Shown: positions 1-64,000 of the stretch, piece after piece | How the letters are laid out: each line of letters opens with the position of its first letter | How positions within the stretch are numbered: position 1 is the stretch's first letter | DNA from: Liolophura sinensis | Taxonomy: Eukaryota > Mollusca > Polyplacophora > Chitonida > Chitonidae | Assembly: GCF_032854445.1 (NCBI RefSeq) | Contig: NC_088300.1 | Location: 47,528,984 to 47,592,983, forward strand | DNA: 64,000 nucleotides | Direction of reading: 5' to 3' | The notes under the pieces: model-generated | What the model was told of the DNA's origin: nothing | Database searches by the model: none | Seen by the model: the letters and a program-made list of their open reading frames with translations, nothing else | Program-made: the position numbers and the translations under genes

Positions 1-117
1 GATACATCAGGAAGTATGTCCAAGGTCTTTTGGGCTGATCACATATGGGAAACTGTAAATCCATGTACGGAGTTTCACTGAATTTGTCACAGTAGTTTTG
101 AAGACATAATAAACCTC

Positions 118-187
118 AAATAGACATCAAATTTAACTCTCATAATAGACATCAAATTTAACCCTCATAATAGACATCAAATTTAAA
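118..187. repeat. 25-bp tandem repeat, 3 copies
   Basis: Three successive copies of tagacatcaaatttaaCtct plus cataa, with single-base differences. Confidence 0.85.
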
Positions 188-756
188 CTCTGACCTGAGA
201 CAGTAGGTCCAGTGTCATTTACACTGACCATAATCTAACTTACTAATATGATCAAAGATCACAGTCACCGGTATTTAAGCTGGGCATAAAATTACATTGA
301 ATTTGGCTTGAACCCTGCCCTGCAAAAGTAGCTCCAGTCTATGGCAGATGCAAGTGAACTGAGAAAGTCAGATGAGAAGGTGATTTGCACTGATCAAACT
401 TTAATATGTTTTGGGAGATCTACCAATAGATCCTTGAACAAAGTTTTATTCAATTTGGTTCCACAACTTCCAAAAAATAAAAGAAGTCAAATCCAGCAAA
501 ATATTGTTTCAAAATATTCGTATTTGATAGGTTGCTTAGTGCTGCAGAGCTTAACAATTTTACCAAATTTTACAAAGATGCATAAATTGATTCTCCATAT
601 TTTCGGGTGACTGTATGATAGATAGAAATACATGTCTGTAATAATACACGAGTGCGTAGCCAATTCTAACTCGTTTTGGAGAGCTGACAGTTTGTTTACG
701 TTTCAAAGAGTGACTTGACCTATTAAGGCGACACTTTAAACTCATGTATACTCTTC

Positions 757-783
757 AAAAAAAAAAAAAAAAAAAAAAAAAAA
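757..783. repeat. Poly(A) run, 27 bp
   Basis: Uninterrupted A run with no recognisable retroelement body directly upstream of it on the plus strand. Confidence 0.9.
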
Positions 784-2120
784 CAAATATTTACAACTTC
801 AACAAGCTGGAGTGCTAAGTTACTTTGCCAGGAGAAATATCTGATTGGTTGTATCACACACACGCACAAGGTTAACTTGATTCTATCAACTGATGTTTCA
901 CCAAAGCTGTAGTTTTTAAATTACTAGCTACAGCGTATGAAGTTGAAGAGTCAAAATGATCCAGGCTATGATACACCATAGAGTTGCCCGGCAGTATCAT
1001 CTAGTCAGTTTTACAATGTCCCACAATGTTTCAGCTGTATCTCATGTTACATGGCTTTATATGCTCAATACACAGAAGGTTGCACACAATATCCCAGGTT
1101 TGCTTTGTCACACAGTCCACAGCTGTCTCTCATTCCATTTTTCCAGAGCACTGAGCAATAGTAGCTAATGGTATGTAGATAAATAAAGATTTAGCTATAA
1201 AGCTGTAGTACAACAGCTTTATTTATTGGCTGAGCAAACAGCTATCAGTCATTCTCTGTAAGGGAGTTGCTAATAAGCTGACATACACGGCTATGCTCAG
1301 CAATTTTATACCTGGTGTGCACAAGTCTGTGTACACTGCACAAAACAATGCTCTATTGTGATGACACAGCACCACAGCCGACATGCACACGCACGCACAC
1401 ACAGGAAGCCTGAGAACAACCGCACTGGTGTGTTCCTACAGGAAGTAAACGTCAATGATGGCATGGCAGAGTGAGAAGCGTTCAGCCAAAGAGTAGATAG
1501 CCTCCAACCAGAAGAACTGGCTACCATCTGCTATCACAAAGAATCCAGTCGTGGATAATTAACAACGGGTACTGGCTCTGAAACCGAAATTTATTGACAG
1601 GATTTAACTCTTCGCACTTGCGATTTTATAACTATTAGCTCCATTCATAGCTACCAATTATCTGAATTCAATCATTAATGATGCTTTTGGATAAGTTTTG
1701 TGACAAGTTGATACAGTGAACCAAAGTACCCTAATTTTCCAACCTTTTCGCATATGAAAGAGCAACTTTCAGATGCTCCTTTTTGATTTGATTTTGGAGA
1801 CAAAACTACACTGATTGGGTGCTTGCTGGTTTCAAGGCTTCACAGAATAATGCCTTTAGAATATGCTTGAATAAAGACCTTGCAAACATGTGAAAAGGTC
1901 GAAGAATTACAGTATGTGAACTACATATTAATTTAGTGTATACAGTTTTACTGCCACTTTCTCCATCAAAACATTCTCTCTTCAAAGATAATAGTGTTGG
2001 GTTACTTGATGTTAAATTCTTCTGCAACTATTCCATTCATACAACCATTCACAATTCAACAGAACTTCTATGAATCTTATACTGATCTCTAATCTGTTAT
2101 TCTGTATACGCTCTGTCTAT

Positions 2121-2126
2121 TTTATT
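2121..2126 (-). terminator. Candidate CACUL1 polyadenylation signal
   Basis: An AATAAA on the minus strand, about 190 bp beyond the alternative CACUL1 stop (2317) and 320 bp beyond the readthrough stop (2445). It is the nearest canonical hexamer I noticed; cleavage site unknown. Confidence 0.35.
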
Positions 2127-2444
2127 GTTGTACAATGTTTAAACATATACGCCAAAGTGTAGGCTGACCAGAAAGTTGAAATAAATTAATTTGCGACTAA
2201 ATCAGTTTTTAACCATGCCAATAAGCATGATAAGGCCTCAATGAATTATCTCCATTGATGTCCCTTTTTCACATAAATATCACGTTTTTTGTAGCGTGCT
2301 GTGACTCTGAAAATAGCTAACTGAATGACCCAGCCTTCGAGACAGGGATGTGTCCAGTAAAAGAGCGAGAAGAACCAGTAAATTCCACAGACAATTTGAC
2401 AAGGATTATAAGGAACATCCCATGGTTTGAATACGCACAGGTTC

Positions 2445-5400
2445 CTAAAATGAAACAACATTCAAGCTTTGTTTTACCAGAGAAAAACGTTGAGACTTAC
2501 TGACAGATTCTTCCTCATTTGGTCTCTTCTGACTCTCCAACCTGTTATTATAAACAAAGCACTTTATTTATTTATTTTATTTAACAGGTCTTTTATGCCA
2601 TACTTAAGAACATTTCACTGACATGATAGTGGCCACCACAAAGCACTTTAAGTAACTTTGTAACATTAAAAATTTTACTCTAACATCATATAGTGATTTC
2701 TGACAACTTATTTTACACATAGATAGTTGTCAGACAGGAAATTTCTCCCCTGCTTTCTTTAGTCTTGGAGAATTTGTGGAAATAGACAGTGGAGTGAGTG
2801 AGTGCTTGGGGTTTAACGTCGTACTCAACAATTTTTCAGTCATATGACGACGAAGGAATCATTAGGGTGCATGCACGTGTAATGTGCCTCCTTGTTGCAG
2901 GACGGATTTCCACCGCTCTTTTATTTAGTGCTGCATCACTGAGACGACTTACCGAAGGCAAGTAAGCGGCCCCGCCCAAGCCATTATACTGATACGGGTC
3001 AACCAGTCGTTGCACTATCCCCTTCATGCTGAACGCCAAGCGAGGAAGTTACAACTTCCTCTTTTAAAGTCTTAGGTGTGACTCGACCAAGGATTGATCC
3101 TGGATCTACCGGTTCCGAAGCGGACGCTCTACCAACTGTGCTATCCGGGCCGGTAAATAGACAGTGGAAGCTGCTCTCTTGTTTGGTCTTACATGAAGGT
3201 CTACACATGACGTGTTACACATGTCAGAGTTTGTCAGCATTTATTTATATAACCCATCTACAGTTGGTTTACTTCACCCACAAAAATGGCAGCTAATGCA
3301 CAAGTTAAAACTTGAAGTCCATGTACAACAGCAACAACAAAAAAAACAGCAACTGAATTTCTTAGTCTGAAACAAAAATTTTCCATTTAATTAACCCTAA
3401 CACCGTTAATATCTGTTGGCAAAAAATATCCTCAAAAAGTACCTTAATTGTGTACAAACCTGTGAAACTCTGGAATATTATAGAGAGCAGACTGCATTTC
3501 CTTTGTCTCCTGAATGTATCTCTCTAAGTCCTTCTCTGAAGTAGCAGGTAACACATTGGGGATGTACTTTGCAAACAGCTGGGGCTTCAACTGAGCGAAC
3601 TCTGGAAATAGTAGAATTATACAAATGCAACTTCTACATGTATACAAACTGATATGGAGGAAATATACAAACCACCTTCAATATTGTAATCTGTCTAATA
3701 TATTACCTGGAGGTCAACTTGACAAGGATTTATGTTTATTGTGTGATGTTATTTGTCCTTGCCCACTAGTTGAATTATGAAATAAGGTTCCTGTGATGGG
3801 CGTCTCCACAGTTTTACAGTCTTATTTATTATTTTATAAATGATGTTCAAACTGTCTTTACAGAGAATTGAATGGAAAGTTGCATAACATCTAGCACGCA
3901 CTGGTTACATTATGTTCAGTCTTTCTGTGACGTCTTACTTTATGGATGGACATTTCAAGTTTGGTCCCCAAATGGTTACTAAACAGAAATGGAATAGTTT
4001 TCAAGTGTCTTCACTGTTCTAAAAGGATGACATATTACATGTAAATGTATAAGCAGAGGAATGTGTAAAAAGAACATGCACAATTATAACATTTGGTGCC
4101 CTTACCTTTGTTCAGAAGGTGTAAGTTTTTAATCATGGTTGCCATGGTAGGAGGAGAGATAAGGAATGGATGACTACTGACTTCTTCTAACAGTGCTGAA
4201 ATAAAAACAAAATATCAATGTTTCAATTTTTCAATTTTCAGGTTTTGTTTAACAGGTAATAAAGAAATCATCATCTCAATTTTCAAGGTGTTTATTTGTA
4301 AATTATACATGAATGAACAGAAATGAATTTTGTGCCAACAAAGTGAATGCCACATGGTCTTTACCACTTAATGAACAGGAAAGACATTTCTAAAAAATAA
4401 AAAGGGAAAAAAATAGGTACACCCATATACATCTTCGAAGGCAAGTGATATAGATCTGATACCCTATTCAATCTGCTGTAAATGTCTTTTTATTTGTGGA
4501 CATAAACTTTCGTGGATTTGGTAAGAAGACACATTCGCCGGAATCAACTTTCGCTGATCTTAACAGAATTTTTGGACAACTGCTTAAACTTCAATATAGA
4601 AATGTCAAGTAATAAAACAACTCAAGCATGCAAGTAACAATGTTATCATTTACCTGTAAGATGTGACAAAAATTCTATGCAATACAGTAACTTGATCAGA
4701 CAAAGGAAGTTAATCCTCCTAAACTTTTAATCTTTTGAAGATGGTTAATCTTTATAAGACGAAGCCCTTACCTGCTGTGTTAGCAAATATTTGTGTCACT
4801 CACTCCGGCAGACGCTGAAGTATTACATGTGATATAAATAAATCCCACTGTTTAATTCTCATGCATCAGCAGTGTGAGTGAAACTTTGAGTGAACTGTGA
4901 CAGATTTGAGTAAATTTCTCAGAAATCATCATTATGAAAGGAAGTCTGAAGTGCGGAAACCCCAGAGCGATGTATAGGGCGCGTCGGAAAGATGATCTGA
5001 CTGGAAGGCGAGTACAGTCACTGAAAAATCAGCCTCTCTCATCGTATGTATATTGTATCACCTACACACACCCAGTACAAATTATCCATTTGTATGTCTC
5101 TACCCCCCCCCCCCCCCCCCCAATAAATCAACAACAACAAAAACGTCGCATTGTGGTGGACACTCAGACGGAACTAAGCCTCTTAAAAGAAAGCAAGATT
5201 AACTGATGATCAATTAAACCGGATTTGAGAAAGAATAGATTCTAATTAGGTATTGCTAATTAACATGTTTGAAAAAGTATTAGAACTGCAGTGCTTGTTA
5301 ACAAATTTACAACTGTAACGCATGCTACATTAATAAATGACTTACATGGGTTTTATATTCAATGGCACTTATTTTTGCAGGAATGTGTTTGCTGCGAAAT

Positions 5401-8400
5401 CTGCGAAAGTTAGTACCACGTGAATAAAAAGGCATTTACAGCATTCATGTATCATACCTTGGCTCGAGAAGAGGACCCACATAATTCATCAACCTTTGCA
5501 TACTTGAGAACATGTCTCTTTCCAACTTCTGGCTATTTAATATATTTTTCTGAAAGCTGGAAAATTTGTGTACATCCGCAGTTTTTGAACCATAATTACT
5601 GGGTTTTGTCTCCAATACTTACGCAGTAGAAAGTTGATATGGTTCTTTGCCACATGAGATGTGAAGATCTTCTGCAGTTCTGCATGCAAATCTGTTTTTA
5701 ATTTCGTTTCAACGTAAAATCTGTTCTGTAAAGAATAAGGCATCAACAATTGTCAATAATAACCTTAGATGTATTTCAATACAGTTGTAAACACATTCAG
5801 TTGACTAAAAATATTTAATCAGCTGCCACCGTTCATATCCTTTGCCTTTGTCTTTGGATAGTTATTTAGCGTCATATTCAAAAATTTTTCACTTATATGA
5901 TGGTGACCACTTTTAGACTAGAATGTGCCCTAACAGCCAAACTGTCCCCACACAGTGACACACATGTATGTCATACTGTTAAAAGGCAAACAAGTCTCCA
6001 ACAAAGTTCATGTAAGACCACAAGAGAGCTCTGCTGACCGTCTTGTGATGGAGGGTCACATATGTTTGGTTGTTATTCGGAGTGGGTGAGTGAGTGATTG
6101 GGGTTTAACGTCATACTTAGCTATTTTTCACTCATATGACGACGAGGAATCCTTAGAGTGCGTGTAATGTTGCAGGACGGATTTCCACCGCTCTTTTATC
6201 TAGTGCTGCTTCACAGAGATGACTTATACTGATACGGGTTAACCAGTTGTTGTACTAACCCCTTAAGGCTCAACGCCAAGCGAGGAAGCTACAACTTCTT
6301 CTTTAAAGGTCTTAGGTGTGACCCGACCCAGGATTGACCCTGGATCTACCGCTCCCGAAGTGGACGCCCTACTATCTTTGCTATTGGTGCCGGTGATGGT
6401 TGTTATTTGGGATCATTTATTCCACAGCATTATTCAAAACTTAGGTTACACAAGTTAGAGGAAATCTCTGCTTTTCACAAGTCACAAAAGTGTTTTGCTT
6501 ACCAGTCACAGTCAAATCAGCTAGTGCTGGATTCCAACACAACAGATCTTTGGTTAACAGACTATTGTCTACAAGCTCATGCAACACTTGTCTAACAGCA
6601 AAGGTTTCAATTTTGGCTTTGTTGTAGGTAAACAAGTGAAGTTATTTAAATTTATTTTGGTTCAGCTTTAGTTCAACTTTCCTTACTGTGGCGTTCAGGA
6701 TACTTACCATGTAATTGAAAATTGGTACGATGCCACTCAAGGCTTGCAGATACTGGTTCATTGCAAACGCAAACTTCTCTACGTAACTTTTTACATCAGT
6801 TTTCTAAAAAAACAAACATTCAATTCTTTTTACATATCATTGGTTTCTGATCTGGCAGTGAAGTACTGTGTGACATAATTGATGTCACTAATACGCCAAT
6901 GGCTGGATTATATAGACCGATAGGAGAAAAAGGACTACATTTCGAAACTTACAGTTATCCTTCTATGCCAATATGGCATTCACACTGTGTGCATACTGAC
7001 ACAAGAACTCCTTTTAAGTTATTATTTCAAATCATACATCCAGTCGATTAAAACGTAAATTTTCACATATGAAGTATTCCCATACTGAGCACTTGCTACT
7101 CACGCTATTTTCCAGATCCACGTTGAGCCTGTCCAGGTGACTGGTGATATGTCTCAGTAAATCAGCATACAATCTCTCAGAAAACTGCTTACACACACAC
7201 TTATATACACAACTGTCAAAACAAGAACATACAGTTACTAATGTAGAACGTCTCAAAATCAGCCTCTGGTTTAAGGTATTAACTGTTCAACTGTTTCATA
7301 TAAACAAAATAGGAACTCAATAACACAGGGATTTTAATACAGCAGTATGAGTCTGATAAGCAACACTGGAAATCTTTTACAATGGTATCCCAGGATATGT
7401 ACTCTCTTGCTTTATGCTTTCATCGTTCTCCATTTCTTGAAAGTCAAAACTGAAACCATCAAATAAATTTTGTAGTTGAGCTTAGAACTTGAAAATATGC
7501 AGAACAAACAACCCAAAAGCCCATTCAGACCATGGGGCCCATTCCATCGGTAATGCAACTTCCATTATGGTGCAAGGTATGAGCCTTTGTAAAAACTAAA
7601 TGGTTATGTGATTGATCAACTGAATCAGTTACCAGGTTTTAGTTATTTAATTTAAAAGCTTTAATCTAAAAGTCAACAAAAAAGATAAATAGAAAATGTG
7701 TTAAAATAAGGATGTAGCTTGATACACTCTGTGCTTAATTGCATAATGAAAGTGGGTTGCTATGTTGTACAGGTTGTAAGTTAATAGGTGTTATTTCTTC
7801 AGGGGAGTTTACTAAATGTTAGCTCTTCCTGTACAACTCACCTATACATCTGCTCATATGATATGGGAATGTAGCCCCCTGGGGTCATTGTCAGCAGTTG
7901 GTTCATGGCACTCTCAAGCTTGGGCCAATAATGAGTCTCGTAATCTTCCACTGTTAATGTCATCATCACTACAATAGCAAAAAGGTTTAACCTGTTTAAC
8001 ATGTGGCATGTGAGTGCTTCTATGAAAGTCATGAGACAGACAAATGAAAGAAAAAGTTAGGAGCATGACGGCATTTGAACTTCAAGATATTGTTTTTGTT
8101 TGTAAACAATGGAGAAATTTTATCAATGAAATGGCATGATCATCTTACAGCAACCAAGAATTTTTGAAAATACTAATAGCCGAAAGCTCGAGTACACGGA
8201 CTAGTATGTTGAAATATTTAGATACATCTTAGTCATGACAGCTCAACTTCTAGTCATAGAACCTACCAGTCCCCAAAGTCGTGAAGACTGCAGCGTGAAT
8301 AAGCATTCCATTTACCTCTAGTTGTCCAAATCCACATCGTAACATTTCCCCTTCCAATCGTCACACACAATTTTGTGATGGCAATCTAATCAAATATAAT

Positions 8401-9684
8401 TTTTCAGGAGAATGCATCCTGGTATGACTGTGTGTGTGGTGGTTTGAAGGGGAGGTTTGTCTGTCCATAGTCACAATCGTTACAGCTATCAATTCCAGGT
8501 AGGTGTTCCCATGTGTCATCACTAGTAAATCCACACCAGCATGAAATTATAGTGGAAACTGGATAAATTCCAACTCCAACCACCATGTTTGAATGCATAC
8601 TCCTCTCAACCAATACATGGGAGATAACTAATGACACTTCTAGCATATTTGGTACATAATCTTTTCTTCAATTTTGTTTAATTTACATAAGGAATGTTTT
8701 TAGTGCTCAGTGTTGATTATGGTTCCCTCTAGGTCCTTACTGGTGTGACTGATCCTCAACAATCAGCCATAATGCATGTCAAAAGGTCTAACTTGACTAA
8801 TAGTTGCAGTGGTAATTGCATACGATTCCACTCACTGTGAGGTGTATGTATTCAAACCTGGCTGTTGGAGTTGGAATTCCTCCAATTTCCACCATAGTTT
8901 CATGCTTGTGTGTGTTTACTAGTGATGACACATGGAACACCTACCTGGGATTGATAGCTGTAACGATTGTGACTATGGACAGACAAATTATTTGGTGCCC
9001 TGCAGTAGTATACTGAAACCAGCAAGGTATGTTTATGGAACAAGATAGAGCACTGATAGCATACATAATCACAGCCCTAAAGAGCTAAAAAATGGCAAGA
9101 TTTCGCTACAGGTTAAGCAGCCATGATTTTGGCATATCTAAAAAATTCTCAATCTACCAGTGAGTGTACTGGTACTCAGATTACTTGGTCCTCGTTAGCT
9201 TTTTTTATCTTCCTAGCCACTTGATGTAGATGCTTGTGGAACTGCCAATCTGTGTGATGACACTTAAAATCCGATAATGTTGTATACCTCTGTTATTTGT
9301 GTTTATCTTCCAAATAACCGAATAAAGTACATATTTTACAAATAGCACGTTTTACCTCTCGCAAATGAGTCAATTTATCAACAGGAATGACGAAATATAT
9401 CCAAAACGTTTCTCTTTACTGAATTTTAAAATTAGTGTTTGTTGAATTAAAGATAACACGAAATGACAAGTTGTTGAAACAACGCATCTTCAGGACTGTT
9501 ATAAATGCAAGCAACAAGCTGGTTGGTTAACATGACGTTGTTGTTGTTGTTTTAGGCAGATCACAAATGACGTCCAATGTTAGGACACCTTACCCATACT
9601 CCCTGGCCTCAAAATGGAAGGATTTTGTTTCTTCTTGTCATCTGGCGGTTCCGATTGAGTGGAATCCGCGATGTTCTCTTCCAT
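2445..9684 (-). CDS. CACUL1: CDK2-associated cullin domain-containing protein 1 (CACUL1), eight exons
   Basis: In vertebrates CACUL1 is a cullin-repeat-like protein that binds CDK2 and promotes G1/S progression. Exons in coding order: 9684-9594, 7968-7842, 7212-7104, 6803-6708, 5725-5623, 4195-4106, 3601-3460 and 2541-2445. All have AG acceptors and GT donors, and the phases join into 284 codons plus stop. Matches to the vertebrate protein, recalled from memory, run collinearly: [19 protein letters not shown] (about residues 38-56), [18 protein letters not shown] across an exon junction, [16 protein letters not shown].., and [12 protein letters not shown]. The N-terminus before the cullin-like core is only about 30 residues, against roughly 125 in human, and lacks the proline-rich part. 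The last exon is ambiguous: a GTAAGT donor at 2500 and an acceptor ending at 2445 would replace the readthrough tail with an exon 2444-2317 (308 residues). Identity is very secure; the tail is not. Confidence 0.93.
2563..2645 (-). repeat. SINE family C tail fragment
   Basis: TTTATTTATT run followed by a diverged reverse tail (tacttaagaacatttcactg acatgatagtgg). It lies in the last CACUL1 intron. Confidence 0.55.
2794..3154 (-). mobile_element. tRNA-derived SINE, family A, full length
   Basis: On the minus strand it begins with a tRNA-like head carrying a Pol III A box (TAGCACAGTTGG) and a degenerate B box (GGATCAATCC). The body contains the block from AGAGGAAGTTGTAACTTC to GAGCGGTGGAAATCCGTCC. 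The 3' tail is GTCATATGACTGAAAAATTG..GTTAAACCCCAAGCACTCAC. A perfect 14-bp target-site duplication (aaatagacagtgga) flanks it at 2780-2793 and 3155-3168. It lies in the last CACUL1 intron. It resembles the V-SINE/MetaSINE type elements known from molluscs; the exact family name is not certain. Confidence 0.9.
5103..5121. repeat. Poly(C) run, 19 bp
   Basis: Uninterrupted C run in a CACUL1 intron followed by a CAA microsatellite (caacaacaac). Confidence 0.9.
6081..6396 (-). mobile_element. tRNA-derived SINE, family A
   Basis: Same head, body and tail as the copy at 2794, with internal deletions. The flanks carry a 14-bp direct repeat with one mismatch (tggttgttattcgg at 6067-6080, tggttgttatttgg at 6397-6410), so this was an independent insertion. 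It lies in a CACUL1 intron between the exons at 6708 and 5725. Confidence 0.87.
8457..8987. mobile_element. Fold-back element with about 150-bp inverted arms (CACUL1 intron 1)
   Basis: Left arm 8457-8611 and right arm 8836-8987 are reverse complements with scattered mismatches. The outer ends are TTTGTCTGTCCATAGTCAC and its inverse GTGACTATGGACAGACAAA. The loop of about 225 bp has no coding capacity. This suits a non-autonomous DNA element with long terminal inverted repeats. Both arms are in the CACUL1 intron 7969-9593, so the pre-mRNA could fold into a long hairpin. Confidence 0.8.
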
Positions 9685-10008
9685 GGGCTCGTCCATATTT
9701 ATTATTCCACGAAAAACAGGATTTTTATGTCACTTCTCCCAGCTTGTCAACACTTACGACATTCCTACCTCCTTTACGACAGAAACTATAAAATTCCAAA
9801 ATGAAGGAGTGATTTCGAAAACGGACTTGTGGTGCATGCTTGCTTTTAACTTACATTCACATTTACCTAGGACAAAATGACTGTTCATATCTGCTTTTAT
9901 ATATTGGAGGTTATGAATAAATACTTTCCCGACAAATAGCATACAGATTGGACTGGTTTGCATATGATGTGTATACATATGACACGGGTGCTTGGGCTGG
10001 GTTTCAAC

Positions 10009-10224
10009 CCATGCTCGTGAAATCATCCAATGCCATGCTCATGAAATCACCCAATGCCATGCCCATGAAATCACCCAATGCCATGCCCATGAAATCACCC
10101 AATGCCATGCCCTTGAAATCACCCAATGCCATGCTCATGAAATCACCCAATGCCATGCCCATGAAATCACCCAATGCCATGTCCATGAAATCACCCAATG
10201 CCATGGTCATGAAAACACCCGGGC
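10009..10224. repeat. 24-bp minisatellite, about 9 copies
   Basis: The unit is CCATGCCCATGAAATCACCC plus AATG, with few substitutions. 24 is a multiple of three, so long repetitive open frames appear on both strands, but flanking sequence does not extend them as coding. The array lies about 330 bp upstream of the CACUL1 start codon, outside the transcribed exons found. Confidence 0.92.
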
Positions 10225-12096
10225 CTGTGAAATCATAAGAATGTCTGATAAAAGCAGATGCCCACAGAGTAACATTTCATCAATATGAGCTTTATGATCC
10301 AATATAGAAATTAGGTGATGGGAAAAAACAAAAACCACTGTCGGGGTAAAGTGGGGACAGCCAATTGGGTTAAGTGGGACAGTAATGATGTTGAGCCATG
10401 AGCAGTTGAAGCAGAATTAATATAGGGGCCTATATCAAGTAATAATGTCTTCAGAAACATTGTTTTATTTCTGGATGCTCTGAATTTTTTTCTAAAAATC
10501 AGCACATGGAAGATCTGTCCTGCTGACTCAGCGGTTGAGCGAGCACCTTATGGCGGACAGACCATTATTCAGTTCTGAGTTGAGTCATACAAAAGAATAA
10601 GAAAATGTTACTTCCTGTTCTGAGCTTGGAAGTGCTGAAAAAATCAGCACATGAAATACAATAGATAAATTGCCGAATAAATTTAAAGCAATTAATTAAT
10701 TCTAAAACAGTTACAATTTGAGAAAACAGGATAGTACCCAGTAAAGGATAGTATCAATTCAATCAAAGTCTTCAAACTACTGTATTCCCAATAACGGATG
10801 GAATCAGAAGTATTAAATTTATTCCATATCTATCACATCCACATCAGCAATATCTTCATATATGCAGGAAACAAATATTCAGGAAGTATTGCTTGCAATA
10901 CGTGCAATACGTCCTATACAAGTTTGAACCGTCAAAGATGCATGTCAACGCCCAAGTACAAATAGGTCATAATTTTGTTGGAAATAGATGGAAGAGTTCA
11001 AGATTCGAACTTGGTTTGCTCATGATTTGTTTCGGTGAACTAACCTAAGTACGGCACCAATTTAGTTCGATTCAGAATAACTAACAGGTAGAAGAACCAC
11101 TTATTTTGTTGAAAATGGACGACTTCAACTCGTGAGCGTGATCTATAACTTCTAATGGTTAACCTACAACGTGTATACCAAATTTCATTTCAATATAAGG
11201 AAAGGATTTGAAAGACAAAGGCCTGCAAAGCTGATGTTTGAGGAACAGACAGACTGATAGACTGACAGACGAGGTCATAACATATAGTCCCCTCTGGCAC
11301 TGGCAAATAAGAGGGAATGCTGTGATTTGGTCAGTTTTCCTTAGTAACGTGGCCTACATAAAGGTTTGATTAATATTATGTCATGTGTGTCCACTATCTT
11401 TGGTCACATAAACTGTTACACTGGACCACATAAATAAATAAATATTGCCCCACTTTTCCCCGATGACATCATCACATGTACCGGTATTATGATTTCCACG
11501 CTTTACCCTATTGCCATACACATGCTGTCATAATTCAGATCGGCCCCTTAGTATATAAAAGCGTCCAGATCTACTGGAGCATAACCTACATTCACATAAG
11601 ACAAGGGCATAAAAAACAACAACAACAACAAAAACACGCATCTGCAAAGTTCTTTGTTGGCCTCCCAAAAACAGTTCATTTGCTGAATTTTCCTTCCAGG
11701 TCATACTATTTGTTTGTATTGCACACAACCAATATCGGACCGAGGCTGGAGACACCCAATAAACAGCATTCTGGATTCCTGCTTAAACTGTGCCCGGGAA
11801 ATTATTTATACCACATTGCCCCGATTTCCATATATACATGGAAATATGTGAAGTTATAACCTCAAGTTAACTTAACTACATTTGTTCATACACTGTATAA
11901 CAGTGTAATAGCCCACCAGTCGCAACCAACATTTTTGTGTAGTTAGTAAACATATTTACGGACAGAAAAAGTACAATAAATGGTTAGAGCTTATCAATAT
12001 TGCATCTTATTTCCTGGTGTAATTTGTAATTAAGCCTTGAGATTTGTGATGGTGATATCTTAATTACCAGTACGAAAAAATTTGAGCTCTTGCTGT

Positions 12097-12295
12097 TGAT
12101 CGAACCGTAACATGGGGTCTGCCAGACGTCCTCTCCCTTGATCAGTGAGGTTGAAAGTTCGAATCCAGCATTTGCACCTTCGGTCCATAGATTTGTTCAT
12201 CGGCTGATGACGTGCAATGGTTTCTCCCATGCTCTAAATACTGGGTATATACAGTGTAATAGGTAGACAAATAAATAAAATAAAAATTTAACATC
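12097..12295 (+). mobile_element. Possible tRNA-derived SINE of a further type
   Basis: Contains a B-box-like GTTCGAATCC preceded by a tRNA-like stretch (cccttgatcagtgaggttga), then an unrelated body, ending in a (AAAT)-rich tail at about 12270-12295. The A box is poor. One copy only in this window. Confidence 0.45.
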
Positions 12296-13559
12296 ATGAT
12301 TCAGGGCTATATACATGTATTATAAACACCATAGGATTATATACCGGCATGGAAATTTAATTTTAAAAATACAATCTGTTTAGAGTTGCAATTAAAGTGA
12401 TCAGCTGCATTAGTTTCAGCAGTATCCGTCCAGTTTTGTTTTCCCATCAGCCGTTATAATTGACGCGAATATTGGATTATTATCACGAATTGCATACCAC
12501 GCGCTATTCCGGTGCTCCATGAGCATTTTAGTTGGAGAAACGCCTACAAGTCATATATATATAGCTGTTTGTATTTTAGAACTTATACCGGTATAAAACA
12601 TTCTTTCAACTTCAGATAACACACAGTTTGTGCGCCCATGGGCTATACATTATTAAATATCAACATGTAGGTGCGTTTGTGCTACATTATCTAACTTCAA
12701 TCTATCACTGTATAAAACTGAAAAATGACAGCACTATTTCGACTATTGAGCCCATCGTTGGTGATAGCAAACTCTCTGTCAAGAACATATATAAATCAGT
12801 GTTTCAGAAGGGTAGCTAAATTGTTTGTATATCACCCATATTATTTTTTAATCTTGATAAATCCACATGAACTGAAGACTGTATTATCTTGATTGTGAAA
12901 ACCTTATAGTAATTTATTTAACGGGTGGTTACATGTAATGTAACCATGTTTTGTTTTTCATGAGGTTTGAAACCGTTATTCATATTTATTTATTGCTTCC
13001 CAAAGTGGAGCGTACATGTATTTGCTGACGTTTATTTGTCTGTTTGTCTGTCCGCCCGTCCCATCTGTTTGTCAGAAACGTCACGGAAAAATTATGTACT
13101 GAATTTGATGAAACTTTGTGCACCGTCTTGGAATATTCACCTTTCCCGTTGGAATGAAGTTGGAATTTGAAAACGTACAAAACATTCTTTTCTGTGATTG
13201 GCGGTTTGGTATACACCATGTGAGAGTTGAAACATACGTACAAACACATTTTGCGCACCGTCTTGGCACAGGGTCCGAATTCAGGAATTCTTTAAATGAA
13301 CTAGGGTAAAACTAGCATTATGTTTCATCAACGTCCTTAGTATAAACCTGATCACCGAATGCTTGTTTTTAATAAAGACACTCATACATATCAAGACGTT
13401 GAGCTCCAACTTCCAATCAGATGCAATTCCATGCATGATGGTTTTAGAATCTGTGAAGTCATACAGTTTTTTTGATAGATTTTGGCATGTACCATCCGCT
13501 TACATGAAGGAGTCGTATCGAATTCGCACATTGGTTGTAGGTATACATGACACAAATCC

Positions 13560-13730
13560 TCTCCGACCGTACGTGGGAAGGTGTGTCAGCAACGTGCTGA
13601 AGTTGGTCGTGGGTTTCCCCCGGGCTCTTCCTGGTTTCCTCCCACCATAATGCTGGTCGCTGTCGTATAAGTGAAATATTCTTGAGCACGTCGTAAAACA
13701 TCAGTCAAATAGATAGATAAATAAATAAAC
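13560..13730 (+). mobile_element. SINE family C, 5' truncated
   Basis: Starts near gaccgtacgtgggaaggtgt, continues with ggtcgtgggtttcccccggg and cctcccaccataatgctggt, and ends at the ATAAGTGAAATATTCTTGAG tail, CAGTCAAAT and GATA/AAAT repeats. There is no tRNA head. Confidence 0.8.
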
Positions 13731-16485
13731 ATGAAGGAAAAGGAGAGGGACAAGCAAGGAGCCTCATGGCACTCCACATACTTTAGTATGTGTCTGGGTT
13801 TTGTTAATAACAGCATTGTGGTTTGCCCCAGTCTATATGATGCCATGGAGTATAGAATCCGTGCTTTTTCCGAATCCGTATTTTTCTACTTTGTAAGCCA
13901 GATTAACAATCCTGATATCAATTGCCCTTTGAGTGTCCATTTTAAACTACTTACAGTACTTGCGATTTCCTGTCAAAACATTCAGTTAAGAAGTCAACAT
14001 TAGTGGGTCCATATCCGATTTCTTCCCACCGTATTCTTGAAATATTCTTGAATACAGCGTAATGCGCCAATAATATAAATAAATAAATCTTAGTTCTTTA
14101 AGATTTGTTTGGCTAGAGTGGTTGTATACAGGAAATCAAAACCGCGACTTTCGTGACTAAAACGCTGCTTTACCTTTGCACTACCGGTAAGTGTTTTGTT
14201 AACGCACGTACACGGAACAGTCTAACAACTTAAGAAACGACTTTCAGATTGACAAATTCTAGGTCACACGTATATGAACGCTGCACACCTTTCCACGTAC
14301 AAAATATTTTTAAATTTAGCCCTATAATAACTTTTGCGACAGGGATTCATCTCTCGCGGGTTGACTGTAGCAAATACTGACCATATATTTGAAAACGAGA
14401 GAAAATTTCACGCATGATTACAGAAGGCACTATGCATATATGTCCTAAATTTACCTTATATAGTAGAGGTTACTTATATATCTTATGTGAGACAACCTTA
14501 CAAGGTGTGATTCTAGAGCCATATATTCCTTCTTATGAATAAGATCTGCATGTGTAGTGTATTTATTTATTTATTTATTTGACTGATGTTTACGGCCAAG
14601 AACATAGTATACTGTACAGCGTAGATTCTGACCTTGAATACATACAACTCGTCCTAATATATATGCGAAAACGTGTACAAATATGAACAAGTACATGTTT
14701 ATGCATATGACGTACAGACATAGAATATAATTTAAAACATTTAACACATGTAGATGTCATGAATTGGAAAATGAAGCGCGTCATGCTATATTCTACACCT
14801 TTAGGCATTATAATTAGTTCAAGTAAAGGTTTGCATATATACAATATGTCATTTCGATAAAATTGAGATGTGCTGAAGAGAGTGTGCTTTGTTTTCACGG
14901 AAGACGATCGTAATTATTTATGATATATAAATATACACTATATATATACCCCGTCTATTTAACTGTGTATGTAGCCTTGTGCAATCAGTACGCATGCCTG
15001 GTGATATCTGTCTCGCGTATCTGCCGTGCATGAGGAGAAATATATACGTCTTTAATGAACAGTCTATTTACTACGTGTTTGGACAGATGTGACAGTGAGT
15101 AGGATTTTACGCTTTTATTTTGCAACCACAATTCTAACATTTGAAAGTGATACACTATTTCAAGCTGCGAATGGTCGTGGGTTTCCCCACGGGTGAAGGA
15201 AATTACCAGACAGAGCTCTGACGATATCAATGCATTTCGCCAGATATATCTGTCTTACTATGTAACCCACGCGTGACCGCGCTCAAAATGACGGGAGCTG
15301 GATTATACCGCTCAACTGATCTCACTGGTGCTCGAGTACTAGTATACGATCTGAACTGAGACACTACATACTGACTCTTCCATCAGCCATGTCTTAAGTT
15401 GTCTATTTCGTGCAGGCTGTTAACTCACCATTGGAATGTATGACAGTATGTGTTGACAGATTTGAACCGCTGTATATACAAATACTTTCACTGTTATTCA
15501 TGTCTAGTGCGCGTAGTAACATTAGAAAAATGACGGTAAAGCCGCCAAATCTCCCTATACGTTATATCGTCTACTGTGGGACAGCTGGGCCATGATTACT
15601 TGCCTCAGGGAAAACTGCACAGAACCCATATGAAGGGACATAATTTTTTCATCTAAAAACTGTACAGTCTATCTATATAAATACATGTAGTCTCGCCTGG
15701 TAAAGAGCAACCAGTGGAGAGCCTCTATATATTAGTCAGACGAAGGCTGAAGCTTCACAAAGACACTCCCTTTCTAGGTTTATTTCTGCGTTATAAATTG
15801 TTACGTTATCACTGAGGAGGGAGAAATATGAGTTTATAATGTTTATATAAACATCTGTCTAAAATGGATGTGCTTCAAAGTTGTTTAGATTGTGGAATGC
15901 AAGTTACATTGAGGCGGATCATCAAAGCTATCCTGATTGATTGTTCATGTTATTAATGATAATCGTATTATAATGTCCTATAGGTGAGAAAAACGAATTG
16001 TTATTGAGTGTTAAACGTGATGATAACACAGCATTTTGAGTAATTCTAGGTCAGTAAAATTGCAATTAACATCACTACATTTTTTACATAATTCTACTTA
16101 AGCCATATGGCAACAGGATTCGTGTATTTGATACTATATATACGCATTTACAGGAACAGTTAGATTTAAACTGCGGTAAACTGACAAGGGGCCGTTTTTC
16201 ACCAATTATACGTATGGCCATTTTTCAATTATCACACTGTCGGCGTTGCTCTGGTTTTACTTTCCATACTGTAAAATTAAGGCTTTTATTCCATGTGAAA
16301 TAACAAACATCCAACATCCCCACATCCGACATCCCATCCCTAAGAAAAATACCTTGTATACGCAACGTGTACTGTTCTTATGGATAAGTGTCTTCTGGTG
16401 TAGGATCACTCCTGTTTGGTGTCAGAGCTAGCGGTTATGGCAAATGTTTTAAAGGTTTATATCACCACAGGAAGCAAATATATAC

Positions 16486-16963
16486 GGAGCCGTAAAAGTG
16501 ACATAGTGAAAAAAAAAATTGGAAGAGAAAAAAAATTACACGGTGAAAAAAAAGTTCAAAAGCACTGAACGTGGCAGCTGAGAATATGTGTTTTTAAACA
16601 GACCGGAATTGACCTGTGTAGGCGATCATGTCCGTTGTAATCCTTGTTCATGAGTTAAAACACAAGTTATTTATCCCATGATAAGGCCCTAGTCAAAACA
16701 TGTAGTTATCAGTGAGAGATGCGAGTCTGTGGCTGCCCTATTGGCTGTTTGATGGCAAACGACCTGTGATTAACCAATTAAGTCGGGGCCCCGAATTGTA
16801 AACTAGTGGACCTGAATTGTAAACTCGGAGACCCGACTTCAGAAGTTTTTTTTCCTCTTCCCCCCAAATTTTTTTTCACCATGTCATTTTTTTTTTATCT
16901 TTAAAATTTTTTTTTTTATCTTCACAAACTTCTATTTTCACCATGTCGCCATGTTACGGCTCC
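16486..16963. mobile_element. MITE-like element with A/T-rich terminal inverted repeats
   Basis: The left end, ggagccgtaaaagtgacata, pairs inversely with the right end, which stops at ttacggctcc (16954-16963). The inverted match continues into A-runs on the left and T-runs on the right for at least 30 bp, with GTGAAAAAAAA motifs repeated. The interior (about 16770-16830) has a short duplicated GAATTGTAAACT block. No ORF and no clear target-site duplication. Confidence 0.65.
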
Positions 16964-17034
16964 ATAATACGTGTATATACCCATTTGTATAACAGATGCA
17001 TGACACTGCGAGCTCAGCTGCACCAGGACAACTT

Positions 17035-17095
17035 CCCTTTCGCACCTTGATGAGTGTTCCCTTTCGTACCTAGATGAGTGTTCCCTTTATGCATA
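17035..17095. repeat. Short tandem duplication (about 25 bp x 2)
   Basis: ttccctttcgcaccttgatg agtg is followed by ttccctttcgtacctagatg agtg and a third partial ttccctttatg. Confidence 0.8.
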
Positions 17096-17149
17096 TGATG
17101 ACAGTTACTAGTAACAGCATTGTGATACGTCTACGGGTATATATACTTT

Positions 17150-19035
17150 GAGGGACCGACGATTGAGCGAAGATTTATATACGGTGAGTAGAACGAAGTG
17201 TATCTGGTATTTATACATGCTTTATCAGTTCACCTGAACAGAACTGAAAAGAGAATACTATATTTGCTTATAGTCATGTACAACTGGGGGGTTAAAATTA
17301 AGCCTGAGGGTCATTAAGAGGTTAGTGATATGACTGGATGAATGTATTCATATAAAGCTGGAGCATAAGTAATGTCAAGGTAACAAATCTCAAATATAGA
17401 AAGTAACACGCATGTGCAATGTGCAAATGTTTTGTCTAACGTATTGGGTATTTGATATAGCACTTTATTTTATTCATCTCAAATATGACATTTGGGGTCT
17501 CAATTTAATCTCTAGGTCATGTGCTGATCCCATGCTGTGGCACATATATAGACCGGTACTGAAGCACATTCTGTCCATCACCGTAGGATTATAGTGACCT
17601 CACCAGAATTGCGACCTGAAGTACATTCTTATGTAGTCGGCAAGTTTAGTAACTTTACAGGTAAGCCTATGCAGGATGCGCTGATTGTTTCCTTAATCGA
17701 AAGTTCAAGTCCCCTTACGCCAGGTTTTTTGTTTTCACTTCTGTTTGTGTCTTCATATGGTATTATACAGATATAATGTTGTGTTGACAGTTTATATCGT
17801 TATGTTGGGTACCGTTCCTGAGTGGTGCTAGGACAGAAGCACTAGGTGTGGGCTCAGTCCCAGTCTTGGACATTCCTGTCCTTGGGTCTAACGTTCACTG
17901 AAAATAACCTTGTAGTCTATCAATGTGGCCGTCACACGTGGGAATCTTCGACAGTACCCTATGTTTCTTCTGATATTTGGAACATTTTTGGTCTTCTCTA
18001 ATTGTATTAGGGAGTATTTAGTTTCTTTTTTGTCACATGGTTTGACCATCTAATGAACAACATACTCATATCTTTACTTTTCTGAAAAGCTGGGAAATAA
18101 ATTTAATGTTCTGCTTTCAGCACTACTAATATCTGTCCCAAAAATTGGAAGAATTAGGGTAACTTGACAAAGATCGGTGGTTTAACCCCAGGGACTCCGC
18201 TACCCATAAAACATTGGTAAATTCTCGAGTATGACCTTGACAAATAATAAAAAAAAATAAATCTAATTTAAATGTGTAGGTATTGTGGGACTGTCGAAAT
18301 GTGGATGTCTTCTGATGACCTAAGTAAAGTGATGACAAACGTAATCATCAAAACTTTGCTTTAAGCGAGCATTGACACACCTTCACAATGTCAAGGCCAG
18401 TACAGGATGACCGTTCAGTGGATTCTGTACAAACCTTGCCTCAGCATATGAAGATGCCGTTGTCTTGTCTCATTCGTTATGCCTCGTATAATCACTTAGT
18501 GCGATGGCGGCGACATTTACAGGTGGAAAATATTTACATATTAGAAATACTAAATCATTTAGATGGTTTGATGGCATAAACTTCTGTTACTTATTACGAA
18601 GTGGCGATAATGAAGTTACAAGTTTCTCATTAGTGCATACATGCATGCATGTATGTATAAATGTCGTTCTTGTCATTGCACGTTGGGTATACGAACATAT
18701 TATCTGCTTCTGATTGTCTGTTGTAGGCGAGACCGTCCACGCCAAGGAGAAATCACCAGTTATTCAGATAAAGAATTCCACTGCTAAACAACGTCAAGAT
18801 GGCTTCTGAAAACCTGAACAAAAGTCCAGAAAAGAAATCAAAGAAGGGTTTTATCCCAAAAATCCGTTCAGAGAAATGGGAACTGTCTAATGTTCTCTCA
18901 CAGTTTTGTGCGTGCGGCTACTCACAGGAGTTTGATCTCTCAACAAGGTACTCAATGCAACTGCCAGAGGGACCATCTCAGCAAGATTTCAGTACCAGAA
19001 ATCTCCGTGACGGACAGCCTTTGCGGATACATTAA
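17150..19035 (+). CDS. Candidate spliced transcript with small ORF (18799-19035, 78 aa)
   Basis: A TATA-like run near 17138 precedes a possible first exon ending at 17184 (ATACG/gtgagt). Further exon-like segments are 17587-17660 (ccgtag acceptor, gtaagc donor), 18445-18522 (tcag acceptor, gtggaa donor) and 18727 onward (ttgtag acceptor). The last carries an ORF from ATG 18799 in a strong context (AAGATGG): MASENLNKSPEKKSKKGF at the start, a lysine/serine-rich first third, two cysteines, and an end at TAA 19035. An alternative short ORF begins at 18448 and ends upstream of it. Neither matches a family I know. The splice sites are the main support; this could be a non-coding RNA or chance. Confidence 0.28.
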
Positions 19036-19507
19036 TGCGTTTTCATGAGACTTATATATAGACTTTGATGGTATGGTTTATATCCGGTATTGAATATATA
19101 CAGACAGATTTATTTAAACCTTTCATCATTATTTATCCATGAAATTACTTCATTAACTTTTTTTGTCAGTATCTAAGTTTACACAAGGTACACGTATATC
19201 CACGCCACTATAATATACATGTAGGTGACAACCTTATATCATCGCTACATTACAGCATGTAACCAAAGTTCTGAAACTATCGATGCAATAGGAGAGCGAA
19301 AGAGTTATCTCGTCGTTCATTTGGGAATCAATGAAAGTATACCGTAATTCTTCCAAAATGTCGGACACTCTAGAAATTCAGACTCCCCACCCCAACGCCC
19401 AGGTATTTAAACTTCTGAGAACGCTGCCGAATGAGGTGGCCGCTTGTTCTTCCTCTACTATCAGCCATTGATCAATGTGCGCTGAGGTACCAGTACAATA
19501 ACCACCA

Positions 19508-19539
19508 CCCCCCCCCCCCCCAAAAAAGGGGGGGGGGGG
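19508..19539. repeat. C14-A6-G12 self-complementary tract
   Basis: Fourteen C, six A and twelve G in direct succession form a perfect GC-only hairpin stem with an A6 loop. It can also form G-quadruplex/i-motif structures. Confidence 0.95.
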
Positions 19540-22228
19540 AACAACTGGACGAAGGACCTGACTTTCAGCAGATCAACGCCGTCACAAAAACACTTCTCAG
19601 AAATACTTACTGTACCTACATGACCACACTCAGAAAAGAAAGCGGGCCATGATTCCGATTTCATCAAAACCCTACCGGGTATAATCCTAGTAAGTTCTCC
19701 GTAATATTTTATACAAAACTTCCGATCTAGTTTTGGAATTGAAAATGAAGTGCCCAACCCGGAAGATATCCAGATGATAAATTGCATTGAATCAAAATAT
19801 ATTCCATAAAAACACACGCCATTAGTGATTCCCACTTATCGAATGCAACAAGCTGTAATCCCAACGTAATGAACTCAAACTTGTCGGGACTATGAGCCAG
19901 GTGCCTAATATAACCTGTCCGCTTTGGGTTATTGGATTCGCAGTTTCCTCTCCCGAACAACTTATCAGCCTTGTTAAACCACCATGTGATTTGAACGCCC
20001 ACGTGACGTGGCTGTGGTAGATCAAAGAAAATTCCGCCTGAATCCAACTGGAGTAAAGAGGGTACCAATATATTACACAATGTAATCACTTTCACCATCC
20101 ATTCCTTTCTAAAGCTCCACAGTATTGTAATTAAAATTTAAATGTGAAATGATTTTTTTAAGGTACAATTTATTTGCGGGCATGCATGTAATCTGCAGAC
20201 TCTTGAGTCCCAGTGTTTTAGGCAGCGGACAGTCAAAAAGGGCGGGAAATAATGTGAGGGTCTGAAGTCTGTGTGTGAATTTACCTTAAATAAAAACTAA
20301 AATCGATTTGTTGAAACAATCAAACGTTTTTGATTCGTCAAGATATTGACACATGTTTAACACTGTGATGAAATATTTTGGAATTGAAGGTAACCTCTTT
20401 AGAGCCTCTTACACTGTGGTATATTACTGCCCAATTTCCCGGGCCCCAACCCTGTACCTACACGTACGTTACCATAGTGTGAGAATTTAATACATTTAAA
20501 CAATGTTGTAAATTGTTGTAAATCTCTTGACTTGAAATCATTTGCATTTCAAGTCAACTTTATAACCCTGCTATGTTCCCAGCACGTGTGAAATGCTGAA
20601 CATGGCCCGAGGTGACTTGCAGGGGACATGTAATTTCTGCCATCATGTGAGACTGCTCTGAACAGATGGCAGCACACAAATTATACCTAGTCCTTTCACA
20701 CAGTTCTGAGCCGGTATTAGTCGGAGAGCGTGAGGTTTGAAGATTTCTCGACCAGTGAAACCTTTATTTTTACTTATGAATTAAAATGAAGAAAGTATCA
20801 AGCAACAGGTGTTACAAACCTGTAAATTTCAAAGTTTACTGTCTAAGTTTACTAGGTACACTGCACCGGGAAAAGCATTATCCGGGGAACAGTGTTGTTC
20901 GCTTACAGACCCTGAAATATATGTAATAATTAAACCATTAAATGCTTTTCAGTGATAAAGATGTTTGTCGTCAAGCTCCCTTAAAATGCAGTGGAATGTT
21001 TTCCACGATTCACGCAGGTATTGTCTCATTACAAGATAGTCCAGACAGTTTCAGTTCTCGTTTTCATAAAATGGCGATCATATACCCAACGTCCATTGGT
21101 TGAACATTGTGTTCGCAACTGTGGAACTGGATACCTTGGAAATTTGCCCAATACCTACTTCATATTACAACCATTTTTTAACATTGTATTTGTGCAAGGC
21201 TACTTCCATTCTGTTTCATTTTCTGAGAGCTCGCAGTCACGTGTGCGTAAATGTCTTATAGGTAACTGACACCATACAGAATTCAACATTAACCAATCAG
21301 ATGAACGTATTTTGATTGACCCGCCTCTTGGAATAACGAGTTGGCACTATTGTAAATCCTTCCGCCAAATCTATGCTAGCAAAGTTTGATTTGACACACT
21401 GTCACATGCACAATGATGACTCAGCACATTTTCTGGAGTCTTTGCATTTGACTTTGTTACAAAATCATTTCACTAAAGCCATCATACATTTATATGCAGA
21501 GTCATGCAGATATATTAGTAATGTTCACGACATATTTAATCTATTTACCGTAGTAAGAATTGAAAACAATTACCAAAACAACACATGGTCCAATAGGGTC
21601 TCTGCTGTAGGCCTAATTGAGGGAACTTCAAGGAACTTCAAAGTTGCGATTGCTTATCAGTACAATTCGGCTGTTTATATTTGAATACACTCAGTCAGTT
21701 CTAGGCTGACATCTCCTCAGTGAACTTTCCACATAATGAATTGTTACATCATTAGAGCCTACATTTGGAAGGTGCGAAGACGTAGGGTGAAAATGGATTT
21801 TCACATAACAGCAAACCTGTAATGCCGAGCCTAATTTCGGTAAGTCAGAGCAGTACATAGCCCCAATAGTGTCGAACAGCTTTTCTGGTATTGGCGTAGC
21901 GTCGTTAAAGTCTCAAGGCCAACAGTATTAATTTCGTACTCAACGAAGGTCCAGACCGATTCTCTTTGTTATCGAACAAGTCTCGTGCAAATAAGACACC
22001 ATCCTAAAGACCTGCTTTCCGCACCCACCACCATATGCCCCCACTCGCATTAGCATAGCTTTATTATTTTCTAGTCTTACTGCTCCACTATGAAGCTGGA
22101 CATGCGAGTAGGCCTATATGTAACTCCTTCAACGACGCAAGGCCAATGTAAGAAAAGGAGTTGGAGTCTTTCGGGGCTAAGCAGTGCACTGTTCATGTTA
22201 GACAATGTTTTGTTCAACCTACAGAAAT

Positions 22229-22229
<1 letters not shown>

Positions 22230-22259
<30 letters not shown>
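22230..22259. repeat. Poly(A) run, 30 bp
   Basis: Uninterrupted A run. No retroelement or retrocopy body could be recognised upstream of it. Confidence 0.9.
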
Positions 22260-22260
<1 letters not shown>

Positions 22261-23106
22261 AACTTTTTCATGATCGCCTAAAAATGCCCCCTCCCCTCTT
22301 CCTTCCCACCCGGTCACCGTCTTACAAAGCTCCTCTCAGGTGAACCCAGCTGTGTTTTAGGCGACAGTTCTCGTTAAATCATGAGTAAAGACCGAATAGG
22401 CATTTTTCAAATTATGGTTCTTTTGTTTCTCTTTTTGCCAGCCAAAACAAATCAGATTATCAGGCGATCAACACATTTTTAGACAAGAGGAAAATGTTTT
22501 TTATTCCGGTGCGATTCCGACAACATAAAATTGTTCATTGTGAAAAGCTGCTTCTTCAATGAATTGACATCACTTTACCACATGACACCACCTTCTAGAT
22601 TAAAATTCTCGTCATTTATTGGGTGTTTCCACTGTAATGGGTGGCAAGATCTGTTAAGTCTATAGGAGGTATTTGTGGGAGCGAGGCCTTGATGTTGAGT
22701 TAGCCCTGAAAAGGATCACCCATTTCCCCATTTCACACCCACAAGGCTCATAGTGACGCCACCTGTGGTAAAGCCTCAAATACTGTCCGAAATTTTGGAA
22801 GAATTATTGTACATAGAAGAGACCACTGAAATATCATTTGTTCTCATGACACATTAGCCTGTATCAGAAATTGGAGGTTTTCACTTAACCAAGACATGAA
22901 TAAAATGTGGTAAAGACCCTTGTCTTCGAACCCCTAGGATACACGACGTGTAGGTTCAATCTAAATCTAAGACAGGGATTCATGACCTCCAAGCCTCACC
23001 CACCCCACCTTCTTTTCCCACTCTCATTGTTTGTTTGGCCTTCGGTGTGATATTACATTGACTACATGTATGTACTCAGCATACGGGTGTGTTATTCATA
23101 AAAGCA

Positions 23107-23235
23107 AGATGATTTATTTATTTATTTATTTGATTGTTGTTTTAGGCCGCACTCAAGAATATTTCACTTATACAACGGCGGCCAGCGTTATGGTGGGAGG
23201 AGAGCGGGCAGATCCCGTAGGGATTATGGACACGC
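23107..23235 (-). mobile_element. SINE family C, 3' half
   Basis: In reverse orientation: (ATTT)n, gattgttgttttaggccgca, CTCAAGAATATTTCACTTAT, then the gtgggaggagagcgggcaga block. The head is absent. Confidence 0.78.
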
Positions 23236-26200
23236 AAACGGACGAACGCACAACAACCTGATTAATGGAAACATCACAGACATATTCAAGTGACATGGTT
23301 GAATTTTTAAACAAATTCTGAGTGTGACGTCGTAACGAAGCTTTAAACTTCGTTCATAAACGAAATCACTCAGTTGAAATAAAAAGTATTCATTGAGTAT
23401 GTAGCTTGTCCGAGCCCGGAGAATCCCTGCTGTTATTCAAATTCAACACAGAGAGGGCGGACCATTTTGCTTCATTAATGTTTAACGGGAAGGGCCCGAA
23501 GCATATGCGCAGTGTTCGGAAAGTTCCCGATGATACCGACTTTCGATCAGTCGACGTACTCGGATAATTTCGAATATTGATACACATAGATACAATCAGA
23601 GTATAGCGGCTTATCCAGCATTGAGAAAAGGTCACAAATAATCTTCTCATTAAACTAGGAATCAGAAACTTTTATTGTTCGAAGTTTAACATCCCCTGCC
23701 AATAACAACCCTTTTCTTTCTTCAGTGTTCTCCACCGTTCAATCTGACAACCAATTACAACTCTAGACTTGCTTGTCAATCAGTCGAGCTCATTTTTACG
23801 CTTCTGTTTTTTGGCCGATCCTGTCACGAGCGAGCCGTAAGTCCTTCTTTCATGCGTGCAATCAGCTATGTTTGTTTACATATGAAGTTGACCGAACGCT
23901 GTGCTGTACTCCATTTCCACTGAATTGACAGCGCCTTATTTAAATATTCTGGCCGAATTTTCATTTTTTTTAAACATTCACTTAACGTACTTTGCTGGTG
24001 GTGGGATTAACGAAAATGTTGTGAATTTTACTTCTTGTGAAAAATACCCAATACTCAGCTCATTCTGCAATAACACCAAAATACCTTATATTTGGGCGAC
24101 CATGTCACTTTAAACAAAAGTAAAGAAGAACCTTTCCTTCTAATGTAATTCACGACACAGCTGTGCGGTTTATTGTTCAATCTTAAATATAATTCCCAAA
24201 AATATTAACATGAAAAGCAATTGAGTAGAGTGTGTTCAAACTGAAAACACAAACACAGCCACCGTCCACGTCACGAACGCCAGGACAGTTCCATTTTCCT
24301 AATAAAAAAAAGGGGAATTTAGGTTGTACTGTGAGTGCGTCTACTTCCTCCAAAATCTGACAGATTTTGCATTTTTCCAGAATGAAGTAAATACTTCAAA
24401 CCTTCGGACCATCGTTCTCAAACAGTGGACAACTCTCGTCTGCTGTGCGCTACCTACATGATTTGAACACGACAAGCTACGTCTTATTTCTTAATTCCTG
24501 TCTTAGCGATGACGTAATATAGTGCCGGTGTGTTACAGGGGAACAATGGTACACCCGACTTGGACGCTAGTCGCCATCAAGCCAGAAAAAGTATCCCGTT
24601 GCAATTACGCCAGAGACAGGATCGTCTATATCATTTCATTTAGGCCACAAGATCTTAAGCAATAATGTTACATGTTCGAATCAAGCTCGGTTTCATCCGT
24701 TCATATCTAGGAACTCAGTTTAGGGTGTGAAATATTCTTCAGAAGGACGTCAAAACTCTAATAAAATGTGTAAAAACAAGAATTCTTTAAGACGAATACT
24801 TTTCTAATTTTGTAGGCTCCATTAATTATGCTTGTTTGGCAAGAATCGCGTGCCACGAAAACATTGCGCAGATATTGTAATAGTAAGTGGGGAGGTTAAG
24901 GCCATCATCGTACTCGTGCAAGTGTTATTTTGTTCCATCGCCCGACGATAGTACGGTGATGGCTGTAACCGGCTTCCATTCAAGAAACCAATACACCGGT
25001 TATGATCTGTATCATATTAAGCAGTTAAATCATTATACCATGACAATTAGGTGCAGTAGAGCACCGTCACAAGTAACAATAGCAATCAGTGATACAGGAG
25101 TCATTACAGTTCAGGCGTGGAGCTGAAACAATCTACAACTTTCAACAAAACCGTCATAAAATCACAAGGTAGACAAAGAGGCCATTTGAAACAGCATTGA
25201 AACACAGCTGACCAGGATATTTACATCAGCAACCATTAAACAATTAGCTGTACATTTCTGTGTAGCAACGAACCGTTAAGGTCGAAATAATTCCAACCAG
25301 TTTTGCACAGCCATACAGAAACTAAACAAATACCTTTAATCAGGAACTAGATCAAGATATTCTTACAAACGAAAACGATTATACCTGTAGCAATGTATTG
25401 TTCAAAGGTATACAATGAAACAAATACTGCATAAATTATCATCGGAACACTCGTAATAAGGCCTATAGGTATCTTCATTATAATTTTCCTCAAAATAATT
25501 GAAGCTAGGAAAAACTGCCAAAAAAGGGATATCTTAACGGCTAATCTGAACTGCGCGGGCAAGAACAAACAATTCGTAATGGATTTCAGGAAGCTAATAA
25601 TTAATAAATTAACCGCATGTACTGTCATCACATGCAGGCTCCATTTCACTTCACTCATTCTTTTGGTTTCCGCATCGGTTTCCTCACTTGGTAATTGCAC
25701 TGGGTTTCCGCCCTTCGTTAAGGTGCTCCATTTCCGCCAGCCGAGTCACAGTGTGTATGTATCTGGTCTTCATATTCCTCTACGTTAAGATGAAGCATGT
25801 TAATTGTTTATATGCCCATTTCTGTGCTGAGGCCTGGACGTATCTCATCCCATATCCACCATTCCTCCCGTATACCAGTAAAGATAACCACCCCATATAC
25901 GGATGCGTTTTCCATTTGTCTCACTAAAATTGCATGCACATTACATTAGGATTTGCATACATGTGTGACAGTTGCTAAAAATAAGGTACTGATTTGTTAT
26001 ATATGTACGTATTCAAGTTATGATGTGGTTTGTGTCTTAATGTGCTTTTATTGCGTGCAACACCTTTTTGCAACGTATATGTACAGCCGTGATATATCTG
26101 TGTTTTGTTCTATCTTTGGTAGTTTTCTCCAATCATATTATAGGCCTCTTGTAAATTCCATGCTCTCAGTATACACTCTGACGTCACTTTGTACAGAGAA

Positions 26201-26487
26201 GGCAGTGATTTTAGCCCATTCCATTTTGTCCACAGATCATACTGCATAAAACCAAGATTTCCCTGTCCATCGTGATTTCACTGTGGAATCCATTGTTTCC
26301 ACTTATCATAATAATGAACATTATCTTTCCTTTAACTTGCCTTAGCTTTCAAATTAAACCTCCTTGTTGCGGTCAATATTTGAAACTTTGCTGCATAACT
26401 ACATGTTTCAATATACTTAAACTTCATCCTTCATCGTCGCACAGTGTGAAATATGTCATGCATATGGCCATTTCCTGTCAATGGCAC

Positions 26488-29400
26488 TCAATGATAGAGA
26501 AACTCTGGTCTCCCGGGGCTGTCAATCCAATTACACGTTTGATGTATGTGGGCCGTCTCATCAGCTGGGATCAGCCGTAGTTGATTGTCGAGCTCATGGC
26601 CGCCTGAAAACACAATGGCATAATGAAACAGAGTTAGTGCCCTTTATATAAAGAATACACTGATGTGTAGATTTCATTGCATGAATTTAGTTTAATGTTA
26701 AGCGGAGATATTTTTAACCTTTGCTTTTGAATTTCCTGTATGAGCCACGTACAAATTTGGGGTGAAAATAGATTTACAATGATGTTCAACGCCTGGCCAA
26801 ATGTAATACAGAATACAGAAGGATAACAAATCCTCTTTCGTATGATTTGAAGACTAAGAAACCTATTCTAAATGCCGGTTGTAATAGGCAGAGATATAAT
26901 TAATATGCTCGATTGCTTGGCATAGTCAATGAAATTGGTCAAAATACCGTGGGTATGTATATACAAAAAAACGATCGTAAATCTTCGTGGAAATCGTTAT
27001 AGAATTAGCTTTAATGACAACTTACTGTTCAAGCGCGACAATTCGTAGGAGTAATATGCCGACCCGGTTAGGGGAGTGATTTTAAAACATACGATTGCAT
27101 CCATTGTAGAGTTGTTATAGTTTTTGGCTCTGAAGAAAAAGAAGAAGCAAACAATGACATCTGACTGAGGAAAAGGTAAGGCACTCATTTACTAACCAAC
27201 AGAATCAGAAATTGCACATGTAGTAATGTAATAAAACTGCGTCCATTTGCCATGCAATAAAATATATAGCATTAATATGTGTCTGCTTCTGCGACAAGAA
27301 AGGAAAACAAGACCAACCCCCTCCCCCCCAAAAAGAAACAAAACAAAAAAAATATGAAAGAACAAGTATCTTAGTGTTTTGCAATAATGCGGTGAAAGTG
27401 CAGAAATACCTTAGTAGGAATAAATTTCCATCGCGTTTATCACAATGCAAGCTTAGTGTGGACCGGTCAACCAAATGGTATATCAGCGTCTTTGGGGTGA
27501 AAATTGCCTTTAGGGCGTGGATATAGGTTATGTCCCACTCTCCGCGCAGCTTTTTTGGAAATCGGCATCCACTACCTGAATGTAAAGAAAGATCGCAAAC
27601 TTTATGATGGTTAGAATGTTACAGCCAATGGTTTTACCAGTAACTGTATATTACCTTTGATAATGCCATTACTACAGGCACATTGAACACCTTTCAAAAC
27701 TAAGGCATTTGGGTTATCTTTTCCTGCAAAATGGCGAATCGGGTCCAAGCCCGATTGTCCATTTTGTTTTTGTAAAATATAAGCATTACGCTGGCAGACT
27801 GGCAACATATCGTCATAGCAAATGTAGAAATGAACGACAGACTGCACAGACTGGGTTCGAATTACTTATCTGCGGTTAATGCTCACCATCTGAATTTCAT
27901 GTTTCCTCAATGTAAATTGTTATCATTCGGCTCTCGTCAGCCGAACGCCCCCTGGCCAAAGAACCAATTTGTGTCCGAGTGGTCAGACCAGTGTATTTGG
28001 AAGAGGTAAGCCCAACATCGGATGGGGAATCACGGAGATCCCTCCACTTTCAATGCTCCAGGGAGATTGGCGACTATAAATGGCCAACAATACTTGAAAG
28101 GCCATTTAGGTGGCCTTATATGAAGTTTATGGGTGATCACGTGCATCCCACCAATATGACATACACCCTATACGCTTTATGAAAAGACATGTGTCCAATT
28201 TGCATGAGTGCTAGTCAGTTACTTGCCCAAAACCGGTTGTGTACTCTGGGAACTCTGGTTTCCTTCATCCATAAAACTGAGTGCAACGTTAAACACCCAT
28301 TTAATGAATTAATTAATACATGTGTTTATGGCAGACGTATAAAGTCAGGCAAACAGCTACTGCAATTAAACGACTGATACGTTGGGAATGCCTTAGCTCC
28401 GGGATAAGGATGCTGACTGAGGTTTATATCGAACACTGCAGAGCAGTTTAATATAGTAAAATACTGATTTACCTTTTTAACTTCAATGCTAAGACTAATA
28501 GCGAAGCCATACACTGACGACTAAATTGAAATATTCTAACACAAGAAGCAATGTAAGTGCCATGTTTACGCTGATAGCTGCACGACCTTAATTACAATTA
28601 CACACATTTAATCGTTGATGATAACAGGAACTCCTTGACCCACCTGCTCGCCTGATGAAGGCAAAGGCTTGTCTGCGAGACCCATAAAGTAGATCACAAG
28701 AGGTATCAATCTCGATGGGTGTGTTGCGATTCACGGGCTTGGGACTGATCAGACTGAAACTGTCTCCGTTTGCTAAGTTAAACGAGAAAGCAAAAATTAA
28801 GGTTCATACAAGATATAAGATTACAGTAAAGGCCCAATTTAAGACATATATCTATCCAAAAAGAGGTTTTACCCATTCAGCATTCCATTTCTATATGATC
28901 GTATTTTCCATAGTTTTTACAGAAATATCGGAAGCACCGCAATGCATTGTTTTCACAATGAACTTCTGTGATGAATTCTCTAATCTATATCAGTTGACTT
29001 ACAGTAAACAGAACAAGGAATAAAAGGGATACGGCAAAACATAGTTCAGTTCAAGGTCAAATTTGTCTCATAAGGTTGGGGACGAAACGATTGTTAAACT
29101 TCCGTATAATGGCAGGATTTACTGCTTGCAATCGCAAGAAGATTCAGTCATCTGGAAATATAGCCCGAGTAACTGCTACTCACAGCTAAGTCATAGCTAC
29201 AGATACAACCAAACTTGATTCTTCTGATTTTTTTAGTTGAGGGTTAACGTTTTCAAATGAAGCCATCTTGTTGTACCAGGTGAGCACAATGCTGACCACA
29301 AAAACATGATGCATACCGATGACACCATGTCCCGCTCACTAATAATATAGTGGCATGGCCCACTGAATGTCAGACGAGAAGGTGCGAATATTGCAGGGAT

Positions 29401-32400
29401 TGCATTTACATGCGGTCACATGTCTACACACATATTTGCGAGAAAATTTGGTTGCACTTACAGTTGAGTCGTAACATCCCGTACCCCTCGTATGGCGACA
29501 CCCCCAGGTAACTAAAGCCTAAACACAACACTCCATTCTTTATTTTCGGTGTCCTGTGGGTTCTGAATAAAGGGGAAATACACCAACTGAAGAATGATAT
29601 GAACAGTGACATTAAACATGCCACAGTGACTAAAGTCTGAACAATTTATGGGGACAGACTATATATTGATGAATGAAATTTCATTTTTCACTCACGCAGG
29701 TTTACATGTAAATGTCAAAAATTTCTTTTGTATTAAATGATACTACAACTCATAAATCAAGGTCAACTGAATGGCATTATGATATAAATAGAACAGTGAA
29801 ATATATGCAAATGCATGGTTTAGATAAGGAAAAACGTACAGCATTAGATCTAATTATATACCTCAGTAAATATATGTTTCCACGCCTTTCTAAACACTTG
29901 TATCGTATTTTGGTATTATTTTCTTTGTTGACGTAGATTAATGCATGCGCACGAATCCTCATAAAACCTTTGTTCTTCCTGTCTTTGAAGAACCACTTGT
30001 CTCGTAGTTTCGGGCTAATGTTGCAAGACTGACGACCTGAAAACAGTGACAAAAACAAAATATAGTAGAAACTGAAAAGGGTTTGAATATTTGACAGTTC
30101 TGAACAACTTTAGGCTACATAGCTATCTTCTGGCGCCCCTTACGGCAAACAGAGTCAAAAGACCACACACCTGTTTCCAATCTAAGAACAGACTGGGTAT
30201 GAGAGTCGGAAAATGAATCTGAAATTTTACACCCAGGGAACCTCAAATTTTCCTGAATACATTATGGACTTTACTGACCTTATTGCTTTATTACTATATG
30301 TCGTGACTGAAGTTAGGCAAATAGATCATGATGGTTACCCGGTACAAATAATTGTGCTTCCGTACATAAACAAACGTAAAACCATATGAATATCATAGTT
30401 AAATCCAGTTAATCCGTGCAAGGTGGACGTACATGTAACTGAACATCTTCATCCACAGACTATTTGGAGTTGGATGACGGTATGAAAACGGCCTACGTAC
30501 TACCATCTAACGTCGCATGGATTTATTATAACATATTAACATGTGCAACCCATCAGCTTCAACTGACTCGTTGTTGTACTACAATACCAATGGAGTTTTT
30601 TGTTGAGATTACCCTGAATATAATCTGACGATGAACAGGTGTGACCGGTTGCCGGTATTTCACGATAAACATGTGTGGCCTGTTGCCGGTATCTGACGAT
30701 AAACATGTGTGATCGGTTGCCGGTATTTCACGATAAACATGTGTGACCTGTTGCCGGTATCTGACTATAAACATGTGTCATCGGTTGCCGGTATTTGACG
30801 ATAAACATGTGTGACCGGTTGCCGGTATTTGACGATAAACATGTGTGATCGGTTGCCGGTATCTGACGATAAACATGTGTGATCGGTTGCCGGTATTTCA
30901 CGATAAACATGTGTGACCTGTTGCCGGTTTCTGACTATAAACATGTGTCATCGGTTGCCGGTATTTGACGATAAACATGTGTGACCTGTTGCCGGTATCT
31001 GACTATAAACATGTGTCATCGGTTGCCGGTATTTCACGATAAACATGTGTGACCGGTTGCCGGTATTTCACGATAAACATGTGTGATCGGTTGCCGGTAT
31101 CTGACGATAAACATGTGTGACCGGTTGCCGGTATCTGACGATAAATATATGTCATCAGTTGCCGGTATTTGACGATAAACATGTGTGACCGGTTGCCGGT
31201 ATCTCACGATAAAATTTTGTGATCGGTTGACGGTATCTGGCCATAAACATGTGTGATCGATATCTGACGATGAACATGTGTGACCGGTTGCCGGTATCTC
31301 ACGATAAACATGTGTGATCGGTTGCCGGAATCTGACGATAAACATGTGTGATCGGTTGCCGGTATCTGACGACAAACATGTGTGATTGGTCATGTTCTCA
31401 ACTTAGCTTCCATATTGAATCGCTGCCTACTTAAACCAGGAACTTGGTCTTGTCGCTTGCGCTGTCCTCAAAGTGTAAAAGCTATAGGCGACAAGAAAGG
31501 TATTCCGTGATCATATAATAATTCTGAATTCATATCACCTGAGTATGATCGAGCAAATAATAATTCAAAGGGAGCAGGCCACGAGATCTTCAGTCTACGA
31601 GCAGAATTCCCGTTTATGCAGGCATACAATATAAAAAGATAACAGCATAGAGAGCAAAACCAGAGCACTGACGACAAAATGTGCCATGGTTGGTAAGGGG
31701 TCAGAGCCTCCTGTCAATTTACCTCAGGATTTTGGTCTAAATTTCATTTAAATGCTTAAACAATAGCAACTTAGATGCCCCCAAGCACAACTGAATAAGC
31801 AGAATTAGGTAAAACTAAAAGCAGTGTTGTCAATTTCAACTGCAGTTTATTAGGCACCAAAGGTTTAAAATTACTCTAGTATCTACTCTAGTAAGTATAT
31901 GTGAGTATAAGGCTGTAGAAATACATGTAAGTATATTCGTACTATGAAATACAGTAGTATTTGCGTTTAGCAGTATATATGAGCAGTGTATGAATGTAGA
32001 AGTATATATACGTGCAGTCTTGGGGTATAGATCCGTCTTACATTTTCGGTGTTTATCTCCATGTATTACTAAGCTCACTCTGACTGGATTACATGATTCA
32101 TCCACATGACAATTTGTTTAAAAAATCTTTGATGGACAGCACATGGCCTCTCGCCATTTGGAACTCTGGACAGCCAAATTTCCTCTCCGCACATGCCGAC
32201 AAAACTATTCATGAATATACAATAGCTCTGATTACTGTTTCCAGTGGCATAAAGAGAGACTTCAACTGTGTTATTATATTGCTATTATATCGACAGCAGT
32301 TTGGAAGGGAATCACATAATTACAACGGTTTAGCAAATGATGGACGTAATGGGTATGATTGAGGGGGGTTTGGTAGCTCGTGAGGGTGTAGTCCGTAAGT

Positions 32401-35400
32401 TGTATTGTACAACTAGGATTATATCGATCTCTTGGCGTAAAAAAATAACAATGGGCAAAGCATCATATTCGGGAGGATATACATGTATGGACGAATCCAT
32501 TCATGAACATTTCTGGCATCGGCAATATTTACCTATAAGATCAAACTGTCTAGATTATGGTAAAGTAAGTTATACTTCCTCAATCATAACCATGCAGGGA
32601 TAACTTTAAACATCATAGATTAATGATAACACAAACTGATTTACTGATAATTGATAAATTGTAATGTATTGATTGGATTGTGCAGCCAAGTGTTCTATTT
32701 CATTCCCATCCCTTCAACAGATTAATGAAATAAAACCAGGCACTGGTTGTTGACGTAAAAATCTAAACTTGGTATATGAAGCACAGTGGGGAAGTCTATT
32801 TTTTAGGTTTCATAATGAACTGTTTTGAAGCCATAGAGTATCACTGATTTTTTTTCCCGAAATTTTGGCCTATATCGCCAAGAATTCTGAATTAAGAATA
32901 TTGAGTTAGGAAAACAATAAAATAAGTCGCCGAGCAAGATACAATATTCCAGGCAAGAAAATCATGAATTATTCCCTTTGGTCAACTCGGTAAACGTCGG
33001 TAAATCCTATTTTCACAGCATCAACTTACAAGGTCTTCTTTCTGCAGTCTTGCAATACAACTCTGACGACTGAATCCTAAACCAACCGACAAAAAACGGG
33101 ACAGCTGTTAGGGTACTTTGTCCTAATCAATCTCAACAACCGGGAATTAATTACAGCTGTTCGCCTAATATTAATCAAGGCTTTTGTGTTTAAGCGGAAA
33201 AACAACTTATCGATTTCTGCTTCATTAGATGGCGTTCCAATAGCGATATTAACCAAGTTGAACGTATTCCACTGAATGCCGGTTGCTTTAGCTGCTGCCG
33301 GAGCCCTGATTTCCCTGTGCGTTTTATTACCAAAGTCCAAGAGGTGCTTAAATTGAGCGGCTCGATGTGGGAATATTCATGGACACCAATTTGGTCGGAG
33401 ATACGATCTAATAACTCAAGACGAAGAGTTCTTTTTGAAGAGTTTATACCACAATGCCTGACTAAGCATTCGATTTGTTTATTACCTTGGTATATCCCTC
33501 ATTATTATTACCACGCGAGATTGAATAATTAACAAGTTGTTGAAAAAGAACCTTCTGGAAATGTTCTTGTCCTTGAAAGCCAGTTCAGTTACGTATATAT
33601 GAACATCAAACCGGAGGCACATAAATTCGCCCTTTTCGTTACAGGCAAACTTGTAGGCCTATATCTGTTGTCCCTCAACGTACATATGGAAATCCTTTCA
33701 GGCCGCAATTTCACAGATTTCCATGGATTGGCATTATGTGCTTAAGAACAGTATCATTTTAGTTTATGTGTAATCGAAATCACAATCAGCTATATGTGTA
33801 TGCATATAATAAATCAGATATAATGGTTTGTGTACTTGTATTAGACAATTTGAAAAAAATATTGTTTATAGTCAAACTGTTACTTATTTAAGCCTATAAT
33901 GAGCAATCAATCAGAAAGAGAAACAAAGGGAATTTCTCAATTATAAGCTCGATCTGAGAAGAGAAACAGCACATTCTCTGCATTAAATGTATGTCACAAA
34001 CACTTCAAAGTATCAACTGGAAACTAAGCTGAGAAAAACAACGGAAAGATGTAGTTGTGCATGCATCTACATGAGAGACATCTTTTGCACATTTACTGAG
34101 ATTTTACGCACCCAAATCTTAACCGTTTTTTAACCATGTACAACTTCAGCTGTTAATTAGGATGTAATCTTTGTGCAAGGTTACACGACTAGTAAGATAT
34201 TCCGAACGAGTAGAACTCCCACTAGGTACAGAACACCCCGGAGTAGCCCACCTGTTTTCAGCAGCTGGTTGTGTTGATATAATGATCGTAATGAGATCTA
34301 GGTGACACGGTACAGGGTCTCTCGTATTTCCAGTGTAATACTATGTCTGTCAATTTTCCCTCAGCTTTGATATTGTTGGTCTTCCACAGAATATTCCAGG
34401 ATACTCCACCATATGTGTTTCCTTTTCATACATGTGGCTAATACTGTTTAAAAATCTTGTTTGTGTTTATTGATATACTGTTCGTATTTTATTGGTGTTC
34501 ATGATGTTGCACTTAGAGTACTTCACTTAATATGTATACACCTCTTCTCAGCTTTATGGTAAAAAATTAAAAAAAAAAGCCGGAAGTAGCCGCTGGAAAT
34601 CAAAGCTCTTTGCTAGTATTTGACAAACTGCATCTGACTTGAAGCCGCAATTTACGTTTAATTAATTACTGTCTTCAACGTCATGCTGTTAGTTACAATT
34701 GTTGACGATTATTATTTTTTTTTTTGAGTAAGTTGTAAACAGAGTACAAAAATGACAGAGGGTTTCTTGGCAAAATCTTACATCAAGTGTATATAAAGAC
34801 GCTGTCGGTATAGCGCTACGTTAAATAAGTATTCAGCAATTCCGCGTCAGTCAGCAAATAAAAAACATTTTCCTCCTATCAAAGGTATCACAAACCAACA
34901 TGTGACAGAGAATCCAAAAAGGATACTTTTTCATTGAAGTTCCACTACACGGGTATAAGCCCACAGGGCAAATGGCTTTCGTTGCTCTGTATACTTCCTG
35001 GATATAAGTTACATTATCGAAGTGTTAATGTACGTCACACCTCTGGCGGGATGGGTGTTTTGCGGGTCTTAAAACATCGTTGCCTTAGTACTCATTCCCC
35101 TTATAACAGGTGTAAATAGTCGGCCCGCTCTCCTATGGTGGTCCACCCAAGGGTAGCCAGAATTGGCTGCATCAACTATGAAGTTAACGAGTACTTCCCC
35201 TGAGAACCGGTTCACCTTTAAAGCGCTAAGAGAGGTCGTTGGCCTCTCAGTCCCTGTTTTCGTCCGCTCGTAAGATGCCAAACGTCAGTGCCATGGTCAC
35301 AAAAGAATGCTTGGAAATTAAACCTAGCTTGTGAAATAAGGGCGATTTCTTTCTATTCTTGTACAGCCAACAAAGAATATTTGGGTGAATCTAAGTAATT

Positions 35401-36322
35401 AAATGATAGTAATTCTATTACTTACTTTGAAGCAACATTTTCTTTGTTGGATGTATTAACCACACACCACAAAACAAACTTACTATTTCAAAAAGATAAC
35501 CACAGCTCAGAATGAGCTATATAAGCCGTTCTCCGTAATTTGTTTTCCAGCGGTTTTCAGCGTTGTTTCACCAATACGTAGCAAGCCAGACACATGTCAG
35601 CATATTGTAGCGCTGTATCACGGGAACGCCAAGACGAAGACACCAGACCTGACACCCGCCCAGTGGTAGTACACAGACACTAGACCAACCCATACTGCTG
35701 CGCTACTGGAACGCCTGGGCCACTGCAGTGTGGTCGGTTAACCATGATGTTGATCGGAATGACGTCATAGCAGATATAATCAGCTTTGTTTAATGCCACT
35801 ATCTGTGTTGTAACAAGTTGAGAAACTTAGCAATCTTACTGATGCCTTAGTTGTTTGCCGCTCCCAAAACTAAAGTAGTAAGCGTTGAATGAGCACAGTA
35901 CGTGCTTCTAGTTCTCGTGACATTGCGTAGGCGAAGAGAAGTATTGACAACCACCTAGCGCGGTGGTTTATGCTTCTTGTGCCAAGGAAATTTTACTTTG
36001 TTTTATGAATGTATAACTGACGACTGTTGTTTCTGAAATGTTTGTGTTGCAGGGCTACCCGTCTTTTGTTGTATTTGATCTATGATTTATGACAAGCGGA
36101 ATCTAGTGGGGAGCAAAAATATCACATGTAGCTATCTTAGACAATATTGAAGGTGGATAATTTTTACTAAAATACAAGTAGGCTGATGTAATATACTTTA
36201 CGACATTCGATCATAAAAGTAAAAATGAAATGGTATCAAAATTGAAAGTACTTACAAAGCACCATGTCCAAAGTCATCAAGGTGATGAAAATTAGACCAA
36301 GAAGGGTTGCTCTCATTTCCAT
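26488..36322 (-). CDS. Secreted two-module cysteine-rich protein, eight exons, uncharacterised invertebrate family
   Basis: Exons in coding order: 36322-36256, 30036-29862, 29562-29462, 28772-28644, 27864-27655, 27575-27410, 27129-27026 and 26603-26488. Phases fit throughout, giving 355 codons and a TGA stop. Exon 1 encodes a signal peptide (MEMRATLLGLIFITLMTLDM). Exons 2-4 form module 1, with cysteines near residues 27, 70, 94 and 140. Exons 6-8 form module 2, with cysteines at 231, 272, 297 and 341. Equivalent exons start and end in the same phases, and both modules share C-x(4-5)-KLR-x2-W, ..GN-[IL]-[YF]-LLR and L-x-RLN. Exon 5 is a separate linker with C173, C181, C219 and C221. Module 2 opens CRFPKKLRGEW, the C-x-FP-x2-L-x-G-x-W signature of uncharacterised extracellular proteins common in molluscs, brachiopods and arthropods (DUF7042-7045-like, from memory). 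Function unknown. Weakest points are the exon 5 acceptor (only AAG, no clear pyrimidine tract) and the start: an in-frame ATG at 36418 would add 32 residues before the signal peptide. Confidence 0.82.
30621..31390. repeat. 34-bp minisatellite, about 22 copies
   Basis: The unit is about 34 bp, gtgtgaccggttgccggtat followed by ctgacgataaacat. Two main variants alternate irregularly (tttCAC/ctGAC; gtgacc/gtgatc), and one copy near 31255 lacks the CGGTTGCCG part. It lies in intron 1 of the secreted-protein gene, about 600 bp upstream of its exon 2. Confidence 0.93.
35595..35725 (-). repeat. Family B-like SINE fragment
   Basis: Contains cgaagacaccagacctgacacccgcc-type sequence and a nearby related duplicate, similar to the body of the family B element at 38732. 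Neither end is recognisable. Confidence 0.4.
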
Positions 36323-36419
36323 TTGGCTATTCAGTTGCATAATGGTATGATCTTCAGAACTCAGGAAGCGGTGCTCGACTGAATGTTTCCTCACCACCCA
36401 ATACAACCACTCATCCATG

Positions 36420-38000
36420 TAGAATTCTAGAACATTCCTTTGGTCTAATTACACGTCAAACGCGAAGTACTTTCATGTTAACCAGTAGTATGGGTTTACC
36501 TTTCTCAACTGTGGTTCACTAAAATGTGACGAATTTCCCGCACTATTGTTTTTCTGATGCTCCTTTATTGTTTATGTCTGTAGAGCCGACAGGAATAAAT
36601 CCAAATCAGTGGATATGTCGAAAACTGTCCGTGAAGAAACAAATGCCAGCCATTTCCAACGGCTGAATTACTGAATTAACACCATCCTCCAAGAATTCCA
36701 GATGCCGTTGGCATTTCTTTAGAAATATAGCGGTTTGAAAGACAGTGTATTTCTTGAGGTATTACACTGTTCCTGGAGCGGAAAACATCGAAACGTCGTC
36801 AAGCACAATCTAAGCGATCAAAATTCACAAGCAATTCAAGCTTCTCGCTTTTACAAAAGACAAAAGAAACCCATTCTTTACACAACTTGAACACACTCCA
36901 GCAATAATTACTTACTACAGACATCCTAAATTCACATATCCGTAGTCTAATTATCCCGTGTAGAGAACAGCTAAATTCTTACTCTTGGGTTAATCGGTAT
37001 ATAGTGAGAGCATAAATCCAACATCAGCGTCAGACTTGGAGAGCCTTCTGGTACTCATATCAACCTTGACACCGCTTACCTCGCTGACGTGAATATTAGG
37101 AAGACGGTTCTTGGTCAAGCCACAAGAATATCACGTAGTCAACCACATGGTATTTCCAATTCGCAGAGAAAGCTTTTCCATTGCCCTCTGGTCATCTCAC
37201 TATATTCCGATCACGTTGCAAAGCTCTGTCTACTTGTTTGCAAAGACTCCTTTTGTCTGTAGCCAAAATGAACCCCCCAATTAATTAAAGTAAAGGTTCA
37301 GGTCGTTAAACATCCGTGTTGGAGTGAACAAGTCGTACATCGTGACGGAGTCTCCAGGGAGAAGGAATCCCATGCCGAGAGTCTTGGATAGTCTGTGTAA
37401 TACCACACACAGAGGAAACCCAGAGTGGAATGTCCCGTACATTCCCTGGCGCAGTAGTAAAACCCCTATTTAAGCACCTACAGTCAATGACTTTACGACG
37501 TTGTCCCCTCAACGAGATGGTAGGCGATCGCAGACGGCTGGAGCCTTGTCAATAACTGTCAGGAATGCGGGTTACTCAGAACCCAACATCTGCAGTCAAG
37601 AAACTCTTATACGATACAGGCAATTGCCAGTTTGGTAATTTTGCCAATAATCGTCTCAGTGTGAAGACTTATTTCCAAAGGAAAAAAAAACTGTATGAAG
37701 TCGTTAAATCCACGCTTTAGGTCTGTGTACGAGAGCCACCTGTAAACCCCAGTTGCAAATGTGATGTATGGAATGTATTAAGCAAGGGTAGTTTGGGTCT
37801 CGCTGTTTGACTTTCTCGTCGTTAGGCGTTTGGGCCAAGGTTTGGTAATTAACATCTGTTACTGGGTCGACCTGCGCACTGCAGCCAGAGGAAGGATGTA
37901 GCTGTGGCGAATGGTCCTCTCTTGATCGAAACACCAGACATTTAGTCATGCACACGTAATGTCAAATGGTCAACGGGTAGTCCTACTTCTCAAGGACATA
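36420..38000. other. Upstream flank of the secreted-protein gene, nothing recognised
   Basis: Would hold the promoter of the minus-strand secreted-protein gene. No convincing core promoter, repeat or ORF seen. Confidence 0.45.
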
Positions 38001-38031
38001 ATACAAAAGGCTACAGCTTATGAAGTAAGTA

Positions 38032-38233
38032 GGGGCCCTCAGTGGCCGAGGGGATTAGCACGCCAGCAAGGCGCAATGATCCATGGGCTTCCCACCAATG
38101 AGGTCGCTGTGAGTTCAAGTCCAGAGCTGTCTTCCTCTCCAACCCTAATGCTGGTCGCCGCCATATAAGTGAAATATTCTTGCGTACAGCGTAAAACGCC
38201 AATCAAAAAAAATTAAATAAATAAATAAACAAC
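38032..38233 (+). mobile_element. tRNA-derived SINE, family C, full length
   Basis: The head resembles a tRNA-Leu/Ser (A box TGGCCGAGGGGATTAGCACG, B box GAGTTCAAGTCC). The body has the widespread ATAAGTGAAATATTCTTG block, and it ends CAATCAAA..(AAAT)n. A 13-bp direct repeat with one mismatch flanks it (tatgaagtaagta at 38019-38031, tataaagtaagta at 38234-38246). Confidence 0.88.
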
Positions 38234-38731
38234 TATAAAGTAAGTAAAACCAAAGCATGGACGACAACGTGGCAAATGGTCATAGATAACCGGTGAAATC
38301 TGGTCTCTTATCATTATCAGTAAGTGATTCACTGATTCGCGTCATTTGTACACCACCAGACCTATTATAAGGTTAGCCCTAGAAGTGTGCTGGTACAACA
38401 CCTGCATTCTTCGATGCTTCTCATGTAAACATTATTACTGTAAGACTTAAGGCTTACTTATGGCCGATGAAAACAATGTCCTAAGTTTCTGGGACTAACT
38501 AACGTGCTATGTGTTTGTTTAAATGCACTATACTCAAAGTATAGCCGAAATGACTAGAAATGCTGATCTCTTTAGACAATTTAAGGCCTTAATGTAATGG
38601 ATTCTGCAAGTATTGGTTGAAGTGTACACTTTGTAATTGTTACCACGATTTGAAAGCGTCCGCTTCCGTGGGCTAATGATTAAATTGACCCCTCGAAGTC
38701 GGTAGACCCGGGGGTAAAGGCTTGCAGATTA

Positions 38732-39058
38732 AAGTCGTACTTAACTATGTTTCAGTCATATGACGACAGAGAGTCATTAGGTGTTTGTACATATATTGTG
38801 TCTTCTTGTGGCAGGGCAAGTCCATGCCTCCAAAGTGCTGCCGCAACTGAGGAATCATATCGAAGACACCAGGTGTGACACCCCACCGTCACATTATACT
38901 GAACACCGGGCCAACCAATCCTGTTTCCTTGTTCTAACCTCTCAGTGCTGAGTGCCAAGCGATCCAGCAATAATTACCATTTTTTGGTACGACGATACCC
39001 GGGTTTGATCCCGGCATCTCCGGACTTCAAGGTGGCCACTCTAACCGTTATACACCGA
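38732..39058 (-). mobile_element. tRNA-derived SINE, family B
   Basis: On the minus strand the head is a nearly complete tRNA-like sequence (A box TATAACGGTTAGAGTGG, B box GGGATCAAACCC). The body differs from family A (..GGTGTCACACC..GGTGTCTTCGATATGATTCC..). The tail, CGTCATATGACTGAAAC..AAGTACGAC, is related to the family A tail. Confidence 0.85.
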
Positions 39059-40005
39059 ATAGGTTTCATCCTAAATAACCAAGGTTATATTATTTGTTGT
39101 CTTTTCAAAATCACTGTAATTTTTTTGTATTATTCTTCTTTTTTTTTATTCAACCAAGACGATGAGGTTAGTGGAAATAGAAAACCACACTTTGTCAGGT
39201 TACTATCTGACGAATCTCCTGGCCAAAAATTTAGCATGACGTGGCTGATGATTGAACCCTGGCACTTGAGGCAGACAAACTAACCACCAGACAAGCATTT
39301 CGATAGGGGGAATTTTGGCTCAGGGTAAAACTGTTCCCGTTCATGGTATACGTTGGGAGTTCTTTTTTTTCCAAACACCCTCTTCAGCTCTAGCCGATCT
39401 GTGTTGCCTGTCTTGGCATCCCTCTTCATTGGGCTTGATTAAGCTTGATTCTGGCTGCCGAGTCAGCCCTGCCCAGCGTTTAGAGTGTCTGACCCTTAAT
39501 TAGAATTCCACTTACCGTCTTGTTGCTCGGTCATTATCCTGTCCGTCGACACGTGCCGTGCTAATTTGAGTTAACTAGATGACCAGTTCTACTTAATTAT
39601 GCTACCTAACCTGATGGGCGTGAGATTCGATTTCTTTCAACCAATAACTTGGCCTTGAACCAACTTGGCTAACATTTGCCAGTATAAAATATATACCCAT
39701 ATGGACCCGACTCTAGCTGGATGAATAAGTGGTACTGCTGACTTTTTCTTTTGTAGTAATAATAAATCAGTAAAATTAGGAGTTCAAATCCATGCATCAT
39801 CCGCAATATTCAAAACAAATAATGCACCAAAAGATCACCTATATATAATTATAAGAACTGAAGATGTCCAGAGCATGTCGGAAGTCTCTGACAGCAAGAC
39901 ATTAAGATTTTGTTCCTTTATTTCAGTGGTTGTCCTACTGAACGACAAAGACTCTTTCAGCCTTCACACAAGTTCGAACTATAATTACGGTATGTACCAG
40001 TAACC

Positions 40006-40646
40006 ATGAGTGGCAAGCGTTTCCCATCACCAGTGAGAATGGCTAGAAAAGAAATTCAAAGAAGAGCAGCACATGAAGGAGTAGTAACGTCACAGTGGAA
40101 AGCGAGGAATTTTATAAAGGTCGTGCGAGATTGGACTGGTGTTGTGAAGCATGGCCCAGTTTCCGTTTTGCCATGCATGTATTCCACCGGAAAGCCTTTC
40201 AAAGACAATAGGTGAGCGTTGTATATAAACTACAATTTTTTCGGATTGTATTGTTATAAGACAAACTGTAAACCCCATAGAAAGGGTTGCTTCTTGATGG
40301 CATATTCTGACAAAATTACAATTGCTAATATCTCCATGTACGCTGACATTCAGTAAGCTTCGTTATAGGAATATCAATTAAATGGTTTCCACGTTGTGAT
40401 CAGTATTCGTCTGGAGACATACCAGGCGGGACTAATCAAACGTCTTGGTACTTCGCAAAAGCAATGTGGGCGATAGAACACTGTATACACATGCAGCACC
40501 TTGATGGATTGGCAAGGGCAGTAACCTCTGTCGTTAACACACCCTTCGAGGGACATTGGCAATATCCTACTGGCGGGAAAACAATTGTCCAACAGCTGGT
40601 ACAAAGACAAGGGTTGAAGCGCCATCTGCCGCCAGGCCTGATGTGA
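40006..40646 (+). CDS. Unrecognised two-exon ORF, 164 codons (putative)
   Basis: Exon 1, 40006-40211, starts MSGKRFPSPVRMARKEIQ and ends at a good donor (AATAG/gtgagc). A second open stretch, 40358-40646, contains CDQYSSGDIPGGTNQTSW and ends ..RHLPPGLM-stop. Joining at an AAG acceptor at 40357 keeps the frame (495 nt in total). The composition is basic and rich in W, Q and H, with no signal peptide or membrane segment, and looks more like protein than the opposite strand does. I do not recognise the family. The AAG acceptor is weak, and the better-looking acceptors nearby give stops, so the join may be wrong. It may also be a fragment of a longer gene or a fast-evolving one. Confidence 0.4.
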
Positions 40647-40799
40647 TCTCTGTCACACATGACTTTTGGAATAGTCGTTTGTGTCTGGCTTTATTTCCTG
40701 AGGCAATTATTCTTCCAGACAATCTTTTTTTTCCTTTTCAGGAGCGATATTATGTTTTCTTTGCATTCCTTATATAGACTACAAAGCCTTGAACATTGA

Positions 40800-43700
40800 A
40801 CCTATAAGCACACCTATAAGCACACCACGTAATATTATGTATAGTACAGCGTTAGTATCGCACATTTTTATAGTTGACTGAAATTGCCTTTCTTTTCGTT
40901 CATTCATTTTGGTGTTCTTTTCATGTAAAAATAATTTGTGGCAAGACCGTTTTGCCTATATGAAAACAAAAATTGTTTAATATTTATATTAAGAAAGCGA
41001 TTCTTGTAGCGCCATGGAAGGATTAATGGTATATATAATAATATGTTGTACAGTATTTAAACTGCAATTCTGTATCCGTTTTGCATGGAGCAGTTTTCTC
41101 ATCATCTTATCTGATATAGGCACATCTCAGAACACGCTTCCATAATCATGGTTAAAGTCTTTCATCCTTGAAACTTAACCTTGCTAATGTGTTAAATGAA
41201 TGAGTGGGAAAAGAACTCGGGAATCTTTATCCCACAAAAGTTTTTTTTTTAAGTTGGTGTATACAATTATACGAGTTATTTACGAGATTACAATGGGTTG
41301 ATGATAGATCACATTCTCATATATATTGGAACTTTACCCGCCCAAGTTGTATAGCTGGATTGCAGCATATGTAACGTCATTACCTCTCATATTTTATACA
41401 TTTATTTTGTACCATCGGAGAGGAAGTCAGCATGAAGTGTACTTCAGCTCACAGCGACTTCAGCAAGTTATTTTAAGCAGTATATGAATTAATGACTGAT
41501 GAATTTCTCAGATGTAACAAATATATCACTGCATTTTCAAGATCAATGTTCTGGTTTGAGTAATCAGTTCTTGTTTAAAAAAAATTAAATGAACAGCAAT
41601 GGTTAATTGATTCAGGTTCCACAATAGAACAGTGGACGGAGGTTTTGTATACCAGAGGCGTGGAAACCAAATTAAAAAGGGGGGGTGGGGGTCATTATAC
41701 CAGCCAATGAGGCGAGGGCCCAGGGGCTGCAAGGCCGCAGAAGCTCTTGGACTACATAGCCGTACGCGCGTTTGAACGTGTTTTATGAGAAAAAATATCC
41801 ATCCTCACGGTTGTAATGAAGAAGGCCTATACTACACATTATGGCACAAATTCAGTTTTCGGATCACTTAAATGCTTTACATGTATACACTTATACCCCG
41901 TTGAAATACCAATACGCGCTATGTGAGTTGTGAAATATTTACTCTAACAGCGCATGCGGACAAACTGAACAATGCTTATTATACATTGACCAGCGTAATC
42001 AGGCCTGAAGGCAGCATCCTAGCCAATTATAGACATGGTGGGCGAGGGTCCAGGGATCGCCCAAGCCCCTGAGGCTCCGAGCTTCCACACGTCCGGAGAC
42101 ATGTTCTAAATGCCTTTTCTGACAGTTTTCAGAAAGTAAATACAAACAGATGTACGGAGCCTTTAACTTTAAAATACTGAAAATTGGTGTGCTGAGATGG
42201 AGATCATCTGAACGGGAAGCTACAAGCATCAACAGATTCGCAAACACTCAGAAAAACAAATGAGTCACTGGAGTTGTTGGTAAATCCTTAATTTGACTAA
42301 ACTGCTGAGTCAAGTGACCAACCCAGAGGGTCACAACTGTTGACCTAGTTTTATATTGACTCACTTGATGATGAGACTTGCACAATGAGTCACCAGAGCA
42401 AACTGGGCATTGCACAGCACTGGATTTCACGCAACTTTTCTTAAAACCTACACAGCCATGAGTATGTGAATAACAACTAGTGATGACGTTTTACATAGAG
42501 AAAAGAAACAAAACTGCGTGGTAAGTATGCATAAAAAAAGCTGCGGAGTTCAGTATAAATCGTACCATGCGATATTCACGAGACACACACGTACCATAAA
42601 CCCACAGTGCTTAATAAACAGTCACATTTATGTCTTTTTTCAAAAGGATTGTTGTTTAACACCTACTCAAGAATTTCTTTACTCTTGCGATGGCAGATAT
42701 TATTTAATGGGTGGGGGAAACCGCAGTGCCCAGGGTAACCCACTAACTTTGTTATACTGGCACGTTATACTATACTTTTCCACTTGTCACAAAACATATT
42801 GTTGGAAAATGTTTGGTCAACTGCGAATTTCATTCAACACTACATGAAACAGCACCTTCATCCACTTACTGCCACCAAAGGGAACAAGAATAATGGAAAC
42901 AGGTACTTTTTTTGTCATTGGAAATATCCACACCATTCAATACACTGAACCAAATATAAATCATCTTATTTTGAAAAACCTTTTGTTACCAGTTTCATAA
43001 CTTTTGTTTAATTTGCTAATAAACAGTATGGTTCCATTGTTGGGTTTCATTTCAGTGATCTTATATTGATGAAGAGCAAAAATAAAAATACAACTAATTT
43101 TAACTTCCAACCACATGTTTTTCCAATAAAAGTTTAAAAATATTTAAGATCACCAGGATAACACATGCTTTGGAATTTAAGATCATACACAATGAATGTT
43201 CTAAGACAGTTAAGTATTTATTGTCAGTCTTGAAAAAGCAGGAAAAGGTGGTAGTCTTCATCCCTATACTTTAAAAATCCAAGTGGCTTTTAAATCAACT
43301 ATTTAACTGCAGCCATACTTGATCTCTCAAGTACATTCAGAGAAAAATGTCAAAATATTAAACATACCTAGATAAAGCAGGACTTCAAATTGTATTTACA
43401 TTAATGTTGTCGGTCCTGGAAAAAACAGCTGAAGAAAGTCTGTACAAAAAACCTGAAAATGTCATCACTACACTTTAAAAAACAATGCCTTTAAGATTAA
43501 CTATGTCATTAAAATGACCATGATACTTCACATTCGAACAATGTAACAGAAAGTTTTCAAAACATTAAACAAGACTTGGACATGTTTCTTGGAAATTCAT
43601 ATGATACACATTTGTGTTGGTGAACTCGCATGTTCTGGCTTCTGAAACATGTAACAGACACAGCGTCTAATCAATGCAGCTAACAAGGTAATGTGACAAA

Positions 43701-44030
43701 GACTACAAGACTAAGAATAACAGAAATTAGTACACACTGAAGAATCTATGGATGAATATATATCCATTTATATGGAGAAAATATGTCAAGTTTAGAGTGA
43801 TATCATAAATATATATGGCCTAATAAAATAAAAATACAAAAATTCTTGGTGTGTCAGAATGGCTTTAAACTAGTGTTCGTAAGGCTTCAGCAGTCAATTT
43901 AAATTATGTACATGTAGCCTGTTGTGGTAATGTCAACGGTGAAACAATGAATAACACATCACCAAAGGAAGCTAATATTCGACCATAAACACATGCTCTA
44001 TTTCGTTAAACACACTGACACTGAGTACTT
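40800..44030. other. Non-coding; possibly the 3' flank or UTR of the 44-50 kb pseudogene
   Basis: About 1.2 kb below the last pseudogene exon (42850-44037) is free of recognised repeats and uniformly AT-rich, as expected of a relic 3' UTR. 40800-42640 shows no gene. Confidence 0.4.
42645..42745 (-). repeat. SINE family C remnant
   Basis: Diverged reverse copy: tgtttaacacctactcaaga, then gggtgggggaaaccgcagtg. No intact ends. Confidence 0.55.
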
Positions 44031-44477
44031 GGGTGAGCTACATTCGAAAATTTCTCCACCTTTTTTCATGGCTCTGTGATAGGCCTGTGGCCGTTCTCAC
44101 CAACAGACTCATAAAAATAGTTGTCAAATGTAAAGTTACGGATCTTTCCTCACACAGGATATCTGGCAGGCACTCCTTCAAGACACGTGACAAGACAAGC
44201 AGAGAGACATAACCAACCAGCCCTGTTATAAAAACAAAAAAACAAAACAGAAAATGAAAAGCGCTGAAGTCAAGATACTATGTACAAAATAGATACATGT
44301 AAAATAAAAAAAAATAAACTCCACCAACTGAAGTATAGTCTCCATTTACTTTGTCATGGATGATTTTTTTTTTCTGTTCATTGACAAAATATATCAACAA
44401 TGTATGAACATTAATTTGTTATTTCTAACCAAGAGATTTATACATTAGATCTTGAAACATGTTTAAGAACTGATCGC

Positions 44478-44560
44478 TTGATTATTTATGATTGATTCAT
44501 TGATTGGTATTTAATGCCCTGCTTGAAGAGTTTTTCACTTATGAAAACTAGTGTAAACCT
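44478..44560 (-). repeat. SINE family C tail fragment
   Basis: Reads gattgattcattgattggta, then a diverged form of the TTTTTCACTTAT tail. It lies between the last two recognised exons of the 44-50 kb pseudogene. Confidence 0.45.
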
Positions 44561-45876
44561 TTGCCAGGTACATGACAATAAAAGTTTTATTGGGTTTTTG
44601 GTTGATTTTCTTATTTTTCTCTTTTTTATTAGCAAGAATAAGGAAAAAAAGATTTTCATGCTGACCTACCCTACTTTTTTTTGACAGTGCTGAGTTATGT
44701 CCAACAAAGCATACCTTTTTTTTAAAGATGACTTTATGTTAATATTTTCGTCTCTTCTTTACTGTGCTAGTTGGGCCAGCACCGACAGGAGACATATTTG
44801 AACCAGTGATCTTGTTGCTGACAAGCAATAGTTTTCCTACAAGCCCAATAGATCTCCCATGTAATATATAGCTACTGTGTGTCTTTCAATTGCTTAAAAT
44901 TAATTGCACATCTCACAGTTTTTATCAACTTCAATTTTAGATGTTGCCATAGCATTTAGGATCTTCTCTTTATCAGAATTTGTTGACTGGGTCACATCGA
45001 ATATCCTTTTGCCCTAAGTATTCAATCCGGCCAAGAACTGTTTATCTCGGTCAATTTCTGTTAGCCTCAGGAATTCTTTTAATAACTGCAAGAAATATTA
45101 ATGAAGTTTTCTTCATTCATTATCCTTTAAATTTTCTGTAAAAAGAAAACATTTTTTCAGTTTCACTTATTGTCCTAATGTCCTTTCCTTTTTAATATGA
45201 CACAATCACTTACAAGAACAATACAAATAACCAAGTGATGTGGTGAAGTTAGGAACTGGTGAATTTATGTAGATACAAATGATAAAACAGAAACAGTGCG
45301 GCCAACACACGTTTTAGTACATGAAGACACAATTTTTAATTATCCATGCAATAACATCTCACCTCATCTTCTGTAAACATAAGGGGAAAGTTTTCTCTGA
45401 TTTCATGGATTGAGGTCTGATCTGTAAAGATTGCTTTCCTTTGGTCTGGAAATGTCAGTTCCAAATGGAAACGAATACCTGACAAATCCTGTCATCTCTT
45501 CATAGCTTCACATTGTAACCACTGTTTGGCTCTAGCGACTGACTCGTCTTCAGTCAAAGGTAGGTCAGGGTGGAAGTTTTTTACACCCCAGTGTTTTGGC
45601 TTTGAAGACCTACATTTAGGCTCATGACTGTCTGCATGTACCTTTTGACCCCTTTTCTTGAAAGCCACCTCTGGAACAACTCGCTGTTTTTGAAAATAAT
45701 AAACAATATCAGACAAATAACTAAGAGGCAACCAAACAGTTTCCTTCTTGTTACGGTTAAGGAAGTTACCCCTATGATCCAGACAGACATGTGGCACAGT
45801 GTATTTTTTTGTCATATTCTGCCATCTACTGGTCAATTTTATTTATTTATGCTAAATGATATCATTACAACAAACC

Positions 45877-46030
45877 AATGTTGAATTTCCGACACTGAAA
45901 TAACTGTCATCAGATCAATGAAAAAACTGGCTCGAGTGGTGTCTAGCCCCGCCGTCCTGAGTTAGAGTCTCACTCGAGCCAGTATTTTCACTGGTCTTGA
46001 GATTGTTATTTCAGCGTCAGAAATTCAATG
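45877..46030. mobile_element. MITE-like hairpin, 154 bp, with 11-bp direct repeats
   Basis: An almost full-length inverted repeat. The left arm has cgacactgaaataac..aactggctcgagtg and the right arm has cactcgagccagt..gttatttcagcgtcag. A perfect 11-bp direct repeat (tacaacaaacc) flanks it at 45866-45876 and 46031-46041. There is no coding capacity. Confidence 0.83.
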
Positions 46031-46509
46031 TACAACAAACCTATATTAATGAAACATAATAGACCTTCTTCATATCGTGGTAATACTTAAATGTTAATTC
46101 AAAATGAGATTTTGAGCAAAAATTTGTTTTAAAACACCAATCCCACATGTACTTTAATTGTTTCTTGAAATATATCACATGAGTGAGAAAGAGTCAAGCG
46201 AAACTAACATATAATTAACAGTAGCTTAAAGATAACATTATGGGCTAGATAGCTGCAGCATCGTACATGTGCATAAAACATGTCATATCCGGCATAAATA
46301 AAAGCACACAGATTTTATGCCTATGCTTCAACGCAGAGGACTTCAGCTGCAGTGCAGCAATTAGCAGCCCTAGTTTTTCATCTGCACTGTGTTTTTCTAA
46401 GTTTTCGACTTTAAACTATGCTCATGCACATGAAGTGTCTGAAAAATTCACATAAATCACACAAAATTTGTTGAATTGTGTGTGACTGCCCAGGTATACA
46501 TGTACATGT

Positions 46510-48007
46510 GTCGCAACCCATACTGAAATAAATTACCCCTATTGAAACAATTACTTCCATAGGGATAGCCGTCGTAACCCCTAATGAAATACTTTTTCAA
46601 AAGGTTGAAGTTAAGAAGATTTATTTCAATGAGACACTTTTGCATACACTCTACTCACCATTTGAAATTATTCACATCTTTGTAATATTATAGTTTCAAA
46701 GGCATTATCTCCCTAACTGATAGAATATCATGTATTCAAAATATCAGAAACTGTTTTATTTTCTACAAATATTTTGAGCTGTTGATCATTTTTCCACGAT
46801 GCATTAGTGGAATTGGGGATGGTGGCTTAAATATTACTGAAAATCCTGTTTTATGGTAGTTCTGCTCTGTCATGTTCACAAATCTTGCTGAATTCAGTGT
46901 AACATGCAGGGACCTCATAATTCTGATTCAAGAGGCGTCTGACCAGTGCGATCGTGAGTTTAAGCCCAACTCATGTTGGCTTTCTTTCCAGTTGTACGAC
47001 AGCAACCTGCAGATGGTCATGGGTTTCCCCTAGGCTCTGTCCTAGTGAGTGAGTAGGGCGTAAAACACCAATCAAATAATTAAATAAATGAACATGATTA
47101 AAGAACATTTTATGATAAGCGGCAACATTTGTAACCTTAACTGTACTAAACCTCTATACACCAATTGATCAATCAACCAACTAAACCAACTTTAGTCAAG
47201 TGAATACAACTGACAGTAAGCTCTGCTATCAAGTCACCTTTTAACAAGCACAAATAAACTGTCATCACTAATGATGTTCACAAGTTGGATGAGATCGTAA
47301 AAGAGATTTGCCTCATCAACAATCAAGAATAGTTATCTAAACGCAGAATGCAATAGATATGACATAACAGAAACTAAAGAGGCCCAAATTTGCAGTGAGA
47401 GTCTCTGGAAAGCATAAGATCTACCACAAGTCATTCAATGAGTATCAGAAGCCACTGGACATTAAAATGGAAATTGTTCTATGCTAAGGAGCAGATGATT
47501 TAAGGGCGAATAATGAATTTGTTCACTGATCACATGCACCGCAGTGGTTTACTCTGTAAACAGACAGAAGCAAATGAGACCCAAGAAACAAAAATACCAC
47601 ATCTAAAAGTATTAAAAATGGTACCACATGTATGTTGACATCTCGCTTACACAGCACGACTTTGTAATAATTTTCTGTTTCAAAAGAATTCAATTAAAAA
47701 ATTACTTATCACCTTGAACCTATGTACAAACTCCTTTAAGCAATATTACAGTTTTACACAGTACTAACAAATACAAGATTCAAACAAACATAACTTGGTG
47801 TCTAGTCGACTTATTTCAATAACGGTCATGAATGTAAAACAAAGTGCTTATTGAAACAACATTGTTTCGTTAGGGGTTACAGCAGCAACACCTACCGTAC
47901 TGAAACAATTACTTCAATAGGGGTTGCGGTTACAATGAAAAACTATTTCAATAGGGCTTGTAGTAATTGTTTCAATAGGCGTAATTTATTTCAATAGGCG
48001 TTGCGAC
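46510..48007. mobile_element. 1.5-kb segment bounded by 46-bp inverted repeats
   Basis: Termini 46510-46555 (GTCGCAACCCATACTGAAAT..) and 47962-48007 (..ATTTCAATAGGCGTTGCGAC) match in inverse orientation with only a few mismatches. More copies of the CAATAGGGGT/ATTGAAACAATTACT motif lie just inside each end. The interior has no transposase-like ORF and holds a SINE at 46930-47092. It may be one non-autonomous transposon or two inverted copies of a short one. Confidence 0.6.
46930..47092 (+). mobile_element. SINE family C, internally deleted
   Basis: Head-like sequence with a degenerate B box (gagtttaagccc), core gtcatgggtttcccctaggc, and tail agggcgtaaaacaccaatca followed by AAAT repeats. It sits inside the larger inverted-repeat-bounded segment 46510-48007. 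Confidence 0.72.
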
Positions 48008-48114
48008 AACATGCTTTAATATGGGGAATGTGATGTCCTTGTGCATCACAAAGACTGAGTCGTGTCAAGTGCATTTGACACAGCTACTTGTCTTATTCCC
48101 CTGGCATGCACATA

Positions 48115-48250
48115 CTTATTTAATGTTGTTTAATGTCTTAGCCAAGAATATTCCACTCATAATATAGTGGACAGCTCCATGGGTGAATGAAACCAGAGTG
48201 TAAGGGGTAAACCATCAACCTTCAGCAAGATACTGATAACCATAGCCATG
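48115..48250 (-). repeat. SINE family C remnant
   Basis: Reverse copy reading tatttaatgttgtttaatgt, agccaagaatattccactca, with a weak match to the core up to about 48250. Confidence 0.5.
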
Positions 48251-49753
48251 TCAGGCCTCATAATTTGACGAGAATGATTGTTAGGTTATGTGGAGGTTAC
48301 GCAATTTGTACTCTTTTGGCTCAAATTCTGGGATATTTTAGCTATTTGCAGTCATGTGGTCCTTCTAGTTATTAAATAAAGACTTTATTAAGCTGATAGC
48401 GTCATACGATCTAAAACTGACCGTGTTTGGGGAGAACAGCGATAACTGTAACGGTCTTACACTTTCTGTTTGTTTACCCACCTCACAGTTACAAAATACA
48501 TGTAGCAACGCGGGGTTACACAGGAGGAAGTCTGTGCGAAGTGATGAGAGTGCTCAGGTGTTTGTACATGTATTTGGGTGTATGAAAGTAAATGTTAGCA
48601 AGTCAAGTCAAGTGTTCGTGTTCAGTGATTAGGAGAAGTAACAAATAGCACATGGTTAAAGCATGGAAAACTTTGACCACACAAGCCAAACAACAGCAAC
48701 ATCACAAACTATCAGTTAAGACACATGTCTCTGCTGTAACCGGCAAGGTGAATATACACACTACTGGTGGAAGACTAGTGGTCTGGAATTAACATTAAAC
48801 TGTGCAGATGTCCATACCAGTAAGGCTGCTTTTTGTAACAAGCATTGAAAGCCAAGGAATTCACAAATCCCCTGTCCAAGCTGTGCATCTAGGACAATTT
48901 CAAGAATGCCAGCTGAAGTCAAACCATTTTATATCTTGGAATCTCTTGGAATGCCAACAAAAATTTATCAAACAAACTCACCAAAGCAGGGTCTCCTTCA
49001 AGAGTAAAATCCCTGATTTTTAAAGTTCTTAAGTAGGGATAAGACATTAGTAAAGCCTCAATGACATCTGCATACTGGGAGGGAGGGAGAGAGAAAACTG
49101 AAAGAATAAAAACAAAAACTCAGATTTTTATATATACACTTATTGTATATGCTGTCAAATAAATCGCAAATTTAGCTGTAACAGTGACCTTAACACCAAG
49201 AGCATCTAAAGTGCCAGTTCTGCTGACATCTAACTATACACCCCTTGATCTGGAGGTATTTAGGACACATAAAGTACCCATTTATAGATAAGGTTTGTGC
49301 AGGACACTACTGGCCACAATGACAGCTAGGCATGTGGTCTCAGATGGCGTTGTTGCACCTTTGCTGATCCTTGTAATCTGGAAGCTTACCTGGGCGACCC
49401 ATGGAATCAGCAGATTTACAAGCCTTTTACCATCTGTCCAGCGGGTAAACACAGACCTCTAACTTTTTAATGTTATAATTGTGAGCAAAGTCTTTTCTCA
49501 CAAATTTAAAAAAAATGAAGGGCTGTATAACTACTCACAAGGTGTATTGTGTGATTTCTTCATACAAAATATCCATCAGCGCACTGGTTTGGGTCTTGTC
49601 AAGAGGTTTCTTTTTCTGGAGAGCAGCTTACAATCTATTCCCAAACTTGCTAACGGGCAACAGAAATTGTCTCCATGCCTTCGGCCTACTGGACACTTAC
49701 ATGGGAGAGCTTCCTTCCATAGAGTCATTTTCCATCTCACTGATACTCTGAGT

Positions 49754-50296
49754 GTCACCATTTGCTGATGTACTTGGTTATCCAGCTAACTTGTCGTCAT
49801 TTGCTGATGTACTTGGTTCTGCAGCTAACTTGTCACATTTGCTGATGTACTTGGTTCTGCAGCTAACTTGTCACATTTGCTGATGTACTTGGTTCTGCAG
49901 CTAACTTGTCACATTTGCTGATGTACTTGGTTCTGCAGCTAACTTGTCGCCATTTGCTGATGTACTTGGTTCTGCAGCTAACTTGTCACATTTGCTGATG
50001 TACTTGGTTCTGCAGCTAACTTGTCACATTTGCTGATGTACTTGGTTCTGCAGCTAACTTGTCATCATTTGCTGATGTACTTGGTTCTGCAGCTAACTTG
50101 TCGCCATTTGCTGATGTACTTGGTTCTGCAGCTAACTTGTCACCATTTGCTGATGTACTTGGTTCTGCAGCTAACTTGTCACAATTTGCTGATGTACTTG
50201 GTTCTGCAGCTAACTTGTCGCCATTTGTTGATGTACTTGGTTCTGCAGCTAACTTGTCGCCATTTGCTGATGTACTTGGCTTTGCAGCTAACTTCC
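49754..50296 (-). repeat. 39/38-bp minisatellite, 14 copies, originally coding
   Basis: Fourteen head-to-tail copies of a 39-bp unit. On the minus strand the unit reads DKLAAEPSTSANG in the same frame as the flanking pseudogene exon. Copies vary only around the ATTTG junction. Nine are 39 bp (in frame) and five are 38 bp, having lost one base in the codon before GAC. On the minus strand the first six copies (about 50296-50065) stay in frame; the first 38-bp copy then shifts the frame and reaches a stop after ..ANVTS. The outermost copies at both ends are the most diverged, as usual for arrays that turn over in the middle. Confidence 0.92.
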
Positions 50297-51209
50297 GACT
50301 TTCATGATGAAGAAAACCAACACTGACTTTCCCACCATCTGGAAGATCTTCACAGGATTCCAGATCGACCTAATCATTATAGGTGGAGTTGAAACTTTGA
50401 AGGATATCCCAAATTTTTCTTTTACAGCTAAGGGTAGCTCATTCTTGGCATGAACAGATATCAACTTTCGTTGTTGACGAAAGAGGACAAAGAACTCGTA
50501 CATCTGTGCAAAATATGCACTCTCAATTAAGACCAACTATCCAGCAGAGAGAGCATATGCCTTTTCAGGTAACAAGGGAAATGTTAGTTTAAATTAAACA
50601 TCCCTGACAACAACATATTTAACTCCTATCAGAAATATAAATATAACCAATGAATGATTTATGATAGTTTTCAACATGTGGAATTGAAATCCATAATTTT
50701 GGTGCAGTACCTTCATAATTTTAAATATAAATATGCTATGAGTGTAAATAATTTTTGCTTAACTTACTAAATTTAAAATAAAAACTTCGTGCAGTAGACT
50801 AAACTTATATAGATGCAGATTTCTCAAATTGTGGCTGTTTTATAGTTTCTAAGCAATTTGATACTTGTTTAACCAATTATTATAGGTGGAAACTAGAAAG
50901 TGGCTAACATGACAGAGGAAAGTGAAAAGCCATGCTCAGCAATTACACAGCGGTGAACTGATAATTATAAATTATGTAAATAGATTTTAACTCCAGAAAA
51001 CAAAGGCAAAAGGGCCATATTATCTGTACATTAACTGCATATACATGTATGTTGATTTAGGCAGACATAAGCTATTCACCTGACATTTAGGCTTTGACAG
51101 ATAAAATACTTTAACCAGCGGATCAACAAAAAACTGTCACTTCATCATAACTGGGTCATTAGATAATAATTGATGCAAGTTAATGTACACTAGTATTTAA
51201 AATGTGACC

Positions 51210-53836
51210 TCACTGTACAAATACTCTATATAATATTTCAAAACAAACATTCTGTCCTCCCCATCTGCATATAACCCGAAAAGGATATTGGTCGAATAAA
51301 TGCCTTGGCTGAGAAAGTGCCCACTGATCACTTTCTTCCAAAACACAGGCATGGAAATGAACACTAAACTTTTGTGTGTTTAGATGCCTCAGCAAAATGT
51401 CCAATGGTTTCCCCAAATCAAAGATGCAGTCAATCATACCCAATTTATAACAGGTTTTAATCAAAGCCCAGCACAATTATTCCTCCTGAGGAATACGTTG
51501 TGCCTTCAAATGTAGCTGAACTGACCTGCTACACTATTTCCTGATCTCCTAAAACCTCTTTTAATAGGTTTTGAACACTGTGATTAAGGAGGCAGACTGG
51601 TATTGCATTGCCCTTACGAGTATCTGTTACATCAGACTCCAAGTAGTTTTCGCTAGCATAGTGTATACACTGCATTTACTTGTGTCTCATAGCAAACATA
51701 CTACAAATGTTCACTTTACTTCTTGTGCTATTAGCAACCTCCTTGAAATAGTTGTGCTTGCTTCAAAACGCAGTGTCCAGCAATGTTTAAATGGACCAAA
51801 CTGCCAAATCTGATATGCATAATGCAGTAAGTAATGAGCTTTTGGTTTCACAGTTATATGTATATCGTCGACACTCTCAAAAATCTGAGACAAAAGCTGT
51901 TCTACAAGATCCCCTACATAAGCTGCATCTCCAACTGCTAAAATAGGAGCACAAATCAAGTCAACCATGTCCATAAACTAATAGAAAGAACTGAAAAATG
52001 TACATTCTCTTCAAGAACATATTAGCCAATCATCAAAGGGAGACTGGCCCCAATAGCACTGTTGGCAGAGCGTCCGCTTTGGGAGCAGTAGATCCAGGGC
52101 CACTGCTGGGTCGAGTCACATTTAAGACCTTAAAAGAGGAAGTTGTAACTTCTTCGCTTGGTGCTCAGCATGAAGGGGATGATGCAACAACTGGTTGACC
52201 CGTATCAGTATAATGACTTAGGCGGGGCGACTTACTTGCCTTCAGTAAGGCGTCTCAGTGAAGCAGCACTAGATAAAAGAGCGGTGGAAATCCGTCCTGC
52301 AACAAGGAGGCACATTACATGCACTCTAAGGATTCCTTCGTTTCCTTTCCTTGACAACTCTTCTGCCATGACTGAGGGTTTGTTAACCTGATCACTTTCT
52401 TGATTAGGGAACATTCAGATTTTTTCATTCAAATCTTGCAAGGTGAACAATCCTTCCTTTTTTCTCTATCACTACCTGCATTACATCTGACCCAAACCCT
52501 TCAAAGATATCATGCGATATATCTGAGGGCATGTCTCCTATTGCATGAAAATATTTTAGAATGTTAAGGGGAAACCTTTCCTTGATACCATATACTGATG
52601 CCAGCTCTGGATTTTGTTCTGCAAGATCTATCTGCATAGTGTATGTAAGTGGTGTTCTGAATGTTAACTTTGAATCTACAACCTCTGTCTGCATGATTTC
52701 CCAGAGCCGAAAAGCTCTCAGTTAGACCAGAAAATGAGTGAGCAGCTACGTTATCTGAAAGAACCATTAAAAATGTGCCCCGAAAAAGTAGAGACTCCCC
52801 ATCAATTTGAACTGGAATACCCTCACTTTCCAATGCCAGAACATTTGCGATAAGAGGTTTCAAGACAACATTCCACCCATTTTTTTTTTTACAAGATGCG
52901 CTGGATAAAGTAGACCAAGCTGAACTGCATGGAGTTTTGACTTCTGTTTGGGTTTTAGATTTCCCAGTGTGAAATACACTGCCATTATCTTTTATTTCTT
53001 AATCTTTGTACCTAAAGGGTTAACCACTCGAAATTCATCTGCATATAACTGAATCTGTAAATGCTTAGAATCTTCTTTGAACAATGGATGGCTTTTGAAA
53101 ATTCTGACATCACAGAAGTCTCCCAGTAAAACATCTGTATATGAATGTCCATTCAAAACTTAAGCTAAACCATCTTCATGCTTGAGTAAAGCATTCAGTG
53201 TAGCTATCATGGGTACATACATAAAGGTTTCAGGTTTTTTATGGTTATGCCTTCCTAGGATAATTTCAACTGGCTCAATGAAATCAAAATTCTGAGCAAA
53301 GTAAACTATTTTGTTTGAAAATAGATGACAATGCTTCACAACTGGACTCCACTAAAGCAAATCCATTGAAAATGTCACAGAGACCATCAAATTGTTCTAC
53401 AGCAATCTGATTTTACAAAAGTTTCATTTTTGCAGGACTGAAATTGTTCTTGAATTTCCTTTACAATGTCTAGACATGTACTGACAGGTAGTTTCCTGAT
53501 TTCTATGAGAATAAGAATAAAAAGGGCAATCTCTCTTTTCTGGTGTGTCCCAAAGCCATGTTTAAATCATTGTTCTCACCTACTGATTTGTTCTCCTTTG
53601 TGTTGTGTCTACCCACTGCATATCGAGTAGACATGTACAGTTCATAAAAAATGAGACTGTTGGTTTTTAATATGTTTTGTATAGGAATCAATTATTGAGA
53701 ATGTTTTCTGGCATTGATCAATTCCACAAGACAACCGAAAACCGTGCTGAAATGAATGTGTAACACGATAATGCCAAAGCAAAAGAGCAAATTGCGAAGT
53801 ACTAAAATTACAGCTGTTGCATGGAAACTTTGACAT
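51210..53836 (-). pseudogene. Decayed multicopy transposon-like protein with C2H2 zinc-finger head
   Basis: Pieces of one protein lie in order on the minus strand but in shifting frames. Near 53836-53660 are two C2H2-like fingers, opening MSKFPCNSC and LSCGIDQC. At about 53225-53158 is YVPMIATLNALLKHEDGLA. At about 53075-52940 are QIQLYADEFRVVNPLGTK and, after an in-frame TAA, VYFTLGNLKPK. At 52863-52690 is a region with SLLFRGTFLMVLSDNVAAH, then in another frame (52694-52425) PSDISHDIFEG. After a SINE come KPKAHYLLHY and FGPFKHCWTLRFEA (51974-51711), then the C-terminal block FHACVLEES..W (51476-51210). I recognise this order from an abundant family of uncharacterised animal proteins. Its HD-x3-EG block and wide copy number suggest a DNA transposon origin, but the superfamily cannot be named from here. 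Multiple stops, frameshifts and a nested SINE make it a relic. Confidence 0.75.
52046..52350 (+). mobile_element. tRNA-derived SINE, family A, 3' truncated, nested in pseudogene
   Basis: Plus-orientation copy starting ggccccaatagcactgttgg and continuing through the AGAGGAAGTTGTAACTTC and GAGCGGTGGAAATCCGTCC blocks. The common GTCATATGAC tail is missing. It interrupts the transposon-like pseudogene between its HD-x3-EG block and its KPKAHYLLHY block. No clear target-site duplication was seen. Confidence 0.85.
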
Positions 53837-53949
53837 ATTGCTGGTTATTGTTAACAGAAGTATCAAAGAAATACACAACATTGCCTGTTTGATTTTATTA
53901 ACACAGATTAATTTTGAACTATTTAGACTACACTTAACCAAAATATAAG

Positions 53950-56900
53950 GTGCACTAGCTCTTTGGCATATCTAAGATTTCAAGTTCAACAAAACCTTGG
54001 AAGATTAGGCCTAATGTGGCACTAATGTGGATTAATGTACCAATAAAATGAATAATTTGTCATCTAAAACGAATTTAATACATACTAGCATATACATGTA
54101 GATCACTCCAAGCCTCCTAAATTACATCTTTGCCTATGCCTTATTGTAAACTATAAGCCATAATAATCAGTTCTGAATATTTATCCAGTTACTACATGTA
54201 ACTGTACTGCGACTATGTATCGACAGATATGAGAAATTCACAACACCAAAAAGCCAACTTCAACATATCCTCGGTTGTCGTTACCAAACGTGTCTAGTCT
54301 ACTCTAATTTGGTTTTTATCTAACACTATCACGTGTTAAAGTGGAAAAATTTCACCGCAGCATGTTATTGCAAATAATACTACCCAATATTACATTAAAA
54401 AGCAATGCTCTGTGAACGTTTGGAATAGGAGACTTAATTAAAACCGCACCTTACTTTTGCTACACGATGTGCCCCGTGAAATGATGGTTATGCGCATGTC
54501 TGCTATCTGGCTGGTTTTCTCCCCTTGCCTACAGATGTCGCGCTAGAGTTATAGTCCAAGCGTCTGGAATAGCTAGGGTTACCGCCCCTACTGGACTTTC
54601 CCCAAGTAATAACTACCGGTACCGTACACTGTGAAACTGCTATGGGCTACCCCCTCCAAATTAAATATCAGCCTTTATAATTCCTTAACTCATGCCATGT
54701 TGAAACCAGACGATTCCTGTTTAAACTCGTATTCTATTATAAGGTAGATAATCTTTATGTTTAGTGAGTGAGTGAGCTAGTGCTTTGGGTCTCTTTATGT
54801 TTAGGCTAAAGGTGCGTCCCTTCATTTTGTACGCCTTTTTCCCCTGAACTTTCTTCTGACAATTTCAATTAAAAGAATGTTGTCTTCGCTGTTCCTATCA
54901 TCCATTTCTTGTAAGTGTTGATTGTTTCCGTGTTAAGAAGCTGCTGCAATCTGTAACCATGTAATCTTCGCACGCGCAATTTTTGCACGGTTTTGATAAA
55001 TCACTGTTCATTATGTACAAGGGAAGCTGGGTGTGTGTGTGTGGGGGGGGGGGGGTCAACCTTGACAATTTTGAATAATAACATATATCAAATTATCTGT
55101 GACAGAACAGAAAAGAATATTTATTGTATATTTATACCCAAGGGCTAAAGTAAATCATGTAATTTGTTTATAACAGGCTTAAAGGTAGGCCTGTAGCTTT
55201 TGAGATGTTTAACGGAACTAAACAAACAGCCCTATATGGGACTAATAAAGAATCTGTGTATGATGCGATCAGGTTTTCTGACTTGTTAAAGGGTGAGTTG
55301 AATAAGCTCAATGTGATCATAGTCCAGCACTGGACAAATGGTTTCAACCAATCAAAATACAGAGTTGACCATGCAATGACTCATCAGTGACTCAGCTTAT
55401 TTGTAAACTTGTTGACAATTAGTCACTTGACTTTTCAAAGAGCACGATGACTCGCTTTTGACTAATATTAAACAGTAAACTAGACAAGTGACTAATTCCA
55501 ATGAGTTTTTTCCTTAAGATTCATTAAAATTAGTCAGATTGTCTCGGCTGTGATTCAGATATTTTTCTCAGTGAAAAGGGAATTCCTATCCAGCATCATG
55601 ATAAAAACCTAGTTAAACTCGATGTTTATATTCTTACGTTCTTTGTGATAGAAAACATTGAGGCATGGCTTCATAAAGCATGAGTATCATTTGTCAGTAT
55701 TGTGGCCTTGCTGAAAATAAAATAGGGCGAATAATGCACTAAGTTTTGCTGGGTGCTGGATTATAAGAGACTTTCAGGAGGAATTAATACACGTGAGTTT
55801 TCACTCCGTTTGAATGCTGAGTTACATTGCCCAGTTTTGCGAGTTACAAAATTTCAGATATCATAACGACATAACGACCTTTTCCAAGGGAGTAAATACC
55901 TGACCAATACAGTCAGATGCGTGTGAAAGTAAATGTTTTAACATCCGATTCAAAACAATGAAGAAAGCAATGAACAGTCACTGTGGTTGATTAATATTTA
56001 TGTGTGTTGGGTCGAAAAGTTGGGTGGACAGAACATATGCTGCAAAGAGACCATTTTAACACCAGTGAGGTATATATATATCGATCAACATCACTGCATG
56101 TCTTTTTACCTATTTGTGGTTGCCATGCTGCAAATTTGGTGCTATTTAAGCATTAAGATGTATTTAGAACAGAACAGTTAGAATAACTGAGGTAATTGAC
56201 AGGAGGACGTACTTTACCGATTAAGTGTGACCATTTGCCAACTGTCTAACTATCCTTGTTGCTCTGTTTTTGATCCCAGTGCTGTTGTGTTTTTATATGT
56301 AATATATGACCTTTTCATGTTGCAAATTACAGCATCAGACGACAACTGAGTCTAAGGAATTTTGCAGTTATTCAATCATTAACATACATACTAAAAATAA
56401 GCATTATTTTGGTGTTCAAGCATTCTGTTGTTATGCATAAAGACTGTGATTAGTAATTAGGGATTTGTTTGTTATAGTTCACATGTAAAATGTTTTTATA
56501 GTAATATGGGGGATAGTTTCAGTAAGCATAAATAGCCCAGAAAACATGGCTTTGTGTTAATAAGTGTGAAAAAAAGCGATAAAAAAATTTTATTTTCTTT
56601 GTTTGATTGATGTTTTACCCCGAACTCAATTTTTCACGTATACGACAGTTGCTGGCAGACCTACATATAAAAGTACTTACTACAGAAAGCATTTGGCATG
56701 TTTACATAATAAACGACAGATTAAAAGTGAACAATTCTGGAGTGCAGCATTAAACACCACTTCATCAATCAGTTCTGAAGTCCATGCATGGGTGCATGCT
56801 CGTACATATTGGTCAGAAGAGAAGGCAGACCATTAATCTGCATACAAACAACATGTATGTATTCTTTACCCTTTGACGGTGAAGGGCGTTTAGCAAACAG

Positions 56901-57690
56901 CAAGAGACACAGAAACAAAGTTAATTTCACATATTAGTTTACATGATATAACTAAACTTTGCCCAATGGGTTGGTTCAATATCCAATCTTTTGCCGTTAC
57001 ATTGGTCTCGTTTTAGTGCCTTCAGTGGCATTAGACAGGGTGAGATACTTTCCCTATCGCTATTTTTGTTTTTGATTATTTGTATGTTGGGGACAGTGCT
57101 GTCACTCTCACCGAGGCCAAAGTAATTCGCAACACTGGAGACTTTTTCAGAAAGTCTCATACAGCTGTGACTCGTATAGGTATAGTATAGGTCAATATCT
57201 GGCCTTCTGATAGGTATGTATTTGTATATTAATACTACTTTCATCACGATTGCGTGGAAAGCGCCTGGAACTGATACTTACACTTAGTTACAGGTCTAGA
57301 CAAAGTTGCAGATGATCTATTTATAGGATTATAAATATATACCGGTAGAATGTCTGCAGATAAAAATCTGTATCAGAGCGTATCATAATCTTAGAAAATT
57401 CAGTTCTTCTAGGGACCTTGTGATAAAAAAAAAAACGCGGTTTGATCAGATTTGCGGAAAAATATATTTTAACTGTGGTGTTCGTATAGCCTACCAAGAA
57501 AACCAGGCTTGCCTAACAAGTGATGGGTATACAATTTACTCAGATGGTTTTTATGTTACCGTACTTACTGAAATGATTGCAGTACTAGTTATATAAACAG
57601 GAACTCATCCCGGCTTAAGTGAAAAGATTCAAAAGTCATTCAACACATAGATTCAAGTATCGCTTGCTAAATGCCTATAATCCATTGTTA
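53950..57690. other. Intergenic, no gene seen
   Basis: Contains a TG/G microsatellite and a SINE-tail fragment near 56598-56660. Open frames are short and not protein-like. Confidence 0.5.
55030..55055. repeat. (TG)n/G-run microsatellite
   Basis: TG dinucleotides run directly into about 13 consecutive G. Confidence 0.85.
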
Positions 57691-57691
57691 A

Positions 57692-57991
57692 CACCCGGGT
57701 CAGGTCATACTAAAGGCTTTTAAAATGGTACTTGCTGCTGCCTCGCTTGGCTCTCAGTACTAAGAGGTTAGAGCAAGGAAACATAAATCGTTGGCCCGGT
57801 GACTATATAGTGTGACTGGTACGTGGGGTATTATGTTCGGTGTCTTCGGCATGATACTCCAATGGCGGCAGCACTTTGACGACATGGACTAACCCTGCCA
57901 AAACAAGACACAGTTTATACCCACGCTTATTGACTTCTCGCCGTCATATGACTGAAAAATTGTTTAGTACGAGGTAAAATCCCAAGCATAC
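57692..57991 (+). mobile_element. tRNA-derived SINE, family B, head-truncated
   Basis: Matches the family B body (tcggtgtcttcggcatgat, cactttgacgacatgga) and ends with cgccgtcatatgactgaaaa and a C-C-C-A-A-G-C-A terminus. The tRNA A-box half is missing or diverged. Confidence 0.78.
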
Positions 57992-58030
57992 ATACGTATA
58001 CACACATAAATTCTTATGGATATTTATAGG

Positions 58031-58267
58031 AAGGGGGCTCCGTTGCCGAAGGGGTAAGCACGCCAGTACAGCGCATTGGTCCATGCAGGAACATCCCACC
58101 AATGTGGTTGCTTTGAGTTCAAGTCCACCTCTTGCTGCCTTGCTCTCCGGACGTAAGTGGAAATAGTCGTGGGTTTCCCTCGGGCTGAGCTCGGCTTCCT
58201 CCGACTGGCCGCCGTTGTATAAGTGAAATATTCTTGAGTACGCCGTACAACACCAATCAAATAAATG
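58031..58267 (+). mobile_element. tRNA-derived SINE, family C, full length
   Basis: Head ctccgttgccgaaggggtaa, B box gagttcaagtcc, core cgtgggtttccctcgggct, and tail ataagtgaaatattcttgag, then caatcaaataaat. A 9-bp direct repeat (atttatagg at 58022-58030 and 58268-58276) looks like the target-site duplication. Confidence 0.86.
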
Positions 58268-58810
58268 ATTTATAGGTGTGATGCCACTTAAAGTTTGAAG
58301 CTAAATTGTTTGAAACGCTGCACCTATACGCATGCCGCGCTGAGCTGTACATTTCATTGCATGGACATGCCTAGGCTACCGGTAGCCTACATCTTATTTT
58401 TTCATTTTCCAAAACTTTTTTAAAACTTCCGTTCCGGGTATACATAAATATAGATATGGACTGATTATGTCTGAAACTGAGGTATTGTTATTACCAAGTC
58501 ACTTCTCTTTAAAGGTACACTCATGCGCTAATTTTCATGGTTAAAAACATAAAATTGCCTGGTGCGCATGCCTATGTGCCACACAAAATACGGGGCAGGT
58601 AATTTACGGTAATCAAAGTTATCGCCAGATTCCAAGTTAATTCACACGACACCAGTAGTTTGCCATAATTATTACTCACACTGTTTCATAGCATAATACA
58701 AAGTAGTGCAACATACCGTGCCGCGTATAGCTGACCTAATTATAGTAGTCTCATTTCTCTGATCTTAGGCCTACATAGGATCGGCTGTCACCCGAAAGTA
58801 GCCACGGATG

Positions 58811-61800
58811 TCTCCGCTAGAGGGCGTCTTTTCCCTGCAGCAGAAACAGGAAGCTCGTCTCGCGGATGATCGAACTGCGACAAGTCGTCCTGCTTAAAAC
58901 TTCTGTTGTTCGGCGGAAAGAAAATGAAAGCGGAGAATGTGGTGAGCTTTTGGTAGAAAACACCTGTATTGGTGGAGGGTGTCAGAATGATCAGTGGTTG
59001 TGGTTTGCTGGTGTGTTTTCAGTTTGGACTGTCGGAAGTCTGGACATAGCTTGGGATACGTACAACAGGTGGTTGTGTTGCTGTGAGCCCGTCGAGTGTC
59101 GTGATCGCTGGCCTCGTTTTCCGGGATGATGACCCAGTCAAGAGGGCAAAAAATATCATTGTTTCCCCCATGACCTATGAGAGGACACACGTTTACGTCT
59201 TTCCCCTCGTAACATTTTACATGTGGACTGGTCTTTCGAGTGACTGTCACTGTCACTTTGTACTTTTAAAACATGTTCATGCCAGAAACTCGAAGTCGAA
59301 GACCCACTAATCGATTCATATCACGATCGTTGATGCTGTCCGAAATGGAGGCCGATAGTTATCTGATTTGGTCATAATCACTTTCAGCAAGATCAGAATA
59401 GCAGCTGTCTGTTTTAAAGGGATTTGACCAGCTCCTCGGTTTTCATCCTGCAACTTGGTTAAATTAAATTAAGCATGCATGGCGGTCAATTTTCAATACT
59501 TTCTGATCTCCAGCTGGAGATCCCTCCTCAACCTGGCTTATAGCCTACTTATAGAGCAACTACATTGTGTTTACTGTATCAAATGATTTGTGCAGTAACC
59601 TGACAGCCTGTCTTTAAGTTAATATTTTTTGATTTATGTGTGATATTATCAAATTAAAATTAAATATTACATAAAAGTAAAATGGTATAAAAAAAATTGA
59701 AGCTGATGCTGTCTAATTTCAGCGTGTGACTGCCTTTAACTGATGTCTAATATGTTTTGGGAGTAACATTAAAGTACAAATTAAATTGAATTGGATGAAA
59801 AAGAAATGATTTCAGAAGATATCATAAAAATTGATAGCATTATTGAGTCACAAAACATTAGTGTAACTGAATAAATATGCATTTCCATATCACATCAAGA
59901 AACTTTACGGAAGCAGATGATGGGGATCCCAATTGAATAATGTTAAACTGATCAGTGTGTTAAAGAAAATGCGATTTATATGAGCAGTTTATGCTGTAAA
60001 AGGAAACCCATCATTTTTAGTGTTGACCTAATTATTGTGTTGTCACTGTTATTTAGGACCTTGTTATTTATGGTGTGCTGTTCACAAAAAAATCAGTTTG
60101 TAGTGTAAATGAATCTGCCAGTCGTATGATATTTTTTGATATTATCAGTACTGTTATCAGTATAACCTTTTATTTTAATCCAAAGTAAATGTATTAGTGT
60201 GATAAAAAGTCTATTAGTTTATGTAATCTTGTACATGTATCACTGGTACATGTGGTGTGAGCATATATAAATGTACATGTATTATTCTGCTTAAATTTAG
60301 ATATAAATTACTTTTCTAAGTGATTGTTTCTGCAATATTGCATGACTCACGTTATACTCACTTTCTATATTTAAGAGAGTAAACTGTTACCTGATATTAC
60401 ATGTTAATATGATAAAGCCTCAGCTATGTGAGAAATATGTTTTCTGGGGGAAAAATGTGATGTGTTTTTTTTTTTTTTTTTAAATGATTTTATCATTGTT
60501 AAAAGATGTTTGAGTGAAAATCTTTCTTATATTAGGCAGTAATTATTTATTTTTCATTACATTGTTACTGTCACATGGCTTAATACAAGACCTTAATGCA
60601 CAGCTGACTTTAATATGTAGATGTGTAGGCATGTGTAGATTTTTTACTGCAAATGATTATTTATGATGGCTCACAGTGGCTCATGCCTAGGATTTTATTA
60701 CATGAACAAACATACGAGCCAAAATGTCTCCATTCACAATGATTACTTGGTGGATACATCGCATCGACTCTGAAGGAAATTTATATGTTGATCTGGTGAG
60801 GGCAGGTTGTAAAAACAAAAGGATAACATCCAAAGGTACAGTTAAAGCCTATGCACATGCAGGCCTCCTTGTACATTTATATCTACAGGGCATTCTGATT
60901 GAGTTTGGATACTGGTATGCAGTCACTCAGTGGGGAATGAAATATCAACTCAAATACACACATGATAATTTTGACAGATGCTCTGTACATACAGTTGTCA
61001 CTACTGTAACTGTGAAACTTTCTTATCTGTTTATAGATGAATGATTGGGGTTTAATGTCACATTGGCAATATTTCAGCTATATTCTGCCTATTGTTCCCT
61101 ATGAGACAGACTCCATAGACATACATACATGTATAGGTGAAACGAGAATCAGTGACACTCAATAGTCGGCCTGAATCAGAACTAATGTGTAAACAGTTGT
61201 GGCCGCTCTATTCTGAAGGACTGACTTTGTCTTTACAGGGTAGCAGCTAATCCGGTGATTGTTTGTGGAGTTTATCAGCTGGATTTACCAGTGCTGACAA
61301 GTATACCAGGATCCACCTGCAGAGTGTGACCTAGATGTGAGGAGAATGTGGAACCCCACACATGTTCAGTTTACAGGTAAGTCTCAGCTTCAGTCTGCAC
61401 TACACACTAATGCTAACATACTGAATGGGAACATGTAGAAAGTGCTATTCTGGTAAAATTGTTCAGATGCTGATCTAAGAAAGATGTTGTGACTGTGTGC
61501 CTGTCATCAAAATACTTCTTTTGTTTGTTGACATATAAATTGCGTTTGGAGGTGAGAAGGTGTGTGTACACATGTGGACACTTAGAATCAAGGTAAAATT
61601 TACATGTACTTGTACATGAAGCTATGGTGGTTGTATCCAAAAGATGTGTGTGTATATATATATATATGTATTGGTATAATCATATAGACCTCAGTGTGCC
61701 GTACTGTTGTAGTCTATATGCTCACCTATATGCATGTGTAACTTACAGAGCTACCTACATTGATGTAGAAACATGTACATGTACGATTAACTTGGACTAG

Positions 61801-63448
61801 ACGGGCTGGTTCTGCTTCATAACAGATGTATTGGCCTGTGGTGACATGTACGACAGGCTTCTTTGAAACACTATGAAAGCTATATGAAAGGCTTTGAAAA
61901 GTTTTCTTCATGACAGATTGGTTTGTTTTGCACATCAGAGTTTATGAATGTGTAAACAGTGAGCTGTGACCCACTGGAAAGAGCTGTGGATGTGGTTGTA
62001 ACCGTACTAATTTTTGTGTATTTTTGTTCTAAAATCACATCGTATATTCCTGATTGCCATTGTATGCGTGAAAAATTTTGTATTTGGGCATCAAACACTA
62101 ATCAGTCAGCGAATCAATCTTTTTGTTATAATTTTTTTTAAATTTAAAAACTGATACCTGTATCTTAGACATGCTCAGGGTGAACAACCACTGTGGCCAA
62201 CAGGTCTGAATCAGGCTATTGAAGTTTGAATTTAATCAGTGAATCAACAGTTACTCAGTTCAGAAACCTAATCTAAGCACACCTTTTAAAATCATCTGCC
62301 ATTCCTTTCAGCGTAGAAATTGGTATAAGTATTCAAAAGGGATTTTGTTATATATAGCACAAAAACTCAGTGTGATGTGTTAACTTTGTATGACTTGTTT
62401 GGGGTGTGTTTGTTAAAGGACCAGATAGTTGGATTTGTCCTTAAGAAATGGGATATACTTTTTGTCTATTGAATGCGATCTAAGCATTGGTGTAGTCCCA
62501 GTATCTCATGTCTGTTTATGTGAATGCCATACTCATTGTTATGGGTCAAATCAGGTCAGGTATTGGATACAAACTGGTTTACTAGGGGGAATAGTTTCGC
62601 TCAGTCAGTATATAGCCTGCAGTTAGTGTTATTTTAGTACTTTGTCCGCACTTTTTCTGATACAAGTCTTGTTTTAGTAATTGAGAGGAATGCATTATGT
62701 TAAAAGTAGGCAGTTTTTATAACTACTACATGTTTCTATTAAATATGAGACTGATCAGTTTGGGTGTTTTGCTTGTTAACACAATCCTAGCACAGGTGGT
62801 ATTTTGGGGGTGTGAATAATTGACAAGTCTCTCAGCAGTGACTCTGACTTGTAAATAAAGACCATGTACTTGTAGGTATTAAATATTGGAGAAGAGTAAC
62901 AGAACAGCAGTATTCTATTTCCATGGCCAGTGACAGGGAACTGTTTTGTGGCCTTAGAGGCCAGCTGTGAACATCCTCAATGAAGTGCCGTTTGTAGATT
63001 ATCTCCTGTGGGGGCCTGGGGCATGCTGGGTGTGAATGGAGGGCATATCAGGGTGGTTGGCAGACCTGCCCACTCCATTAGATACCTGTTGGGGTAATTT
63101 ACTCCAGTCGTCCTATAATCCCACCTAATGTCAACATGGTCAAGCTGAATTGAATGCTCAGGTGTGTGTCAGACCTGTGCGCATGTATTGTCAATACACA
63201 CTCGGAATTGAGGATCTGTTAGCTCCATTCTTCACTGCTGATACCTTTTGTCTGAACTGGCTAGCCCAGTAAACTGGAGAGTCAGGTTTGATAGTTCCAC
63301 TTGCCCCAGGCTATGGAGCTGATGTCCTGCACCAAGAAGACCCCGGCACATGATTTGAGGAAATACAATGACTGGCACATCAAGGCCTATAATTATACTG
63401 ACCTACATGAACATCTACATTTGCTGTCCTGTCATTTTACACATGTAC
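58811..63448 (+). CDS. Candidate 5' exons of a plus-strand gene running off the right edge
   Basis: A locally CpG-richer stretch at about 58780-59150 contains a possible first exon ending at 58941 (AATGTG/gtgagc). A well-formed exon follows at 61239-61376, with a tttgtctttacag acceptor and an ACAG/gtaagt donor. Its ATG at 61346 would give only a 24-codon ORF when joined onward, so it is probably 5' UTR. A third exon starts at 63310 (ttgccccag acceptor), with ATG at 63313 (MELMSCTKKTPAHDLRKYN) and a possible donor at 63449 (TACAG/gtgcaa). The coding part is unrecognised and partial. Splice signals are good, but no homology supports the protein. Confidence 0.35.
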
Positions 63449-63774
63449 AGGTGCAATTGACATCTGTAGATATATACTGCTTAACTGTTTCTGTGAATTA
63501 TTTTGAGAAATACAGCTTACATCCACAGGTATTCAGCTCTAGTCTAGAAGTGGCTTAACCATTTATCAGGATGTAATCCATTTACAGTTTTTACAAAAGT
63601 AGACACAGTAACTTAATTAAATGCTTAATTGGAGTGGGGATACCCACAGTTCTAGTTGAAGTGTAAAAGTTTATATAGGACAACCTGCGGGACGATTGTT
63701 TTATATTGATCATCTAAACATTAACAGTCTAAAACATCACTGATTATAAGAGACAAATTGTCTGAATTCTTCCA

Positions 63775-63890
63775 TGTTGTTTTTCAAAACTATATACGAG
63801 GGAGGCCAGCATTATGGTATGTGGAAACCGGGCAGAGCCTGGGGGAAACCCACAACCATCCGCTGGTTGCTGAAAGACCTTCCCATGAAA
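63775..63890 (-). mobile_element. SINE family C core fragment
   Basis: Reverse-oriented core: ggaggccagcattatggtat, gaaaccgggcagagcctggg and cccacaaccatccgctggtt. The tail is diverged and the head is absent. Confidence 0.75.
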
Positions 63891-64000
63891 CAGTACCCTA
63901 TAATCAGTACAGTTATTAGCCTGATGTTTACTGAAGGACAATAATTTTAGCTGTCCTTGATAAGTAAAGAAAATTTGATTTTATTAGCAAACATACATGG

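Follow-up and report, generated by a model that had tools for sequence, protein, structure and literature searches.

It was asked whether the minus strand of a stretch of DNA from the chiton Liolophura sinensis encodes a protein that is built twice from the same module and, if so, to which family of proteins it belongs. The window, that is the whole stretch analysed, comprises 64,000 nucleotides of contig NC_088300.1, and all positions given here refer to it. The locus is probably a genuine animal gene of an ordinary type, belonging as a divergent member to a known family to which no function has been assigned. The reading that we favour, with reasonable though not full confidence, is that of a small secreted protein in which a signal peptide is followed by a DUF7044-like module, by a linker exon that is short and has two cysteines, and by a DUF7043-like module; the two modules would derive from the duplication of a three-exon block. 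The introns and the distribution of the Pfam families concerned suggest an animal gene, and we presume that it is expressed.

Gene model and linker exon

Rebuilding the eight exons of the minus-strand gene from the sequence resulted in 355 open codons followed by a stop, with end phases of 1,2,1,1,1,2,1, which reproduces the join and the phases of the original prediction. The exons and their competing versions are listed in Table 1. Splice sites were scored using approximate frequency matrices that were not trained on the host species, and acceptor percentiles are ranks among the 7095 AG sites of the window. On this scale, the splice sites of seven of the eight exons are at or above the 89th percentile.

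Table 1. Exons, competing exon versions and a possible poly(A) signal of the minus-strand gene
Feature	Position	Strand	Characteristics
Exon 1 as first proposed	36256..36322	minus	Start MEMRATLLGLIFITLMTLDMVL, hydrophobic and resembling a signal peptide; donor gtaagt, phase 1, 91.5th percentile; hydropathy peak 2.57
Rival exon 1	30339..30396	minus	MIFIWFYVCLCTEAQLFVP; donor gtaacc, phase 1; 302-bp intron to exon 2; junction codon Gly
Exon 2, module 1 start (Cys 1, KLRxxW, Cys 2, GNIYLLR)	29862..30036	minus	Acceptor 99.6th, donor 91.8th percentile; DUF7044 match begins at residue 25
Exon 3, centre of module 1 (Cys 3, MLRLN)	29462..29562	minus	Acceptor 99.4th, donor 96.8th percentile
Exon 4, end of module 1 (Cys 4)	28644..28772	minus	Acceptor 94.7th, donor 99.9th percentile
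Exon 5 revised	27655..27723	minus	69 bp, phase 1-1, split codons at both ends, two Cys, GKDNPNALVLKGVQCACSNGIIKG; acceptor 99.6th percentile
Exon 5 as first proposed	27655-27864	minus	Acceptor 7.9th percentile
Exon 6, module 2 start (CRFPKKLRGEW, Cys 2, GNLFLLR)	27410..27575	minus	Acceptor 99.1th, donor 89.1th percentile; DUF7043 match
Exon 7, centre of module 2 (Cys 3, LSRLN)	27026..27129	minus	Acceptor 100th (rounded), donor 97.0th percentile
Exon 8, end of module 2 (Cys 4) with the TGA stop	26488..26603	minus	Acceptor 98.9th percentile
AATAAA, poly(A)-signal-like hexamer	26047..26052	minus	436 bp past the stop; a single hexamer

The exception is exon 5. The acceptor originally proposed for it, at 27864, lacks a pyrimidine tract and ranks at the 7.9th percentile, whereas an alternative acceptor at 27723, in the same frame and phase, ranks at the 99.6th. 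Therefore exon 5 is probably 69 bp long and the protein 308 codons. For the separate cysteine-bearing exon that had been predicted between the modules, the acceptor scores indicate that it probably comprises 23 codons with two cysteines rather than 70 codons with four. Furthermore, with the acceptor at 27723 a glycine is the junction codon on both flanks of the exon. This fits the glycine-rich module borders described in PMC8001218, as well as the description in PMC1626468 of proto-splice sites of phase 1 at glycine codons.

It is unlikely that the linker differs from this 23-codon form, being either the 70-codon exon first proposed or absent altogether. All three options, it is true, leave the frame open, resulting in 355 codons with the acceptor at 27864, 308 with that at 27723 and 285 when the exon is skipped. 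Since exon 5 is symmetric (1-1), open phases are no evidence for it, and more generally a symmetric exon cannot be validated by open phases alone. The four cysteines of the 70-codon version make an even number, and a third route with phase 0 on both sides leads from a donor at 28606 (94.5th percentile) to an acceptor at 27841 (91.8th); set against these are the contrasting ranks of the two acceptors and the exon 4 donor at 28644, at the 99.9th percentile. No Pfam match to exon 5 was obtained, neither for the 70-codon version alone nor for the revised one as part of the complete protein, and homology is thus no help in choosing between the versions.

The beginning of the gene is uncertain, with two candidate first exons (36322-36256 and a rival at 30396-30339). 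The former, as first proposed, would be joined to exon 2 across a putative intron of 6.2 kb and has in-frame ATGs upstream, at 36340 and farther away. A scan of positions 46000-30100 on both strands for a start codon, a hydrophobic stretch and a phase 1 donor returned nine minus-strand starts with six distinct donors; three of these starts are nested within the proposed exon 1. Two starts were found on the plus strand of the same span, showing that such candidates arise by chance too. The proposed exon has the highest hydropathy in the scan (2.57 versus 2.22 for the rival), while the rival has the higher donor score (2.2 versus 0.3) and results in 305 codons with glycine at the junction. A 34-bp tandem repeat of 22.8 copies (30623-31390) lies within the putative 6.2 kb first intron.

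Two homologous modules and their family relationships

Judged from their sequences, the two modules are clearly homologous. Exons 2-4 and exons 6-8 align end to end with 25% identity, and a BLASTP comparison of module 1 with module 2 gave 30 identities in 134 positions (E 5e-7). Their global alignment has a z of 11.4, with none of 2000 shuffles scoring as well. Upon masking of the cysteines the z drops to 4.1 (10 of 2000 shuffles as good), the local z then being 4.9 (3 of 2000); therefore, the cysteines carry much, although not all, of the similarity. The cysteine spacings are 43/24/46 in module 1 and 41/25/44 in module 2.

Both internal introns occupy the same alignment column and have the same phase in each module. 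The first splits the R after GN-x-x-LL in phase 2, the second splits the S after RLN in phase 1, and in each module an intron falls on the GN-[IL]-[YF]-LLR border and another on the RLN-S border. As the alignment ignored introns, the shared columns and phases are independent support for a block duplication. The original prediction that exons 2-4 and 6-8 represent the same module was thus borne out in phases, cysteine spacings and border motifs, with a similarity beyond chance, and the proposed duplication of a block of three exons draws support from the sequence, the cysteines and the introns, in both position and phase. We considered a recent event and rejected it, as a comparison of the two blocks at the DNA level gave no match better than E 0.65; with no clear similarity left in the DNA, the duplication is an old one.

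Module 1 is flanked by phase 1 introns, one ahead of exon 2 and one following exon 4; module 2 has one ahead of exon 6, and its far side is formed by the stop, with no intron. Phase 1 borders have been described for extracellular class 1-1 modules (PMC8001218), and the module of the window resembles these in being bounded by phase 1, cysteine-bearing and probably extracellular. Unlike the class 1-1 modules that are spread by exon shuffling in the same paper, the module is here made up of three exons and repeated within one gene. Phase 1 has also been described for introns near signal-peptide cleavage sites (PMC1626468). In the proposed scenario, one three-exon block bounded by phase 1 introns would have been duplicated, giving rise to the two modules.

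The start of module 2 had also been taken to place it among uncharacterised extracellular invertebrate proteins akin to DUF7042-7045, which are animal families in Pfam. The whole protein of 355 codons passes the Pfam cut-off of 27 for DUF7043 (30.6 bits) and DUF7044 (29.7 bits), with two matched stretches each, and the revised protein of 308 codons hardly differs (31 and 30.1 bits). The single modules fall under the cut-off: module 2 reaches 22.2 bits for DUF7043 and 17.4 for DUF7044, and module 1 reaches 16.8 for DUF7044. Module 1 matches positions 1-52 of the 94 of DUF7044 (PF23071), the second half of the profile being without a match, whereas module 2 matches positions 3-68 of the 104 of DUF7043 (PF23070), including the CxFPxxLxGxW start. 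The other half of the proposed link did not hold: neither DUF7042 nor DUF7045 gave a Pfam match in the window protein up to E 10, and a tblastn search of the window using approximate units of both gave a best E of 0.86.

No literature was found that names DUF7042-7045, PF23070 or four InterPro numbers taken to belong to these families. The locus provides concrete anatomy, in the form of splice sites, phases and cysteines, for a divergent member of the little-studied invertebrate DUF7043/DUF7044 family. It also suggests that DUF7043 and DUF7044 are one type of module, which can be duplicated as a three-exon block.

Comparison was made with one multi-domain relative, a sequence that is approximate, as are its units. 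In Pfam it scores for DUF7044, DUF7042 and DUF7043 in that order, at 96-153 bits. For DUF7045 it reaches 34 bits as a whole protein, with the best stretch on its DUF7042 unit, and 22.1 bits, below the cut-off, with the last unit alone. The cut-off of DUF7043 is passed by the DUF7044 unit of this relative too (52.2 bits), and for DUF7045 its DUF7042 unit gives a weak match (24.3 bits, below the cut-off). These two cross-matches suggest an A-B-A'-B' repeat in the relative.

The window protein shows A-type modules only, without DUF7042 or DUF7045. It shares with the multi-domain DUF7044-DUF7042-DUF7043-(DUF7045) proteins, whose architecture is here that of this one approximate sequence, a richness in cysteines and the order of the two A-type units. 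In a four-row alignment of the two window modules and two units of the relative, C, W, C and C are invariant, while the fourth cysteine is not common to all. It is worth weighing, though we consider it rather doubtful, whether the modules correspond directly to the two units, DUF7044 and DUF7043, of a multi-domain A-B-A'-B' family, where the B units (DUF7042, DUF7045) were lost and no separate duplication took place. The best matches, DUF7044 for module 1 and DUF7043 for module 2, follow the order in the relative, and the two families look related given that its DUF7044 unit passes the DUF7043 cut-off. However, the modules of the window resemble one another (in this comparison, global z 10.4 and local z 8.8) more than they resemble the units of the relative. 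Global z against the latter is 0.5 (m1-A1), 1.2 (m1-A2), 0.7 (m2-A1) and 4.4 (m2-A2), and local z is 2.1, 4.0, 3.6 and 4.7, respectively; moreover, the relative behind the counterpart reading is a single, approximate sequence. The duplication of a three-exon block within this gene is the explanation that we prefer.

Exon 5 as a remnant DUF7042/7045 unit was also considered and rejected. Aligned globally and locally with the B units of the relative and with either window module, its 70-codon version reaches a z of at most 0.03, and it has no Pfam match.

Further relatives were sought in other collections. Module 2 against viral contigs returned four stretches that fit the pattern, none of them a relative; the approximate relative, queried as halves against the same contigs, had one further stretch confirmed and 0 distinct loci. 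A 17-residue match of these halves in a viral contig (E 4e-5 within candidates) was treated as chance. Among genome contigs, alignment A1 gave 26 stretches and the first half of the approximate relative 16, again without a relative, and this first half had no match in phage records. As the viral, genome-contig and phage collections are not animal genomes, absence from them says little.

Predicted secretion and fold, and possible role

Both candidate first exons encode a hydrophobic N-terminus, and the 308-codon version has no strongly hydrophobic stretch past residue 25 (19-residue maximum 0.84), as a membrane anchor would need. The hydrophobic start and the absence of such a later stretch point to secretion. 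The product would have 305 or 308 codons, depending on the choice of first exon. Each module may form a beta-rich domain stabilised by its four cysteines, to judge from these cysteines, the family assignment and a weak structural model of a single exon; this predicted structure, of exon 6 aligned with exon 2, has a short helix and four short strands at low confidence (mean pLDDT 56.7). The pair of domains might then serve outside the cell as one unit of binding or adhesion that presents two related surfaces, a putative role of the paired modules that we put forward tentatively.

A G-x-W motif is a mark of lipocalins, and module 2 has one. Together with the four short strands of the low-confidence model, this brings to mind a lipocalin/calycin-like barrel, with G-x-W after the first cysteine and a beta meander, carrying a hydrophobic ligand. 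A sequence search of the PDB with module 2 returned a weak match to UnaG, which has a calycin fold (E 2.1, residues 9-73 versus 4-71), but this is chance level, and the top match of the same search was an antiporter subunit (E 0.48). A two-module profile against the PDB matched a fatty acid-binding protein entry, STK_08120 (E 0.12), and a toxin-domain entry (E 0.4), neither of them significantly; the fold of STK_08120 we take to be other than a calycin barrel. The four-row profile matched nothing in the PDB up to E 10, no lipocalin family was matched in Pfam up to E 10, and module 1 has D-K-W where G-x-W is expected. A search of the literature on lipocalin introns found nothing relevant. We consider such a barrel very unlikely. 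Still less credible is the combined reading in which the DUF7043/7044 group has an independent branch of A-linker-A type, with its own class 1-1 three-exon block duplication and without DUF7042/7045, whose modules would be lipocalin-like barrels that have gone unrecognised.

Other features of the window

Ten open frames picked by eye were compared with Pfam; for eight of them nothing was matched up to E 0.1, and another had a weak DUF4248 match below the cut-off. The remaining frame, on the minus strand at 53645-53971, has a C2H2 zinc finger match near the cut-off (24.4 versus 25.2 bits).

A dispersed repeat is present at 2788-3154, 6081-6394 and 52043-52341, the copies being 73-87% identical. 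At 3079-3150, Rfam matches a tRNA (31.1 bits) that overlaps one of the copies and that ARAGORN does not report, and the repeat is possibly a tRNA-derived SINE. A second dispersed family occurs in both orientations, at 13574-13731, 23112-23217, 38038-38231, 58038-58266 and 63793-63885. Inverted repeat pairs are formed by 8456-8608 with 8836-8987 (90% identical) and by 38735-38983 with 57722-57972 (76%). Minisatellites, open in more than one frame, are located at 10009-10220 (24 bp) and 49753-50294 (39/115 bp). Imperfect palindromes lie at 45881-46028 (about 149 aligned bases, 75% identical to their own reverse complement) and at 35362-35455 (about 95, 74%).
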